From: Planctomycetota bacterium
GTDB lineage: Bacteria; Planctomycetota; Planctomycetia; Gemmatales; Gemmataceae
DNA: 64,000 bases
Assembly: GCA_021809185.1 (NCBI GenBank)
Contig: JAKBAI010000001.1
Span: forward strand, 1-64,000
Reading direction: 5' to 3'
Part shown: in pieces, positions 1 through 64,000 of the stretch
How positions within the stretch are numbered: position 1 is the stretch's first letter
Layout of the letters: each line of letters starts with the position of its first letter
Notes under the pieces: model-generated
The model's database searches: none
The model's input: the letters and a program-made list of their open reading frames with translations, nothing else
What the model was told of the DNA's origin: nothing
Made by a program: the position numbers and the translations under genes

Positions 1-33
1 GATAAATAGAGATTAGACGAACTATAAATCGAT

Positions 34-96
34 GGTGCTAGGAATAGATCATTAGGCTGGATGAGGCGATCTAGTTTTCTGGTTATTCCTAGTGCC
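34..96. other. Imperfect inverted repeat upstream of mutM
   Basis: Arms at 34-46 and 84-96 pair over 13 positions, two of them G:U wobbles. The loop holds a second small stem (AGATC/GATCT). An AT-rich stretch follows. It could be the terminator or 3' structure of a gene left of the window, or a structured leader. No coding frame is recognisable in bases 1-217. Confidence 0.35.
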
Positions 97-217
97 TTAA
101 TGCTTATTAAGTGCTTATTTATTTAATGCTTTTTGATCGAGTGATCTGAATCTGGGTCAACTTTTTCGTGTGCATATATTGGCATAGTAAATATCAAAAA
201 AGGACAGAGGCTGAGGG

Positions 218-1108
218 ATGCCGGAATTACCTGAAGTAGAAACCGTTGTACGGGATTTGCGGCCTTATTTAGTCCATCAGATGATTCAGAAAATTAGTTG
301 TGGAAAAAAACAGCTTCGCCGGCCCTGGAAAATTGCCTGGAATAAAAAAATCACCAATCAGGTCATTACGAAGATCGATCGCCGGGGCAAATGGATTCTC
401 ATCCATTTGAATCATGGGGGTGTATTGATTATTCATTTGGGCATGACCGGTCAACTTACGGTGCATTCCCCATCGGACCCGATTGCCGATCATGTTCATT
501 TTCGTTTGCTGTTACAGGCGAATCCCTCGACCAATACAGACCAATCTTCTACTGATAAACCAAAAAAAACTCGAAAATCGGTAGAGAAACAAGCTCCCAT
601 GGAATTGCGATTTCGAGATATTCGCCGATTTGGATCGGTCGAATTTTTTGCTGATTTGCCTAGCTGGGAAGATCACCATGGGGAGATGCTCGGTCCAGAA
701 CCGTTTGATTTAACCAAAAAAGAATGGCAAGAGGCAGTACAAAAGAGCAATCGTTCTCTCAAAGCTCTGCTCCTCGATCAATCGATTGTCGCTGGAATTG
801 GTAACATCTATGCGGATGAATCTCTATTCGAAGCGAAGCTTTTACCTACGAGATTTGGCAGTCAATTAAGTTTTGAAGAGATGGATCGCCTTCGCCTTGC
901 GATCCGAAAAGTACTTAAAAAAGCGATTGAATCGCGTGGCTCCACCATCCGCAATTATGTAGGGGGATCTGGTTTACAAGGGGAATATCAGGAAGTTTTA
1001 GCGGTTTATGGTCGCGGCCAAGCTCCCTGTCTAATCTGTGGCACAGAGATTCAAGTAATCCGATTAGCAGGCCGATCGACCCATTTTTGTCCACACTGTC
1101 AAAAATAG
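218..1108 (+). CDS. mutM: Formamidopyrimidine-DNA glycosylase (MutM/Fpg)
   Basis: Bifunctional base-excision repair enzyme that removes 8-oxoguanine and formamidopyrimidines and then nicks the abasic site. The protein (296 aa) begins MPELPEVETV, where Pro2 is the Schiff-base nucleophile and Glu3 the catalytic acid. The helix-two-turn-helix region carries the family signature near LLLDQSIVAGIGNIYADE. The C-terminus has a four-Cys zinc finger (CLIC ... CPHC) with the lesion-binding loop. A hydrophilic Lys/Ser/Thr-rich insertion at about residues 98-124 is longer than in most homologues. The ATG follows a purine-rich AGAGGCTGAGGG. The gene appears monocistronic, and its stop codon lies inside a small hairpin. 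Confidence 0.95.
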   Translation: MPELPEVETVVRDLRPYLVHQMIQKISCGKKQLRRPWKIAWNKKITNQVITKIDRRGKWILIHLNHGGVLIIHLGMTGQLTVHSPSDPIADHVHFRLLLQANPSTNTDQSSTDKPKKTRKSVEKQAPMELRFRDIRRFGSVEFFADLPSWEDHHGEMLGPEPFDLTKKEWQEAVQKSNRSLKALLLDQSIVAGIGNIYADESLFEAKLLPTRFGSQLSFEEMDRLRLAIRKVLKKAIESRGSTIRNYVGGSGLQGEYQEVLAVYGRGQAPCLICGTEIQVIRLAGRSTHFCPHCQK

Positions 1109-1121
1109 CTTTTGCTATTTT
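1102..1121. terminator. Hairpin overlapping the mutM stop
   Basis: AAAATAGC at 1102-1109 pairs with GCTATTTT at 1114-1121 around a TTTT loop and is followed by an AT-rich tail, consistent with a short intrinsic terminator. A separate perfect 14-bp palindrome, GATCCCTAGGGATC, lies at 1127-1140. Confidence 0.5.
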
Positions 1122-1379
1122 ATTGTGATCCCTAGGGATCATCGGTTCGGTAAGTTTAGAAAATAGAGCAGAAATTCTTTGATGCGAAGCTGTTTGTCTT
1201 TTAGAACAAGATCTGGAAATTGTTGGGGATTAGATGGTTTAAGGTCGAGGGGCATCATTAAATACGCAGTGAGCGAGTTGATTCATGATTTTAAAGTCTA
1301 AGCTTAAAATCCAAGCTTAAAGTCAAAGCCTAAACGAAAGTCTAACGGTTGATTCAAGTAGTGGAACGGAATCGAATAT

Positions 1380-3056
1380 ATGTCGTATCGTGCATTTAAA
1401 AAGTTATTGGGGGAATCTAGTCTAGAACGGAAGTGCCGTTTTTTGCTAGGTTCGGCAATCATCTTGCTGATGACTCTGAGCTTTTATGTCTTTGCTCGCC
1501 AGACCGAACATATCGCCTATGAACAGACCGAAACGACCGGGAGACTATTGGTCAATCCTATTGTAGCCCGGTTACATGTTTCGAAAGATTCGCGCGAAGC
1601 GATGGATAACTTCCAAGCTAAAAACGAATTAAGTTGGCCGGAGTTATTACGCGAATACAAATACAAAATTATCAAACCAAAATCGAGTAAACCTGAATAT
1701 AAACCGGAAGGGGAAGAGCTTGCCATTCTTAATAAATTCCTCGCCGATTCAGAAAAGAACGAAGAATCGCGATTTATAACATCGCGTGGAACATTTTCAT
1801 ATTATGGTGCACTCCGGGTAGCACCCAGTTGTATCGATTGCCATAATCGCTTAGAAAATCGGTCCCTGGAAAATAGTTATAAAGAAGGGGATTTAATGGC
1901 AGTGGTTTCGATCCGCTTATCGACGAAAGATATCGAAAATGCCATTCATTTCAATCGTGCTTTATTGATTTCCGCAGCTCTATTTACCTCGTTGATGATC
2001 ATGGCCGGTACCTATCTCATTATTCGCTATGTGATTGTCAAGCCGGTCAAACACCTCAAAGAGGTTTCTGTGGCGATTGCGAATGGTCATCTAGATGTTC
2101 GTTCGGATATTCAAACCGGGGACGAATTTGAAGATCTCAGCGATGCCTTCAACAGTATGTTGCGCGAATTAGTGAATATGCAAAATCGGGATAAGAAACT
2201 GAATTTGGATCTCGATCGCAAAGTCGAAGAATTAGCTCGGGCAAATATGGCTCTCTACCAGTCAAACCAGATGAAAAACGATTTCCTCGCGACGATGAGT
2301 CATGAATTGCGTACCCCTCTGAATAGTATTCTCGGATTTAGTGATGTTTTGCTTTCTAATAGCGGTCAGCTGAGTGAAAAGCAGGCACGCTGGGCGGTCA
2401 ATATCAAAAATAGCGGTCAGCAGCTCTTGAATCTAATTAACGATATTCTCGATCTCGCTAAAATTGAAGCGGGGAAGATCGAGGTCAATGTCAGCGAGAT
2501 TTCTTTACCCGAATTATACGATAGCGTAACTAATTTATTTAAGCAAAGTGCCGAAAAGAAAAATATCGAGCTTCGGCTTCCCCAAGATCCTAAGCCGATT
2601 CTTGTTTATCAAGATGGGGTGAAACTGAGACAAATTCTATCGAATCTTATTTCGAATGCGATCAAGTTTACTCCCGAAGGGGGAAGCATTAGTGTACAAT
2701 TAGAGCAAGAGGATAACAATTTCATTTTAACCATTTCAGATACCGGCGTCGGGATTGCTATCGAAGATCAAGCGGTTATCTTTGAAAAATTTCGTCAAGG
2801 GGGTAATCCTTTGACTCGAGAACATGAGGGGACCGGATTGGGATTATCGATCGTCCGCGAATTGAGCCGATTACTGGGAGGAGATGTTACCGTGGAAAGC
2901 GAGCTGGGTCGAGGCAGTACTTTCCGCGTTAAACTCCCGATGAAATTACGCCCGGAACCCCAACACGATCTCCTGTTGCCGATTACCAAAGAAATAAATA
3001 GTTCTAATCGCCATATCGATCTTTTGCTGAAAGAAAACGATAAACCGAATATTTGA
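1380..3056 (+). CDS. Sensor histidine kinase with periplasmic c-haem (Tll0287/DUF3365-like) domain
   Basis: Membrane two-component sensor kinase of 558 aa. Transmembrane segment 1 is at about residues 22-41. A periplasmic region follows with a C-I-D-C-H motif at 151-155, a c-type haem attachment site, in a context resembling DUF3365/Tll0287-like sensor domains. Transmembrane segment 2 is at about 193-218, then a HAMP linker, a coiled coil, a HisKA domain (MSHELRTPLN, His308) and a HATPase_c domain with N box (ISNAIKF), G1 (DTGVGIA) and G2 (GTGLGLSIV). There is no receiver domain and no adjacent response regulator, so the partner is unknown. By inference it senses redox state or a small ligand at the haem. 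It ends at a bidirectional terminator shared with the convergent oxidoreductase. Confidence 0.88.
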   Translation: MSYRAFKKLLGESSLERKCRFLLGSAIILLMTLSFYVFARQTEHIAYEQTETTGRLLVNPIVARLHVSKDSREAMDNFQAKNELSWPELLREYKYKIIKPKSSKPEYKPEGEELAILNKFLADSEKNEESRFITSRGTFSYYGALRVAPSCIDCHNRLENRSLENSYKEGDLMAVVSIRLSTKDIENAIHFNRALLISAALFTSLMIMAGTYLIIRYVIVKPVKHLKEVSVAIANGHLDVRSDIQTGDEFEDLSDAFNSMLRELVNMQNRDKKLNLDLDRKVEELARANMALYQSNQMKNDFLATMSHELRTPLNSILGFSDVLLSNSGQLSEKQARWAVNIKNSGQQLLNLINDILDLAKIEAGKIEVNVSEISLPELYDSVTNLFKQSAEKKNIELRLPQDPKPILVYQDGVKLRQILSNLISNAIKFTPEGGSISVQLEQEDNNFILTISDTGVGIAIEDQAVIFEKFRQGGNPLTREHEGTGLGLSIVRELSRLLGGDVTVESELGRGSTFRVKLPMKLRPEPQHDLLLPITKEINSSNRHIDLLLKENDKPNI

Positions 3057-3100
3057 TGAAGAGCCAGGAAAATAAAATTATTACGAAATAAGCGGCATAA

Positions 3101-3133
3101 AAAAAGCAAGGTATTGTAAACACCTTGCTTTTT
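3101..3133. terminator. Bidirectional intrinsic terminator
   Basis: A perfect 12-bp stem (AAAAAGCAAGGT at 3101-3112 with ACCTTGCTTTTT at 3122-3133) and a 9-nt loop. There are A residues on one side and T residues on the other, so it can work for both convergent genes (histidine kinase on plus, oxidoreductase on minus). Confidence 0.85.
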
Positions 3134-3203
3134 AAGTTTAGTAGAGATTCATGAAAGAGATTCATGATAGAAATACAAAAAGAACTTTTTGGGCTGGTGT
3201 AGA

Positions 3204-4901
3204 TCAATCTAAAATTTTACTGGGATCGACATTGGCATCAGGTACTTCCGAACTTTTGGCTTGAAACCAACTATCCTTGAATTCGATCCGTTTATGTTCT
3301 TTCATGGCTATATTAGAGGTAAGAGCCAAAATGGCATCGGCCATGGCGACTTCTCCGTGGCAACGCGGTAATCTCTGGACATATTTTCCAGAGGCATCTT
3401 GTTCGTAGCCGGTTTTTTCATTCCACTGGCGGATACAATACGCAAAATCTTCCATTTCTTCTCTATAACCTCTGCTGATGGTACCTGGTGGAGGAGACCC
3501 AGCGGCAGGAGTCACTCCCGAGGCCACTGCGGGGGATGGACCGCCCCATGTACTGCTTGCTTCGATCATCGGTTTATTCGCTGCGCTAGTGGTAACAGTT
3601 ACTGCCGTTTCGCGGGGTTTGATCCCTTTCTTGGTCGGATCGTTTTCTTTATAAAGCATGATCTGTGATTCCCCTTCGACCAAAAGGGTTCCACGGCTAC
3701 CCATCACACATTCCCCATAAGCTTCGAATCCGTTGGTGCTGATCGAAGAATAGGTAACTACGACGATATCGTTCTTATCGGTTCCTTTATTCGCCCCTTG
3801 AGGATGGTTGGCTCCTGGAAATTCAAAGGTTACAAACACATGATCATCGATGGACCGATTATTTTTAAACGGAGTCGTATCTAGTCCGCCAAAGAACGAT
3901 CGAGTACCAACGCCGCTCACGGCTAATGGGTGGACTTTACCAAGAAAGATACTGCAAGCATCGAGCTGATGACTACCCAATTCAGCCATCAATCCACCCC
4001 CGGTTCGCTGATACAGTCGCCAGCGAATCAATTCATAAATATCTTTGTAACCGTAACGGTGATCTTTGAGAGTGCTATCCAGTTTATCCTTTAAAGCTTC
4101 CAAATCCATTTGAAATATCGGCGGGGTCCAACCATCTCGAATAACAGGTTGAATCATGCTCATTGCTACTTCTGGTTCACGAGGATCAGGAGACCAGGGC
4201 CAAGAAAAATTGCGATGCCATAACGCGCGAATATGTTTGATGTCTCCCAGAATACCGGATTTCAAGGCTTCCTGAGCATGGGCATATAACATACTATAAT
4301 GCCGCTGGTGACCGATCGATAAAATTCGATTATTTTCTTTGGCAACTTTGATCATCTCTTTACATTGAGATACCGTGCGTGCCATCAATTTTTCACACAA
4401 AACATGCTTTCCTGCTTTTAGACATTCGATCGCTACCGGGGCATGAAGATGCAACGGTAAGGCGATAACCACGGCTTCGATATCTTTTTCCTTTTGCAAC
4501 ATCTCCTTATAATCTGTATACAGATGTTTAGATTCTATATCTTGAGCATACGTTTTCCCGTAAACTTTAGTGAACCCTTTGCGGAGCGGAACCTTAGGAT
4601 CTCCGGTGATAATTCGTTTTTGATTGTAAGGTCTAATATCGCAAGCGGCAATGAACTTAAGATAGTCGGGATTATGTTCTCCTAGCAGGACTCCCCCTTC
4701 ATCGCCGCAGCCGATCAAGGCAGCTTTGACTGCTTTGCCCTGAATGGACTGATAGCCAAAATATGCCCCCGCTGCTACGGGGACAACCGCAGCTCCTGCG
4801 GCCATACTTTTCATAAAGCCTCGGCGAGTCAATTCCTCGGCAGAGGCCTGGAAGTTTTTACGCCCCATCTCTTTTTGTTCTTTAGTTAAATCTAGAGCCA
4901 T
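3204..4901 (-). CDS. Tat-exported Gfo/Idh/MocA family oxidoreductase
   Basis: NAD(P)-dependent sugar or polyol dehydrogenase-like protein of 565 aa. The N-terminus has a twin-arginine signal (T-R-R-G-F-M-K at residues 25-31, then a hydrophobic alanine-rich stretch), so it is expected outside the cytoplasm. The Rossmann fold begins near residue 57 (ALIGCGDEGG), and ECLKAGKHVLCEK is the conserved Gfo/Idh segment. A Ser/Pro/Gly-rich stretch (GVTPAAGSPPPG) near residue 460 is an unusual insertion. GGAG nine bases before the ATG supports the start. The DoxX gene lies upstream on the same strand across a spacer of about 130 bp, so they could be co-transcribed. The substrate cannot be assigned; planctomycetes carry many such proteins for glycan breakdown. 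Confidence 0.9.
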   Translation of the reverse strand: MALDLTKEQKEMGRKNFQASAEELTRRGFMKSMAAGAAVVPVAAGAYFGYQSIQGKAVKAALIGCGDEGGVLLGEHNPDYLKFIAACDIRPYNQKRIITGDPKVPLRKGFTKVYGKTYAQDIESKHLYTDYKEMLQKEKDIEAVVIALPLHLHAPVAIECLKAGKHVLCEKLMARTVSQCKEMIKVAKENNRILSIGHQRHYSMLYAHAQEALKSGILGDIKHIRALWHRNFSWPWSPDPREPEVAMSMIQPVIRDGWTPPIFQMDLEALKDKLDSTLKDHRYGYKDIYELIRWRLYQRTGGGLMAELGSHQLDACSIFLGKVHPLAVSGVGTRSFFGGLDTTPFKNNRSIDDHVFVTFEFPGANHPQGANKGTDKNDIVVVTYSSISTNGFEAYGECVMGSRGTLLVEGESQIMLYKENDPTKKGIKPRETAVTVTTSAANKPMIEASSTWGGPSPAVASGVTPAAGSPPPGTISRGYREEMEDFAYCIRQWNEKTGYEQDASGKYVQRLPRCHGEVAMADAILALTSNIAMKEHKRIEFKDSWFQAKSSEVPDANVDPSKILD

Positions 4902-4990
4902 CGCTTTAATCTCCGGTCTGGTTGTTTTTGATTGTTATGGGTAATCGATTCGTTACATCAGTTTAAGTTTTTTATACGGGTAGTCTTTTT

Positions 4991-5027
4991 ATTTACTTGG
5001 GATTATTTACTTGGGATTATTTACTTG
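4991..5027. repeat. 14-bp tandem repeat, 2.6 copies
   Basis: The unit ATTTACTTGGGATT occurs at 4991-5004 and 5005-5018, with a 9-base partial third copy, between the DoxX stop and the oxidoreductase start. Confidence 0.9.
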
Positions 5028-5034
5028 ACGGTTA

Positions 5035-6756
5035 TTATCTTCTCGGAGGTAAAGAGGGGGGGAGGGGGGATTGTCTAGGGGGCAGTGAAGGGGGTAGTGA
5101 AGATAATGAGGCTTGGTTATTTTGAGTGGATGTTTGTACCGCGATCCCTTTCTGTTTTCGCGAGCCAAAGATCCCGCCTAGTATGTACGAGAGCATCCCA
5201 TCTAGACCGACCCAGCGACCGCTATATGTGGTCGATAGAACCAACAGGGCAAACATCTCGATCAAATTTTTATTGATAAATGCGTAATTTCCTTCTGTCA
5301 TGGGGGATGCTGGCAACCAAGGGAATGGCGGCGCGGATAGGAAAGTTAAAAACAGGAACCCGGCAGCACCCAGACAGGCTAAGCGGGTAAATAAGCCGAG
5401 AATGAGACAAGCACCAAAGATGGTCAAACTCCAACTGGTCATCTGATCGAGAATTACCAAATTGTTGCTTGAAGGTTCTGCATGGGCATATCCTTTAAGC
5501 TGATCATCGTTGCGGAAAGAGTTTAAATTCCCTTGCAGGGTATCAAAATGAGACTGTACCACTTTCTTGAGACTGGCAAACTCTTGTGTCGCTTTTTTTT
5601 GTGCCGCTAAATACTTTTTGCTGGCATCGCTTTTATCATCCAGCTTATCCGGTTTTGGTAAGGCTTGCCAAGCGGCAACACTCGCGCTGAGTTGTTTTAG
5701 CTGAGCTGCAATCGGTGTACGATCATCGACTACGGTCGAGCGCGGTTCCCCCGTGAATTCATCCTGATCGAGCAGATCCCGAACTAATCGGATTTTGGAT
5801 CTTCGAATAATCCCTTCCATATCGATTCTCTGGACATCGGTTAGCGGGGCTAATTCTATGATCGATTTGCCATAGTCATCCCAAACTTTTGTTAATATTT
5901 CGGGAAGTGCTTTCGCTTCTGCCTCTTCATTTTTCTTATCGGCAGGGGGATTCGTAGGGGTAAATGCCGATAGCCATTGATCTGGTTTCAGCTCGTTGAG
6001 GGCTTTATCTAGAGTAATGAGTTGGTTTGGAGCGATCAATTTGGCTAGGATATCTTTTACCTGTTTGGTATACCCGTCCACGTCGAGCTGAAGACTAGAA
6101 CGATCCGCAGCTAATTCTGATTTGAGTGCTCTTAAACGACCTTTTTCAACATCTTTCTGGAAAGTCGGTAGTTCACTTTGATAGATATTGCGCACCCGAT
6201 CGTACAATTTGAGGTAATGATCGATACGCTCTCTGGTAGTGAGAGTTACTTCAAGGGCTTTGCCAGTTGGTCCTTTTTTTTCTATCTCTTTTTTCCCGGT
6301 TAGAATCCACTGAACATAATCCATCTTGATTTTTTCAATCTGTTCTAAGGGTTGGCCTTCCAATTTATCGGCACTATTGGGAAATTCTTTTTTCCAGCGT
6401 TGAATATAACGGTTCCATTCTTTCGCAAGGGAAACTGGAAAACGTGCTGCGGGTGTTTTGGCATCGGCTTCTTGGCCTAAGGTCAAATAGGATTGTAAAA
6501 TCTTATCAGGATCTCCAATCAGTTCGCGCATGAGGGGGCCTGCTGGTCCCTCTGCTTCTCGAAAAAAGCCTTCACTACTCCATGGTTTACCAGGAGTTTC
6601 CAAATACGTCCCTTCCGTAGTTCCAGGTGTTTTGTTTTTTGTTTCTCCCACTTCACTGGTATGGATTTTGTGCATTCCTTCGTGGAAGAAATGCCAACCT
6701 ATAGCAATTCGAAGAAACACTAGAAAAGTGGCAGCCCAAAAACCAATACGGATCAT
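5035..6756 (-). CDS. DoxX-family membrane protein with large central insertion
   Basis: 573 aa. The N-terminus (WAATFLVFLRIAIGWHFFHEG, residues about 8-28) is the first DoxX transmembrane helix. The remaining DoxX helices appear only after about residue 437 (LTIFGACLILGLFTRL ... FLFLTFLSAPPFPWLP ... LIEMFALLVLSTTYSGRW). Between them are about 370 charged, mostly helical residues, probably on one face of the membrane. The C-terminal tail carries repeated S-L-P-P-S-L-P-P units encoded by a near-perfect 12-bp DNA duplication. The start follows CGAGGTTGAT. DoxX proteins are linked to quinone or thiol redox systems; a precise role is not known here. Its neighbour is a Tat-exported oxidoreductase, suggesting shared envelope redox work (inference). 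Confidence 0.8.
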   Translation of the reverse strand: MIRIGFWAATFLVFLRIAIGWHFFHEGMHKIHTSEVGETKNKTPGTTEGTYLETPGKPWSSEGFFREAEGPAGPLMRELIGDPDKILQSYLTLGQEADAKTPAARFPVSLAKEWNRYIQRWKKEFPNSADKLEGQPLEQIEKIKMDYVQWILTGKKEIEKKGPTGKALEVTLTTRERIDHYLKLYDRVRNIYQSELPTFQKDVEKGRLRALKSELAADRSSLQLDVDGYTKQVKDILAKLIAPNQLITLDKALNELKPDQWLSAFTPTNPPADKKNEEAEAKALPEILTKVWDDYGKSIIELAPLTDVQRIDMEGIIRRSKIRLVRDLLDQDEFTGEPRSTVVDDRTPIAAQLKQLSASVAAWQALPKPDKLDDKSDASKKYLAAQKKATQEFASLKKVVQSHFDTLQGNLNSFRNDDQLKGYAHAEPSSNNLVILDQMTSWSLTIFGACLILGLFTRLACLGAAGFLFLTFLSAPPFPWLPASPMTEGNYAFINKNLIEMFALLVLSTTYSGRWVGLDGMLSYILGGIFGSRKQKGIAVQTSTQNNQASLSSLPPSLPPRQSPLPPSLPPRR

Positions 6757-7507
6757 ATCAACCTCGAATTAATCTCAAATCAATTAGTAATTCCCAACTA
6801 TTTCAACAATTTCAAAGCAATAAAGTTCTTCTCAAATTCGTAATCAGCCTATTAACCAAAAGCGAATGAATCATACAATCGCTTTGGCGTAAAGGATTTT
6901 TTTAGCTATACTCAGATGGCCTAAAATCAGCTCTTTCAAAATCGGAGGATTCGACTTATGAACTCTAGTATGAACTCTAGTATGGGGCGCAAATATAGTG
7001 CACAAATATAAAAGGCTCACGATTCATTTTCGGAAAACTCAGAAATGTCAATTTTTAATATTGATCCTTAAGATCAACATAACCGCAAAACATATTTTTC
7101 TGTTTCGGTTACTAAGTTTCCGACTTTTATCTCGATTTTTACTGGTTCATTCCTTTATTTGGGATAACGATTCGGTATACCGTTACGAAGCTTATAAGAA
7201 ACTCTTGTAACAAACTCATGAACGTATTTCATTGACTATTTAATTATCTGAAAATTCAATAAAAAAAGCCGATATCGATTTCCAGTTCAGATTATTCGTC
7301 CTTTTGATAATCTTTATTGCATGTTTATGGCATGAATATGGGAGTAATCACAACGACATTTCTAATCTTAAGGACTTCGAAGAAAAATCGTTGAAGGGTG
7401 AATGCCATATCCAGTTTCATGATTTTTTCTCTATTTTACAAGTTTGTTAAACGTTAACCAGATCGTTTCCCATTTTATTTCTCATAACCGAGGAATCATA
7501 AACTATT
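6757..7507. other. Gene-free spacer of about 750 bp
   Basis: Lies between the DoxX start and the ApbE stop. The one suggestive item is a 17-codon frame at 6958-7011 on plus: GGAGG stands 9 bases before an ATG, and the first 12 bases ATGAACTCTAGT are duplicated in tandem. A start-less open stretch at about 7240-7447 on plus contains one hydrophobic run. Neither resembles a known protein. Confidence 0.6.
6958..7011 (+). other. Possible 17-codon leader or decayed gene start
   Basis: A strong GGAGG at 6944-6948 precedes an ATG at good spacing. The frame reads MNSSMNSSMGRKYSAQI and stops. The repeated MNSS comes from a perfect 12-bp duplication. It may be the surviving start of an eroded gene; translation is unproven. 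Confidence 0.25.
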
Positions 7508-8830
7508 TTAACGATTGTATTCCGTTTTGTGGGATGGGATAAAATGATCCGGTTTTAGATTAAAAGTAATGAACGAAGGATTATCCACTTTATGCTCCTC
7601 CTGGTTCAAGAGAATTATAGCAGCAATTTCTGGGTGAGACTTGCAATATATCCCGGTTTTTTCAGGCCCTAAGACATAAAATGCGGTTGATAGCGCATCG
7701 GCGAGTGTTGCGGATGGGGCGATTACAGAGACCTGAGCAACACGTTCTGCGGGGAAGCCACGCCGAGGATCGAGGATATGGCCATATTTTTTCCCTTCGT
7801 GCTCAAAGAATTGAAAGTTAATTGCCGAAGTTCCCAGAGCTTCATTTTGGAGATAGATCGTACCTAGATTTTGATTTTTATTGGAGCTACTATCTTGCCA
7901 GGGATGCCGCAAACTTACAGGCCAGCCGTGAAGGAGACGATTTTTGGGAGTGGTATTATCTTCGAGGGGTTGATAGGGGAATAAAAAGTTTTGCTTCGAT
8001 AGATCGCCCGCAGCTTCTGCAGAGATCGAGTTTTGGTAGGTATTGCTATTTTTCGAATGGTCTTGGAATTTTCTTGGTGAATAAATTCGGCCACCAATGG
8101 CCAGAATCGTGCTGTTTCCGCTATGCAATAATCCCTGTTCGATCTGCCATTTATTACGCAATAGCAGAGCGGCTCGATCTAGAGCAAACCCTTTTCCTAT
8201 GGCCCCGAGATTGATTTCTAAGCCTTGGCGTAAATATTTAACGGTAGACTGGTGCCGATTCAGAAGAACATAGCGCACCCCCGATCGGCTCATCGCTTGC
8301 ATCCGTTCTGAAATCGTTGGAAATCGCCCTTGCCGCTGAGAGAAGCCCCAGATCCTACTCAAAGCCCCACTGGCAATATCGAAAGCCCCTTCGGTTTCTC
8401 TGCTGATCGTTGTTGCATATTCCAGCAAATGATAAAGCTCCGCACTCAGGCTCACCGGTTTTTCGAATGCGTAGCGATTGGCCAAACTGACTTCGCTATC
8501 TTCCAAGTAAATGCTTAACCGTTCTTCGCATTGATCAATTAAATCTAATCCATCCAAAACGCCGAGCTGCGCTTTGGGGTTTTGCGCGGGGATCATGATC
8601 TCGAATAGAGTGGCCATTGCCCTTCGACTGGCACGAACCACTTCCATTCCGGCTATCATTTCCGGGGCAGAATTACTTAGATCTAAATATGGGTCTTCGC
8701 CCATAGCGACTTGCAGTAATTCTGACCAGGATTGCAACATATTAGATTGGGGAGAAATCGGAACTTTCATCGGGAATAAATAGATTCCAACAACAAGTGT
8801 CCAACTACAACGGCGAATTGATCGATTCAA
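7508..8830 (-). CDS. apbE: FAD:protein FMN transferase (ApbE family)
   Basis: Flavinyltransferase that attaches FMN covalently to Thr/Ser of target proteins such as Na+-NQR or RNF subunits, or acts in envelope flavin trafficking. ApbE signatures are visible: RASRRAMATLFEI (start of the domain), EINLGAIGKGFALDRA (FAD-binding core), GNSTILAIGG, ILDPRRGFPAERVAQVSVIAPSATLADALSTAFYVLG (Mg/catalytic region). About 60 extra polar residues interrupt the domain around residues 255-320. The frame opens with TTG at 8830; an ATG 20 codons later (8770) is an alternative, and neither has a strong ribosome binding site. The hydrophobic N-terminus may be a signal peptide. No flavoprotein target gene is adjacent. 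Confidence 0.85.
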   Translation of the reverse strand: MNRSIRRCSWTLVVGIYLFPMKVPISPQSNMLQSWSELLQVAMGEDPYLDLSNSAPEMIAGMEVVRASRRAMATLFEIMIPAQNPKAQLGVLDGLDLIDQCEERLSIYLEDSEVSLANRYAFEKPVSLSAELYHLLEYATTISRETEGAFDIASGALSRIWGFSQRQGRFPTISERMQAMSRSGVRYVLLNRHQSTVKYLRQGLEINLGAIGKGFALDRAALLLRNKWQIEQGLLHSGNSTILAIGGRIYSPRKFQDHSKNSNTYQNSISAEAAGDLSKQNFLFPYQPLEDNTTPKNRLLHGWPVSLRHPWQDSSSNKNQNLGTIYLQNEALGTSAINFQFFEHEGKKYGHILDPRRGFPAERVAQVSVIAPSATLADALSTAFYVLGPEKTGIYCKSHPEIAAIILLNQEEHKVDNPSFITFNLKPDHFIPSHKTEYNR

Positions 8831-8990
8831 TGACTTTACGCATCATATAGTTGGTCTATTCAGAGTTTATATAGGGGAGAAAAAAATAAGATTGATGAAT
8901 TATTCTTCCAACTCTTATTTTGATCCCCTTTAAGATCGAAAAAAAAATACTCGAAATACAGAGACAAAACAGGGCGAAGAACAATATATT

Positions 8991-9023
8991 TGTTTAGTTT
9001 AATTGTTTAGTTTAATTGTTTAA
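8991..9023. repeat. 13-bp tandem repeat, 2.5 copies
   Basis: TGTTTAGTTTAAT is repeated at 8991-9003 and 9004-9016 and followed by a 7-base partial copy, in the spacer between the DUF4912 gene stop and the apbE start. Confidence 0.9.
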
Positions 9024-9078
9024 CTTTTATCTAAAAATCCCGATTTCGGAAAAGGGGGATTTGAGATACGATCGGAAA

Positions 9079-11673
9079 TCAGTTCGTCTCCAGTGTTGAA
9101 TCGTGATTCAAAGGGTAAAGCTGTTTTGTATTTCTTTCGACAGCAAGGATGATGGTTCGTTCTTCGTTCCCATCAGAAGAAGTAGCTACGGCGGGGATAA
9201 TCTGGCGGCCATCCGGAAGCGTATAACGCATCGAATAAAAGCCCTGAGTATCCACGGAGAGGGGTTCTCCTTGAAGAGTAATCTTCGCACCGGGGATGGT
9301 GCGACCGTAGATTATTAGTTCCGCTGTAATTTCAAACGGCAGAAGATTGCCTGTTGTTGAAATACTAACAGGAGAAGTTCCCGTGGTTGCACTACTCGCA
9401 GCTGGTTTACGAAATCGTTCGTCAAAGAAACGTTTCAAATCTTGATTCTGATTTACTTTAACTGAATCGAAGCCACCGGACATCGCCAGAATCCGGTCGG
9501 CATTATGTTCTTCATGATACCATTCCGATTCGATCCCTTCTACTTCTTCTGCTTTGGGAGTAGTGATCATTTCAGAACGGGAGATAGCAAAAAAGCGACC
9601 CCTTTTAGTCAAATAACCAATATCGATTCGATAAGATCTTGGCGGTTGCGATACCTGGATATACCAATGGTGACTATTGGCTTGAATCTCTACATCTCGT
9701 AAAATCCGTTCCGCAGTGCTGGTGGTATCGTGTGCGCTTACATCCAGTAAGCGGAGCACCATTTTGGCGCTATGCCAATCGGGGCCAAGGGCTGCTTCCG
9801 CACGTTGCATCGATTGCGAAGTCAGTTCCCAGTAACAGTGCAACCAGCAGGGATGAACAACCATGGCTACCAGTCGATCCTTGATGTATCGACTACTATG
9901 CCCATTGGTACTAGGAGTAGTTCCGATCTTGCCGTTTGTTCCAAAAAGTTTACCGAACTCTCCGTGCTCTAACCCATTTAAAGGAGGGGGAGAGCCAGGA
10001 AAAGCCCCCGCTTTGTTTAATAAATCTTCTATATCGAGATCTTCATCTAAATCGCGATTATTTCGTATGTAACCAGATTTTTTTTCCGGTTTCGAAGTGT
10101 TATTTTTAGAATCAAGGGGTGGTTGAGAAAAAGATTTTCCATTCAATTGACCTGGAAATCCGTTACGTTCTGTCCCAACAAAAGCAGAACCATTTTCGGA
10201 TGCCCGGTGGCTAGATCCTTCTGAAAAGAGAGGATGCAGAGAGGGGTCGCTTTTCGTAGAATAAGTGCCGTTTGAACTGCCGTTTCTCGATGCAGTGGTT
10301 TCTGATAGGAGCGGATGGTCTTTTTGGTCATTAAGACGATTGTTAGAATCTGATTTGGGGCTGAATTGATCATTTAAATACAAATTGTCCAAAATCGTTC
10401 GATCAGAATTGATAGCTATTGCTGGTGATTCTTTATCGATCGGATCAATCAAATCACCTAATTCATTCTTAGAGATTCCACTAATCTCGGTATTGGTATA
10501 GTTGTTCAGATTAGAGGGGGGTTGATTAAAACCGAGTGCCGATTTTGGCTTTCTGCCTCGGCGTTTGGGTGTAACTTCGGAAACGCTCGGAGTAGGAGCA
10601 CCCGAAGAAGAGATACTTGCAGAAGGAATCGATGCGTTGATATTTGCCTCGGTGGAGGTATTTATTCGATTGTCTAAATTAACATTAGAGGGGTTAATGA
10701 TCGAAGTTGTATTGATTAGCGCTGATTTCGGCTTTCTGCCTCGACGTTTGGGAGTAACTTCGGAACTGCTTAGAGAAGGAGTGCTCAGAGAAGGCGTGCT
10801 CAGAGAAGGAAACGAAGCATCTAATTTTGATTCATTGGAAATCCCAGCGTTGTTGACGAAACTAGGATCCGAGGGACTGTGAGTGGGACTATGAGTTAAG
10901 GTTGGATTGATCAGTGCCGATTTTGGCTTTCTGCCTCGACGTTTAGGAGCAACTTCGGAAGTGGTCGAAGAAGTAGCATTCGAAAAATTAGTACCTGAAA
11001 AAGTAGCACCTGAAGAAGTAGCACCTGAAGAAGTAGCACTTGAAGAAAGAATCGTACTATCTACTTGTGCCTCCGTGGACCCACTAGGATTCACTGAATT
11101 AATTAAAGTGGTACCGTTCGTGGAGGTTGGATTAATCAGTGCCGATTTTGGCTTTCTACCTCGACGTTTGAGGGCAATTATCGGAGGCTGGGGAACTGTA
11201 TTAATCGTTGATTCTCCTTCCAGATCGCCAGTCCGTTCATTCGAAGTCATGGAACTGGGATTTAAAACTGGATTGATGGATGTTGATGGGGAAGCGACAC
11301 GTGATCCCGAGACGGGGATTGAACTATCCGTTTCCTCTACTGATGGGGTATTATTTGCACGATTGGAAGATGAATTGTTCAGAGTAGCCGAATTTTTTTG
11401 CTGCAAAGATTCCTTAGATAGCTTCAAATCTGCAACAGGAACTTTTCCTGAAATATCTTTTTTAGAGCTAGGGTTATGGGAAACTTCATTAGAAACCGAT
11501 TTATTACCTGCTTTTATATCCGGGATAGCGTTGGAATTCGATTTGTTCAGAGAAGTAATTATAGAATGAATTAGACCTTCTTTATTTAGAGTTGTTGGAC
11601 TTTCGACCTCTAAAGAACGCGCCATTTCCAATAATTCTTTTTTTGTTAATTGTTCTAGCTGCTCGATCGTCAT
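9079..11673 (-). CDS. DUF4912 protein with Rho-N-like N-terminus and four AT-hook-like motifs
   Basis: 864 aa. Residues 5-42 (LEQLTKKELLEMARSLEVE) resemble the Rho termination factor N-terminal/SAP-like helical fold. Residues about 45-590 are Ser/Thr/Asn-rich and probably disordered. They contain four copies of KRRGRKPKSAL at about 169-179, 244-254, 309-319 and 370-380, matching the basic R-G-R-K-P style of AT-hook minor-groove binders. DUF4912 occupies about 597-715 (VHPCWLHCYWELTSQS ... RSYRIDIGYL), followed by a C-terminal beta-rich stretch (about 790-850). The start is preceded by GAGAGGGGAGAG. Rho-N plus AT-hook motifs suggest nucleic-acid binding (inference). The linker is also rich in short in-frame duplications. 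It is divergent from the Hsp70 gene across 0.9 kb. Confidence 0.8.
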   Translation of the reverse strand: MTIEQLEQLTKKELLEMARSLEVESPTTLNKEGLIHSIITSLNKSNSNAIPDIKAGNKSVSNEVSHNPSSKKDISGKVPVADLKLSKESLQQKNSATLNNSSSNRANNTPSVEETDSSIPVSGSRVASPSTSINPVLNPSSMTSNERTGDLEGESTINTVPQPPIIALKRRGRKPKSALINPTSTNGTTLINSVNPSGSTEAQVDSTILSSSATSSGATSSGATFSGTNFSNATSSTTSEVAPKRRGRKPKSALINPTLTHSPTHSPSDPSFVNNAGISNESKLDASFPSLSTPSLSTPSLSSSEVTPKRRGRKPKSALINTTSIINPSNVNLDNRINTSTEANINASIPSASISSSGAPTPSVSEVTPKRRGRKPKSALGFNQPPSNLNNYTNTEISGISKNELGDLIDPIDKESPAIAINSDRTILDNLYLNDQFSPKSDSNNRLNDQKDHPLLSETTASRNGSSNGTYSTKSDPSLHPLFSEGSSHRASENGSAFVGTERNGFPGQLNGKSFSQPPLDSKNNTSKPEKKSGYIRNNRDLDEDLDIEDLLNKAGAFPGSPPPLNGLEHGEFGKLFGTNGKIGTTPSTNGHSSRYIKDRLVAMVVHPCWLHCYWELTSQSMQRAEAALGPDWHSAKMVLRLLDVSAHDTTSTAERILRDVEIQANSHHWYIQVSQPPRSYRIDIGYLTKRGRFFAISRSEMITTPKAEEVEGIESEWYHEEHNADRILAMSGGFDSVKVNQNQDLKRFFDERFRKPAASSATTGTSPVSISTTGNLLPFEITAELIIYGRTIPGAKITLQGEPLSVDTQGFYSMRYTLPDGRQIIPAVATSSDGNEERTIILAVERNTKQLYPLNHDSTLETN

Positions 11674-12563
11674 TGCTCTCCCCTCTCAAGAACAGTTGCT
11701 GTTACCACCAGCAATCTATCTGCGATAGGATTGTTTCTGCGTCCTTGCAGTTAATGAACTCATATTGCACTAATACGAGATTATGAAAAATACCTGATAG
11801 TTTTTAATTTAATCCTCAAAGTTTAATTTTTAGAAAATAATTCTTTTATATTCTACTTGTTAATCTGGGCGAAATGATATATTAGAACAATTATTAAAAT
11901 TCTATATATAAAAATTCTATATATTGGTGTGAGTTACCTGAATTTCTATTTTAAAGGTCATATATTTCAGGCAATCTTTTAATAATCCTGAAATAAATAC
12001 TGCGAAAATACCAGATAATGCTGATTTAGGGTGCAACAGAATATTAATTTAATTTTCCAAATTCGTACTCTAACTATTGAATTTAAGATTTATGTTGCCA
12101 ATATTTCCTTTTTCTTTATTATATTCAGGTATAAGGAGAGATTTAAGAACTTCGCTAAAAACTTTTCCAAAGATACACCTATATTTATGGTAAAAATTGT
12201 CAGAACCCTTGTCAATCATAAAATCGGTTTAATCTGTATTTTCTTTTGAAAAATCATAAAAAATTTAAGCGATTTTTAATCATTTATTACAATTATTCGG
12301 ATTTATAGCAAATATTCATTTGAATATGAATTATTACTTAACTAATATCATCATAAATAATAAAGAATTTTATTTATATATAATTTGTTTTAGTTATAGA
12401 ATATTCGTCAATTTATTTTAATGATTGATTAACCTACTTTAAGAAATCTTCATTTGAATTGGCGATCTAAATTTCATATGAATGTATTATATACTCGAAG
12501 GTAATCTCTTTTCTGGGTTATGGTCGGCGTATATAAATTAAAATAAAATGAAGCGAGTTGGGG
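11674..12563. other. Very AT-rich divergent promoter region
   Basis: About 890 bp between the DUF4912 gene (minus) and the Hsp70 gene (plus). It includes a near-duplicate AAAATTCTATATAT pair around 11894-11925. No protein-like frame or RNA gene was recognised. It probably holds both promoters. Confidence 0.6.
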
Positions 12564-14405
12564 ATGACGAATCGGGCAGTTGGGATCGATCTTGGTACTA
12601 CTTTCAGTTTGGCAGCATATGTCGAAGCGGGTAAGCCGATCGTCACTAAAGATAACGAAGGGCGATCTCAAATACCAAGTGTTATTGCATTTCATCAAAA
12701 CGGTCAGGTTCACGTAGGGAGTCGGGCGAGATTATCTGCTTTATCTGATCCAGCGAATACCATTTTTAGTATCAAACGGCTCATGGGCCGCAAGCTGAGC
12801 GATTTGCAGCAGGAGCAGAAATTTATTCCTCAACAGATTGTTGAGCGTGAGGTAGAGGGGAATCGGAAAGTTCTATGTGTCGTTATTGGCACTAATGAAT
12901 ATACCCCCGAAGAGCTATCGGCTATGATTCTCCGGGAAGTTCGAAAGATTGCAGGAAACCCGAATAAGGCGGTAATCACTGTTCCTGCCTATTTTGATGA
13001 TTCTCAGCGTCAGGCAACGCGAGATGCTGGTCGAATAGCGGGGATGGATGTTTTGCGAATCATCAATGAGCCAACGGCAGCAGCTCTCGCTTACGGATTG
13101 GAAAAAAAGAGGGATGGGACGATTGCGGTTTACGATTTGGGCGGAGGAACGTTTGATTGTTCGATTCTTTCCTTGGAAGAGGGGGTTTTCCAGGTACTAT
13201 CTACCCATGGAGATACTTTTCTCGGGGGGGATGATTTCGATCGATGTATCATGATCTATTATGCAGAGTCCCTTGGAATTCAATTGGAAGAATGCAATGC
13301 TTTCGAGTTGCAATATTTGCGAGATCAGGCAGAAAAAACGAAAATTAGCTTGACGAGCCAAGAAGAGATTATTTGTTCGCTGGTTCTTCAGGATCGAAAG
13401 CTCGAGAAAAAAGTTCGAGTAACTCGGTCACAATTTGAGCAATGGTTGCAACCTTTTATCGAGAAAACAATCGCTCAGTGCCAGAAAGCGTTGAATGATG
13501 CCAAAAAAACTGCCGATCAAATCGATGAAGTGGTTATGGTGGGCGGTTCAACTCGTATTCCTTACGTGGTCCAGTGCGTTGAACAATTTTTCAAACGAAA
13601 ACCCCATACCGAGCTGAATCCAGATGAAGTGGTGGCATTGGGAGCGGCAATCCAAGCCGATATCTTGATTTCTGGCAAACGAGATATTCTTTTACTCGAT
13701 GTGGTACCGCTCTCTTTGGGCATAGAAACTTTAGGGGGTGTGGTCGATAAAATTATTCAGCGCAATACCCCTTTGCCTGCTCGTGCCACTGCTCGATATA
13801 CCACCTTTGTAGATAACCAAACCGGAATTGATATCCGAATCTATCAAGGGGAAAGAGAATTGGTGCAGGATTGCCGGCTATTAGGGAAGTTTCGCTTATC
13901 GGGAATTCCGCCAATGCCCGCGCAGTTTGCGCAGGTAGAGGTAACGTTCCTAGTGGATCAGAATGGTCAACTTCAGGTTTCCGCTAAAGAATTACGGAGT
14001 GGTCAGCATGCCGCAGTGACGATCCAGGCTGACCACGGTTTGACAGCGCAGGAGGTGGAACAGCTCGTATTGCAAAGTATCGATCATGCTCAGGACGATT
14101 TTACTCGGCGACGATTTATTGAATTGAGGAATAAAGCCGATACTGATTTACGCTCTGCCGAAAAAGCGACTCAGGATTTGTGGGAGATGTTGAGTGATTC
14201 TCAGCGGCAGCAGATCGATCAGCTTCGCCAGCAGGTGCAGTTAGGAATGGCACCAGTCTTAGAAACGGTAACCCCAGCAGATGTTGCCCATCTACAACAA
14301 GTTCTTACCGATTTTAATTATGCATTACTGCCATTGGCCGAACAGCAAATGAATCGAGTGGTGCAATCGGTCTTGCGCGGGAAATCTGCCGTGGAGATCG
14401 AGTGA
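12564..14405 (+). CDS. Hsp70/DnaK-family chaperone
   Basis: ATP-dependent chaperone of about 613 aa. The nucleotide-binding domain shows phosphate 1 ([14 protein letters not shown]), phosphate 2 ([14 protein letters not shown]) and the adenosine motif ([13 protein letters not shown]). The interdomain linker is [19 protein letters not shown], followed by the substrate-binding beta domain ([21 protein letters not shown]) and a helical lid. The acidic, disordered C-terminus typical of DnaK is missing. No grpE or dnaJ is adjacent, so this is probably a secondary Hsp70. An in-frame TTG at 12558 would add two residues; ATG 12564 is preferred, though neither has a clear ribosome binding site. Confidence 0.92.
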
Positions 14406-14714
14406 AAAGATGGAGTGAGAAAACGGGACTTCACAACAAAATCGCGAAGGGCTTATTAGGGGTTTAATAGGATTCAAATGGAATAAAATGAAATTCAGAG
14501 TAGCAAAAAGGGATCATGCTTCTATGATAATTAGAGGATCTTAATCTTCCCACAGCAGATGGGGTATAAACGATTTTCAAAAAAATCGATTTTTCCTATC
14601 GGATCTGGAAATCGGAGAATCTTTTGGCTAAGAGCAATATCCAATTTTATATGCAGCGAGCGAAGAAGAAAAAAGATATGCTTATCCAATTGATCCGGAT
14701 TGGAGGCAATCAGC
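14406..14714. other. Spacer upstream of the sigma factor
   Basis: About 310 bp with no recognisable gene. It probably carries the promoter of the sigma/anti-sigma operon; no convincing promoter hexamers could be fixed. Confidence 0.5.
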
Positions 14715-15479
14715 GTGAATGATTCTATCGACTCTAAAGATGGTCAGATTCCAGAGTTAACGACTCAAGAATATTTCCCTAGAGAGACTACGGATATTTC
14801 GGAGATTCCTGATCTGATTTCTGCTACGACTCTTAATGATAGCCCCGCTAAAGATAGGCCCGCTAAACATTCTATAAATTCAGCATTAGAGCCTCCATCA
14901 CTAGAAACTCAATCCGTTGTTAGTCCGGATCGTGAAAAGATCACGCCGGAGAAGATTTTTCTGGAACATGTTCCACGAATTTATCTATTAGCTAAGCGTA
15001 TTTTGGGTCATGATGCCGATGCGGAAGATGTAACTCAAGATGTTCTGTTACAGGTGGTGCGCAAACTGGATAGTTTTCGGGGCGAATCGGATATTAAAAC
15101 GTGGTTACATCGAATAACCGTCAACGCTTCTTTAGTTTTTCGCCGGAAGCAAAGTCGCCAAAATGCGTTGCCGATTGGGGACGTTTTGGAACAGTTTGAT
15201 GATGATGGTCGTCATAAAAATCAGCCTAGGGTTTGGCAGTTACCGCCTGATCATCCCGTTTTAACGCAGGAAATGAAAGAGAAACTAGAAGAGGCAATTG
15301 CGGAGTTGCCCGATGGTTATCGTGAGACCTTGGTTCTGGCCGATATTGAAGAACTGCCCAATGCAGAAATTGCTGAAATGTTAAATATAAGTTTAGCCGC
15401 TACCAAAAGCCGATTACATCGTGCTCGATTGATGTTACGCGATCGGTTATCCCACTATTTCGAGGGGGGGATCCAATGA
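14715..15479 (+). CDS. ECF-type RNA polymerase sigma factor
   Basis: Sigma-70 family factor of 254 aa. An unusual N-terminal extension of about 80 polar residues precedes the core. Region 2 has LAKRILGHDADAEDVTQDVLLQVVRKLDSFRGESDIKTWLHRI, and region 4 has LPDGYRETLVLADIEELPNAEIAEMLNISLAATKSRLHRAR, a clear helix-turn-helix. The start is GTG at 14715 because GGAGG at 14702-14706 stands 8 bases before it; an in-frame TTG at 14700 lacks such a site. The N-terminal extension contains a 15-bp tandem near-duplicate (DSPAKDRPAK). The stop overlaps the anti-sigma start by ATGA, indicating a coupled operon. The target regulon is unknown. Confidence 0.9.
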   Translation: MNDSIDSKDGQIPELTTQEYFPRETTDISEIPDLISATTLNDSPAKDRPAKHSINSALEPPSLETQSVVSPDREKITPEKIFLEHVPRIYLLAKRILGHDADAEDVTQDVLLQVVRKLDSFRGESDIKTWLHRITVNASLVFRRKQSRQNALPIGDVLEQFDDDGRHKNQPRVWQLPPDHPVLTQEMKEKLEEAIAELPDGYRETLVLADIEELPNAEIAEMLNISLAATKSRLHRARLMLRDRLSHYFEGGIQ

Positions 15480-15889
15480 AAATCACCTGTGGTGAAGTTA
15501 CCAAGCTCCTGGTCGATTTGGTCGAAAATTCCTTGCCGATCGATCAACGTCTGCAATTAGAACAACACATTTGTGGTTGCCTACCCTGTATGATTTATCT
15601 GACATCGTATCGGCAAACTATTCAATTAACCCACCAATTACCGCAAGAACCGATGCCTTGTGAATTGATCGAAAAATTAAAGTCTTTTTTTCAAAAGGTC
15701 TGTCATTGTCCCAAAACTCTCGCGGAAGAAGAAGCAAAACAACAGGCAAAACGGAGCCAACTCCTTTCGCAAGATATCCTTTCGCAAGATAATTCCCAAG
15801 ATAGTTGTTCGGATGCACCCGCAAAGGATCCATCTAGCGATCCATCTAGTCAAACCACTCCAAGCAATCAAACCACTCCAAGCAGTTAA
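15476..15889 (+). CDS. Soluble zinc-finger anti-sigma factor
   Basis: 137 aa, translationally coupled to the sigma factor (ATGA overlap). It carries H-I-C-G-C-L-P-C, an H-x3-C-x2-C zinc-associated anti-sigma motif, near residue 31. There is no transmembrane segment, so it is probably a cytoplasmic redox- or metal-responsive anti-sigma that binds its partner. The C-terminal third is polar with short duplicated units (SQTTPSN/QTTPSS; LLSQDILSQDNSQD), likely disordered. Identification rests on the motif and operon context. Confidence 0.82.
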   Translation: MKITCGEVTKLLVDLVENSLPIDQRLQLEQHICGCLPCMIYLTSYRQTIQLTHQLPQEPMPCELIEKLKSFFQKVCHCPKTLAEEEAKQQAKRSQLLSQDILSQDNSQDSCSDAPAKDPSSDPSSQTTPSNQTTPSS

Positions 15890-16044
15890 ACTATAAAGGG
15901 ATTCGAGTAATCATTTTGAAATATTTCTCTGAGACTATCCCATATAATCCGAATGGATCGATTTTGTATTTTCGTTTTGTAGAGGTTCAAATTCCTTGAA
16001 AATCGGTTTTTGTTTTAATCTTTACCAGACTGTATAGGGATTAT

Positions 16045-16105
16045 GGATTTTCGAGTTCCAGAAGGAAAGGCAAGAATAACAGTCCTTCTGGAACTCGAAA
16101 TATCC
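16045..16105. terminator. Strong 18-22 bp hairpin between convergent genes
   Basis: Arms 16049-16066 and 16083-16100 are perfectly complementary over 18 bp (core TTCGAGTTCCAGAAGGA) with a 16-nt loop. Four more pairs (GGAT/ATCC) form outside a one-base bulge. It sits between the anti-sigma and sulfatase stops, so it probably terminates both. It lacks a classical T-run and is long for a terminator. Confidence 0.7.
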
Positions 16106-16132
16106 GGAGTAGAATAAATAGGTTTTAGTCTC

Positions 16133-17752
16133 TCATCTTGATTTCCAAATTTTGATCATCGCGTCATTCTGTTGGGGTGGCCCAGAATTGCTTCGACCAT
16201 TGTGGATATACTCTTCGAGGAGTTTGGTTAAACGGTCGATCGTTTGTTGCTGATCTTTTGCCAAGTTTTTTTGTTCACCAATATCGTCTTTCATGTTATA
16301 AAGTTGAGCCGAAGGGAGATGATCCTGCAGCGCTTTTTTATCATTCGGTTGGCTCCAACCTCCAGAACCGGGGCATAAAATCAGTTTATCATCCCCTTGC
16401 CTTATGGAAAAGACTCCAGAGATGGAGTGGTGAATCACCGCTGCGCGCGATATTTTCTTTTGCTTCCCTAACCATAGAGGGAGCAAACTAAAGCTATCTT
16501 CAGCGGCATTGTCGGGGAGTTTTTTCTGGAGAATATCTGCGCAGGTGGCAAAAAAGTCGGTGTGACAAATTGTCTGCGAACAGCTGGTGCCGCTCTTGAT
16601 TTTACCGGGCCAGCGCACAATAAACGGCATCCGGTGACCACCATCCCAGATATCGGCTTTGTAGCCGCGTAGATCGCCGCTAGCAAAATGTCCCAATTTC
16701 TCGAGCTGATTCACATTGGCCCACGGAGAACAACCGTTATCGCTAGTTAATATGACGATGGTATTATCGCTTAGACCGGTTTTATCTAAACAGTCTAGGA
16801 TCTTGCCGATAGAATCATCGGTTTGCATGACAAAATCTCCATAGGGGGAGAGATTGCTTTTTCCCTGAAACGATTTCGCTGGAACAATAGGAGTATGCGG
16901 CGAAGCGAAAGCAAGATAGAGAAAGAAAGGCTTCCCCTTTTTGGATTCGTCGCTTCGCTCTTGAATATAGGTTATTGCTTTTTCTGTTAGTTTGGGAAGA
17001 ACATCGATTGCTTCAAAATCGGCAGAAGCAGCCCCTTTTCTTATATACGTTTTTTCGACGGTAGGTAAACTAGTTACTTTATCGTTTCCTATGAATACAT
17101 AGGGGGGCATATCTAACGAAGCGCTAATCCCAAAAAAATAATCGAAGCCCAAACTTGTTGGACCGTTGGCAATCGGTTTTGTATAGTCGATATTCCAACT
17201 AGCATCTCTAGGTGGTTGTTTCCCTTTTTTCTCGATTTTTCCTTTATTGTTATCCGTCTTCTGGTCCTGTTTCGACATCGGTTTTTTGGCCCAATCTAGT
17301 CCCAGATGCCATTTCCCCATACAAGCGGTGTGGTAGCCATTTTGTTGTAGAAATTTTGCGACAGTCAATCGGCTGGTTGGGATCAGCGGAGAATCTGTAC
17401 CTGATAATACGCCTGATTGTAACCTACTTCGCCAGCTATAGCGACCGGTTAAAATCCCGTATCGCGTGGGGGTGCAGACAGCAGATCCACTATGAGCATC
17501 GGTAAAGATCATCCCCTGCTTCGCTAACTTATCCATATGTTCCGTTGCGATTTTGCATCGTTTGGGATTAAAGATCCGAACATCCCCATAGCCGAGATCG
17601 TCGCAAAGAATATATAGAAAATTCGGTTTTTGATTTTCCAGCACTATCTTATCTGCGGAATCCTTTTCCTTTGCTTCAATCGTATGCGTTTGTCCCGAAA
17701 AATACCATAGAAATAACAAACCGGCTAGAACTATCTTGACATGACGATTCAT
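16133..17752 (-). CDS. Secreted Cys-type sulfatase (arylsulfatase family)
   Basis: Hydrolyses sulfate esters, probably on sulfated polysaccharides, outside the cytoplasm. 539 aa. A signal peptide covers residues 1-27 or so (VKIVLAGLLFLWYFSG). Metal ligands are in LYILCDDLGYGD (DD at 51-52). The sulfatase signature C-T-P-T-R begins at Cys93, the residue converted to formylglycine. GKWHLG, TSDNGCSPW and HTPIVPAKSF are further family segments. GAGAGG precedes the ATG. No anaerobic or FGE-type maturase is in the window. A coding remnant lies just upstream on the same strand. Confidence 0.93.
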   Translation of the reverse strand: MNRHVKIVLAGLLFLWYFSGQTHTIEAKEKDSADKIVLENQKPNFLYILCDDLGYGDVRIFNPKRCKIATEHMDKLAKQGMIFTDAHSGSAVCTPTRYGILTGRYSWRSRLQSGVLSGTDSPLIPTSRLTVAKFLQQNGYHTACMGKWHLGLDWAKKPMSKQDQKTDNNKGKIEKKGKQPPRDASWNIDYTKPIANGPTSLGFDYFFGISASLDMPPYVFIGNDKVTSLPTVEKTYIRKGAASADFEAIDVLPKLTEKAITYIQERSDESKKGKPFFLYLAFASPHTPIVPAKSFQGKSNLSPYGDFVMQTDDSIGKILDCLDKTGLSDNTIVILTSDNGCSPWANVNQLEKLGHFASGDLRGYKADIWDGGHRMPFIVRWPGKIKSGTSCSQTICHTDFFATCADILQKKLPDNAAEDSFSLLPLWLGKQKKISRAAVIHHSISGVFSIRQGDDKLILCPGSGGWSQPNDKKALQDHLPSAQLYNMKDDIGEQKNLAKDQQQTIDRLTKLLEEYIHNGRSNSGPPQQNDAMIKIWKSR

Positions 17753-17861
17753 TTTGGCATTACCTCTCGATTATTCAATTTTTTTGAAACAGGGGTGATC
17801 GACTATTTTATCTAATTTTGTTTCTGTCGACAAGCTTCTTAATGAATCAATCAAATATCTG

Positions 17862-18087
17862 TTTACCTGATGTAATCGGACGGCATATGTATTAAATTAC
17901 GATTCCGCTTTTCTTTTTCGACCAGATTCCCGTACTGACCATCATTCAAGAATTGGTTCACCATATGTAAATGACCCGGTAAAGTTTTGAATGATTGCTG
18001 ATCTATTGAAAACTCTTCATCGATCCAAAAATCATCACCGCTTTTCCAAGTAGCTCGATCAGGCAGAACTGGCGGAAAAATTGATTT
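17862..18087 (-). pseudogene. Start-less C-terminal coding remnant
   Basis: A 74-codon open frame on minus ends at TAA (17862-17864). Its composition is protein-like: ...ATWKSGDDFWIDEEFS... and ...NQFLNDGQYGNLVEKEK.... There is no upstream start codon; three stops in a row precede it. It looks like the 3' end of a gene whose 5' part was lost upstream of the sulfatase. The family was not recognised. A chance open frame of this length is possible in AT-rich DNA. Confidence 0.35.
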
Positions 18088-18453
18088 TCATTATCAGCAA
18101 AAATCTTTTGATCGTGTTTTATCTTTTATGAATGCTGGAAATGATTAAAACAAATTGTGAAAAAAGGATATTCTTTATTTTAAGAAGTGTAATAGCGGTG
18201 TGAGAGTTGTCGTTCTGTTTACTTCCCTTGATGCTTACTTAACGCAGTAGTAGGTTAACTGGTCGCTGGCATCGAGATAGTCTAAAACCTAATAGTAGCA
18301 TGTACCACCCAAGAAATTTTTCCTCATCGAGATCCGAATCGAGAATCGATGCGCTACTTCAATTCTACGAGGACAGAGGGAGAATATATCCAAGAGACTA
18401 ACAAAAAAGGGCAGGGATTACGTCTTTTCCGTAAATCCTTGCCCAGTTATGAA
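18088..18453. other. Spacer between remnant and tRNA-Leu
   Basis: About 370 bp, AT-rich. No gene, repeat or clear terminator was recognised; only the flank of the tRNA gene (its 3' side) is meaningful. Confidence 0.5.
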
Positions 18454-18537
18454 TGCCGAGGACAGGATTTGAACCTGCACCCCCTTGCGAGGACTAGCTC
18501 CTGAGGCTAGCGCGTCTGCCAATTCCGCCACCCCGGC
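18454..18537 (-). tRNA. tRNA-Leu (CAG anticodon)
   Basis: 84 nt on minus. The acceptor stem pairs GCCGGGG with CCTCGGC (one G:U) and the discriminator is A. The D arm has the GGCGGAATTGGCAGACGC form. The anticodon stem CTAGC/GCTAG encloses loop CTCAGGA, giving anticodon CAG, which reads CUG. A long variable arm (TCCTCGCAAGGG) confirms the class II type, and the T loop is GGTTCAAATCC. The CCA tail is not encoded (TTC follows). Confidence 0.95.
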
Positions 18538-19075
18538 ATATTTTCAGATTACTGATATTAGATTAACAATTTAGGCAATTGTATGCTTTCGTCAAGATCG
18601 ACATTAATAAGATAGAGATTTACGCTTTGAAAAAGTTTGATTCTCAAAATATTTTGCTCGATTCAGGCTCTTCTGAAGCTTCCTCCCAAACAATATTTAG
18701 AGAAATTCAACCACTCTAAAACTACCATTGCTGATGAATAAAAGTTATTCGTTCTTAAAGACACTATCCTTTTCAGAAGTTTATAAATGGAGATTCGAGG
18801 CTATTCAAAAGATTTTAGATAGAAAAGGTTTTCTTAAGAGAAGATTCTGAAGAGAATCTCTCGAAATAGTTGATCGATTCTTTAATCCCGTCTTTCCCTA
18901 TTTTAACTTTGCTTCCTATTTTTTGTGGGTTCAAACTATAGAATAATCTGAAAGAATAACCCCTCACTAGGATAATTCATATAGTGAAATCTGTTGTTAT
19001 CTGCCGGTTTGAGAATTAATCACTAAGAAAAATGGAATTAGTGGGTTTTGGGTACATTTAGCAAAGGAAATAGGA
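18538..19075. other. Spacer upstream of the TIGR00300 gene
   Basis: About 540 bp holding the tRNA-Leu promoter on minus and presumably the promoter of the ornithine cyclodeaminase-like gene on plus. Nothing else recognised. Confidence 0.5.
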
Positions 19076-20311
19076 ATGAGTGAAACCTTCCCTTTTGTTG
19101 AGCAGGTTGAGTTGCAGGGGCATATAATCGATTCGTTGCTTTTACCAAAAGTGTTGGACGAAATATTGACTCGTGGAGGAAGTTACTCGGTCCAGCATAT
19201 CCACATTGGGCAGAAGCAGATCGACCCGAGTATTGTGCGATTAGAGGTGAGGGCATCGACTTTGCATCAGCTCGAGGAAATCCTGGCGGTGATTCATGAT
19301 CATGGAGCGGTAGCAATTCATGATACCGATTGCCGAACTGTTCCCGCAGATATGGATGGAGCATTTCCGGATGGATTTTATGCGACCACCAATTTTCGAA
19401 CGCAGATTCGTTTACATGGAGAATGGATCGATGTTGAGAATCAAGAGATGGATTGTGGAATTGTTGTCGATCCCGAAGGTCAAGCCGCGAGCTGCATCGC
19501 CATGACCGATGTTCGCCATGGCGATTTGATTGTTCTGGGACGAAAAGGGATTCGCGTTTTTCCTCAAGAACTGGAAAAAAGGACCGATCTATTCGAATTC
19601 ATGTCTTCCCCCGTATCGAGCGAAAAGCCCAAACAGGTGACGGTTCGTGAAATTGCACAGGCCATGAGACGGACAAAAGCGAATGGGGAAAAGATACTCG
19701 CTGTATTGGGACCAGCGGTCGTGCATACGGGTGGTAGTGAGTGGGTTAGCCAATTAATCCGCATGGGTTATTTACATATTTTGTTTGCGGGAAACGCCTT
19801 GGCAACCCATGACCTAGAACAATCGTTGTATGGCACTAGCTTGGGTATCTCTCTCGACCGCGGCCTACCTGCTGAAGAGGGGCATGAGCACCATTTGCGC
19901 ACCATCAATACGATTCGCCGATATAAAGGGATTCGCCAAGCGGTTGAACAAGGGAAAGTGCAAAGTGGTATTATGTATGAATGTATAAAAGCGAATATTC
20001 CTTATCTTCTAGCAGGCAGCATTCGCGATGATGGGCCGTTACCTGAAGTGATTACCGATACTCTTGTAGCACAAGCTAAAATGCGGTCGATGATTCCGGG
20101 GGTAGGCTTCGCCTTGATGGTTGCTACTACTCTACATTCGGTAGCGGTTGGGAATCTGCTTCCTGCCTGGGTGAAAGTCGCTTGCGTTGATATTAATCCT
20201 GCAACGGTTACAAAATTAATGGATCGCGGCAGTGTACAAACTATTGGGATTGTTAGCGATGTTGAACCGTTCTTGCGCTCTCTGGTTCTCGAACTAGAAA
20301 AAGGGGGCTAA
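19076..20311 (+). CDS. TIGR00300 / LOR-SDH family protein, probable ornithine cyclodeaminase
   Basis: 411 aa. The N-terminal segment (VELQGHIIDSLLLPKVLDEI) and the body match the TIGR00300 family, which shares the LOR/SDH conserved region. Known relatives are the archaeal ornithine cyclodeaminase (MMP1218 type) and the C-terminal part of cyanobacterial ArgZ/AgrE, which turn ornithine into proline and ammonia with NAD. A nucleotide-binding region lies in the C-terminal half (GKVQSGIMYECIKANIPYLLAGSIRDDGPLPEV; VACVDINPATVTKLMDRGS). It stands alone, without a fused arginine dihydrolase. The start is supported by AAGGAAATAGG. The family call is firm; the enzymatic role is inferred from relatives. 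Confidence 0.82.
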   Translation: MSETFPFVEQVELQGHIIDSLLLPKVLDEILTRGGSYSVQHIHIGQKQIDPSIVRLEVRASTLHQLEEILAVIHDHGAVAIHDTDCRTVPADMDGAFPDGFYATTNFRTQIRLHGEWIDVENQEMDCGIVVDPEGQAASCIAMTDVRHGDLIVLGRKGIRVFPQELEKRTDLFEFMSSPVSSEKPKQVTVREIAQAMRRTKANGEKILAVLGPAVVHTGGSEWVSQLIRMGYLHILFAGNALATHDLEQSLYGTSLGISLDRGLPAEEGHEHHLRTINTIRRYKGIRQAVEQGKVQSGIMYECIKANIPYLLAGSIRDDGPLPEVITDTLVAQAKMRSMIPGVGFALMVATTLHSVAVGNLLPAWVKVACVDINPATVTKLMDRGSVQTIGIVSDVEPFLRSLVLELEKGG

Positions 20312-20370
20312 TTAACGGACGATCTCAAGAAGTTGTAGCGGGGGTCCGATCAAGCAATTAGAGAGACGAT

Positions 20371-20410
20371 CGACCCATCAATCGATTTGCATTTTATTTT
20401 TGATGGGTCG
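20371..20410. terminator. Bidirectional terminator hairpin
   Basis: CGACCCATCAA (20371-20381) pairs perfectly with TTGATGGGTCG (20400-20410) around an 18-nt loop, between the convergent TIGR00300 and MMPL genes. A-rich bases follow on the plus side and T-rich ones lie within the loop. Confidence 0.7.
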
Positions 20411-20454
20411 AAAACAGAAAAATTTTAACCGATAAAAAATATGGATTCCGTAAC

Positions 20455-23160
20455 CTATCCCGCACGGCGAAACGGCGATTGCATATCCACAAAGGGATTT
20501 TGCGATTCTTCCTGTTGGGAAAGCTGTGGATCTCTAACCGTAGTAGCAGGGCTTTCTTCTTTACCATCGTGCCGGATTACAATATGGCGCGGAGAACCTT
20601 CTACTGGATGATCTTCATTGGTACCACTGGTACTAATGGTCCCAATGGTACCGATCTGCGTAAGAGAATTTTGATTGTTTGCAAGAGAGTTGTTCCCTTT
20701 GGCAGCGAGTTCTAAAAGAGCAGCAATGGGAGCCGGGGCCGAAGGGGAAGGTAATATCGTTAACTGTTGGATTTTTTCTAGGAGAGAAGTGGGTGTATCC
20801 ACAGTTTGTGTAGTTGTTTCCTCTTGGTCACGGTAGACGATAAGCATAAAAGCTGGGACTAATAGAGAACGGATAATCAGAGTATCAAGCAAAATACCAA
20901 TACCGAGTGCAAAACCAATCTGCTTGAGAGTGCTCAAATCGGCCAACATCAATGTCCCGAAAGTGCCAGCCATGATTATCCCGCAAGCGGTAATCGTTCC
21001 GCCTGTAGCCGCAAGGCCACGTCGAGTGCCTTCAATAGGTCCATGCCGTTTCATTTCCTGGAGAATACGGGTAACCAGCAAAATATTGTAATCTTCGCCA
21101 ATGGCGACCAAGATGGTAAACAGGAAAAACGGCACGCGCCATTCAACTTCCCCAAACGGTTTGCCTGTATATAGGTTGGCAAAGATGGCCGTGATCCCCA
21201 TGGTAGCAAGATAACTCAATAGAACCGTAATCAATAAATAAGCAGCAAGCCAGGCTTTCTTCACGAGGATGAGCAAAATAAAGAATACCCCACTCGTTAC
21301 CAATGAGTTCACGACCCAGCGATCGTGAGCGATAACTCGTCCCATATCTCTGCTGTGCAGAGTGACACCAAAAAGTTCCCAGTGCGCGCTAGGTTGTTGT
21401 GTAAACGAAATGGGTAGTCGTTCGCTTAGCCAAGATTCGATCAACTCCAGTGTTTCGATCGCTTTACCATCGAATGGATCGGAAGCGCAGATAATATCGA
21501 TGCGAGCGACAAACAGTTGGTTTTCTTGTGCAGATACATGGGACAGATAAAATTGATCGGCCGCTAATTGCGTTATTTTTTGCTTCATTCCCGAAATGCC
21601 CTTGCCAATCGAAGAGAGCAGAGAATTCTTCTCCTGAGTAGATTCGCTACCCAGAAAACGATTGATGTTCGCGGGTTTGCGGATGGGGCTATTCGTGGGT
21701 GGCAATTCCACCCCCAAAGGCTGCGTTGCTGAGCGTACTTCGCTAACGTTTGGCAAAAAGGAAAATCCTCTGCTGAGCTGAGCAATGAGTTCTTTTTCTT
21801 TTGGGGAGTTCCAATCGTTAGGGGAAACGAGCAGGACGGAGATAGGTCCGGTTTCCCCTGCGGTGAAATGGGTTTGAATCACTTCGAGTCCGCGCACACT
21901 TTGACTGATGGGCGATAGATCGCCGATCGGTTTAAAGGTGGGGGAAATCCGCAAGCCTATAGCGATGAATGGGAGCAAAATAGCTAAGGAACCGAGCAAA
22001 AGCAAGAGCGGGTATTTGACAACGACATGACTAGTATCGTTCCAAAAGCCCGAACGCGGGCGATTGGGGGTCATCCACTGGATTTTCAAAGGCCAGAAAG
22101 CAGTTTTTTTGCCGATTCGTAATAAAGCGGGAGTAAGAGTCAATGATGCGCAGAGTCCGATAAATAAAGCAATGGCGATGACCGGACCTGCACAACGAAT
22201 TTTACCAAATTCGGCAAACCCCATCATCCCCAAACCGCAAATAACCGTGCCCGCACTCGCCGTTAGCGCACCTCCCACGGAGTGCAGTGCTCGCCGTAAG
22301 CCATCGGGTACTTTCTGACCCATTTCTAATTCTTCTCGGTACCGCGCGATTAAAAATAGACAATAATCGGTTCCTGCCCCAAACAATATGACAATAGCAA
22401 ATACCTGGGAGATATTGACGATATGGACCCCAGGAATCAACGTCGCTAATGCCAGCAGTTTGATCGAAACCCAAACTGCTATACCGATGGTGAATAAGGG
22501 GATAATAGCGAGAACGGGAGAGCGATAAACAGCCAATAAAACAATTATTACTAGAAATAGAGTCGCTAGAGTGGTATGGTCTAAACTATTCGCGCTTGCC
22601 GTAACTAAATCGCGACCAATCCCCGCTGTGCCGGTAATCCTCAACTCGAGATTGTCATCCAGATGCGATTCTGCGATTGATCGTAATTCCTTTTCGATAA
22701 CATCAACCGTTTCTCTTGTCTGCATCGCTAAATAAGGGGTGCCGAGAGAGACTTGAATCAGCGTTGATTGCTGATCGTGGCTCATTAATCGCGCACCAAT
22801 TGGACCATCTCGATACGAAGAGATTCCACTGATTTGTAATTTCGGTTCCTCATTTTTAAGCCATTGCAGTTTATTAACGAGCTGATCCACCAACTGATAA
22901 TCTTGTTTGAGAAGAGTGCCCTCTTTGCGATGAATGGCAATAATTGCCCGCGAAGCGCAAACCTCTTTGGGAAAAGCTTCCTCCATCAAAGTTAAACCGC
23001 GGACAACTGGATAATCGGACGGTAAAAAGCGAATATCATCGTCCTGAGTTTTCCCCTGCCAATCGGGTGCGATGGCAGTTAACGTAAAGCCCAGAACGAA
23101 CCAGCCTAGAATCACCTTCCAGGGGTGCGCTGTAGCGAATCTTCCTGGAAAGTCTACCAT
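20455..23160 (-). CDS. MMPL/RND-superfamily transporter
   Basis: 901-aa inner-membrane transporter, probably proton-driven export of a lipid or hydrophobic compound. One N-terminal transmembrane helix (WKVILGWFVLGFTLTAIAP) and a large periplasmic loop precede the first five-helix bundle. The pattern then repeats, giving the twofold RND symmetry. The G-x-x-x-D-Y motifs are in FGAGTDYCLFLIARYREEL (about residue 265) and AIGEDYNILLVTRILQEM (about 687), which hold the proton-relay Asp. A cytoplasmic C-terminal tail of about 130 residues is polar and low in complexity. AAGGGA lies upstream of the ATG. No adaptor or outer-membrane partner is adjacent, as is usual for MMPL rather than HAE-type pumps. 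Confidence 0.9.
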   Translation of the reverse strand: MVDFPGRFATAHPWKVILGWFVLGFTLTAIAPDWQGKTQDDDIRFLPSDYPVVRGLTLMEEAFPKEVCASRAIIAIHRKEGTLLKQDYQLVDQLVNKLQWLKNEEPKLQISGISSYRDGPIGARLMSHDQQSTLIQVSLGTPYLAMQTRETVDVIEKELRSIAESHLDDNLELRITGTAGIGRDLVTASANSLDHTTLATLFLVIIVLLAVYRSPVLAIIPLFTIGIAVWVSIKLLALATLIPGVHIVNISQVFAIVILFGAGTDYCLFLIARYREELEMGQKVPDGLRRALHSVGGALTASAGTVICGLGMMGFAEFGKIRCAGPVIAIALFIGLCASLTLTPALLRIGKKTAFWPLKIQWMTPNRPRSGFWNDTSHVVVKYPLLLLLGSLAILLPFIAIGLRISPTFKPIGDLSPISQSVRGLEVIQTHFTAGETGPISVLLVSPNDWNSPKEKELIAQLSRGFSFLPNVSEVRSATQPLGVELPPTNSPIRKPANINRFLGSESTQEKNSLLSSIGKGISGMKQKITQLAADQFYLSHVSAQENQLFVARIDIICASDPFDGKAIETLELIESWLSERLPISFTQQPSAHWELFGVTLHSRDMGRVIAHDRWVVNSLVTSGVFFILLILVKKAWLAAYLLITVLLSYLATMGITAIFANLYTGKPFGEVEWRVPFFLFTILVAIGEDYNILLVTRILQEMKRHGPIEGTRRGLAATGGTITACGIIMAGTFGTLMLADLSTLKQIGFALGIGILLDTLIIRSLLVPAFMLIVYRDQEETTTQTVDTPTSLLEKIQQLTILPSPSAPAPIAALLELAAKGNNSLANNQNSLTQIGTIGTISTSGTNEDHPVEGSPRHIVIRHDGKEESPATTVRDPQLSQQEESQNPFVDMQSPFRRAG

Positions 23161-24368
23161 GTTCTTTTCCCTTTTCGATATTTAGGGGTATATTGATTAT
23201 TTACCATAGTTGCTCAAATTCACGGGGTTATCCATTCCCCTTTTTTTATCTTTGCGGTAGCTATCAATTGTGGTTTGTCAGTATCAATTAATTTAGACGG
23301 TTGTTTGCTAGCAAAATTACTTGCCTATAAAGTCTCCCAGCGACACCATTACGATGGTGTCTCTAGCCGAAATAGTCGCAAAATCGCGATCGACAATCTT
23401 TGGTTATTCTGATTCAAATAATACGCATTCTTTTTCAGCTCTCTAGCTATCTTTGATATTTTGCTTTATTATTTTGCCCAATTTACTTTTCTTAGATTCA
23501 CGCAGCTTTGCCCATATTACCATTAGCAGCTTTGCCCATATTACCATTACAGGAGTATTTCGCCTGATCTATATTCCCCAGAGTCACATTACGATGCCAG
23601 CTCCCCATAAATGGAGTTTTGGTATCGGCGAACTATCACTCGCCCCAATGGAGTATGAGGGATGAGACATCAGATCACGTAAAAAACCTATTTTGCCTTA
23701 TTTTTCAAAAGTATCTAACCAGAAGTACTTCTTTTCGTCAATAGCGGATAGAGGTGATCCTCTTCGGTTTCGGATAGGTTTCGATTGATGAAAAAATTGC
23801 TATTGGAATAATGAGTAATATTAAACGAACGGTGTTTGTGAGGCAGAGAAATCGAAAAAAATGTTATGTTCAAGATCCATCTAAAGATGATTTTTTGTCA
23901 AAATCTAAGAGGTTTCCCTTTTATTATCTGTTTTTTACTGTTATTTTGAAACAAGGAATCTACTTTAGGCAGTTCATTTTGTTCTCGGCCATTCAGCTTT
24001 CAATGCCTTTGTGTGATACCAAAACCATTAAACCTACACTATTCTGATTTCCGAACATGATCTCTAGGAGTTCTTCGATTCCATAAACAAGCAGGATAGA
24101 CCATGATCATTAGTTTAAGATGATGTGTAGGGGTTTCGGCCATGATTAATAAGTGGCGTTCTGGGCTGATACTCTTTCAATAAACCTTTCTCTCGCATCG
24201 TTTGCTGTATTCTCTTTGAACCCTAGGATCGGCTTGCTGTTGCGGCTTGTTAACGGTTTGTTAGTTTTTAGCAATCAAATCGATCTTATCCTTTGAACGA
24301 TTGCAATCATTTTAGGTATTTGTGCCTATTCCATATCTTGAAATGGTAATTCCAGCAAGTCCTCCGTT
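23161..24368. other. Gene-poor spacer of 1.2 kb
   Basis: Contains a short hairpin GACACCAT-TACG-ATGGTGTC at about 23342-23361, a perfect 24-bp tandem duplication, and scattered short open frames on both strands. One 33-codon minus frame near 24.13-24.23 kb reads KRIQQTMREKGLLKEYQPR, faintly like the C-terminal helix of IS3-type transposases. The longer plus-strand frames here are not protein-like. Confidence 0.5.
23502..23549. repeat. Perfect 24-bp tandem duplication
   Basis: GCAGCTTTGCCCATATTACC plus ATTA occurs at 23502-23525 and again at 23526-23549, with no difference between the copies, indicating a recent slippage or duplication event. Confidence 0.95.
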
Positions 24369-24773
24369 TTACGCCTCTTCTAGTATCGATTTTAGAATGG
24401 ACCACTGTTCTTTAGTAATAGGCATTACAGATAGGCGAGCTAATCGAACTAACTCCCAGTTAGCCAGTTTTGGTTCTTGTTTGATTCTGGCAAGGGTAAG
24501 AGGTTGTTTGAGTTTCTCGACTGGCTTGACCGAAACAATAACCGCTTTTTCATCATTCGGGTCGCTTTTGGCTGCTTCGGTAGCAGCCATGATCCCAACA
24601 ATCGCTTTTTCTTTGCCCGTATGATAAAAAAGAATCTGATCTCCCGATTGGACCTGTCTTAGATATTGTTTAGCAAGAGGATTATTAACCCCTTCCCAAA
24701 TGGTCTTTCCTTCAGCGGCCAAATCATCATAGGAATAATCGCTCGGTTCTTGTTTGAATAACCATTTAACCAT
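24369..24773 (-). CDS. EVE domain protein
   Basis: 134-aa PUA-like EVE domain protein (ThYU/DUF55 type), expected to bind modified bases in DNA or RNA. The N-terminus WLFKQEPSDYSYDDL, the core IWEGVNNPLAKQYLRQVQSGDQILFYHTGKEKAIVG and the end RLARLSVMPITKEQWSIL are the typical EVE segments. GGAG stands 8 bases before ATG 24773; an upstream in-frame TTG at 24785 overlaps that site and is rejected. EVE proteins are sometimes fused or linked to restriction systems, but no such genes lie near. Confidence 0.93.
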   Translation of the reverse strand: MVKWLFKQEPSDYSYDDLAAEGKTIWEGVNNPLAKQYLRQVQSGDQILFYHTGKEKAIVGIMAATEAAKSDPNDEKAVIVSVKPVEKLKQPLTLARIKQEPKLANWELVRLARLSVMPITKEQWSILKSILEEA

Positions 24774-25695
24774 AATAATCTCCAAGGGGTTCTTTGCTAA
24801 TTATAATAATGAATCAGCTCGCATTTTCTAAAAGTTGATCCAAGAAAAGTAATCAATTCGTTCGATTGCTATAATTCAGAAAATAATAATTCGAATTTTA
24901 AGATTGATCTGAATAGATGTCTCTTCCAAGATTGTTGTATTCGATTACTACTGGCGATTCCCTTTTGACTCTCCAATGTTTTTCGGAATGAATTTTAGAA
25001 ATGTTTAAAATATTTACCAACGAAATTAGATTAGAGTAGGTTAATTATTTTATGGTTATTTCCTTTCAAATATAGAAGTGAGGGGAATTTGTGGATTAGT
25101 TAATTCACTCATAAATGTTAAAATGGTTGTTGAATTGATAGATAAAATAGGGAATTTGAGAAATAATTTAATCGATTGGTTGGGAATTTTTAAGTGTATT
25201 AATTCTTAGATTGGCGATTTGGTGAACAAGGCAATAATTTGAATAGAAGATATATAAAATTGAAGAAACTAAAGTGTTTAAAGATAAGCTATAGTAGAAA
25301 AGTTGATTCACCCGAGAAAAAAACTCCAATTCAATTCAACGTTTAAAGTTGGTTTACCAGAAGAAGTGTAATTATCCCCATAAAGCGAAAAAGTGATATA
25401 GTTCTTAGAAGATGACATTGGGAGTGATTTAATCTTCGTTTGAAAAGAAAAGTTCAAGAATCTTGATTTGGAATGATCATAATTGAAAAATGGATTCTAA
25501 ATAACGGAAAAGGTATTGAATAAAAAGGTATAAAATAGGACATTCATTAAACAATTACTTACAGTCCACGTTAAGATATAGATTCGAGGAATTTGAGTTT
25601 TAATTTTTGAAAAAAACCAAAGATGCATATTTTTCGTAAATGGAATCAAATAGATTATCGATGGAGTAAAAAATCTTAAGGGGAACAGGTGTCAT
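24774..25695. other. AT-rich spacer upstream of the PilM gene
   Basis: About 920 bp, very AT-rich, divergent between the EVE gene and the PilM operon. No coding frame or RNA gene recognised. It probably carries the promoter of the three-gene PilM unit. Confidence 0.55.
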
Positions 25696-28437
25696 ATGGC
25701 GAAAACAGCTGGGATTTGGGGAGTTGATATAGGTCAGAGTACCGTGAAAGCGGTTCGAGTTGAACTGATCGATGGTCAGGTAAGTGCAACGGCATTTGAT
25801 TTTATCGAACATCCTAAAGTATTATCACAACCTGATGCCGACCCAGATCAACTGATACGTGAAGCGTTAGTGCAATTTCTGTCGCGCAATCCGATCAAAG
25901 GGGATCAGGTTGCTATTTCTATTCCTGGTCAATCCGGGTTAGCTCGATTTGTTAAGCTCCCTCCTGTAGAAGAGAAAAAGATAGTCGATATTGTTCGATT
26001 TGAAGCAAAACAACAGATTCCGTTTCCTCTTGAAGAAGTCGTTTGGGATTATCAGAAGATAGGGCAAGGGACGGTAACCGATGGATTTGCCGTCGATACG
26101 GAAATCGGTCTATTTGCGATGAAACGGGATGTGATAAGCCGATATCTCGGTCATTTTAATGGAGTAGATATCCCCGTTCATTTTGTGCAAATGACACCAC
26201 TTGCCTTATGCAACTATGCGATTTACGATGTATTAAAGCTCAATTCCAGTGGCTTACCTGATTCGGGTGATGGGGAGGAGCCTACCAGTTTTAAAAAGAA
26301 CTGTGTGGTAATTATGGATATTGGAACCGAGGGTTCCAATCTGATAATCACGGATGGTAAGCGAATCATTTGGCAGCGACCAATCCCGTTAGGTGGTAAT
26401 AATTTTACTCGAGCTTTGACCAAAGAACTGAAAATGACCTTTGCTAAAGCGGAACATCTCAAACGAAATGCTGCAAAATCACCAGAATTACCAAATATTT
26501 TGAAGGCGTTGAAACCAGTTTTGACTGAATTTGTCGATGAAGTTCAACGATCGTTGAGATATTTTACGAATACTCATAAAGATGCAAATGTCGTTCGTTT
26601 AATCGGTTTGGGTGGCGCATTTCGATTGCCGGGTTTGCAGAAATATTTGAGCGATAAGTTGCAGCTCGAGGTTCTCCGACCAAGCAAATTTGAAAAGCTT
26701 TTTGGTGATGTTGTTATCAGTAATTCTGTCTTTACGGAAAATATTTTGAGTTTCCCGGTTGCATACGGGTTAGCGATTCAGGGATTGCGCTTATCGCGAA
26801 TCAGTACGAATCTTTTGCCCCCCGAAATTTCCTTCGATCGAAAAATCCGTGCGAAGAAACCTTGGGCGGTCGTATCCGCAGCAACTTTATTATTTGGAAC
26901 AACTACCCTTGCATTTTTCTCGTCGATCCCATTTGAAACGGTAAATGCAGAAAGTTTAGCCAAACAGATTAAGAATGATTCTGATGAAATAAAGCGTTCT
27001 CAGACCGTCAATTCAGAGATATCGAGTAGAGAAAAAGAAGTAGAAACGACAAAATTGGATGTTTTAGCTTTAATTGCAGGTCAAGAAGAACGTATCAATT
27101 GGATTCGGCTGAACGAATTCATTAATCGATCGTTGCCGATGCCAGGTAAAAAAGAGGAGGGGGGAACCCTAGACGATCCAGAACGTAGACCACTTTGGCA
27201 AACTGATGCCGCTCGCCGAGCAACGGAAGTTTACAAAGAACGGCTCAAAGCAGGGATCGATCCACAAATAGGCTGGGACGATTTTACTCGATCGGCCCTT
27301 TGCACCGTCGATTTAGAAGGAGTTACTTGTCGCTATACCGACAATCTCAAAACTTATTTTGAAAAGGTGAAGAAAGATTCCAAAACATACACCGGTGAAG
27401 AATTGGCGGGGATGCTGCCAGAAGATTTGAATAAACCCCCTGAAGGGGCAGGTTGGGTGGTCGAATTAAGAGGAACTTCTTCCTATTTTCAGAAAACCAA
27501 GATCAATGGAGTCGAGACCGATTTCCAGGGGCGAGAGTTTATCTTGGCAACTCTGGTTAAAAATTTGCAAATGGAAGCTAAAGCACTGCTAGCTGCGGGC
27601 GGGGCAACTAATCCCACTACGGCAACAACGGGAAATGCAACAACACCAGCAGGGACACCAGGAACAACACCAGGAGGTAGCAATTCAAATCAGAAAGCAG
27701 ATCCAATCCAAGTGAGTCATGTTTTTCTTTGGGCTGCCTTTGAAGATAAAGAACCTAAATTAAACGAATTCAAGTTTTTGACTAATAAACCGCTTGTCGA
27801 TTATGTCGTAACTGACCCCGTTGCTCCTGGAAGTGCAACAGGGACAACTACCACTCCGACAACAGGAACTCCCACAGGGATGAGCGGCGGAACACCAACG
27901 GGAATGAGCGGCGGCACGCCTACAGGAATGATGGGGGGTATGCCAAGTGGTATGACAGGAGGCACATCATCGGGTACCTCCGCTACAAATACATCTTGGA
28001 CAAGATTAACCAGTGGCGAGGGGGGCGAAGGGTCTGGCCTGATGGCTGGTATGCCTCGTATGGGTGGAAATAAAGCGATCATGGGAGGAGTGCCTAGTTT
28101 GCCATCTGGGGGGATGCTTGGTTCAGGAGGGAGTGGTTCTGGAGCAGGGGATAATCCTTATCGGCTTGGAACTACTGGAACTTCTGAGGGAGGATCGGGG
28201 GGATTTGGCCCAATGCTAGGAGGAGGCCCCAAAGGTTCTTCCGGAAAGAAATCACCATTTTTACCAGGTGGTACATCTCCAATTGGTCCCAATGGTGGGG
28301 GAAATAAAGGTAACGAAGGAACAAATCCAGAAGATTTGGCAAATAAAAAGAAAATCAAAAAACATTCACGATACGAATTTGTGGTTTTATTCGTTTGGAA
28401 GGAACCCACCCCTTCCGATCGATATTTAAAGAAATAA
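25696..28437 (+). CDS. pilM: PilM-like actin-fold ATPase fused to a PilN-like membrane segment
   Basis: 913 aa against about 350 for classical PilM. Residues 1-360 are the SHS2/actin-like PilM domain: GIWGVDIGQSTVKAVRVE, VVIMDIGTEGSNLIITDGK (nucleotide-binding loops), LIGLGGAFRLPGLQKYL. A transmembrane helix at about 389-410 and a coiled coil (EIKRSQTVNSEISSREKEVETT) follow, leading to INWIRLNEFINRSLP, which matches the layout of PilN. The rest is an extracytoplasmic domain interrupted by Thr/Gly tracts and a Gly/Met-rich tract (GTPTGMSGGTPTGMSGG). AAGGGGA precedes the ATG. Type IV pilus or type II secretion PilM-PilN form the inner-membrane platform. The fusion is inferred from topology, not from strong PilN sequence matches. 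Two co-directional single-span proteins follow. Confidence 0.83.
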   Translation: MAKTAGIWGVDIGQSTVKAVRVELIDGQVSATAFDFIEHPKVLSQPDADPDQLIREALVQFLSRNPIKGDQVAISIPGQSGLARFVKLPPVEEKKIVDIVRFEAKQQIPFPLEEVVWDYQKIGQGTVTDGFAVDTEIGLFAMKRDVISRYLGHFNGVDIPVHFVQMTPLALCNYAIYDVLKLNSSGLPDSGDGEEPTSFKKNCVVIMDIGTEGSNLIITDGKRIIWQRPIPLGGNNFTRALTKELKMTFAKAEHLKRNAAKSPELPNILKALKPVLTEFVDEVQRSLRYFTNTHKDANVVRLIGLGGAFRLPGLQKYLSDKLQLEVLRPSKFEKLFGDVVISNSVFTENILSFPVAYGLAIQGLRLSRISTNLLPPEISFDRKIRAKKPWAVVSAATLLFGTTTLAFFSSIPFETVNAESLAKQIKNDSDEIKRSQTVNSEISSREKEVETTKLDVLALIAGQEERINWIRLNEFINRSLPMPGKKEEGGTLDDPERRPLWQTDAARRATEVYKERLKAGIDPQIGWDDFTRSALCTVDLEGVTCRYTDNLKTYFEKVKKDSKTYTGEELAGMLPEDLNKPPEGAGWVVELRGTSSYFQKTKINGVETDFQGREFILATLVKNLQMEAKALLAAGGATNPTTATTGNATTPAGTPGTTPGGSNSNQKADPIQVSHVFLWAAFEDKEPKLNEFKFLTNKPLVDYVVTDPVAPGSATGTTTTPTTGTPTGMSGGTPTGMSGGTPTGMMGGMPSGMTGGTSSGTSATNTSWTRLTSGEGGEGSGLMAGMPRMGGNKAIMGGVPSLPSGGMLGSGGSGSGAGDNPYRLGTTGTSEGGSGGFGPMLGGGPKGSSGKKSPFLPGGTSPIGPNGGGNKGNEGTNPEDLANKKKIKKHSRYEFVVLFVWKEPTPSDRYLKK

Positions 28438-28714
28438 TCGATTCGATTCTGAAAGAACTTGATAACGTATGGAGCTATCTAATTCTGCAAAGAAATACCT
28501 GTCTCCATATGTTCCTCACACGATTATTAAAAGATCTTTTACATGTAGATCGAGCAATAAATTTATAGAGGGTAGTTCAATATGGATGGATCAATTCCCC
28601 TATTGGCAATCATTTAGCTAGAGTAAAGCAATGAGTTACGATCATAAATAAAATGTAAATAACTATTATCTAAATAAATATAAAAAATGATGGCGTGAAA
28701 TACCGGAGTAGAGT

Positions 28715-30730
28715 ATGGATCAAGAGAAGTTAAAGAAGTATCATTTCTGGTTGCTTTTAATACCGTTTACTATTTTTTGCATAGTAAGTTGGTTGGCGGT
28801 TGTGTTTGGAGTTTCGGAAGCAACAGCAGACCAGATTGCGGCGATCGAAAAGCATGAAAAAGAGCTTAAAAATGCAGTCACCAGTGCGAAAAGTCAGACG
28901 TTGAGTGTGAAATTAAATGCGCAAAAAGACGAGCTGATTTCACGTAGAACCAGTATGTGGAAAATTGCTTGGGATGCACAAAAGGATATTTTCTTTTGGC
29001 CTAAAGCGTTTGGTCAACGTCTTGCTGATTTGCAAAAGCGCCCTTTTGGAGCACCGATCCCAGAGCGAGAAATATTGAGCCAGATTAGAAACAACGATTA
29101 TTACCTCAAAGAATATCTCGATCTGGTGGAAGGGGTAGTCCCTATGAAATTCAAGGATGGCTGGACGAATGTGTTATCCTATGTCAAAGATTGGGAAACC
29201 CGATTGAATCCCGAATCAGAAGAGGTCTGGTTGGCTTTAGAGGATTTATGGGTACAAACTCAGCTTGTCTTGATTGCAGATCGAGTGAATCACAAAGCGG
29301 CACAATTTGTTATGGTTGATCCCGAAAATGCCAAGAAGAGTCCACTCCATCGAAAGTTTCGAAGTAGAAATTGGGAAATCGATCTGCAGGTGGGAACCAA
29401 TGAGAAAAAGCAAAATGTACTTCAAGCCAAGCTAAAAAATATTACAGATCATTTGCAAATCATGGGTGTTGGGAACCAAATGTATTTGAAAGTCTGGTTG
29501 GCAGCAAATGAAGATCCGATCGAATTTGTCATCGAAGGGGATAATGTCAAAGCAGGTGAAGAGATTGCAGTAAAGCCATTGAAAAAGCATATTCTCTCTC
29601 GATCCCCTGAAGAAATACTTCAGGTGGAACAGATGTTTGATGAGAGGACCGTACCGATTAAGCGAATCGATAAAATATCGTTAGGATATCTCAGTTCACG
29701 AACATCGATCTATCAGCTTAAAATGGCTCCATTTAGTCAAAAAGTGGTCGATGAAATAGCGAAACAGAATGCGGCGACGACCCCTACGACGACTCCAACA
29801 ACAGGTGGTCCTGGCCCTATGGGCGGAATGCCAACTTCTGGAGGCACGCCCCCAGTTGCCACAGGATCGACGGGAGGTGCTAGCGCTACAGATACGGATA
29901 CTACTCCACTCGGCTTGAAACGAAAACGTTATCTCGATACCACCGAACAGGTACGCCGATTACCTTTTGGGATGGTTTTGATTGCGGATGAATCGTACTT
30001 TACCGATATACTCGAAGCAACTGCCAATTCCCCTTTACGGATTCAGTTAACACAATTTCACTGGTCGCGATCTCATGATGCGATGTCTTATAGCACCAGT
30101 AATCGTGCAACTTTAACTTCTGGAATGAATTTGCGATCGGGATTTCCAGGCATGGGTTATCCAGGTATGGGATTCCCAGGAGGTAAAGTTCCGCCTATGA
30201 TACGTCCCGGAGGGGGATCGCGTGGTCCTATGAATCCGATGGGTGGTATCCCTGGAGCAAATCCCCCTTCCGATGAACCTGGAATCCGGGAGAATATTGC
30301 CGATAATTTATTGGAAATTTCCTTATACGGAATCGCTAATCTTTACCAGATGTTCCCAGAAGGGCTGAAAGTAACGGAGCCAAAGACAACTCAGATAGGG
30401 GCGCCAAAAACGCAATCGCCATCCGGTGTCACCCCTCCTGGAAATCTTGCGAATCCCCCTACGAATCCTCCTACCAATCCCCCTGGAAAGATCGACCCTA
30501 AATCGAATATACCATCCAAATCGGGGACTTCTGTAGATCCAAAGGAACCTGGCAAAACTCCTCAACAAAAGGCTCCAGATAGTCCTATGGTTCCTAAAAA
30601 TTCAGCTGGGGAGATCCCAAAATTGGAGAATGATAAAAAGGGAAGTAATCCGCTACCTGGGAATAAAGGTCCGGCAAACCCAAAATCGGAGGGTAATCCA
30701 TCTAAGACTCCCGTTGTGCCAGGGAAATAA
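28715..30730 (+). CDS. Single-span envelope protein of the PilM unit (PilO-like?)
   Basis: 671 aa, no named family recognised. Topology: short cytoplasmic N-terminus, transmembrane helix at 12-33 (LLLIPFTIFCIVSWLAVVFG), coiled coil to about 75, then a large soluble domain. After a Thr/Gly/Pro linker comes RRLPFGMVLIADESYFTDILE, reminiscent of the ferredoxin-like fold of PilO/GspM, and then a Gly/Met tract (FPGMGYPGMGFPGG) and a Pro/Lys-rich tail with NPPTNPPTNPPG. GGAG precedes the ATG by 8 bases. Its place after PilM-PilN suggests a PilO/PilP-like role (inference). Confidence 0.65.
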   Translation: MDQEKLKKYHFWLLLIPFTIFCIVSWLAVVFGVSEATADQIAAIEKHEKELKNAVTSAKSQTLSVKLNAQKDELISRRTSMWKIAWDAQKDIFFWPKAFGQRLADLQKRPFGAPIPEREILSQIRNNDYYLKEYLDLVEGVVPMKFKDGWTNVLSYVKDWETRLNPESEEVWLALEDLWVQTQLVLIADRVNHKAAQFVMVDPENAKKSPLHRKFRSRNWEIDLQVGTNEKKQNVLQAKLKNITDHLQIMGVGNQMYLKVWLAANEDPIEFVIEGDNVKAGEEIAVKPLKKHILSRSPEEILQVEQMFDERTVPIKRIDKISLGYLSSRTSIYQLKMAPFSQKVVDEIAKQNAATTPTTTPTTGGPGPMGGMPTSGGTPPVATGSTGGASATDTDTTPLGLKRKRYLDTTEQVRRLPFGMVLIADESYFTDILEATANSPLRIQLTQFHWSRSHDAMSYSTSNRATLTSGMNLRSGFPGMGYPGMGFPGGKVPPMIRPGGGSRGPMNPMGGIPGANPPSDEPGIRENIADNLLEISLYGIANLYQMFPEGLKVTEPKTTQIGAPKTQSPSGVTPPGNLANPPTNPPTNPPGKIDPKSNIPSKSGTSVDPKEPGKTPQQKAPDSPMVPKNSAGEIPKLENDKKGSNPLPGNKGPANPKSEGNPSKTPVVPGK

Positions 30731-30876
30731 TCTTATCGGTGATGGTTAGCGGAAAACCAATTACCGATTTTCATAAAAATATATGGAAATGTAAGATTCA
30801 TCAGATTCATTATTTGCCCAACATGCCCAAACTTTGTTTACATATTCGTTAGTTCTAGATTAGAGAGGTTTGTTTT

Positions 30877-33186
30877 ATGTCTTTTCAAGAAAGAATTATT
30901 GAAAAGGGAGAAAAATACGGTTTATATGCCTGTATAGGTCTAACCATTCTTCTTTTCCTTTTCGGAGCATATTCTGCTTTTTCTGATGGCATCGATCCCG
31001 AAGCGAAAGCAAAAGAATTACAATCGAATGTTCAAAGGATCACCAGCGCGATAACTAACCAAGCTGCAGAACCTAACCCACTAGATAGTGAATTTCGCAA
31101 GCCTTTTGTGATTGATACAGTTGCTGTAGCTCCCAATCCTCATCATCCCTTTGATCCAATCGCTCAGCCTGATAATAAACGAACCAATCCTACGATGTTA
31201 GCGGTTCAGGAAATTCAAACGGATGTTGTGTTGGCGAAAATTCTCTCTGTGGATATTCGAGATTTAGGCGATAAAGTCATGGTTGGGGTATTACGTCAAA
31301 ATCAAAAAGGTCAGGTTCAGGAGGAAGACCGTAAAAAATTATTTAAGAATCTTGGGAAAAAAGTCAAAAAAGGTAGACCTCCTCAACCAGCAAATCCCGG
31401 AAATGGTCCTGGAGGAGCAGGTGGAACTGAGGGATTGGGCGGTGGCCCTCCCGGAATGGGAGGAATGATGGGTGGCCCTCCCGGTATGGGATCTGGGATG
31501 AAAGGTGGTCCTCCGGGTATGGGATCTGGGATGATGGGTGGTCCCCCTGGAATGGGATCTGGGATGAAAGGAGGCCCGGCTATGGGAGGAATGATGGGTG
31601 GTCCTCCTGGAATGGGAATGACCGGCGGAAGAGGAGATTCTTCATCAGGATATTATGATTCCGGTGCACAGCGAATGGAAGTTTCTTATGTTCCTGTTGA
31701 AGATGAAAAAGCCTTGGAAAATAAAGATTTGGCGTTAACCCTTTATCCCAAGCGATTCATTGTTATTAACGCCTCGTTCCCTTACCGAGATCTTCTCGAA
31801 AAGTTTCAAAAGGCATTGAAACTCAATTCGGTCGACGAATTGCTTGCTCAACCAGATTTGTTACCGGCTTTCCGAGAGATTAAACTGGAGCGAGCGGAAA
31901 TGCTTCCCAATGGTAAATTATCCGAATGGCACGATATTCCTTGGAAGGAACATTTTATCGATATTTACCGTCGAAAAGTTGCTAATCAACCTGAAGAAAA
32001 TAATCTCGAATTTGTCATGTTGGACCGTTCCAATAACTTGGTTCTCCCACTTCCAGAAATACTGGATAATCAATATCCAACTATTCGGATGCCGATGCTT
32101 CGCCAGACGATCGATAAATTCAAAGCTGCCAATAAAACTCCTCAACCTGCTAAATCAGCAAATAAACTGAAAGGGGAAGGAAATATTTTTGGTGATGACG
32201 AGTTTGCTTCAGGTCAGGGGACTAATCCTGGAGATTTCTTCGGCGGTATCAACCCCGCCATGGCTAATCCTGGACTCAAGAATCTGCCCGGTTTCATGAG
32301 TGGTAATAATGGGCCAGGAAACAACATGGGTGTTGGAAATTCTGGATTTATTATGAATTCCGTAACCGATGTCCCTGATTATGTTCTTATTCGAGTTGTG
32401 GATAGCGATCCCAATCTGCGAGCTGGTGTCGCTTACCGCTATCGAATTCAATTAACGATCAAAAATCCAAACTTTGGGAAAAAAGATCTGGTTTCACAAC
32501 CTTCGGATGCAGAGATTAAGGATATCGTTGGACCATGGTCGACTGTCGACAACGTTATTTCACTTCCTCGAGAATCTTTCCTCTATGCTGTCGATCCATC
32601 GACTCAAGAGAAAAAAGCGAGCGACCCCAAGGCGAAACAAGCGGTCTCTAGCTTGAAACCAGGTCAAGCGATGATGCAAATTCAACGCTGGCTTCCTCAG
32701 ATTAAGATCGATACCTACAAAGAACCATTAGGAGATTGGCTGGTTGCAAATACGATAGTAACTGAAGGAACCTATTTTGGGTCGAAAGAATTGGTCGAAG
32801 TTCCCTTATGGTCGTCCGAAAGCAAGAACTTTGTTATTCGCAAAACGATGGCGATTCGCGATGCAAAGTCTAAAAATCCTGTTCGAGGTGTTCTTGTCGA
32901 TACTACCCGAACGGATATGATTGTTGCGGATGTTGAGGGGGGGGATTCGAGCATGGGGAGTTCCGCAAATCCAAACAAGAAAGTTACCGATTCCTGCGAT
33001 CGTGAGATTCTGCTCATTAGTGATGATGGTTCTATGGTTCAGGTTTTTTCCGAATTAGCGGGAACGCGAAATGCCGATCGTAAAAAACGGGAAGACAAAT
33101 GGAAGAACTGGATCAATAATACCTCTGATGAAGCTCGAATGGATGGAGGAAATGCAGGAAACAATGATGAAAGATTTAATCGCTAA
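30877..33186 (+). CDS. Single-span envelope protein of the PilM unit with Gly/Met-rich tract
   Basis: 769 aa, no named family. A transmembrane helix at about 15-36 (YGLYACIGLTILLFLFGAYS) is followed by periplasmic-type sequence. Residues about 168-254 are almost only Gly, Met and Pro (GGPPGMGSGMKGGPPGMGSG type repeats). Two further soluble domains follow, with the second containing DVPDYVLIRVVDSDPNLRAG. GAGAGG precedes the ATG. The stop codon is embedded in a 17-bp tandem duplication, and an intrinsic terminator follows at 33227, ending the three-gene unit. The role is inferred only from position: a partner of the PilM-like ATPase. Confidence 0.62.
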   Translation: MSFQERIIEKGEKYGLYACIGLTILLFLFGAYSAFSDGIDPEAKAKELQSNVQRITSAITNQAAEPNPLDSEFRKPFVIDTVAVAPNPHHPFDPIAQPDNKRTNPTMLAVQEIQTDVVLAKILSVDIRDLGDKVMVGVLRQNQKGQVQEEDRKKLFKNLGKKVKKGRPPQPANPGNGPGGAGGTEGLGGGPPGMGGMMGGPPGMGSGMKGGPPGMGSGMMGGPPGMGSGMKGGPAMGGMMGGPPGMGMTGGRGDSSSGYYDSGAQRMEVSYVPVEDEKALENKDLALTLYPKRFIVINASFPYRDLLEKFQKALKLNSVDELLAQPDLLPAFREIKLERAEMLPNGKLSEWHDIPWKEHFIDIYRRKVANQPEENNLEFVMLDRSNNLVLPLPEILDNQYPTIRMPMLRQTIDKFKAANKTPQPAKSANKLKGEGNIFGDDEFASGQGTNPGDFFGGINPAMANPGLKNLPGFMSGNNGPGNNMGVGNSGFIMNSVTDVPDYVLIRVVDSDPNLRAGVAYRYRIQLTIKNPNFGKKDLVSQPSDAEIKDIVGPWSTVDNVISLPRESFLYAVDPSTQEKKASDPKAKQAVSSLKPGQAMMQIQRWLPQIKIDTYKEPLGDWLVANTIVTEGTYFGSKELVEVPLWSSESKNFVIRKTMAIRDAKSKNPVRGVLVDTTRTDMIVADVEGGDSSMGSSANPNKKVTDSCDREILLISDDGSMVQVFSELAGTRNADRKKREDKWKNWINNTSDEARMDGGNAGNNDERFNR
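31430..31640 (+). repeat. DNA repeats encoding the Gly/Met/Pro tract
   Basis: Near-identical 36-bp class units built on GGTGGTCCTCCGGGTATGGG encode GGPPGMGSGMKGG repeats. The nucleotide copies differ mainly at third positions, so the tract is expanding or being homogenised while selection keeps the residues. Confidence 0.8.
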
Positions 33187-33204
33187 AGAGATTTAATCGC
33201 TAAG
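33172..33204. repeat. 17-bp tandem duplication at a stop codon
   Basis: AGATTTAATCGCTAAAG at 33172-33188 is followed by a copy with one base missing. The first copy contains the stop codon of the preceding gene, so the duplication left the protein unchanged. Confidence 0.85.
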
Positions 33205-33226
33205 TTTTATTATTCGCCCTATCTCA

Positions 33227-33263
33227 TTATTGAGCAATCTAAAATTGCTCAATAATTTTTTTT
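33227..33263 (+). terminator. Intrinsic terminator of the PilM unit
   Basis: TTATTGAGCAAT (33227-33238) pairs with ATTGCTCAATAA (33244-33255), a perfect 12-bp stem with a 5-nt loop, followed by an eight-T run. Confidence 0.92.
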
Positions 33264-35228
33264 ACCTTTAAAATCACTTAGATCATCTTTGAAGATAGTA
33301 TCTTTTTGTTTCCATTTTAATCCAACCAAATGACGCTCGAGGATTGTTTGAAAATAAACAAATTTCATCTTTAGCCCTATTCCTCTTCTTCAGGCTCTTA
33401 AATTCCATTTAATCATCGATTTCTCTAGATATTTATCTTCATTCCTCGGAAAAGTCATCAGAGCGCGAACCAATCTCAAGCACCAATTTCGATTGGCAGC
33501 GCTTCATTTGGATGTTTGGACAGCCAATAGATACGACTTCCAGATGTTGAAACAGTTGACTAGGTATTGTGTCAATCGTCACTTCACACCATGGGTATTT
33601 TTGCCTATTTATGAAACTTCACCAGATCGCCCTGGCCATCATTTAAATGGGTGAGTTAGTTGGGGGGTTCTGATTTGGATCTGCTGGGGGATTTCTTGTT
33701 TGGCCGAGGATAAAATATCGATACTGTCAAGCGTTGCCCATATTTCTGATTAGTTAAATACATCACCCTCGAATACGGAGAAATATGGAAAATAACAAAC
33801 AGATAAGAGAGAGAAATTGATAGTGCTTTGTTCGAAAATGGACTGAAACAAGTCAAAGCTAAGACGAACCGAAGTTTCGTCGATGAGCAGAGTAGTGTAT
33901 GAATAGACTGGTTGTTGAGGTAAGTAAAATGGATGAGATGATGCCCCATTTCAGTGCGGAGCCCATGATTCTAGCCAAAATCAAGGAAAGTTTTTGTGTG
34001 ATGCGAAAGACCGCATAATCATTGTGGGAACGATTTTTTGGAGTTTGTTCAGAAAACTCTATCGATAAAGTTATTTTTAAAGTGTTATAACGAATTGCAT
34101 GCGCAGAACAACTCCTAATCAATGATAATATGCAACTCCTCCTGCAAGCTTTATCTGAAGTAGGGAACCAATCGGAAACTGGGGACAGCTCGATGATGGA
34201 GATGATTGCGTTATCACTTAGCGATTATTATCGAAATGAGTTTTCATTTCCCAGATGACGTAGAACTGAGTAGTCGATACGAACTTTTAACCGAACGATG
34301 GAGCAGGAATAAGTGCGAGAAAATCAATGATCGAAAAGGGATGAATGGAGAGATTCGAATATCTTAACTGATATACTTCCATCTAAATAAGTCAAAGCGA
34401 TTCAGTGAATGGCTCTAGAGTCCAAGATTCACCACTTATGATTAAAGTAGTCTCTTGCATTTATATTGCTTTGCTCAGCTGAACTCGATAATGACTGGCA
34501 AAAAGAATTGAGATATTTCTTTCTTTGCAAGTCCATTTGAAGAGATCCGAGGAACCAGACTAATAGATTTTCCGTTTCGATCCGAGGTATATTATCCCAG
34601 CCAAGAACATCCTTCTCCAATCCAGATTCAAAGGCCCGAAGAATTTTTGGCGAATCCAGCAATGGTTCCACAACAATAAATTGAATCGGCTGATCGATTC
34701 AATTTGAGGAAAGATGACTTTTGCCTCCTTTGAAAATAGAGGGGTCTCGTGTTTACATTTCGCAACGATGGAATAAGTCAATGATTTCAGATTATCTACC
34801 AGAGATTCTGTCAAGAGGTAAGCCAGGATTACATGTTTGGGAATGTTTACATATGATTCCAGAAACTAAAGACATTTAAATTAATAAATAAGAAGTTGGA
34901 TTTCCGATTTGCGAAACAAGCTACGCAAGCTACCTGGGGTGAGGAGAATTTAGTTTGTTTAAGATTGAGAATTGCGATTGAGCAGGATGGTCGTTGAAGA
35001 TCCTGCCCAAGTTTTGCATCAGCTTGAAATAGGTAAGTTCCTTCTCGTCAAGAACTACTAACTTAATTCAGACAAAAGGGTAGCGATCTCTGGTCGAAAT
35101 CCGATAGTTTAGTGAACCGCGAATAATTGATTTAGAAAAGCAACATGTAAATCCCATTCGAGGGTCTAAATAACCTCATGATTAAGCTATCGAGCTATCT
35201 GCATGCGCCATAATGATCTCTTGCTAAA
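33264..35228. other. 2-kb region without an intact gene; possible gene graveyard
   Basis: Short open frames occur on both strands and do not join into a known protein. On minus, 33442-33618 reads ...EVTIDTIPSQLFQHLEVVSIG... and ends at a stop; readthrough of the stop at 33656 leads to THLNDGQGDLVKFHK. Also on minus, 34675-34814 and 34429-34671 would join across a one-base shift (...ISRFNLLL / VEPLLDSPKILRAFESGLEKD...). On plus, 34130-34258 and 34236-34367 overlap in different frames. Some may be eroded genes, but open stretches of 40-60 codons are expected by chance at this GC. No family was recognised. Confidence 0.4.
34429..34814 (-). pseudogene. Possible frameshifted gene remnant, unrecognised
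   Basis: Two minus-strand frames overlap. The upstream one reads MTESLVDNLKSLTYSIVAKC and onward to FPQIESISRFNLLL; the downstream one reads EPLLDSPKILRAFESGLEKD and onward to SSSAEQSN. Joining them with one frameshift near 34675 gives about 125 residues of soluble, charged protein. No homologue is recognised and there is no ribosome binding site of note. Confidence 0.25.
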
Positions 35229-36296
35229 TCATCTTGGCGATTTTTTCTTATGAATTTCTCGGCGCAGAGAACGAACCATCTTCTGCGCAATCGGTGGAAG
35301 TTTGGAACGCAATAGATTCGCCCCTTCAAACCAGCCAATCGGTTCTGCATAGACTAGATGAGCTTCTATCATCCAGGCATCCGAAGCCAATGCTAAGCGT
35401 GTGGCCTTTAGATAAAAGGCGCCACCAGTATAAGCATGATTCGAGCCGCGTTTGAACCCTGTTTCCAGCTTTTCTAGAGGACACCACTGGTTAGGGTATT
35501 CTTTATCTTGGTCGAATCGAGGATCCGTTTGAGAGGCAACAACGATCGATTGAGCAGTTCTGCTTAAAAAGGAATGACCACTCATCTGAACTTCTACTTT
35601 GTCTAAAAGTTGTATTTGAGTGTGACCATACGATTCGTTTTTTTGGTTCGTTTCATCGATTTTGATTTTCCTTTTCGTTAGTTCCTCGGCAGTGAAAGAT
35701 TTTGATTTTATCTCTTCTTGGTTTTCACCAAAAAACGATTGCATCCACTTTTCATCCCTTTCTTGACTCTCTGGTACATGGACGACAAAAAATAGGTTCA
35801 CGGTACGATAAGGATCTGTTTTATTGTTTTGATCGGATTTTATTTCGCCTATTTGAAGGATAAAAGGGGCAACGACGCTCTCTTGAAGCCAATCTTCTAG
35901 TGAATATTGTTCCTTAATTAGTTCTTCCATAGCTTTTTGTTGTTCCATCTTGTTAAACGAATCTTTCAAAACTGGTTGGGGTAGTTGGATTTTGGTAACG
36001 TTGCCTATTGACCAGCCTTCTTGCTGAAGCGACTTGAATAGAGGGTTGATTTGGAGATGATCTTTACTTGTTTTCGAGCTATTTCTCTTGCTATTTTCAG
36101 TGATCTTGGGATTAAGTGAGTAACACCTTATTGTGGAATCATTCCCAAGAATCATTTGATTCGAAGTGATATGGGCAATAGATTTGGAGGATCCAAAAAG
36201 AGATGAAGTGCAAATTCGACCAATAGCAAGAGAAATTACAAGAAATATCATGCTCTGGGAAAATCCAATGGATAGAAAGGAATAAGTCATATTCAT
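35229..36296 (-). CDS. Hypothetical secreted or membrane-anchored protein
   Basis: 355 aa, family not recognised. The N-terminus has a hydrophobic run (FSQSMIFLVISLAIGRIC, about 13-30) that could be a signal peptide or anchor. The rest is charged and Lys/Gln/Glu-rich, with a central soluble domain (WLQESVVAPFILQIGEIKSD) and a basic C-terminus (MVRSLRREIHKKKSPR). It stands alone between two gene-poor regions. The length, start codon and protein-like composition argue for a real gene. Confidence 0.65.
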   Translation of the reverse strand: MNMTYSFLSIGFSQSMIFLVISLAIGRICTSSLFGSSKSIAHITSNQMILGNDSTIRCYSLNPKITENSKRNSSKTSKDHLQINPLFKSLQQEGWSIGNVTKIQLPQPVLKDSFNKMEQQKAMEELIKEQYSLEDWLQESVVAPFILQIGEIKSDQNNKTDPYRTVNLFFVVHVPESQERDEKWMQSFFGENQEEIKSKSFTAEELTKRKIKIDETNQKNESYGHTQIQLLDKVEVQMSGHSFLSRTAQSIVVASQTDPRFDQDKEYPNQWCPLEKLETGFKRGSNHAYTGGAFYLKATRLALASDAWMIEAHLVYAEPIGWFEGANLLRSKLPPIAQKMVRSLRREIHKKKSPR

Positions 36297-38479
36297 TTTT
36301 CCTTGTTTGTGTCAAATCGAAGCTTGGGCTACAACTTAAAAGTTGGAAGTTTTATTCTATTTTTCTGATGGATAGTTGGAATAGAACTTGTCGCAAGCTC
36401 AATGAAGTTCTTTGGCGATTAAAGTATTTCATAGTCATAACTTTATAAAATTAAGAAGAAAGCAGATTTTTCTTGAGATTTTTTAAACAATTGGCGCAGA
36501 AATCGCATAATTTTATGTAGAAAAATTGGAATTGTGGATAATTTAGGGCATATTTAGTGAGGATGTTTGTGAAATCATATGTAAATAGCTCTAAATTAAT
36601 AACTTAGGATTATAGAAATATGATTTCAATCTTCGATTGTTTAAATCTTTTGATTTGATTGAGCAAGCGATGGAGGTTGTAATAAATTGTTGAATGCCAA
36701 ATATTTAAGCATAATTTGATCGAAATTTAATCCAAAGAAAATGTTATGATGGAATACAGATAATTGGAGATAAAAAATCCAAATAAATAATTTTCAAATA
36801 AATACTTTGAATTATTCAAAACTAGTATCTGCAGCAGCTGTTAGAATATTGAATACATAAATTTAAAACCGATTTGTCAGTGATTTTAGTGGTTTCGTTG
36901 AGCCTAATATAAGAATCCCCCGAACTTAGAAATGGAACTTAGAAATGGAACTTAGAAATGGAACTTAGAAATGGAACTTAGAAATGGAACTTGCGATGCA
37001 AGATTAAAATTCCGTCCGGATAAATAAAATCGATTAATTATCTTCCAAATTTGTTTCTAAATTGGGCGGTAAATCGATCAAGAATATTTAGTGAATTCTG
37101 ATTTTGAGAACGATTGTTTAATGTCTTAATCTTTGCGAACGATGGATTTTTAATAAATTATGCTAAATACTTATGTATTAATGAGATAGGATGAGTAAAG
37201 TAAAGGTTGAGCTAAGGAGAGGTTATTATTGAATATAATTTTATCTTTTAGGTTTTATTGGACTAATAATCCAATATCTGAAGAAGATATGGGAATGGAT
37301 TTTACAACTAATCGATTACAACAAAGCAATAAAGAAATAAAGATTTGACCCAGGTAGTAAAATCAGTTTGTAATTAAAAAGATATTTCAAGAGGTGCGAT
37401 TTATATTATCTTTTATTTGGTTTAGAAAGACCATAGGTTTTTGAAGAAATCGTTTTTTCTTATATGGAAGGAACTTGAGATAAATAAATTCGTCAAAGGA
37501 AGTGGGTTTAGATTTCTGCTTAAGGGATAGAAGTATTTTAGTAGAAATATCTTGGTCCTCCGCTCTTTTAAGGTTGATTTGGAATGGGGTAGTTGTTTAG
37601 TGTGAAATTTGGAGCATTCATGGTACCCTTGATCTATCGGCAAATTCTTGTAAATTAAAGACTTTGGAAAAATATTAGGAATATATTCGAGGGGTTAATA
37701 AGTGAGCTTTAGCCAAACCTGCAATATTGAATGTTGATCAAGAAAATTTAAGAGAGGTTTAAAGGAAAAAAGAACTATACCAGTAAAATTATTAGGTATA
37801 ACGAAGAGATTTGAAGCGTAATCATCGATTAGAACTGAGTGGATGAAGGGTCGGGACATTAAAATTAAAAGAAAAATCGTGCAGAAACAAAGAAATTTAA
37901 TGAAAGATTTGCGAAACGGATTGATTTTGAATTTAAATTTCGCATTATAAGAGAGAGTTGATTACAGATTATCGATCGCAAATAAAGAATATTTTGTTTT
38001 GTGGATCATCAAAAAATAAAACAATCGCCAAAAGTGAGTTGAAAAAGCTCAATCAATAGTCAATCGTCTAATTTTTTAACATTGAATTTGTTCATGAAGT
38101 ATTTGATTGGTTCTAAATGATTGTTATGTAATAAGTTCTATCTTGATTAATCGATCTTATCCTTGAGCAATTAAATTTAAATGTTCTCTTTCAAGTAGAT
38201 TATTCCTTAGTGATGAGTTTATTAATAGACGGTTAAGAAAGATGTTAGAGAGATTCTTGACCTCATTGACACTAAGCAATATTTGCCTTAAACGATAATT
38301 TTGAGACGATGTATAAAATCTTAAAAAAAATCTTGAAAAGCGGAAAAATCGCATGAAGGTTTGGAGCGAGTAATGGAATTAAAAGTAAATCTGGGAAGAA
38401 GTTGCGGTGATTTCGTTTGTTGTTTCGGAATCGGTGTCAAATAGTTGATCAATCTTAACCTTAAACAAAAAGGAAAACT
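36297..38479. other. 2.2-kb AT-rich region without recognisable genes
   Basis: Separates the hypothetical gene from the polysaccharide locus. Apart from the 13-bp repeat array it holds only short, low-complexity open frames rich in Phe, Lys, Asn and Ile that look like AT-rich noise. A long leader or unknown non-coding RNA for the polysaccharide operon cannot be excluded. Confidence 0.55.
36922..36992. repeat. 13-bp direct repeat array, 5.5 copies
   Basis: GAACTTAGAAATG is repeated five times with no mismatch (36922, 36935, 36948, 36961, 36974), then a 6-base partial copy. There are no spacers, so it is not CRISPR. It could be a variable-number tandem repeat or an array of binding sites. Confidence 0.95.
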
Positions 38480-40171
38480 GTGCTTTTAAGTGATCTTTCC
38501 TATCTATTGATCATTCTTTGCGTAAATGCTCTCGTGGCAGTTCTGATGATCCCTATACTCCGAAGGGTTGCTTTTCGGATTCGATTGCTGGATTGTCCTG
38601 ATAATCGTCGAAAGTTGCAAAAAGAACCTATCCCTTTAGTTGGTGGGATTGCAATTTTTTGCTCACTAATGATCGTTCTTGGACAATTTGCCTTAATTGA
38701 TGATCGAGTTCGCGGTTGGATAGCTCAAGAAACTGGTTTGCCGATGATTCTTCTGGGGATTTTTTTCATAGTGATTCTTGGCATTTGGGATGATTATAAA
38801 GGGATGCGTGGTCGACATAAGTTGATTGGTCAGCTGATTGCCATCAGTTTACTTTTATCCTCAAATTCTTTTCAAATTAACGTGGTTTTTGTTTTGAACT
38901 ATCCGATCGAATTAGGGTTCATGGGTTATGTCTTTGCGGCTTTTTGGTTGCTAGGATGTATAAACGCCATTAATTTATTGGATGGAATGGATGGGTTAGT
39001 TGGCAGTTTTACCTTGATAGCATCTATTACTATTGCCATTTTAGCTGTTTTGACGAACCAGATTTTGATCGCACTGATTGCATTAGCGCTTGCTGGTTGC
39101 ATCATAGGATTTTTGCGATATAATTTACCCCCTGCACGCATCTATCTGGGCGACTGCGGTAGTATGCTTTTGGGGTTGCTGATCGGTGCGCTTGCTTTGC
39201 AAGGGGGGATGAAGAGTTCGACCGCATTGACAATCTTTATTCCGATCGGGTTGCTAATTCTACCCATTTTTGATTCTTGTGCGGCTTTGATTCGGCGAAA
39301 ACTTACTGGTAGAAGTATTTACGAAACCGATCGGGGTCATCTGCATCATTGTTTACTCAATGTAGGGCTCAATAAAGTTCACGTGCTTTTGTTGGTGGTA
39401 TTATTTTCGGTTTGTACTTCGGCGGGAGCGATACTCAGTCTGATTTTTCAGAATGATATTTTTTCCATTATCAGTATTGGAATTGTCCTGATTGGTTTGA
39501 TTGCCAATCGATTATTCGGGCATGCGGAATTGTTTCTAATCAAACAACGAGTTTTATCTATGGCAATCGCTTTTCGACACGGTCATTTGCCGGATCGGCG
39601 ACATTCGTTAGAGGTTCGATTACAAGGGAGTGCCGATTGGCCGTTCATTTGGGACCATTTGACCAGAATGGCCGAAAAACTTAATCTTCGACAGGTTTGT
39701 TTAGATGTCAATGCTCCAGTTCTGCATGAAAATTATCATGCAAAATGGAATCGGTTTGGTGAAGAGTCGCATCAAACTCTCTCTTCATGGCGAGCAGAAC
39801 TCCCTTTGTTTTTGAATGATCAAGTGATTGGCCGATTGACCGCTGTGGGTAATCCTGATCAGCATTCGATTTGGGAAAAGCTCAGTTATTTGACTGATAT
39901 GGTTGAACATGCAGAGCTAGCGGTATCTCAGGTCTTTGAATCTTCGTTGATTCCCAGCAGCGAATCGAAAGCTGGGGTTAGGATAGAAGCAACCAAAGAA
40001 GCAAAAGACTATTCTACTTCAGAATCTGGTTTTGGTTATGTGCCTGTATTGGCAAAATCGGCTAAGTCAACAAAATCATTGTCTTTAGCTTCATCATTTT
40101 CTTCTGTGTCCGATGAGGAAGATTCGCCAATTTCAGAGTCAAGGTTTGTTGAAATAGCGCAGATTTCCTGA
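38480..40171 (+). CDS. Undecaprenyl-phosphate sugar-1-phosphate transferase (WecA/MraY family)
   Basis: Integral membrane enzyme, 563 aa, that starts exopolysaccharide or O-antigen synthesis by moving a sugar-1-phosphate from a UDP-sugar to undecaprenyl phosphate. Family motifs: DCPDNRRKLQKEPIPLVGG near the N-terminus, GIWDDYKGMRGRHKL, NLLDGMDGLVG, YLGDCGSMLLG and the histidine motif RGHLHHCLL. About eleven membrane helices fill the first 350 residues. An extra cytoplasmic domain of about 200 residues follows, ending in a Ser-rich tail. The start is GTG 38480, seven bases after AAGGA. It is the first gene of the WecA-kinase-phosphatase run. Confidence 0.92.
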   Translation: MLLSDLSYLLIILCVNALVAVLMIPILRRVAFRIRLLDCPDNRRKLQKEPIPLVGGIAIFCSLMIVLGQFALIDDRVRGWIAQETGLPMILLGIFFIVILGIWDDYKGMRGRHKLIGQLIAISLLLSSNSFQINVVFVLNYPIELGFMGYVFAAFWLLGCINAINLLDGMDGLVGSFTLIASITIAILAVLTNQILIALIALALAGCIIGFLRYNLPPARIYLGDCGSMLLGLLIGALALQGGMKSSTALTIFIPIGLLILPIFDSCAALIRRKLTGRSIYETDRGHLHHCLLNVGLNKVHVLLLVVLFSVCTSAGAILSLIFQNDIFSIISIGIVLIGLIANRLFGHAELFLIKQRVLSMAIAFRHGHLPDRRHSLEVRLQGSADWPFIWDHLTRMAEKLNLRQVCLDVNAPVLHENYHAKWNRFGEESHQTLSSWRAELPLFLNDQVIGRLTAVGNPDQHSIWEKLSYLTDMVEHAELAVSQVFESSLIPSSESKAGVRIEATKEAKDYSTSESGFGYVPVLAKSAKSTKSLSLASSFSSVSDEEDSPISESRFVEIAQIS

Positions 40172-40234
40172 TAAGATTAAATTGGATAATCCGTATCTTT
40201 CACCAAGAGCATTCGAAAATATTAAGAGGATACC

Positions 40235-42589
40235 GTGGCCGATTTTTTAGATTCAAACACCAGTAGTATGGATGCCAAACCCAAAGTTCAGATTAATTTA
40301 CTCGCTGTTTTTTGGCGGAAAAAAGCGATCTTGTTCTTGGGATTGGTAATAGGTTTGATTATTGGCTCGATTCAAAATTCTCAAAAGCCTGCTATTTTTC
40401 AATCAGCGACGAAGCTTATTGTTCTTAAAAGACGTTCAGAACCGGTTCCAACATCGACCGGAAGTAGTAGTTTAGATTTTAGGAATGCTTATGTCGAAGA
40501 TTATGTTTCGACTCAAGAAATTATTATCCGTTCCCACGAAGTGCTTCAGCTCGCGGCAGCTCGTTTAAAGTCGATGCCGATGAAGCAACCTCCTGCAGAT
40601 TATGTAGGCTATATTTCCATGGGAATGGGTCTCACTCGAATTTCTGCAGCTGGGTCAACATCGAATAATGGAACTAATGTTTTAACGATCACTTTCACGG
40701 GAGGAAATGCTCAGGATTGTGAATATGCTGTTAATTCTATAGTTGATGGTTATCGCGATTTTATTGCTAGTCTTTCGAAAACTGCCACCAGTGAAAATCT
40801 CAATGCACTCCTAAAAGCTAGGGATAAAGACATAGAGGATCGAACTAAGCTTCAAGACTCTTTGAAAGATATAAGAAAAAAAATCCGAGAATCCCATATA
40901 GAAGTATCCTTGGATGATCTAAAGAACCGAAGTGGAGTTCTCGATACTCGATTATTTGAATTGAGTAATCGTAAAATTGAAATCGATAACCAAATTGCAT
41001 TGATTACAAGGCAAAGAGATAAAGTAAATCCAGAGGAATTATTGTATCTTTTAGCATTACCACAAGATCGGAATGGGTCTTCTCCACTTGCATCGAATCA
41101 ACGACTTCCTTTTGCAAACGATAAGTTGCAAGAATTGGAAGATGAGCTTAACGATAAGATGGTTTCTTTTGGGCCGGATCATCCGCAAGTAATCGTTCTC
41201 CAAAAGAGAATCGATCGATTAAATAACCGTCTTCTTGGGATGGAGAAAGAGCCGTTTCGCCCTAATCCGAAACAAAAATCACAATCTTCTGTCATTGATC
41301 TATATATTCAAAAACTGAAATCCGAAACGGAAACGATTACTTCTCAAGAAGAAAGTACAAAAAATTCCCTAAAAAAGATACGAGTACAATTGAATGAGCT
41401 TGAGCCATTATTGAATGACGAACTGAATGCGAAGAAATCACTGGAAGAGCTGGCCAAAGAGATAACAACATTAAATGGTCGATTGGAGGCTTTAGATTTA
41501 TCTAAAGATTCTTCAGCCTACGATGCTCGAATTTTAGATCCCGCTGGTCCAGGTGTCAAAATTGGACCAAACTTAATGAGGGGATTAATGTTGCCAGCGA
41601 TGATGGGGATGATTCTAGGAATTGGGATAGCGCTATTAGGGGAATTTACCGATAGGAGTTTCCGCAGTCCCGAAGATATTCGTCAACGATTGGGAGTAGC
41701 TGTTATTGGTCATGTTCCTCACCTTACAGCACCTGAAACGATTGAGCAGACCGGATTGTTGCTTGATCCACTGCTTTTAACCTATCACAATCCGAAATCG
41801 ACCGAAGCAGAAGTTTTCCGAGGGCTAAGAACGTCTATCTATTTCAGTACACGAGGTAAAGGTCATCAGGTTATACAAATAACCTCGCCAAACCCTCATG
41901 ATGGGAAATCGACAACGGTGGCTAATCTCGCTATTTCGATTGCCCAATCAGGGAAGAAGATCATTTTGATTGACTGTGACTTACGCCGACCACGAGTTCA
42001 TGAACTATTTGGAATTACAAATAAGGATAAGGGTTTTTCATCTGTCTTAATGGGGGAGGAGAAGCTAGAGGATGCTGTTCAAAGTTGCGCGGTTCCAGGA
42101 TTAACGATTTTACCCTGTGGTCCCCGCCCTGCGAACCCAGCAGAACTCTTGACCTCGGCACGATTTAAAGAATTCATTGATCAAGTGCGGTTAAAGTATG
42201 ATTTTGTTCTAATCGATAGTCCCCCGCTTCTGGCGGTAACCGATCCTGCTGTTGTAGCTTCCCGAGTCGATGGGACAATTCTGGTCATTAATCTGATGAA
42301 AAATAATCGATCCTCTGCGGAGAGGGCGAGAGATATCCTTGTCTCGATCGGTGCGAATTTATTAGGAGTGGTTGCTCAAACACCCAAGAAGAATCAGGTT
42401 GCGGGATATACTTATGGTTATAGCTATAACTATGATGCCTATTCCTATTCTTATGGATACGCAGAAGAATATGTCAAAAATGATGTTAAAGAAGATGCTT
42501 TTGAGGAGTCTCAAACAGGTGGAATTAAAAAGCTACTAAAGGTTAGAAAAAGAAATAGAGTAGATCAAGTTCAAGAAGGAGTTAAATAA
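40235..42589 (+). CDS. Polysaccharide co-polymerase with BY-kinase domain (Wzc-like)
   Basis: 784 aa. The N-terminal Wzz domain has a transmembrane helix at about 33-52 and a periplasmic coiled coil to about 430, then a second transmembrane helix near 440-460. The tyrosine autokinase domain has Walker A (PHDGKSTT), A' (IILIDCDLRRPR) and B (FVLIDSPPLL). The C-terminal Tyr cluster (YTYGYSYNYDAYSYSYGY) is the autophosphorylation site. It controls polymer length and export together with the outer-membrane Wza protein. GTG start after AGAGGA. Six bases separate it from the phosphatase gene. Confidence 0.95.
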   Translation: MADFLDSNTSSMDAKPKVQINLLAVFWRKKAILFLGLVIGLIIGSIQNSQKPAIFQSATKLIVLKRRSEPVPTSTGSSSLDFRNAYVEDYVSTQEIIIRSHEVLQLAAARLKSMPMKQPPADYVGYISMGMGLTRISAAGSTSNNGTNVLTITFTGGNAQDCEYAVNSIVDGYRDFIASLSKTATSENLNALLKARDKDIEDRTKLQDSLKDIRKKIRESHIEVSLDDLKNRSGVLDTRLFELSNRKIEIDNQIALITRQRDKVNPEELLYLLALPQDRNGSSPLASNQRLPFANDKLQELEDELNDKMVSFGPDHPQVIVLQKRIDRLNNRLLGMEKEPFRPNPKQKSQSSVIDLYIQKLKSETETITSQEESTKNSLKKIRVQLNELEPLLNDELNAKKSLEELAKEITTLNGRLEALDLSKDSSAYDARILDPAGPGVKIGPNLMRGLMLPAMMGMILGIGIALLGEFTDRSFRSPEDIRQRLGVAVIGHVPHLTAPETIEQTGLLLDPLLLTYHNPKSTEAEVFRGLRTSIYFSTRGKGHQVIQITSPNPHDGKSTTVANLAISIAQSGKKIILIDCDLRRPRVHELFGITNKDKGFSSVLMGEEKLEDAVQSCAVPGLTILPCGPRPANPAELLTSARFKEFIDQVRLKYDFVLIDSPPLLAVTDPAVVASRVDGTILVINLMKNNRSSAERARDILVSIGANLLGVVAQTPKKNQVAGYTYGYSYNYDAYSYSYGYAEEYVKNDVKEDAFEESQTGGIKKLLKVRKRNRVDQVQEGVK

Positions 42590-42594
42590 TACGA

Positions 42595-43374
42595 ATGTTG
42601 CCTTTTGTCGATGTTCATGTTCATCTATTGGCAGGATTGGATGATGGACCGAAAACTCAAGCGGAAGCGGTCGAAATGTGCCAGATGTTGGTTGCAGAAG
42701 GGGTTGGTCTCAGCGTAGCATTATCGCACCAAAATTATCTTTATCCCGAAGTTACCCCAGAGCGTATTTTGCAATCGATTGCAGAATTACAATCAGAATT
42801 GACTGCCCAACAGATCGATTTGGAACTTGTTCCCGCTGCTGAGATTATGATCGATCCTGATATTGAAGTGGATTGGGCAGAAAATCGCTACTTGAGTATT
42901 GCAAATCAACGGCAATATGTCCTTCTTGAACAACCCAATAATTTGTATATCGATATTCGATCGGTGGTAAACTTTTTTCGAGAACAACGAATTCGGCCAA
43001 TTTTAGCCCATGCCGAACGCACGAACGAATGGCTTTATGAACCAGGAATAATCGAGGAGTTGATTTCCATGGGTTGCCTGGTTCAAGTTTCCACAAGCAG
43101 TATTACTCAACCTGTTGATCAGCGAATGGAGAGAGCCTTACGAAGCTGGTTTCGCCGTGGGATGGTTCATGTGCTCGGAACCGATGCTCATTCGCCTCGA
43201 CGACGTCGTCCACTCTATGCCCAAGCGGTTTCTGTGCTTCGTCGCTGGATTGGCGAAGCTCAAACGGAACAGATTTGCTATCATAATGGCAATGCGGTAT
43301 TGCGTGGGTTACCTCTGAGATTGATCAAGCCAATACCAAAAACTTCCAGTTGGTTTAGCAGGATTTGGAACTGA
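42595..43374 (+). CDS. Manganese-dependent tyrosine phosphatase, CpsB/YwqE type
   Basis: PHP-family phosphatase, 259 aa, that dephosphorylates the BY-kinase encoded just upstream, allowing polymer cycling. Metal ligands are in VDVHVHLLAGLDDGP (D6, H8, H10, D16-D17), AEIMIDPDIEV, ILAHAERTNEWLYEPG and LGTDAHSPRRRR. Spacing from the kinase stop is only 5 bases, and the nearest AGGAG lies about 16 bases upstream of the ATG, inside the kinase gene, so translational coupling is likely. The gene ends the plus-strand run; the export lipoprotein converges from the other strand. Confidence 0.93.
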   Translation: MLPFVDVHVHLLAGLDDGPKTQAEAVEMCQMLVAEGVGLSVALSHQNYLYPEVTPERILQSIAELQSELTAQQIDLELVPAAEIMIDPDIEVDWAENRYLSIANQRQYVLLEQPNNLYIDIRSVVNFFREQRIRPILAHAERTNEWLYEPGIIEELISMGCLVQVSTSSITQPVDQRMERALRSWFRRGMVHVLGTDAHSPRRRRPLYAQAVSVLRRWIGEAQTEQICYHNGNAVLRGLPLRLIKPIPKTSSWFSRIWN

Positions 43375-43456
43375 CCCAATTCCTGCATCTTCTCTTAGTG
43401 GTTGAAAGCGGTTGTAAATGGGCTGTTGATTGATCGTGGGCGATCGGGTTTGAAGA

Positions 43457-44818
43457 TTATGGACCTGCTAGGTTATTGGTCGCATTGAAGTCTGGTTTAT
43501 TTACAATAGTCCATAGTAAGTTATACTTAAAGATAGTGCTAAAGTATCTACCAAAGGATTCTTCGGGGCGTTCTTGTAAGATAATATAGTCTCCTGGTTG
43601 AATCAGGATTCGTTCCCTCGGATCCCGCAAAGCTAAATTCAGGTCAACGCGAATATTTACTTGTTGACCGTTTGGTGTTTTCCTTAAAACATTGATTAAG
43701 CTTGGGGACGGATTACCAAGCCCCGTATTAACAACAGTAGCAATGAAAAATGCTTGTCCGAATCCACCGTTAACCAAAGGTCCGCGAACATAATTTACTG
43801 CTTGAATAACGTTCAAGTCATAATCCCTCGGGAGTAGATATTGACCAGCACCGAGAAGACCTCCCGTAAAGAAGAACTCTGCATCACGAGATTGAATATA
43901 AACTATATCGCCATTATCAAGGATAACATCTTCCGGTTGAAAAGGAATATCTTGACCAGGCTGCAATTTCAGTGGGATAGTAAGGATGTCAGGCAAAGTC
44001 TTGCCATCCCTTTTGCGCGTGTTTTTTCGGTAGATGGTTACCTCGTTTTTTGCATCCGTTCCTGGCAGACCACCACTCTTCGCCAAAGCGGAAAACACGT
44101 CATTTTCGTAAATAGGCAAGTCCAGAGAAAAACCGGTCCCTTTCTTATTGCTTCCTACAATAGCTCCAGCATTACCAAAACTTGGACCTATGGCATAATT
44201 AGTTGTTCCTGTATCTTCTCGAATGACCAAGACATTATATTTTCTGGGTTGAATGAGCGAAACAAGGATTCGTTCATTGCCATCTTTGAGAATCTTCTTC
44301 TTCTTCGTGTAGGCATCAACAATTTTTGCTCGAACCTCTTCCAAAGTCAACCCTTTGACATCCAAGGGTTCGATATAAGGCAAAATCAATTTGCCTCCAT
44401 CTTGAACTTGAATAGGAGTGCCAAGAGCGGTAGAGATGGGGCCTGGTCCAACGGCAGGGGGCTGAATAGGGATCGTCCCCCGATCACTGAGAACCCCTTC
44501 AATCACAATACCCAAAATGTCCCCAGCATCGACCAGATGATAATCTGGTTTCTTCTGCCGCAAAAGATTGAAGGGTATCGATTTCAGGTTTTCGCGCGAA
44601 ATTCCCTTCAATTCATCCGGAAGCCTTCGAACAGGAATCCCATCCGCTATCGGATTTGTGAACGATGCACAACCATTACTTCCAACAAAAAAACAAAACA
44701 TCAAGCAAGTGAAAATGGTCGATTTCCCACGATACCGTTGAATTTTGAGAAGATCCAACATCTGGAGTGTAATCGATTCAGGTATTCTCAAATTCGTCTT
44801 CCAGTACATCATTTCCAC
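43457..44818 (-). CDS. Outer-membrane polysaccharide export lipoprotein (Wza-like)
   Basis: 453 aa, Poly_export plus SLBB family. A hydrophobic stretch (IFTCLMFCFFVGSNGC, Cys50) looks like a lipoprotein signal, so the mature protein should be lipid anchored. YHLVDAGDILGIVIEGVLSD opens the Poly_export domain; SLBB-like repeats follow (YNVLVIREDTG, ALAKSGGLPGTDAKNEVTIYRK, AVNYVRGPLVNGG). It forms the outer-membrane pore that, with the BY-kinase protein, moves polymer out. The frame opens with GTG 44818; ATG at 44812 or 44809, with AAGGAAGTGG just upstream, is as likely. It converges on the phosphatase gene. Confidence 0.88.
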   Translation of the reverse strand: MEMMYWKTNLRIPESITLQMLDLLKIQRYRGKSTIFTCLMFCFFVGSNGCASFTNPIADGIPVRRLPDELKGISRENLKSIPFNLLRQKKPDYHLVDAGDILGIVIEGVLSDRGTIPIQPPAVGPGPISTALGTPIQVQDGGKLILPYIEPLDVKGLTLEEVRAKIVDAYTKKKKILKDGNERILVSLIQPRKYNVLVIREDTGTTNYAIGPSFGNAGAIVGSNKKGTGFSLDLPIYENDVFSALAKSGGLPGTDAKNEVTIYRKNTRKRDGKTLPDILTIPLKLQPGQDIPFQPEDVILDNGDIVYIQSRDAEFFFTGGLLGAGQYLLPRDYDLNVIQAVNYVRGPLVNGGFGQAFFIATVVNTGLGNPSPSLINVLRKTPNGQQVNIRVDLNLALRDPRERILIQPGDYIILQERPEESFGRYFSTIFKYNLLWTIVNKPDFNATNNLAGP

Positions 44819-45040
44819 TTCCTTGGGTCGTTAAAAGGAATTGTCGCATTTTTGAGTAAATCGTCTTTAAGTAAATCATATTCAGCGCAAAACCCTACGT
44901 TGGTGGTATTACGATTTCAACTCAAAGATCCTTTGTTTGCTGAGCGATTCTATCTTTGTATGAAGCAATTGATCGATCGAATTTCCGAAATTTTTGATCG
45001 TAAAAGCTCAGCGGATTATTCCGCTCTATCTTTCAGATTA

Positions 45041-45634
45041 CTACGGTTCTTTGTCGCCTTTGTTGCCTTTGTCGCTTTCCTTGGTCAAATTCTTATCCAG
45101 CTTTTTAGGAGTGGGCAGCGATTGATTGGGGATATCCTCAGGCGACTCTGTAACATTATTCTCTGTTTTGCTACCTGTATTCGTTATTCCTTTGTTGTCG
45201 GCTTTCGCAGGGATCAATACCGGAACAACCAAGGTCTCTCGGATTCCGCTGGCTTTACCCATTTGAGCACCGACCGTGTATCCAGAAAAGTATTGTTCGA
45301 TCGCTTCATACCCCGCAGGGTTCAGATAGCGATTTCTGCGGTATTTTGGTGGGGGAACTGCAGGAGGTTCCCCTGTTCCTCCACGATCAAGGAAACCAGC
45401 GTATCCATCTATAAATCCGTCATGGAATCCTTGAGAGGATGCCCATTCTGGATGTTCTTTGGCGAAATCTTTCCAAGCATGCTTAGCGTATTTTTTGGTT
45501 TGGTGGGTCAGTTCCAGATTGTTAAACAACTGAATTGGTTCATTAATTGTATTACGGGCGCCGTAATATATCTGATTACAACCAAAGTTCATGCAAACAA
45601 TCTGGAGGAAGATCAAACCACTAATTTTCTTCAT
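45041..45634 (-). CDS. Hypothetical small lipoprotein of the polysaccharide locus
   Basis: 197 aa. A short hydrophobic N-terminus (KKISGLIFLQIVCMNFGCN) suggests a signal or lipoprotein peptide with Cys19 as possible lipidation site. The core has WASSQGFHDGFIDGYAGFLDRGGTG and ATGTGA-free protein-like sequence YLNPAGYEAIEQYFSGYTVGAQMG, and the C-terminus is a Lys/Asp-rich tail. The family is not recognised. GAGG precedes the ATG. It lies 222 bp upstream of the export lipoprotein on the same strand, so it may be co-transcribed and act in export. Confidence 0.62.
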   Translation of the reverse strand: MKKISGLIFLQIVCMNFGCNQIYYGARNTINEPIQLFNNLELTHQTKKYAKHAWKDFAKEHPEWASSQGFHDGFIDGYAGFLDRGGTGEPPAVPPPKYRRNRYLNPAGYEAIEQYFSGYTVGAQMGKASGIRETLVVPVLIPAKADNKGITNTGSKTENNVTESPEDIPNQSLPTPKKLDKNLTKESDKGNKGDKEP

Positions 45635-46345
45635 CGACCATCCTCAATCAATAAATCGATAATTCCAAACATTCTGGTTATCGACGGTTCGATTGGGGAA
45701 AGTTCATCGATTATTCCAAAAATGTGGGGTATTCGAGTGAGGACTGCAAATAAATGCCAAAATATTCTAAATGAGAATATGAAGTGTTTGCGAATTTGAG
45801 AGATTTAGGGTGATTTAGGTATTCTGGATAAATAGGATGAGATAATATATTTAAAATATTTGGAGAAAATGGGTTGATATTATACGAAAAGTGTTTAGGA
45901 TAAATTATAGTCGTATAAAGGAGATTTTATCGTGGTACTATGATATTAACTTCAAAATTTTCTATTTTTTAATTTTTAGTCTTAATTTTCAGATATTTTG
46001 ATAATTTGACTTATAATGTGTAAATCAATTATTCAAATAATAAATTAATAATTGATATGAAATTTCGGCCTCTAGATGATTATTCAAATATAAATTAAAT
46101 TGTTGTTGATAAGATTTTTGTCAAAAATAAAATGTTTGTTTGAATAATTCTTTTGATCATAGAGAGTAAAAGTTGATCGTCTTTTAGGAGTCGAGCTGAA
46201 TTAAACAAGTGGTTCTGCAACGATTGTAAGGGGCGAAATCAATTAATGGAAGACCGTCAATAATTGTTTTGACGATCTTTGTAACCCACGGAAGAAATTT
46301 CAGTTTTAAGGATATTTAGTCAGTTTTTATAGGGGATTTTTTGTT
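45635..46345. other. AT-rich spacer before the beta-helix gene
   Basis: About 710 bp, divergent, extremely AT-rich in its middle. No gene or strong structure recognised. It presumably holds promoters for the small lipoprotein (minus) and the secreted protein (plus). Confidence 0.55.
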
Positions 46346-48556
46346 ATGATTTCGAATTGGTTCAATTCATTTTTGGGGAATATAAAGGATTATAAATCAT
46401 CTAGTTATTCTTCAGCAACTAAGGCAAATGATAACGACCGTAAGTTAAATCAATTTAAACCGCAGTTACGAGAGCTTGAAGATCGAACAGTACCATCCAC
46501 ATTTTATGTAGATCCTACTTTTACTGGGCCTCCAGGAAGAATAGTAACTTTCAACCCAGGCTTACCAAGTCAGGTCACTGGCCTGATAATTAAAACAAAT
46601 GCTTTTAATTCAATTGGCGCTGCCACAGCAGCTGCTTCTCCGGGGGATACTATTGAATTGGCAGCGAAAACCTTTTCGTGGACTCCACAGACGACCTTTA
46701 ACAAGACTTTGAATATTGTTGGTTCGGGGGAAGGGGCGACGATTTTGAGCCCTAGCGCAAGCGTAGGGACAACCACAGGAGATGCATCAGCATTTTTGTT
46801 GGTAATGGCAGAAACTGCTGGAACAACGGTTAACTTCAGTAATTTGACTATAAATGGGTTGGCGGGAACTTATGATATTGGTCAGGGGATCCGTTACGAT
46901 GCCGGGGCAACGGGTACAATTACCAACGTTGCGTTTCAGAATATTGCCTTCGAGGGAAGCGGCAATCCATTTTTGGGATTTGGCGTAATCGCCATTGGCG
47001 CAAATTTAACGATCAATAATAGTTCATTTACTAATATTGGGGAAATTGGAGCTTATTTTGTCAATGCTTCTACGGGCACTGTCAGCAATTCGACTTTTAC
47101 TGGAAAAGGGGCGAGCAGTCTAAATATCGATTATGGAGTTGAAGCATCTCTAGGTTCTAATGTTACGATTACTGGTAATACATTCTCCAATATGCTTGGA
47201 ACGGATACCTTTGGGGATACTTCCGCTGGAGTTGAAGTTACAGATCCTGGAACAGTTGTTAACATTACGGGTAACACCTTCCAATCGAACTTTGATGGGA
47301 TCTTCTCTGGTTTGGCAACCACAGATACTCCTACGATCGATGTGCATTTCAATAATTTCATTGGTAATACCAATGCAGCAATCGATAATAATTCCGCTAG
47401 TACCATTCAGGCACAGAATAACTTTTTTGGCTCTCCTTCAGGTCCTAACTATCCTTTACAAAATCCAGGGGGCACCGGAGATAGCATAATCAATCTAGCG
47501 ACAGGAATTACCAATATCCAGAATCCGAGTAACCCATCTGCTATCCAGATTTTGCGAAATCAAACCCCTCTTGGTGCAGGATCAACCACATCAAGTTATT
47601 TGGCTGCTTCGGCAACCCCTCAACTTTATGCAGTTGCTCCAGGGGCTGGTGGTGGACCAGAAGTGCAGATATATCAAAATGGTGTAGATATCAATAATTT
47701 CTATGCGTATGATCCAAGCTTTTCTGGCGGAGTTCGAACTGCCATCGGAAATCTGAGCGGGACAGGAATGCCTGAATTGGTAACGGCTCCTGGGCCAACA
47801 GGTGGTCCGAATATTAAAGTCTTCAACCCATATACTGGCCAATTGCTTTTAAGCTTTTATGCCTATGATCCTTCCTTTACTGGGGGAGTCTATGTTGCTG
47901 TGGGGGATGTTTTCGGTAATGGTTACGATGATATTATTACAGGTGCAGGATATGGCGGTGGTCCCAATGTGAAAGTGTTCGATGGGAAGACCGGTCAATT
48001 GGTTTTAAGCTTTTATGCATACGACTCTGCTTTCACGGGTGGGGTAACGGTAGCCTCTGCCGATGTATTTGGGACCAGTTATGATGATATTATTACTGGA
48101 GCAGGTCCAGGCGGTGGTCCCAATGTTAAAGTATTCGATCGATTTGCTAACGTACTACAAAGTTATTATGCTTTTGCATCAACGTTTACAGGTGGTGTAA
48201 CTGTTACGGCAGGGGATATTTTTGGAACCTTTAATCCATATGTTATTGTGAATGCGATGGGATCAACCGCTGTAGTGGCGTTTAATGGTTCTGGGCAGGC
48301 GGTTGCTTCAATCGTATTGCCAAGCAATACGCCATCGAGCAATTCGACAAACCCCACCGATGCGACAACGTATCATATCTCAACCGCAGATTTGAATGGT
48401 TCTGGTAAAGCTGCATTGTTTGCTTCCTCAGGCCCATTCTCTAATCCTACTTTGAGGGTCTTTGATTTTACCACCACGGGAAATACAGGGACATTGTTAA
48501 ATTCATTTCCAAATCTGTTTGGATTTGATATCCCCGGCGGTGTATTCGTTGGTTAA
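46346..48556 (+). CDS. Secreted right-handed beta-helix protein with FG-GAP-like propeller repeats
   Basis: 736 aa. Residues 41-51 read LRELEDRTVPS, a motif found near the N-terminus of many secreted planctomycete proteins. Residues about 90-390 have parallel beta-helix repeats typical of NosD/pectate-lyase-like folds (LTINNSSFTNIG, NVTITGNTFSNM, VVNITGNTFQSN). From about 440 come four repeats of about 51 residues (FYAYDPSFSGGV, FYAYDPSFTGGV, FYAYDSAFTGGV, YYAFASTFTGGV, each followed by D-D-I-I-T-G-A-G-x-G-G-G-P-N-V-K-V-F or a variant). These are probably propeller blades of FG-GAP type. AGGGGA precedes the ATG. A surface or matrix-binding role beside the polysaccharide genes is inferred. Confidence 0.82.
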   Translation: MISNWFNSFLGNIKDYKSSSYSSATKANDNDRKLNQFKPQLRELEDRTVPSTFYVDPTFTGPPGRIVTFNPGLPSQVTGLIIKTNAFNSIGAATAAASPGDTIELAAKTFSWTPQTTFNKTLNIVGSGEGATILSPSASVGTTTGDASAFLLVMAETAGTTVNFSNLTINGLAGTYDIGQGIRYDAGATGTITNVAFQNIAFEGSGNPFLGFGVIAIGANLTINNSSFTNIGEIGAYFVNASTGTVSNSTFTGKGASSLNIDYGVEASLGSNVTITGNTFSNMLGTDTFGDTSAGVEVTDPGTVVNITGNTFQSNFDGIFSGLATTDTPTIDVHFNNFIGNTNAAIDNNSASTIQAQNNFFGSPSGPNYPLQNPGGTGDSIINLATGITNIQNPSNPSAIQILRNQTPLGAGSTTSSYLAASATPQLYAVAPGAGGGPEVQIYQNGVDINNFYAYDPSFSGGVRTAIGNLSGTGMPELVTAPGPTGGPNIKVFNPYTGQLLLSFYAYDPSFTGGVYVAVGDVFGNGYDDIITGAGYGGGPNVKVFDGKTGQLVLSFYAYDSAFTGGVTVASADVFGTSYDDIITGAGPGGGPNVKVFDRFANVLQSYYAFASTFTGGVTVTAGDIFGTFNPYVIVNAMGSTAVVAFNGSGQAVASIVLPSNTPSSNSTNPTDATTYHISTADLNGSGKAALFASSGPFSNPTLRVFDFTTTGNTGTLLNSFPNLFGFDIPGGVFVG

Positions 48557-48692
48557 TCGAATGACAGGGATTCAGCAATGATGCATTATTTGGGATTTTC
48601 TTTATCATTAAGATATTTGATATTCCTTGTTTTGCATCCTTGATTGGATCCTACGATTTTTAATCACTCTAATTTTTGGTTTGTGGATTTTT

Positions 48693-49418
48693 ATGCGATT
48701 TTCAGTGGTTTTTTTTCTCTGTTTTTTTATTGTCCTATCTTCAAGGGATTTTATTCTCTTTAGTCGATCTCAGGATAAGATAGTCAAAAACAAGAAAGAT
48801 AACTTAAAGTACGCTATAGTCCGAATTACTGATGGAAGACAGGCGATCGGTTCAGGATCTTTGGTCGCCTTAAAAAATGGGAGAGCGTACATTCTTTCCT
48901 CAAACCATGTGATCCGAGATATTAAAGAGATAACTCTGGAACTTTTTTCGGAGAAATCGTACCCAAATGTAAATTTTAGATTGGTGAATGCGCTGCCGAT
49001 AAATTCATCAATCGATTCTGATTTAGCCTTGCTTTCTGTTCCTTATAAAAGAAGCGATGCTCTTACTTTTATATCGATCTCAAGTAAAAAACCGGCAATA
49101 GAAAAGGGGTTTTCAGCTTCTTCCATCGGTTGTTCGGATTTGAGTCCACCAACATTGGAAAAGGTTACGGTTCTATCAAGAAAATTGTTGGAAAATCCTC
49201 TTTCTGGATCCGCTTTTTATTGGCAAATGAAATCGACTTCCCGACCAGGCCGATCAGGGGGTCCATTAATTAATGTGGATGAAGAACTGATTGGGGTATG
49301 CAGCGGAAATCAAGGTAAATTTGGGTACTTTACTCACCTGGATGAAATCCATCGATTCTTAAAAAGTGAGAAGATGGATTGGTTGATCGGATGGCAATTG
49401 CCTAAAAATGGACACTAA
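48693..49418 (+). CDS. Trypsin-like serine protease, secreted or membrane-anchored
   Basis: About 241 aa from ATG 48693; a TTG at 48627 would add 22 hydrophobic residues. The N-terminus (FSVVFFLCFFIVLSS) is a signal peptide or anchor. The S1 catalytic triad is visible: His in LSSNHVI (His94 of the longer form), Asp in SSIDSDLALL (Asp132) and Ser in SRPGRSGGPL (Ser210). There is no PDZ domain, so it is a short stand-alone protease rather than full DegP. Start choice is uncertain because neither codon has a ribosome binding site. It follows the beta-helix gene and may process it (inference). Confidence 0.78.
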   Translation: MRFSVVFFLCFFIVLSSRDFILFSRSQDKIVKNKKDNLKYAIVRITDGRQAIGSGSLVALKNGRAYILSSNHVIRDIKEITLELFSEKSYPNVNFRLVNALPINSSIDSDLALLSVPYKRSDALTFISISSKKPAIEKGFSASSIGCSDLSPPTLEKVTVLSRKLLENPLSGSAFYWQMKSTSRPGRSGGPLINVDEELIGVCSGNQGKFGYFTHLDEIHRFLKSEKMDWLIGWQLPKNGH

Positions 49419-49564
49419 AATGAATGCTTTATAGGCAAAAATTAAAAAAATGTAAATAAATTGAGAAATTAGTTTATAAATAACTGTAAAAAGTGATATA
49501 AACCTTTCCTCTTCTTAAAATTAGATGTATAATGATTTTGATAATGAATTTGGAGAATTTTTAA

Positions 49565-49849
49565 ATGAGAAGTCAGTTAGGTGGTTGTTGTCAGATAAAA
49601 TCGTTGGTATGTTTGAGCTTAGCCGTTGTTTTGGGGTTGGTGATGTTGTTTACATCATTCGGCACTAACTCTTCTGTTTTAGCCACAAACTTTAGTGATG
49701 ATGTTTCAAGCTTCAGTCGAAGTGGGTTGATTGCTCCAGAACCAACTCTTGCAAAATCGAATAAACAGACTACGACTCAAGATTCTGAAGTTATCCCTGT
49801 TTTGAATTGGCAGGAAACGAGGGGACGTGGAACTCGCCCAGCTTTCTAA
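49565..49849 (+). CDS. Small secreted protein, unknown
   Basis: 94 aa. GGAG stands 10 bases before the ATG. A hydrophobic signal sequence (LVCLSLAVVLGLVMLF, about 15-30) ends near a plausible cleavage site (VLA-TN). The mature part of about 55 residues is polar, with a basic terminus (ETRGRGTRPAF). The family is not recognised. Its place between the protease and the ligase suggests a function in the polysaccharide locus. Confidence 0.6.
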   Translation: MRSQLGGCCQIKSLVCLSLAVVLGLVMLFTSFGTNSSVLATNFSDDVSSFSRSGLIAPEPTLAKSNKQTTTQDSEVIPVLNWQETRGRGTRPAF

Positions 49850-49989
49850 TGTTAGCTTTAGTAAGTTGTGGTAATTTGACTTTTGTTCAATTATTTGATT
49901 TAATGAATTGTTCATTGTTCTAGATAATATCAGTTTCATTACAACCTAAAGTAATGACTATTTATATAATGGTAATTTGATATCTCTAT

Positions 49990-50027
49990 AACATTAGGAA
50001 TGGTGGTCATCCACTATTCCTAATGTT
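49990..50027. terminator. Hairpin after the small secreted gene
   Basis: AACATTAGGAATGGTGG (49990-50006) pairs with CCACTATTCCTAATGTT (50011-50027): 16 of 17 Watson-Crick pairs, the remaining one G:U, with a 4-nt loop. A few T residues follow. Probable terminator. Confidence 0.7.
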
Positions 50028-50064
50028 TTGATTATTCGTGATATCATACTTTTTTTGATCAACT

Positions 50065-50098
50065 AAGCAGTTTCAAAATAGATTTTTTGAAACTGCTT
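50065..50098. terminator. Second hairpin
   Basis: AAGCAGTTTCAAAA (50065-50078) pairs perfectly with TTTTGAAACTGCTT (50085-50098) over 14 bp with a 6-nt loop. There is no long T run. It may be a backup terminator or an attenuator-like element before the ligase gene. Confidence 0.6.
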
Positions 50099-50279
50099 GA
50101 TACCATATCAAATTTGCTATACATAATAATATAAGCTAGTAAAACGTATTGATTAGCTTGGTATAGAATAATTCAGATCGATTTTAGACTTTGAAGATTT
50201 TCTGATCAGAGATTCGTATCTTAATTTTTAGTTAATACCAAACGATACATAAATTTCTTACCTTTCCTTTAATTTAAAT

Positions 50280-52706
50280 ATGCTCCCAACATGGTTACAT
50301 TTTGCGCTGGAAGGAATAATTTTACTTCTGGCAGCAGTTACCCCATGGGCTTTTGGTGGAATAGAGCCTTTCGCTGTTTTTGGAATTCATATTCTTGTTG
50401 GCTTGTTGATTTTGTTTTGGTGTCTAGCAATTGTAGTGCAAAGATCATTCCCGTGGCCATCGTGTCTATTTTTAATGTTATGGAGTTTGCTCACATTATT
50501 TACTGTATTTCAGCTGATCCCAATGCCTAATTCGATTTTACGAATCATTTCTCCCAAGAGTTTAGAAACCCAGGAATTCTTTTACCCGCACCATCTTGAG
50601 CAAATTCAAGATCATACGCTACAGCATGAAATACCTCAATCGTTTTCTATCTCTCTACTCCCTGGTGAAACCAGAATATTTTTGATGCAATGCCTGGTAC
50701 TTCTTGTCATATTTACTGTTGTGCGAACTTATTTAGCAAACAGGGGAGTTTATATACGCCTCGCTTGGATTTGCTTAATTAATGCTGCTGCATTATCTCT
50801 TTTGGGCCTTTTGCAATTCTTTTCTTCACCTAGGGATTTTGTCTATTGGTCGTTCCAAGCAGAAGGGGCAGGAGTTTTTAGTTCCTTTATCTGTAGAACC
50901 CATTTTGCGATGTATGCCAATTTGTGTTTTGGACTAGGATTATCCTTATTTTATGAGAAAAAGAAAAAAGAGAATTGGGGAGGCGATTCTTACTTTGAGG
51001 TGTTGCAAAACCCCAAAAAATTATGGTTGATATCGCTGATGGCTTTAGTAATGGTCGGAGTAGGATTCAGTTTGTCGAGAGGGGGAGTCCTGGCATTAGT
51101 TGGCTCAGCATTGCTGGTGTTAATATTACAAATGAAGCGGCAGCAAAATCGAATCGCGATTTCCAGTATTGTTTGGGTCGTTCCCATTACGGGGTTGCTA
51201 TTTGCTTGGATTGGTTCAAAGCCTGTAGAAAGTCGACTTGATACCTTAGCTTCGAAAGCATTGACAGAGGATGGTCGCTGGAACCTTTGGAAGGATTCGT
51301 TACGATTACTACCTGACTATCCGCTTTTTGGCACCGGAGGAGGAACTTTTGATCGCTCCGAAGCGATGGTTCGAAAAGCTGGACCAAAATCGTATTGGTC
51401 GCTCGATCATGCTCATAATGAGTATCTGGAGGCTCTTACCGAAGGGGGGATTGTTCGATTCATATTGATAACCGGAATGATCTGGATTATTTTTCGGTCG
51501 ATAATCCCCGTGATCCGCAAAACTTCATCAAGCTCGATTGCTTCTGTTCTACAAGGAGGCTTATTCAGCTTACTGGCTCTATCATTTCAAAGTTTTTTTG
51601 ACTTTGGCGTTCATATTCCTGCTGTGGCAATTTTGGCAATGATCATCGTTGGCATGATGCTGGGTATTTCCGAACGGGAACAGATAATACCTCGTCAAAT
51701 CAAAGGACCAGTTATTGTTCTACCAATCGTATTATTGTTAGCTCTTGGCTATTTGTTAATTAGGGAGGGTTGGTCGGTTCACCAAGCTGCGCGCTACAGA
51801 AATATTGCAAGAGAAATCGTAGCAAAAGAGGAAACAAACGAGTTGGTAGATCTGAGGATTCAATTACTGCAAGCTGCGGTGAAATCGCGACCAAATGATC
51901 CACTTTACTGGAACGAATTGGGTCAAGCCTACACTGTCAAGGGGTTGAGATTCCCTCTTGGAGATGAAAAGAGAATTCAAATGATCCGCCAAGCTTTGCA
52001 AGCATGGGTTTTGGCAAGAGATCTTGGACCGTTATTACCCCAACCTCATGCACGAATAGGTTCCTTTCGTCGATATTTAAGTCAGGGGGATGCCGAAGTT
52101 GACTATTATGAACGAGCAAGAAAGTTAGCCCCTCGAGATTCTTTTATATGGTTTTTGTGTGGTCAACAAAAATATAATTCTGGTTCCTGGGACGATGCAT
52201 GGGAGGATTGGAACCAGTCTTTGCAACTCGATTCGGAGTATATTCATGAGATTGTTTCTCATGCATCCCAAAAATTATCATCTGAAGAACTGATGAATAA
52301 AATTTTGCCCGATTCCTGGGAATTAGTACTGGATAGTGTAACAGTTTTATTTCCTAACAAACCGGAAAATAAAGAACAAAGAGTTCCATTCCTCAGGAAA
52401 GCCAGCGAAATAATGGCTAGGGATCTTGAAAAACTTAAACCAAGTGAAATGCATCAGCTCGGCTTGATTTATTTTGAAATGGGGGAAAATGATAAAGGAA
52501 TTGATACTTTTCATTTAGCCATTTCTCGTGACCCAAGACAAAGCGACTGGCAGCTCGAATTGATCCAATTTCTGCGTTCCATAGAAAGTTTTGATAAGGC
52601 CTTGGATGAAATTAATGTGATGCTGCGGGATCGACCAACTGATTTAAACCTTCGTGATTTGAGAAAAGTTATTCAGCGAGAAGCAGAATTAAAAAAAGGA
52701 TCTTAG
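50280..52706 (+). CDS. O-antigen ligase / Wzy-type polymerase with C-terminal TPRs
   Basis: 808 aa. About eleven to twelve transmembrane helices fill residues 1-500. The Wzy_C signature segment appears as SRGGVLALVG and ALTEDGRWNLWKDSLRLLPDYPLFGTGGGTF followed by HAHNEYLEALTEGG (about 376-389), containing the His and acidic residues important in ligases. Residues about 520-800 are TPR-like (LQAAVKSRPNDPLYWNELGQAY; IWFLCGQQKYNSGSWDDAWEDW). It polymerises or ligates lipid-linked sugar chains at the outer face of the inner membrane. No ribosome binding site is obvious, and the start is ATG. It completes the locus begun by WecA. Confidence 0.88.
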   Translation: MLPTWLHFALEGIILLLAAVTPWAFGGIEPFAVFGIHILVGLLILFWCLAIVVQRSFPWPSCLFLMLWSLLTLFTVFQLIPMPNSILRIISPKSLETQEFFYPHHLEQIQDHTLQHEIPQSFSISLLPGETRIFLMQCLVLLVIFTVVRTYLANRGVYIRLAWICLINAAALSLLGLLQFFSSPRDFVYWSFQAEGAGVFSSFICRTHFAMYANLCFGLGLSLFYEKKKKENWGGDSYFEVLQNPKKLWLISLMALVMVGVGFSLSRGGVLALVGSALLVLILQMKRQQNRIAISSIVWVVPITGLLFAWIGSKPVESRLDTLASKALTEDGRWNLWKDSLRLLPDYPLFGTGGGTFDRSEAMVRKAGPKSYWSLDHAHNEYLEALTEGGIVRFILITGMIWIIFRSIIPVIRKTSSSSIASVLQGGLFSLLALSFQSFFDFGVHIPAVAILAMIIVGMMLGISEREQIIPRQIKGPVIVLPIVLLLALGYLLIREGWSVHQAARYRNIAREIVAKEETNELVDLRIQLLQAAVKSRPNDPLYWNELGQAYTVKGLRFPLGDEKRIQMIRQALQAWVLARDLGPLLPQPHARIGSFRRYLSQGDAEVDYYERARKLAPRDSFIWFLCGQQKYNSGSWDDAWEDWNQSLQLDSEYIHEIVSHASQKLSSEELMNKILPDSWELVLDSVTVLFPNKPENKEQRVPFLRKASEIMARDLEKLKPSEMHQLGLIYFEMGENDKGIDTFHLAISRDPRQSDWQLELIQFLRSIESFDKALDEINVMLRDRPTDLNLRDLRKVIQREAELKKGS

Positions 52707-53037
52707 TCAAATATGCTTATTGTTTTGTTGATTGTCTGATTTTTCAAAGCTATTTTTCGATGTCAAATATATTGTACGAGTATAAATTTTAAGGAATTAG
52801 AGATACCAGAACCTGAAATTAAAATGACGGGAAAGGTAGTTATTTTATCAATTAAGGGATTGGTAATAGCAAATCATCATTGTAGAAGATGTAATCCATT
52901 CACTTTTTTATGATTAATCGATTTTAATTCATTTAAGGGAATTAAGTTTTTGTGGTAGATTCTGGATCGGATATACCCAGAATCTTAGCATTTCCTATCA
53001 TCTTAGTAAGGAATTCCTGAGAAACATTGGGGGATAA
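52707..53037. other. Spacer before ettA
   Basis: About 330 bp, AT-rich, no gene recognised. Probably the ettA promoter region. Confidence 0.5.
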
Positions 53038-54708
53038 ATGTCGGATCGCTATATTTTTACTGTTGAAAAATTAACAAAACTATATGGGAAGAAAGAAGTG
53101 CTGAAGGATATTTGGCTTTCGTTTTTCCCAGGGGCCAAGATCGGAGTCATTGGGAGCAATGGAGCAGGTAAAAGCTCTTTGCTGCGTATCATGGCCCAGA
53201 TCGATCGCGATTTTATGGGTAAAGCGGAGCCAGCCAAAAATGTCTCGATCGGCTTCGTACCTCAGGAACCCCAATTACCTGAAGACTCCGATGTATTGCA
53301 AAATATTGAAGAAGCGGTAGCGTCAACGAGGGCATTGCTACTGAAGAATGAGGAGTTGGGGCATAAAATGGCTGAGGCATCTCCAGAAGAGATGGATCAG
53401 CTAATGGATGAAATGGCTCGGGTGAGCGATGCGATCGAAGCTTGCAATGCTTGGGATTTGGATCGGCAACTGGAAATCGCGATGGATGCTATGCGATTAC
53501 CCCCCCCGGAAGCAAAAGTTCGATACCTTTCTGGTGGGGAACGGCGGCGAGTAGCGCTGTGTAAAATGTTATTGAAACGGCCAGATATTTTATTGCTGGA
53601 TGAACCAACGAACCACTTAGATGCGGAATCGGTTGAATGGTTAGAGCATCATCTCAGTGAATATCCGGGGACCGTAGTGGCGATTACTCATGATCGATAT
53701 TTTCTCGATAATGTAGCTCAATGGATATTGGAGTTAGATCAGGGGCGTGGGTTTCCCTATCAGGGAAATTACAGCGGTTGGTTAGAAAAGAAGAAATCAC
53801 GGATTGAACAGCAAGAAAAAGCGGAATCGGCTCGCCGGAAAACACTAGAAAAAGAGCTAGAATGGGCACGCATGGCTCCCCGGGCAAGGATGGCAAAAAA
53901 TAAAGCCCGATTGAATGCCTATGAGAAACTTGCTAGCCAAGAATATCAGGAAGCGGAAACCGAACTGGTTTTACAAATTCCTCCGGGGCCAGCTTTGGGG
54001 GAATTAGTCGTTCGCGCGGAAGGGGTTCAAAAGTCATTCGGCGATAAACTATTAATGGAAGATCTCCATTTTGATTTGCCGCGTGGGGGAATTGTTGGGG
54101 TGATTGGTCCGAATGGAGCTGGGAAAACCACCCTTTTTCGCATGATTGTTGGCGAAGATAAACCAGATAAAGGGAGTTTGCGTATCGGGGATTCGGTTCA
54201 GCTCGCTTATGTAGATCAGAACAGGGATGCTTTAGACCCCAAGAAAACCGTATTTGAAGAAATAACTGGTGGGGCTGAATTTTTTATGTTTGGTAAACGT
54301 AAAATTGCTTCGCGAGGGTATGTATCTCGCTTTAATTTCAAAGGGACGGATCAACAAAGACTTGTAGGCGAACTCTCAGGTGGCGAACGCAATCGGGTCC
54401 ATCTTGCCAAGTTATTGAGAAGTGGCGGGAATTTGCTTCTGCTGGACGAACCTACGAACGATCTAGATGTCGATACGCTTCGTGCTCTTGAAGAGGCACT
54501 AATCAATTTTGGTGGTTGCGCTGTAGTTATTAGCCACGATCGCTGGTTTTTGGATCGAATAGCTACCCACATCCTTGCTTTTGAAGGTGATAGCAAGACC
54601 GTTTGGTGTGAAGGGAACTACCAAGTTTATGAAGATCAGAAGCGGGAGCGGTTGGGAAATGCCGTAGATCAACCAAAACGGATAAGGTACAAGAAACTTA
54701 TGGGCTAA
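53038..54708 (+). CDS. ettA: Energy-dependent translational throttle protein EttA (ABC-F)
   Basis: ABC-F ATPase, 556 aa, which binds the ribosomal E site and gates elongation according to ATP level. There are two ABC domains in one chain. Walker A is GSNGAGKSS (about 39-47) and GPNGAGKTT (about 357); the signature motifs are [20 protein letters not shown] and [15 protein letters not shown]; the Walker B/H-loops are [22 protein letters not shown] and [22 protein letters not shown]. The interdomain linker contains the basic P-site tRNA interaction motif region ([22 protein letters not shown]). No transmembrane domains are present. GGGGG precedes the ATG. Confidence 0.96.
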
Positions 54709-54975
54709 TTGGTGGGTAATGATTAAATAGTTGCTATTCGGTCGATTTGAATTATAGGTTTATTAAAGCTTGAACAGATTCTAAAAGGGATTTTTGAATC
54801 TATATTGCTGGATAAATAACGTCTAAAGAGATAGGTTCAGATCGTCCGGATCGTATGAAATCTAGTTGAACAGAACAATAGGATTTTGTTCTAAAAGAAA
54901 ATAACCGTAGTAATCAATACTCAAAAAGATACAAAACCGCCCTTTTTTCTCTCTTAGAGTTCAGGTATTTGCAAA

Positions 54976-55704
54976 ATGATTCAAATGATGGAATTAGTAA
55001 ATGTAACCAAGGTATATCAGCAAGGACGCCGAAAGGTGGAAGCAGTTCGGGGGGTTAGCTTAGCCATTGCTGCCGGAGAATTTGTTTCGATCATGGGGCC
55101 GAGTGGATCTGGAAAATCGACACTTTTACATTTGATGGGGGCATTGGATACTCCAACCACTGGTCAGGCGATATTCCAGGGGCAATTACTGGAGAACATG
55201 AAGGACAAACAACGATCATTGTTACGGCGGACGCGCATCGGATTTATTTTTCAATTTTTTAACTTGTTGCCAACTTTGCGAGGGGTCGAAAATGTCGCTT
55301 TACCTTTGCTGTTGGGAAACGAGGGTCGCAGCGAGGCGATGAAACTTGCGAGCGTTGCGTTGCAAAATGTCGGTATGAGTCACCGAGCCGATCATTTTCC
55401 TGATGAAATGTCCGGCGGGGAAATGCAACGAATTGCGATCGCTCGAGCTCTCGTTATGGAACCGCACGCAATTCTATGTGATGAGCCTACGGGGAATCTC
55501 GATTCGACCACGAGTAAAGAAATCTTGAATTTATTGAGACGACTACCGGAAACAGGCACTTGCTCCGTGGTGATGGTTACCCATGATCGCAAAGCAGCAG
55601 AATATGGGGACCGATTGGTTCATATTCAGGATGGACGCATCGCTCGCGAGGAAAATCTGCGCAACCGAGCCATGAAAGATCTACCTGTTTCGGCGGTATC
55701 ATAG
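54976..55704 (+). CDS. ABC transporter ATP-binding subunit (LolD/MacB type)
   Basis: 242 aa. Walker [11 protein letters not shown]-loop [14 protein letters not shown], signature [19 protein letters not shown], Walker [14 protein letters not shown]-loop [15 protein letters not shown]. The LolD/MacB family pairs with FtsX-type permeases in mechanotransmission export. The matching permease gene begins 666 bp downstream on the same strand. No MacA-like adaptor or second permease lies between them. The start may be ATG 54976 (AGG upstream) or the ATG four codons later. Confidence 0.93.
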
Positions 55705-56370
55705 AATGTTATTAGGGCGATGTCCTCAATCAATTGCTTAAGCCGAGTAAAGTTAGATATGACCGATTAGAAAAAGAATCCATATTTTCATCGTGCCTGC
55801 GGATGAACTTCTTTTAGTAATCCAAAAGTCTATCGCCTATTGCTTTATAATTTTTTTAGCGAACCTCCGTTGATTGCCAAGAATTGGACGACTTTCAGCA
55901 AACATAAGTTAGGAATGACTCAAAAAAGAATGACTCAAAAAGAATGACTCAAAAAAGGAGTTTTTTGCATGATTCTTGTTGAATATTAAAATCTTTGGGA
56001 TTAGTTAAGTGTAAATCGTTTTGCAATCATCAATTCTTTGAATGCTTGATGAGCCGAAATTTATTTTCGTTCTTTGAGTTCCGAAGCAATGATCGTGAAG
56101 ATAAAGAAGATGTCAAAGAATGGGTAAACTAAATAAGAACCGATTCCAAAATAATCTTAACTCGTATGTAAAAGTCCATTCCGTTGCTGGTAAAAGGTAC
56201 TTGAAGTTCTGGAGGCCCGGGGATTGAAGTTATTTGGGGATTGAGTTTTGAGAATAGGAATTAAGGAAGATAAGATTACTAGCTAGACGATTACCAAGAT
56301 TCACCATCTAAAACAGAGTAGATAAAATAGCACTCGTCAGCAAGAGGATGTACAAAGGATAGAAAAGAAG
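55705..56370. other. 666-bp spacer between ABC ATPase and permease
   Basis: No gene recognised. It holds a tandem repeat at 55913-55956. The spacer is unusual because ATPase and permease genes of this class are usually adjacent; it may hide the remains of a third component or a separate promoter. Confidence 0.55.
55913..55956. repeat. 14-15 bp tandem repeat, 3 copies
   Basis: GAATGACTCAAAAA(A) at 55913, 55928 and 55942, differing only in the length of the A run. Confidence 0.93.
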
Positions 56371-59067
56371 ATGTTTCAATTATTTCGATATCTCAGTTTT
56401 CGCTATGTGATACAACGATGGGATCGGGCTTTATTGGTAATTGCTAGTATTGCCTTGGGAGTGGCCACACTCGTTTCAACGTTGATCATCAACGAGTGTT
56501 TAGACAGCATCGCCAATAATACGACAAATCCGGTCGCTATGGGAGATTTGCATGTTTTCAATGGCGAGCTTGGCGTACCTGAAGCGGTGATAACCGATCT
56601 GCGCAAAGAGCCGATTCCGGGTTTGAAATCGATTTTGCCTCTGGTTTACGATCGCGTGGTCATCAATGATATGGATAGCCAAGCAGCTATATTGTTGGGG
56701 ACAGATTTTTCGGCGATTATCAAAGATCTAGCAAAGACGAAAAGTGATTCTTCGGCAGTCAAGGCCCCGGAAAATCTGGAGTCGCAGTTAGGGGTCTCCA
56801 TCGAGATGATGCCCAATTTTTTGATTAAATATGCACTGGGACGCCCCGTCTGGATTAGCAGAGATCTTTACGAACGGCGGTTGGCTCAAGGATTGGATGC
56901 TAGTAAGCCTTTGGAAATTCGAGTCTCGACTAAACCGATCAAGTTCGATATTATTGGAATTATTACCTTTGATCCCAACAGTCCGGCAATCAGTTTTTCG
57001 AAAAGTCTAATCGCCATGGAATATAACCAGGCAGCGAAAACACTCCATGCGGACCCGCCGCCGGTATTGGTCATGATCGGCGGGGGGGCTTTTCTGGCTC
57101 AGCGAGAAGTGGAGCCGAGTAGAGTCAGTCGAATCGATCTATTCCTGGAGGAAGGAGCCAATCCCGAACAGGTTTTGCAATCGGTACAAAAGTTAGTTGG
57201 GAATCGCGGTAAAGTGCGTACTCCCGAAGAGCAGCGCAAAGCCACCGAAGATGTGATTGGCGGGGTTCAGATCAGTTTTTCCCTTTGCGCGGTGGGAGCA
57301 ATCGTTGTTGGTTTGTTTCTCGTTTATAATGCAATATCTGTAAGTGTCACCGAAAGACGGCATGATATAGGAATATTGCGATCGTTAGGAGCAAACCGTT
57401 ATCAAATTGCCAGGTTATTTACATTTGAAGCGATTTTTCTTGGATTACTTGGTGGTATTCTGGGCATACCGTTTGGAGTTTTTCTCTCGAAATTTGCGCT
57501 GTCGCAGATTCAGGAAGAGATCGATTCTCTATTTTCGGCAGCCAATTTCGCCTCGACACAGATTACCTGGTGGATTGCTGCCAGCGCTTTACTGAGTGGC
57601 ATGGCCACGGCTTTATTGGCCTCTCTTTTCCCGGCGATTCAAGCGGCATCCGATGAGCCTGCCGATGCGGTACGCCGAGCCCCTTCTGCGGTTGCCGGTT
57701 TATATCGCTTGCTGCATTTAGGCAGTAGTTTCTTACTCATTTTTGGTGGAGTAGGGCTAGTGTTATTGCGTGATTATCTACCACCGCGTGTCGGCAGCTA
57801 TACGGGCTTGGTCACAACATTAGTAGGGATGTTTTTGGCTCTTCCACTGTTCGTTGGCATTTTGGCACGAATCATTCAGCCGATCTTACGGCCAATTTTT
57901 GGCATCGAGGCTCGTCTCGCCGCAGATAATTTGATCCGCGCTCCAGGGCGAACAGGAATCGTTATCGGTGCCCTCGCTGGTGGGGTCAGTCTCATGTTCC
58001 AAACTTCTGGTATCGGTCGTAGTAATGAGGAACCAGTTGTCGATTGGATCGATCAGGTAGTACGCGGTGATGCGATTGTCTTGTGGGGTAATCTTCTTAC
58101 CGCTAGTTCTTCTTCATCTCCTATTCTTTCTTATATCGCTGATGAGATTGTTCAGGAAATGCCGGACGAAGTGGAATCGGTGGTTCGTTTTCGCATTCAT
58201 CGTCCCGAATATGCGGATACGATCATCTATCTTCAGGCCATCGATGCTCTGAATTTTAAAAAGGCAATCGAAAATCGTGTTGCTGATCCGCCACCAGGAT
58301 TAAAGTATTTTGATCAACTTCCTTTGGGCAATAATTGTGTGGTTTCTGAAAATTTTGCGATCCGTTATCACAAAAAGATTGGCGATACTATAAAAATCCC
58401 TGGTCCTAATGGAGCGATCGAATTGTTGATCGTGGGTATTGGTCGCGATTACTCCTGGAATAAAGGGACTATTTTTTTAGACCGCAAAATTTATCTGGAG
58501 CTGTTCCAAGACGATTATTCCGATTTCTTTCACGTTTATTTCAAGCAAGGGGTAGACAAGCAAATGGCGATGAAGAAATTGGAACGGTTGATGGATAGCC
58601 ACCAACTCATGGTGAAAGATCGCAAGTTTGTCATCGATTTTCTGATGAGCGAAATCGCCAAAATCTATAAGTTGGCATATACGCAACAATTTTTGGTCGG
58701 GGTAGTAGCATCGCTGGGGGTGGTCATGTCGTTGCTTATCTCCGTCTTGCAGCGACGGCGGGAGTTAGGACTGTTACGCGCTGTCGGTGCTTCGCGAGGC
58801 CAGGTGCTTACTTCGGTTCTGGCCGAAGCCTTGTTGATGGGGGTTCTGGGAACGATTCTAGGCATAGCCATGGGAATCCCCATTGAATGGTTTTTATTGC
58901 GAATCGTCCTTTTTGAAGAATCCGGATTTTATTTCGATGTTCTCATTCCTTGGTGGCAAACTTTGGTTATTGCTATGATTGCTATATCCACCGCAATCTT
59001 AGCAGGACTTATCCCAGCTATTCATGCGGTTCGTTTGAAGATTACTGATGCCATTGCCTACGAATAA
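56371..59067 (+). CDS. FtsX-family ABC transporter permease
   Basis: 898 aa with two FtsX-type units. The first transmembrane helix is at about 20-45 (DRALLVIASIALGVATLVSTLI), followed by a large periplasmic MacB-like domain. Core helices follow from about 310 (SLCAVGAIVVGLFLVYNAISVSVTERRHDIGILRSLG), a second periplasmic domain lies at about 530-760, and the final core begins near 770 (VVASLGVVMSLLISVLQRRRELGLLRAVGASRGQV). This doubled layout matches large LolC/E- or YbbP-like permeases. It pairs with the LolD-type ATPase. The cargo, perhaps lipoprotein or lipid, is not determined. Confidence 0.9.
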   Translation: MFQLFRYLSFRYVIQRWDRALLVIASIALGVATLVSTLIINECLDSIANNTTNPVAMGDLHVFNGELGVPEAVITDLRKEPIPGLKSILPLVYDRVVINDMDSQAAILLGTDFSAIIKDLAKTKSDSSAVKAPENLESQLGVSIEMMPNFLIKYALGRPVWISRDLYERRLAQGLDASKPLEIRVSTKPIKFDIIGIITFDPNSPAISFSKSLIAMEYNQAAKTLHADPPPVLVMIGGGAFLAQREVEPSRVSRIDLFLEEGANPEQVLQSVQKLVGNRGKVRTPEEQRKATEDVIGGVQISFSLCAVGAIVVGLFLVYNAISVSVTERRHDIGILRSLGANRYQIARLFTFEAIFLGLLGGILGIPFGVFLSKFALSQIQEEIDSLFSAANFASTQITWWIAASALLSGMATALLASLFPAIQAASDEPADAVRRAPSAVAGLYRLLHLGSSFLLIFGGVGLVLLRDYLPPRVGSYTGLVTTLVGMFLALPLFVGILARIIQPILRPIFGIEARLAADNLIRAPGRTGIVIGALAGGVSLMFQTSGIGRSNEEPVVDWIDQVVRGDAIVLWGNLLTASSSSSPILSYIADEIVQEMPDEVESVVRFRIHRPEYADTIIYLQAIDALNFKKAIENRVADPPPGLKYFDQLPLGNNCVVSENFAIRYHKKIGDTIKIPGPNGAIELLIVGIGRDYSWNKGTIFLDRKIYLELFQDDYSDFFHVYFKQGVDKQMAMKKLERLMDSHQLMVKDRKFVIDFLMSEIAKIYKLAYTQQFLVGVVASLGVVMSLLISVLQRRRELGLLRAVGASRGQVLTSVLAEALLMGVLGTILGIAMGIPIEWFLLRIVLFEESGFYFDVLIPWWQTLVIAMIAISTAILAGLIPAIHAVRLKITDAIAYE

Positions 59068-59123
59068 TGAAATTGACTTATCAGGCAAAATAGTTAAACT
59101 CAAGGAGGATTTAAGTATTTTGA

Positions 59124-59220
59124 GCGAAGTATAAGCGATAAGCATAAGCGAAAAGCATAAGCATAAGCATAAGCGAAAAGCGATAAGCATAAGCGAAAAG
59201 CGATAAGCATAAGCGAAAAT
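59124..59220. repeat. Degenerate AAGC-based repeat block
   Basis: About 16 units of ATAAGC, CGATAAGC and CGAAAAGC follow one another between the permease stop and the DUF374 gene. The units combine into a higher-order 18-19-bp period (AGCGATAAGCATAAGCGAAA). It is a slippage-prone microsatellite-like tract. Confidence 0.9.
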
Positions 59221-59274
59221 TTCTTAGGAATTACGGATACTGGATTTAACGGTGCCAGCAAAGGAATGGAAACC

Positions 59275-60054
59275 ATGAAAATCAATCACCCTACCATCCT
59301 GAAAATTGTAGGTGTTCTTGGAGCCTGGATTGTACGCATTCTTCTGGCAACCGTCCGAACCCATATCGATTTTCCCGCATCGGGCGAACATCCCAAATCT
59401 GTAAAAAAACAGCGGGTCATCTTTTGTTTCTGGCACGAGGCTATCCTATTTGGAACACGGTTTCGAACAAAAGTACAAGTCTTGATCAGCTTGCATCGTG
59501 ATGGCGAATGGATTGCCAGGATCTGCGATTATTTGCGGTATACTACTGCACGTGGTTCTAGTGGGCGTAAAGGGGCTATCCAGGCCATTCGACAAATGAT
59601 CGCTGCCTCGAAGCATTCTAATCTAGCCGTTACCCCTGATGGCCCGCGTGGACCGCGCAGAAAAGTTCAGCTCGGCGTTATTTTGCTTGCTTCGAAAACG
59701 GGATTACCGATTCTTATGTGTGGAATCCATTTTTCGAATGCTTGGCGTGCCAGAACCTGGGATCGTTTTATTGTCCCCATTCCTTTCTCTTCTGCTTATG
59801 CCGTTGTTCCAGAACTTTTTTATGTCCCATCGAATCTGAATGAGGATCAGCTCGAGTTTTATCGAGATCTGCTCGAAAAACAGATGTTGCAAGCAACTGA
59901 CGAGGCAGAACGTCGAGCGAAAGGGTTACCCAAACAAGCTTTGTTCAATTTTAGTCCTACCCCAAACGGTGTAACGCTAAAGACCGTGGATGATCAAAGA
60001 GAGATACCCGAAATTACTGAAGAATCGCATCATTTCATGGAAAAATCGGCGTGA
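59275..60054 (+). CDS. DUF374 lysophospholipid acyltransferase-like protein
   Basis: About 259 aa. The motif sequence CFWHEAILFGTRF (an H-x-E variant of the acyltransferase HX4D), RDGEWIARICDYL, RGSSGRKGAIQAIRQM and LAVTPDGPRGPRRKVQLGVILLASKTGLPI match DUF374, a lipid A/LPLAT-like acyltransferase family. An N-terminal amphipathic or membrane helix (LKIVGVLGAWIVRILLATV) suggests membrane association. AAGGA lies 9 bases before ATG 59275, whereas it abuts the upstream ATG 59266, so the later start is chosen. Its role is presumably acylation of an envelope lipid. Confidence 0.85.
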   Translation: MKINHPTILKIVGVLGAWIVRILLATVRTHIDFPASGEHPKSVKKQRVIFCFWHEAILFGTRFRTKVQVLISLHRDGEWIARICDYLRYTTARGSSGRKGAIQAIRQMIAASKHSNLAVTPDGPRGPRRKVQLGVILLASKTGLPILMCGIHFSNAWRARTWDRFIVPIPFSSAYAVVPELFYVPSNLNEDQLEFYRDLLEKQMLQATDEAERRAKGLPKQALFNFSPTPNGVTLKTVDDQREIPEITEESHHFMEKSA

Positions 60055-60540
60055 TATTCGTTCGTGTTCACTTTATTCAAGCGATTACTATTGAGGATTC
60101 TTGTTCAATTTAAGTTCAATCGCTCATTGCCTCATAAAAGTAATAATATTAAAAGTCTCAATATTTGTTGTTGCGAATCCTGGCTTCTGAAGTGATTTTT
60201 ATTCTGAATGGAAATAGCAGAATAAGAAGAAATGCGATTTAGAAGCTTTTGTTAAGAATCGAAAAGACAATCGAGAAAACTCGAGCTGCAACATCCTTCG
60301 AAACAAGTTCTCGAAAATCGTTTCGGTCCGGGAATTTGAGTAGGTTACATTTTTGATCTTGCTTCGTCTTTATTATTAGTAATTAAAATCCAAAGGAATA
60401 AGTTGCTCGTAATTGACAGAATACAAAATTGACAGATTTGGTCGGATCGATAGACCATTTTGCTTGCGAATAAGTTTATTTTAGTAGAATCACGAAAGTT
60501 AATCCATAAATAGTTGAAATTTTAATTCTAGGAATCACCT
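60055..60540. other. Spacer of about 490 bp
   Basis: AT-rich, no coding frame. The string TTGACAGA occurs twice near 60413-60435, but no matching -10 element at proper spacing could be assigned with confidence. Confidence 0.5.
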
Positions 60541-61758
60541 ATGAACAAAAACGAGCCGATCCACGGTCAGAAATCGGAGCATCAAAATTTCTTCAAGCCG
60601 ATCTTTATTTGTAGGTTTCGAATTGGTTTAATTTTGCTATCGTTTTTGTGGTGGTTTCAGAATCCATATCTCCATAATCTCCAAGCAGGACAACCCTCAT
60701 GGATGAAAATGGCTAGAAGAGATCAGTGTAATAGCAAAAAGTTTGCACAGATAGAGAGGGATAATCTAGACTTCATTGGAAATTTAAAAAGGTTCCCCAA
60801 TCAGTTTTTAGATGAACTATCGACACGTAATCTAGCATTTCAAAAGGTTACTTCAACAACTGAAAAAGCAGAGCCAAAAAAATCTTTGAATGAAGAGGAG
60901 GGATCGTTATCGGAGAGTTCATTAGAAAAATATAGCATAGAAGCAGATCTGATTGTTATCGGTAAATTTCATTCTCTCAAGAAAGAGGAGGTCCGAACTA
61001 CCCTTAGTTTTGCGGATAATGATCAGCTCATTTATCGTGTTGGAACGTTGGAGATCAAGAAAAAATTACTCGGTAATGAATCGTTGACACATATCCCATT
61101 CGCCTTTCCGGTGCAACGTTTTGTCGATGCCAAAAAGAAAGAGCCGAAAGTAGTTCTAGATCATGATAAACTGAAGTATTATCTTCATCAAATCGAAGAA
61201 GGAGAGGAAGGGATTTTCTTTTTAACGCGCCATCATGCTCAGCCATTTTTTACTCCGGTTACGGGGGTGCACATGATCGCTAAATCGGCCAAAGATTATG
61301 CCATTTCTGTTGAAAAACTTACGAAAATCGGTGCTATTTTAGCCAATCCCAAAAAATATCTTACCAAGAAAGAGAAGAAAGAGCAGCAATATGCGGCGGG
61401 TATGTTGGTCTTAAAGTATCGTAGTCGGCCCGATTATCTTCCCGCTTCTGCTTTTCATGAATCGAAAATCTCAAAGGAAGAAACCGGATTGATTTTTGAC
61501 ATCCTTTCGGAAATGAACTGGGATTCCAATGATCAAAACTATCCAAATTTATACTTTATCTTTCAATCTCTGAATCTGCGGCGATCGGATGGTTGGGTCT
61601 ATCCCAGAGCCAAGAGTAAGCAGGATCTTTCCTTGGAAATGAATCGGGCTATTCGTGCTTGGCTTAAAAAGAATCGGGATACTTATCGAATCGGTCGCTG
61701 GGAAATAAAACCAGATGAGTTGAAAAAATTCACTCAGAAAACCCAATCGCAAAAATAG
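60541..61758 (+). CDS. Hypothetical secreted or anchored protein
   Basis: 405 aa. One hydrophobic segment at about 23-42 (CRFRIGLILLSFLWWFQNPY) preceded by basic residues suggests an N-terminal anchor or signal. The rest is soluble and Lys/Glu-rich: a beta-rich part at about 135-235 (ADLIVIGKFHSL ... LIYRVGTLEIKKKLLG ... EEGIFFLTRHHAQPFFTPV) followed by a helical C-terminal half. The middle part reminds one of small secreted modules with I-V-x-G-x-x-x-x and 'EGIFFL' signatures, but no family can be named. AGGA precedes the ATG. Confidence 0.68.
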   Translation: MNKNEPIHGQKSEHQNFFKPIFICRFRIGLILLSFLWWFQNPYLHNLQAGQPSWMKMARRDQCNSKKFAQIERDNLDFIGNLKRFPNQFLDELSTRNLAFQKVTSTTEKAEPKKSLNEEEGSLSESSLEKYSIEADLIVIGKFHSLKKEEVRTTLSFADNDQLIYRVGTLEIKKKLLGNESLTHIPFAFPVQRFVDAKKKEPKVVLDHDKLKYYLHQIEEGEEGIFFLTRHHAQPFFTPVTGVHMIAKSAKDYAISVEKLTKIGAILANPKKYLTKKEKKEQQYAAGMLVLKYRSRPDYLPASAFHESKISKEETGLIFDILSEMNWDSNDQNYPNLYFIFQSLNLRRSDGWVYPRAKSKQDLSLEMNRAIRAWLKKNRDTYRIGRWEIKPDELKKFTQKTQSQK

Positions 61759-61874
61759 TACCAACAACGAGATTCTATCTGTTTGCTGCTCTGTCTATTC
61801 CTCTTTGTTTCCCTATAATCTCTGATAATCACCGCGCGAATGCCTTCTTAGATCGGGATTGTTTGCGTGGCCGG

Positions 61875-61913
61875 CAATATCAGATGATAATATCAGATGA
61901 CAATATCAGATGT
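61875..61913. repeat. 13-bp tandem repeat, 3 copies
   Basis: CAATATCAGATGA, TAATATCAGATGA and CAATATCAGATGT follow one another immediately upstream of the iscX ribosome binding site. Confidence 0.93.
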
Positions 61914-61932
61914 AAGTACGAGAGGAGAATCA

Positions 61933-62145
61933 ATGAATTTGAATTGGGATAATCCTAGAGAAATTGCAGAATTGTTATTAGAGCGCTACGATAATCTCGA
62001 TCCGCTAACGGTTCGTTTCACCGACCTTCATAAATGGGTGCTGGAGCTGGAAGGGTTTACCGGAACCCCTAATAAATCGAATGAAAAAATCCTCGAAGCG
62101 ATTCAAATGGCTTGGTATGATGCTTGGAAAGATGTTTATCAATAA
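61933..62145 (+). CDS. iscX: Fe-S assembly protein IscX
   Basis: 70-aa acidic helical protein of the ISC pathway that binds IscS and iron and tunes cluster assembly. The sequence (LNWDNPREIAELLLERYDNL, DPLTVRFTDLHKWVLELEGF, ILEAIQMAWYDAWKDV) is typical. GAGAGGAGAA directly upstream fixes the start at ATG 61933; a longer frame from 61897 would translate the tandem repeat. No other isc gene is adjacent. Confidence 0.93.
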   Translation: MNLNWDNPREIAELLLERYDNLDPLTVRFTDLHKWVLELEGFTGTPNKSNEKILEAIQMAWYDAWKDVYQ

Positions 62146-62508
62146 TCTGTTTCGATGAAATCGTGTTTTGGGGCTTGACCTCGACCTCTAAGCTGAGATC
62201 CCGATTATCTTAATGCCTCCGCAGCGGCATTAGCTGCCGATTTTCAACGCTGCCTCGCCCCAGAGTGGTAATTATAGCCCATCAAGTATCGCAAATATAT
62301 CAATTTCGCAAATTGATCTTGAAATATCGATGACCCGCTGGAGCGGTGATCAGATCATCGTGATCTTCATCTTGTCAATTAGTGCCGCTCTCGCAATTGT
62401 GCAATAAAAAATTGCCCTTATGCAGAAAAATTGGATAGATCAATACGCATTCGCATTAGAGAAACTCGGCTCAGTTTACTAGAGTTGTCTAGAAAGTGTT
62501 CAGATCAG
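62146..62508. other. Spacer, possibly including earlier parts of the decayed TPR gene
   Basis: About 360 bp. Small inverted repeats (TAATGCC/GGCATTA near 62213; GCAATT/AATTGC near 62394). Around 62420-62480 one frame reads YAFALEKLGSVY before a stop, which fits a TPR first helix in the same decayed gene, but this is weak. Confidence 0.4.
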
Positions 62509-62844
62509 TTAAATGTTCGAGTAAATCGAGCAATTCCTCTTTTATAGGAATATTTGATCTCAATGCGAAATAAATTGGCGAAGAATCATCCTAAGACATT
62601 GATAGTCTAAATAATCTTGTTCATTTGTATAAAGAAGATTACCAATGGAAGGGAGCTATCTCTCTTTTTGAAGATTATTCATATTTGCCACAAACTAAAA
62701 ATGGTAGTGATCTTTCAGGATTGTATCCAGGAAATCTTCCTTACTATTTATCTTCACATGGCGGAATATGAAAAAGCAGAAAAATGGTTGCGAATTTTTT
62801 GCCATCCTGCAAGTCCCGTAAGTCAATTCTTGATTGGTAGATGA
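62509..62844 (+). pseudogene. Decayed tetratricopeptide (kinesin light chain-type) gene
   Basis: Three plus-strand pieces in alternating frames add up to TPR sequence. Piece A, 62509-62607, reads RAIPLL*EYLISMRNKLAKN then HPKTL, with a TAG at 62545. Piece B, 62601-62768, is in another frame: DSLNNLVHLYKEDYQWKGAI then SLFEDY. Piece C, about 62735-62841, is back in the frame of A: LHMAEYEKAEKWLRIF. The H-P-x-T-L followed by S-L-N-N-L-x-x-L-Y is the hallmark of kinesin-light-chain-like TPRs. At least one nonsense change and two frameshifts are required, so no functional product is expected. Confidence 0.72.
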
Positions 62845-62922
62845 CACCAAAAATGTTTTGGGCATTAGCTTAATGGGACAAAAGAAGATAAAGGAAGTTG
62901 ATTGTATAACTTAGCTTTTGAG

Positions 62923-63618
62923 TTATCCTAAGCGTTTTTTACAAGTATCGAGAATCGATTTGGTAGATGTGGAACCGATTCGAGAGACACCGAGTTGGCG
63001 TACGGCAAGGACGCGATCGAAATCGCGAACCCCACCTGCTGCCTTGACTTGTACCCAGGAAGGGCTGAATCGGCGCATTAGTTCAAGATCATGGTCTGTA
63101 GCGCCGGTTTCGCCATAGCCTGTAGAAGTTTTTACAAAATCGGCACGAGCCGTCCCACAAATGTTACATAACTTTTCTTTATGACTATCCTTCAAGAAAC
63201 AATTTTCAAAAATAATTTTAATGATTTTATGGTAATGATGTGCTCTTTCGACGAGTTGATCGATCTCATCTTTGACATATCCCCAATCTTCACTCAAAAC
63301 TTTGCCAATATTTACCACCGCATCGAATTCTTCCGCCCCTTCGTTTACTGCTTCGTCGATTTCTTTGCACTTGATTGAAGTTAAATGCCCACCATGGGGA
63401 AAGCCGATGACCGTGCTTACTTTCACCGTAGAATTTTTCAATATCTGTTTAGCCATTTTGACCGCATACGGTTTTACGCAAACCGTTGCAACCGAATATT
63501 CGTTGGCCATTTCACAACCGATTTTTATTTCTGAATCGGTCAAGATTGGTTGCAGGAGCGAATGATCAAACATGATAGCAATTTGTTTATATGTAATTGG
63601 ATTCGATTGGGTCGGCAT
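62923..63618 (-). CDS. deoC: Deoxyribose-phosphate aldolase
   Basis: Class I aldolase, 231 aa, that splits 2-deoxy-D-ribose 5-phosphate into glyceraldehyde 3-phosphate and acetaldehyde in deoxynucleoside catabolism. It is a TIM barrel. Key residues are Asp99 (EEFDAVVNIG), the Schiff-base Lys163 (DFVKTSTGYG) and the proton-relay Lys192 (VKAAGGVRD). FDHSLLQP and VIGFPHGG are further family segments. AGGAG lies 7 bases before the ATG. It is divergent from an FGGY kinase gene across 186 bp, a plausible shared regulatory region. Confidence 0.95.
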   Translation of the reverse strand: MPTQSNPITYKQIAIMFDHSLLQPILTDSEIKIGCEMANEYSVATVCVKPYAVKMAKQILKNSTVKVSTVIGFPHGGHLTSIKCKEIDEAVNEGAEEFDAVVNIGKVLSEDWGYVKDEIDQLVERAHHYHKIIKIIFENCFLKDSHKEKLCNICGTARADFVKTSTGYGETGATDHDLELMRRFSPSWVQVKAAGGVRDFDRVLAVRQLGVSRIGSTSTKSILDTCKKRLG

Positions 63619-63804
63619 TCGTGTCTCCTAATGGGTTATACGATTCTCGGCATGAAAGGAAGAAAAATATTAGAATTCATCATCCTTTTTTAAGCCTATC
63701 ATTACTATTAATTAATATAGAGAAAGTCTCAAAAAAAAGAAGAAATAGGCGGGAAGAGGTCATATCATAGAAAGAAAGGAAAGGCCAAAAGAGAAAGAAA
63801 TACT

Positions 63805-64000
63805 ATGATTTTGCTGGCGATCGATGTTGGAACATCCACAGTAAAAACCGCTCTGTTAGACCAAGAGAGCGGAGAGCCTCTTCGACCGGGAGTGCGCGTC
63901 CCTTATACGATTGATTATCCAGAGAGCGATGCTGCGGAATTGTCAGCGGATCGGCTTTGGCAGTCGGTGGCTCAATCGATCCAGAAAACACTGGAACAGT
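63805..64000 (+). CDS. FGGY-family carbohydrate kinase, N-terminal fragment (cut by window end)
   Basis: The frame begins MILLAIDVGTSTVKTALLDQ, the N-terminal phosphate-binding segment of FGGY sugar kinases such as xylulokinase or glycerol kinase, and runs open to the last base. About 65 residues are visible, including AELSADRLWQSVAQSIQKTL, the usual position of the first helix. The sugar cannot be told without the rest. Divergent from deoC. Confidence 0.82.
   Translation, partial: MILLAIDVGTSTVKTALLDQESGEPLRPGVRVPYTIDYPESDAAELSADRLWQSVAQSIQKTLEQ

Follow-up and report, generated by a model that had tools for sequence, protein, structure and literature searches.

Which machine is encoded by three adjacent genes of a Gemmataceae genome, the first of which carries a complete PilM domain and all of which code for long Gly/Met/Pro tracts? 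The genes are located in a stretch of 64,000 nucleotides of a Planctomycetota contig (JAKBAI010000001.1, assembly GCA_021809185.1), here called the window, and their products are referred to as P1, P2 and P3. A first-pass annotation, made from the sequence alone, had read them as a lineage-specific platform with PilM fused to PilN, in which PilO and PilP were replaced by larger proteins, and as the best candidate in the window for an undescribed machine.

Layout and linkage of the three genes

The ORF listing of the window and its translation yield three real ORFs, all on the + strand (Table 1). On this strand, neither gap between the genes contains a terminator-like site. The terminator-like hairpin that marks the end of the unit is a consensus match only, as the total number of such sites does not exceed that in shuffles.

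Table 1. Positions of the three genes, their predicted domains and tracts, and the end of the unit, in window coordinates.
Feature	Residues	Position	Strand	Basis
P1, putative PilM-PilN fusion protein, 913 aa		25696..28437	+	ORF; PF11104; TIGR01175; NF045709
P1, cytoplasmic actin-like PilM domain	9-362	25720..26781	+	PF11104 alignment; PDB PilM chains
P1, NLLP motif (TNLLP)	371-375	26806..26820	+	equivalent of PilN N-terminal motif; motif scan of homologues
P1, predicted transmembrane helix	about 391-411	26866..26928	+	hydrophobic stretch; conserved in alignment
P1, coiled coil and PilN-like exported core	412-700	26929..27795	+	hhalign to PilN profile
P1, Gly/Met/Pro/Thr tract	707-846	27814..28233	+	tract filter
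P1, predicted last strand of the core, C-terminal of the tract	888-905	28357-28410	+	
P2, putative enlarged PilO-type protein, 671 aa		28715..30730	+	ORF; AF2; PilO fold and profile match
P2, predicted extra beta-sandwich domain	about 212-323	29348..29683	+	AF2, pLDDT about 95 or more
P2, predicted ferredoxin-like beta-alpha-beta, PilO type	404-452	29924..30070	+	AF2; profile register
P2, Gly/Met/Pro tract, between beta2 and beta3 (last strand 532-544)	461-532	30095..30310	+	AF2; tract filter
P3, single-pass membrane protein with exported part, proposed secretin link, 769 aa		30877..33186	+	ORF; AF2; linkage
P3, Gly/Met/Pro tract	158-275	31348..31701	+	tract filter
P3, C-terminal beta-rich region (FN3-like edge, then conserved P3 core)	503-725	32383..33051	+	AF2
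Terminator-like hairpin and T-run, end of unit		33226..33256	+	13-bp stem, 40 bp past P3 stop

Of 80 named loci, 50 show the trio in order; most of the others are truncated at a contig end or were missed in ORF calling. As these loci were picked via PilM, the unbiased test of linkage is a genome-wide search with P3. Matches were found in 30 of 119 planctomycete genomes, and in 28 of these the long PilM fusion is no more than about 4.5 kb away from the P3 match (G063 and G141 being the exceptions). The linkage of the three genes that had been proposed at first thus holds both in the loci of the Planctomycetia and in the search across the phylum. The unit is conserved across this class, with compact counterparts across the phylum. 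One genome, G013, carries the trio at C56; in another, G004, which is 79% complete, the unit was not found. Among the nearest relatives, no further neighbour gene is conserved beside the trio.

In five loci (L055, L129, L133, L136, L137) a secretin gene directly follows the unit, while the secretin of the window's genome is located on another contig. The same row is seen in the compact units L207, L208, L212 and L213, where it consists of PilMN (584-637 aa), P2 (295-357 aa), P3 (266-550 aa) and a secretin (720-926 aa).

Elsewhere in the window, no ORF of at least 80 aa is listed for the 2.2 kb at positions 36297-38480, a region with a GC content of about 0.30 and a strong G-over-C skew. It has no Rfam match and includes a 13-bp unit repeated perfectly in tandem (5.5 copies, 36922-36992). 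Tandem repeats with a period of 12-15 bp are found at 1291, 4989, 6957, 8990, 36922, 55913 and 61875, several of them between ORFs. The adjoining stretch (38480-52706) holds a putative exopolysaccharide cluster, with a glycosyltransferase-like protein, a Wzc-like ATPase, a CpsB/CapC phosphatase, a beta-helix protein and an O-antigen ligase-like protein with TPRs.

Domain make-up of P1, P2 and P3

The 913-aa P1 had been described as a full PilM domain followed by a transmembrane helix, a coiled coil and an exported part, which is borne out by PF11104, TIGR01175 and the hydrophobic stretch. It matches PF11104 at 5e-35 (121.4 bits, cut-off 27) and, over residues 8-363, exceeds the curated cut-off of the PilM model TIGR01175 (157.1 bits, cut-off 133). 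The family profile, A1, also matches the PilM chains of the PDB (3jc8_Ma, 2.5e-39; 2ych, 2e-31; 5eou, 3e-20). In PilM-PilN structures, PilN binds PilM through its N-terminal NLLP motif. P1 contains such a motif ahead of its single transmembrane helix, as is characteristic of PilN. The motif is found between the PilM domain and the transmembrane helix in 79 of 92 homologues (1.2% by chance in shuffled sequence), and L373, P375 and I378 are invariant in profile A1.

For the exported part, whole-protein comparison with hhalign gave weak results and was therefore repeated without the tract columns and alongside column-shuffled controls. The tract-free core of P1 then matched a PilN profile made from 30 planctomycete PilN sequences with a probability of 85 and a score of 40.5 (maximum of 20 shuffled controls: 17.9), a score to which shared coiled coils may contribute, since column shuffling loses their periodicity. 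PilN and PilO are known relatives, and their two profiles, which give the scale here, match with a probability of 92. Taken by itself, the ferredoxin part of P1 gives no PilN match (probability 0.4), so that it is the coiled coil and what follows it that carry the match of the core. No match was obtained between P1 and the Pfam model of PilN (PF05137).

P1 also aligns with the Amuc_1101 family model, NF045709, over residues 1-479 (7e-56, 190 bits). The compact PilMN of L212 (603 aa), from another class, does so over nearly its full length (1.4e-77, 262 bits), its residues 30-595 covering model positions 34-597 of 608. As both bit scores are below the equivalog cut-off of 650, these proteins represent a related family and not the Amuc_1101 equivalog. 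Taken with the NLLP motif and the PilN profile match, the full-length match of L212 makes the suspected fusion of PilM and PilN in one chain well supported at the level of sequence. Such a fusion is not new in kind, because the Amuc_1101 model has a corresponding length and GspL a corresponding domain order.

P2 and P3 each have one N-terminal transmembrane helix, as first noted, both in sequence and as a helix in the AF2 models. In the AF2 model of P2 (57 sequences, pLDDT 74.9), this helix is followed by a coiled coil, a helical part, a beta-sandwich, a beta-alpha-beta unit, the disordered tract and a last strand. When the fold was compared to the PDB with Foldseek, the highest probability was obtained for PilO of Pseudomonas aeruginosa (2rjz_A, 0.97), with an E-value of 0.18 that ranks fifteenth, below unrelated matches with lower values; further matches were 5uvr (0.77) and 3jc8_Oa (0.63). 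The P2 profile without inserts matched PilO in hhalign with a probability of 88 and a score of 42.9 (shuffled maximum 17.1), part of which may again be supplied by the coiled coil. PilN was matched more poorly, and P2 residues 404-452 align in register with positions 124-166 of the PilO profile. AF2, Foldseek and hhalign together thus find in P2 the transmembrane helix, coiled coil and ferredoxin-like fold of a PilO protein.

None of the 57 family members matched PF04350 (PilO) at E 0.1, and the family has no confident match in Pfam, NCBIfam or PDB sequence searches; the Amuc_1100 model matches just two members (E 0.012). Compact forms of P2 (295-406 aa), without the long tract and the beta-sandwich, are homologous to the P2 of the window (E 2e-12), and their C-terminus aligns with PilO. 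The fold and profile matches and this homology identify P2, as judged from model and profile, as an enlarged relative of PilO, and not as the replacement of PilO that the first-pass annotation had assumed.

In P3 the transmembrane helix is followed by the exported part (AF2, pLDDT 73.7). Its C-terminal core is common to the P3 family, with shared G, V and D columns in the alignment, and in the compact P3 of L212 the Pfam fn3 model is found above its cut-off (1.9e-7). Whereas the comparison with PilN and PilO profiles was positive for the P1 core (PilN) and for P2 (PilO), the P3 profile matched neither in hhalign. The family (52 members) has no confident match in Pfam, NCBIfam or PDB sequence searches; taken singly, P2 and P3 also gave no noteworthy family match. 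Foldseek returned only low-probability PDB matches for the P3 model, mostly immunoglobulin-like, with no PilP among the 50 matches listed. PilP is a lipoprotein with a small beta domain that contacts the secretin. Since the P3 gene sits between those of P2 and the secretin where these are linked, its position suggests that P3 bridges P1 and P2 to the outer-membrane secretin. A common origin of the ferredoxin-like parts of the three proteins was also considered; it is not supported by the profile comparison.

The Gly/Met/Pro tracts

The presence of Gly/Met/Pro tracts in all three proteins was confirmed, P1, P2 and P3 being the sole ORFs of the window that pass the tract filter. P2 has a second tract at residues 361-400. 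Among the relatives, tracts are present in 43/71 P1, 51/61 P2 and 38/53 P3 proteins, or 132 of 185 unit proteins from several orders, against 2 of 463 other neighbourhood ORFs (one being a linked secretin); as family members are related, these are counts of non-independent cases and no probability. The AF2 model of P2 has the tract in the hairpin between beta2 and beta3, within the PilN/PilO-like domain. For P1, the strand pattern of the sequence places its tract at what is probably the same hairpin. The insertions of Met-rich low-complexity sequence in these two partner proteins seem to share one position in the fold.

The compact L052/L063 relatives of P2 lack the tract at 461-532, and most compact distant members of the unit have no tracts at all, so that the tracts are probably a later elaboration in the Planctomycetia. 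They likely act as spacers or as segments of weak (self-)association, and the proteins may co-assemble through such sticky tracts. Tracts of the same Gly/Met(/Pro) type were also observed in two small unrelated proteins of the same genome. One (L061:13462-14259) sits in a Tad pilus cluster, while the other (L062:8410-8935) is a putative lipoprotein cut by a contig end.

It is quite possible, if not the favoured view, that the tracts are shared merely since Gly/Met/Pro repeats expand readily in these genomes, without any common function. The tracts are partly coded by tandem repeats in the DNA (24 bp at 27865-27931 in P1; 33 bp at 31441-31617 in P3), and both the absence from most compact relatives and the like tracts in two unrelated proteins would fit. 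Such expansion does not readily account for the difference in frequency between unit proteins and their neighbours across several orders, nor for the kept position in the hairpin. This view bears on the tracts only and does not conflict with a pilus base as the product of the genes.

Known counterparts and a proposed pilus base

The search for pilB, pilT and pilQ elsewhere in the genome, which had been suggested at the outset, was successful. PilB, PilT, PilC and pseudopilin genes are clustered on contig C37, and a further PilB-PilC pair, a second PilT and a Tad cluster are also present. A giant secretin of 1549 aa (L056:5637-10286) is encoded on contig C343, so that motor genes and secretin are all on contigs other than that of the unit. 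Its secretin domain is restricted to the C-terminus (1338-1528), leaving about 1300 residues without a Pfam match; it matches PilQ (1e-23), GspD (6e-23) and Amuc_1098 (4e-12). Secretin relatives were found in all 31 genomes searched, and in other genomes their open frames extend to about 2200 aa. PilT-family retraction ATPases occur in every relative searched, two being over the cut-off in the window's own genome, which hence contains the type IVa set of PilB, PilT, PilC and secretin. Pfam finds neither PilN (PF05137) nor PilO (PF04350) in this genome. With one PilM, the single PilM-fusion copy, and no separate PilN or PilO found, the unit is therefore left as the sole candidate for a platform to go with PilB, PilT and PilC.

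Other arrangements of PilM were seen elsewhere. Many genomes of other classes (L155-L184, G031-G146) combine a long PilM fusion with a separate PilM of about 350 aa, and L184, from the window's class, encodes a short PilM, with PilN and a PilO-like protein in genes of their own. In L064:7641-10229 (G029), an 862-aa ORF has an N-terminus resembling a J-domain and a zinc ribbon, joined to a PilM-like region that has diverged.

With the canonical type IVa system (PilM-PilN-PilO-PilP and PilQ), the PilM fold, the NLLP motif, the PilN- and PilO-like domains and PilB/PilT/PilC are shared. In the planctomycete unit, however, PilM and PilN are fused, PilO is enlarged by the helical part and the beta-sandwich, no PilP was recognised, and the third protein is P3, at most a possible replacement of PilP. 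Closer likeness is found in Akkermansia, where the Amuc_1098-1102 proteins are abundant in the envelope and have been termed pilus-like (PMC5332112). MUL2 (amuc_1099-1102, with amuc_1101 as PilM) has been tied to attachment to mucin and fucoidan, in a survey of the locus that covers the Verrucomicrobiota (PMC13174399).

The comparison with Akkermansia is based on gene order and the NCBIfam models NF042912, NF038287 and NF045709. The Akkermansia locus and the compact planctomycete units share a PilM with an extension of PilN length (608-position model), a small PilO-like neighbour, a third protein and a secretin, and these units follow the order and rough sizes of Amuc_1101-1100-1099-1098 (608 and 805 positions in the outer models). 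In contrast, P1, P2 and P3 of the window are larger, tract-bearing and either below the equivalog cut-offs or without a match. Planctomycete secretins match the Amuc_1098 model weakly, that of the window's genome is unlinked and about twice as long, and no Amuc_1102-like pilin was seen beside the trio. The trio is likely the base, at the inner membrane, of a machine of type IV pilus kind and the planctomycete counterpart of Amuc_1101-1100-1099-1098. The earlier wording of an undescribed machine was too strong, because this counterpart (Amuc_1098-1102/MUL2) has already been published (PMC5332112, PMC13174399) and is covered by NCBIfam. The unit is a variant, spread across the phylum, of a machine that is known, and not wholly new.

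GspL of type II secretion also carries a PilM-like and then a PilN-like domain in one chain. A type II secretion-like platform for protein export, with P1 of GspL type, a GspM-like P2 and no retractable pilus, would agree with this domain order, with the pseudopilin-type genes beside PilB and PilC on C37 and with the GspD match of the giant secretin. We consider it improbable, as P1 is above the PilM cut-off with no GspL model listed for it, the P2 profile prefers PilO over PilN, and retraction ATPases of the PilT family are present. That the trio is instead a lineage-specific envelope machine, unrelated to pili in function, which recruited a PilM-PilN module is highly improbable: P3 and the tracts are without known counterpart in the libraries searched and the secretin is unusually large, but the unit holds the only PilM and the only PilN/PilO candidate beside the PilB/PilT/PilC set, and the compact units of other classes match the Amuc_1098-1101 arrangement.

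From the domain make-up, gene linkage and tract enrichment described above, we infer how the complex may form and what its proteins and tracts may do. In the preferred reading of a pilus base, P1, P2 and P3 would constitute an inner-membrane alignment subcomplex. The PilM domain of P1 would reside in the cytoplasm with the PilM-binding NLLP motif tethered to it, after which the chain would cross the membrane to the coiled coil and the PilN-like domain. The enlarged PilO, P2, would pair with the PilN part of P1, while the single-pass P3 would most likely bridge both to the outer-membrane secretin. Motors and filament parts (PilB, PilT, PilC, pseudopilins) and the giant secretin would be supplied from elsewhere in the genome. 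The Planctomycetia would have enlarged the unit by flexible Gly/Met/Pro tracts, in P1 and P2 at the beta2-beta3 hairpin, which probably serve as spacers or weak self-association segments across the wide periplasm.

Planctomycetes take up macromolecules by a system that, like their crateriform structures, has been described as still uncharacterised, and the fibres of these structures, seen in Planctopirus and Gemmata, bind dextran (PMC5394234). A role of the unit in polysaccharide capture is plausible. The more specific hypothesis that the unit and the giant secretin form the core of the crateriform structure with its dextran-binding fibres (PMC5394234) is tentative and, for now, rather unlikely. 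If true, a pilus-based glycan-capture machine would be common to Planctomycetota and Verrucomicrobiota, and the tracts would allow the platform to bridge the wide periplasm of planctomycetes or to condense across it. The four linked families (PilMN, P2, P3 and the giant secretin) are direct candidates for the planctomycete uptake or crateriform system, tied to the glycan-binding pilus locus of Akkermansia, and the question of uptake now becomes testable by knock-out where genetics exists, e.g. in Planctopirus limnophila.
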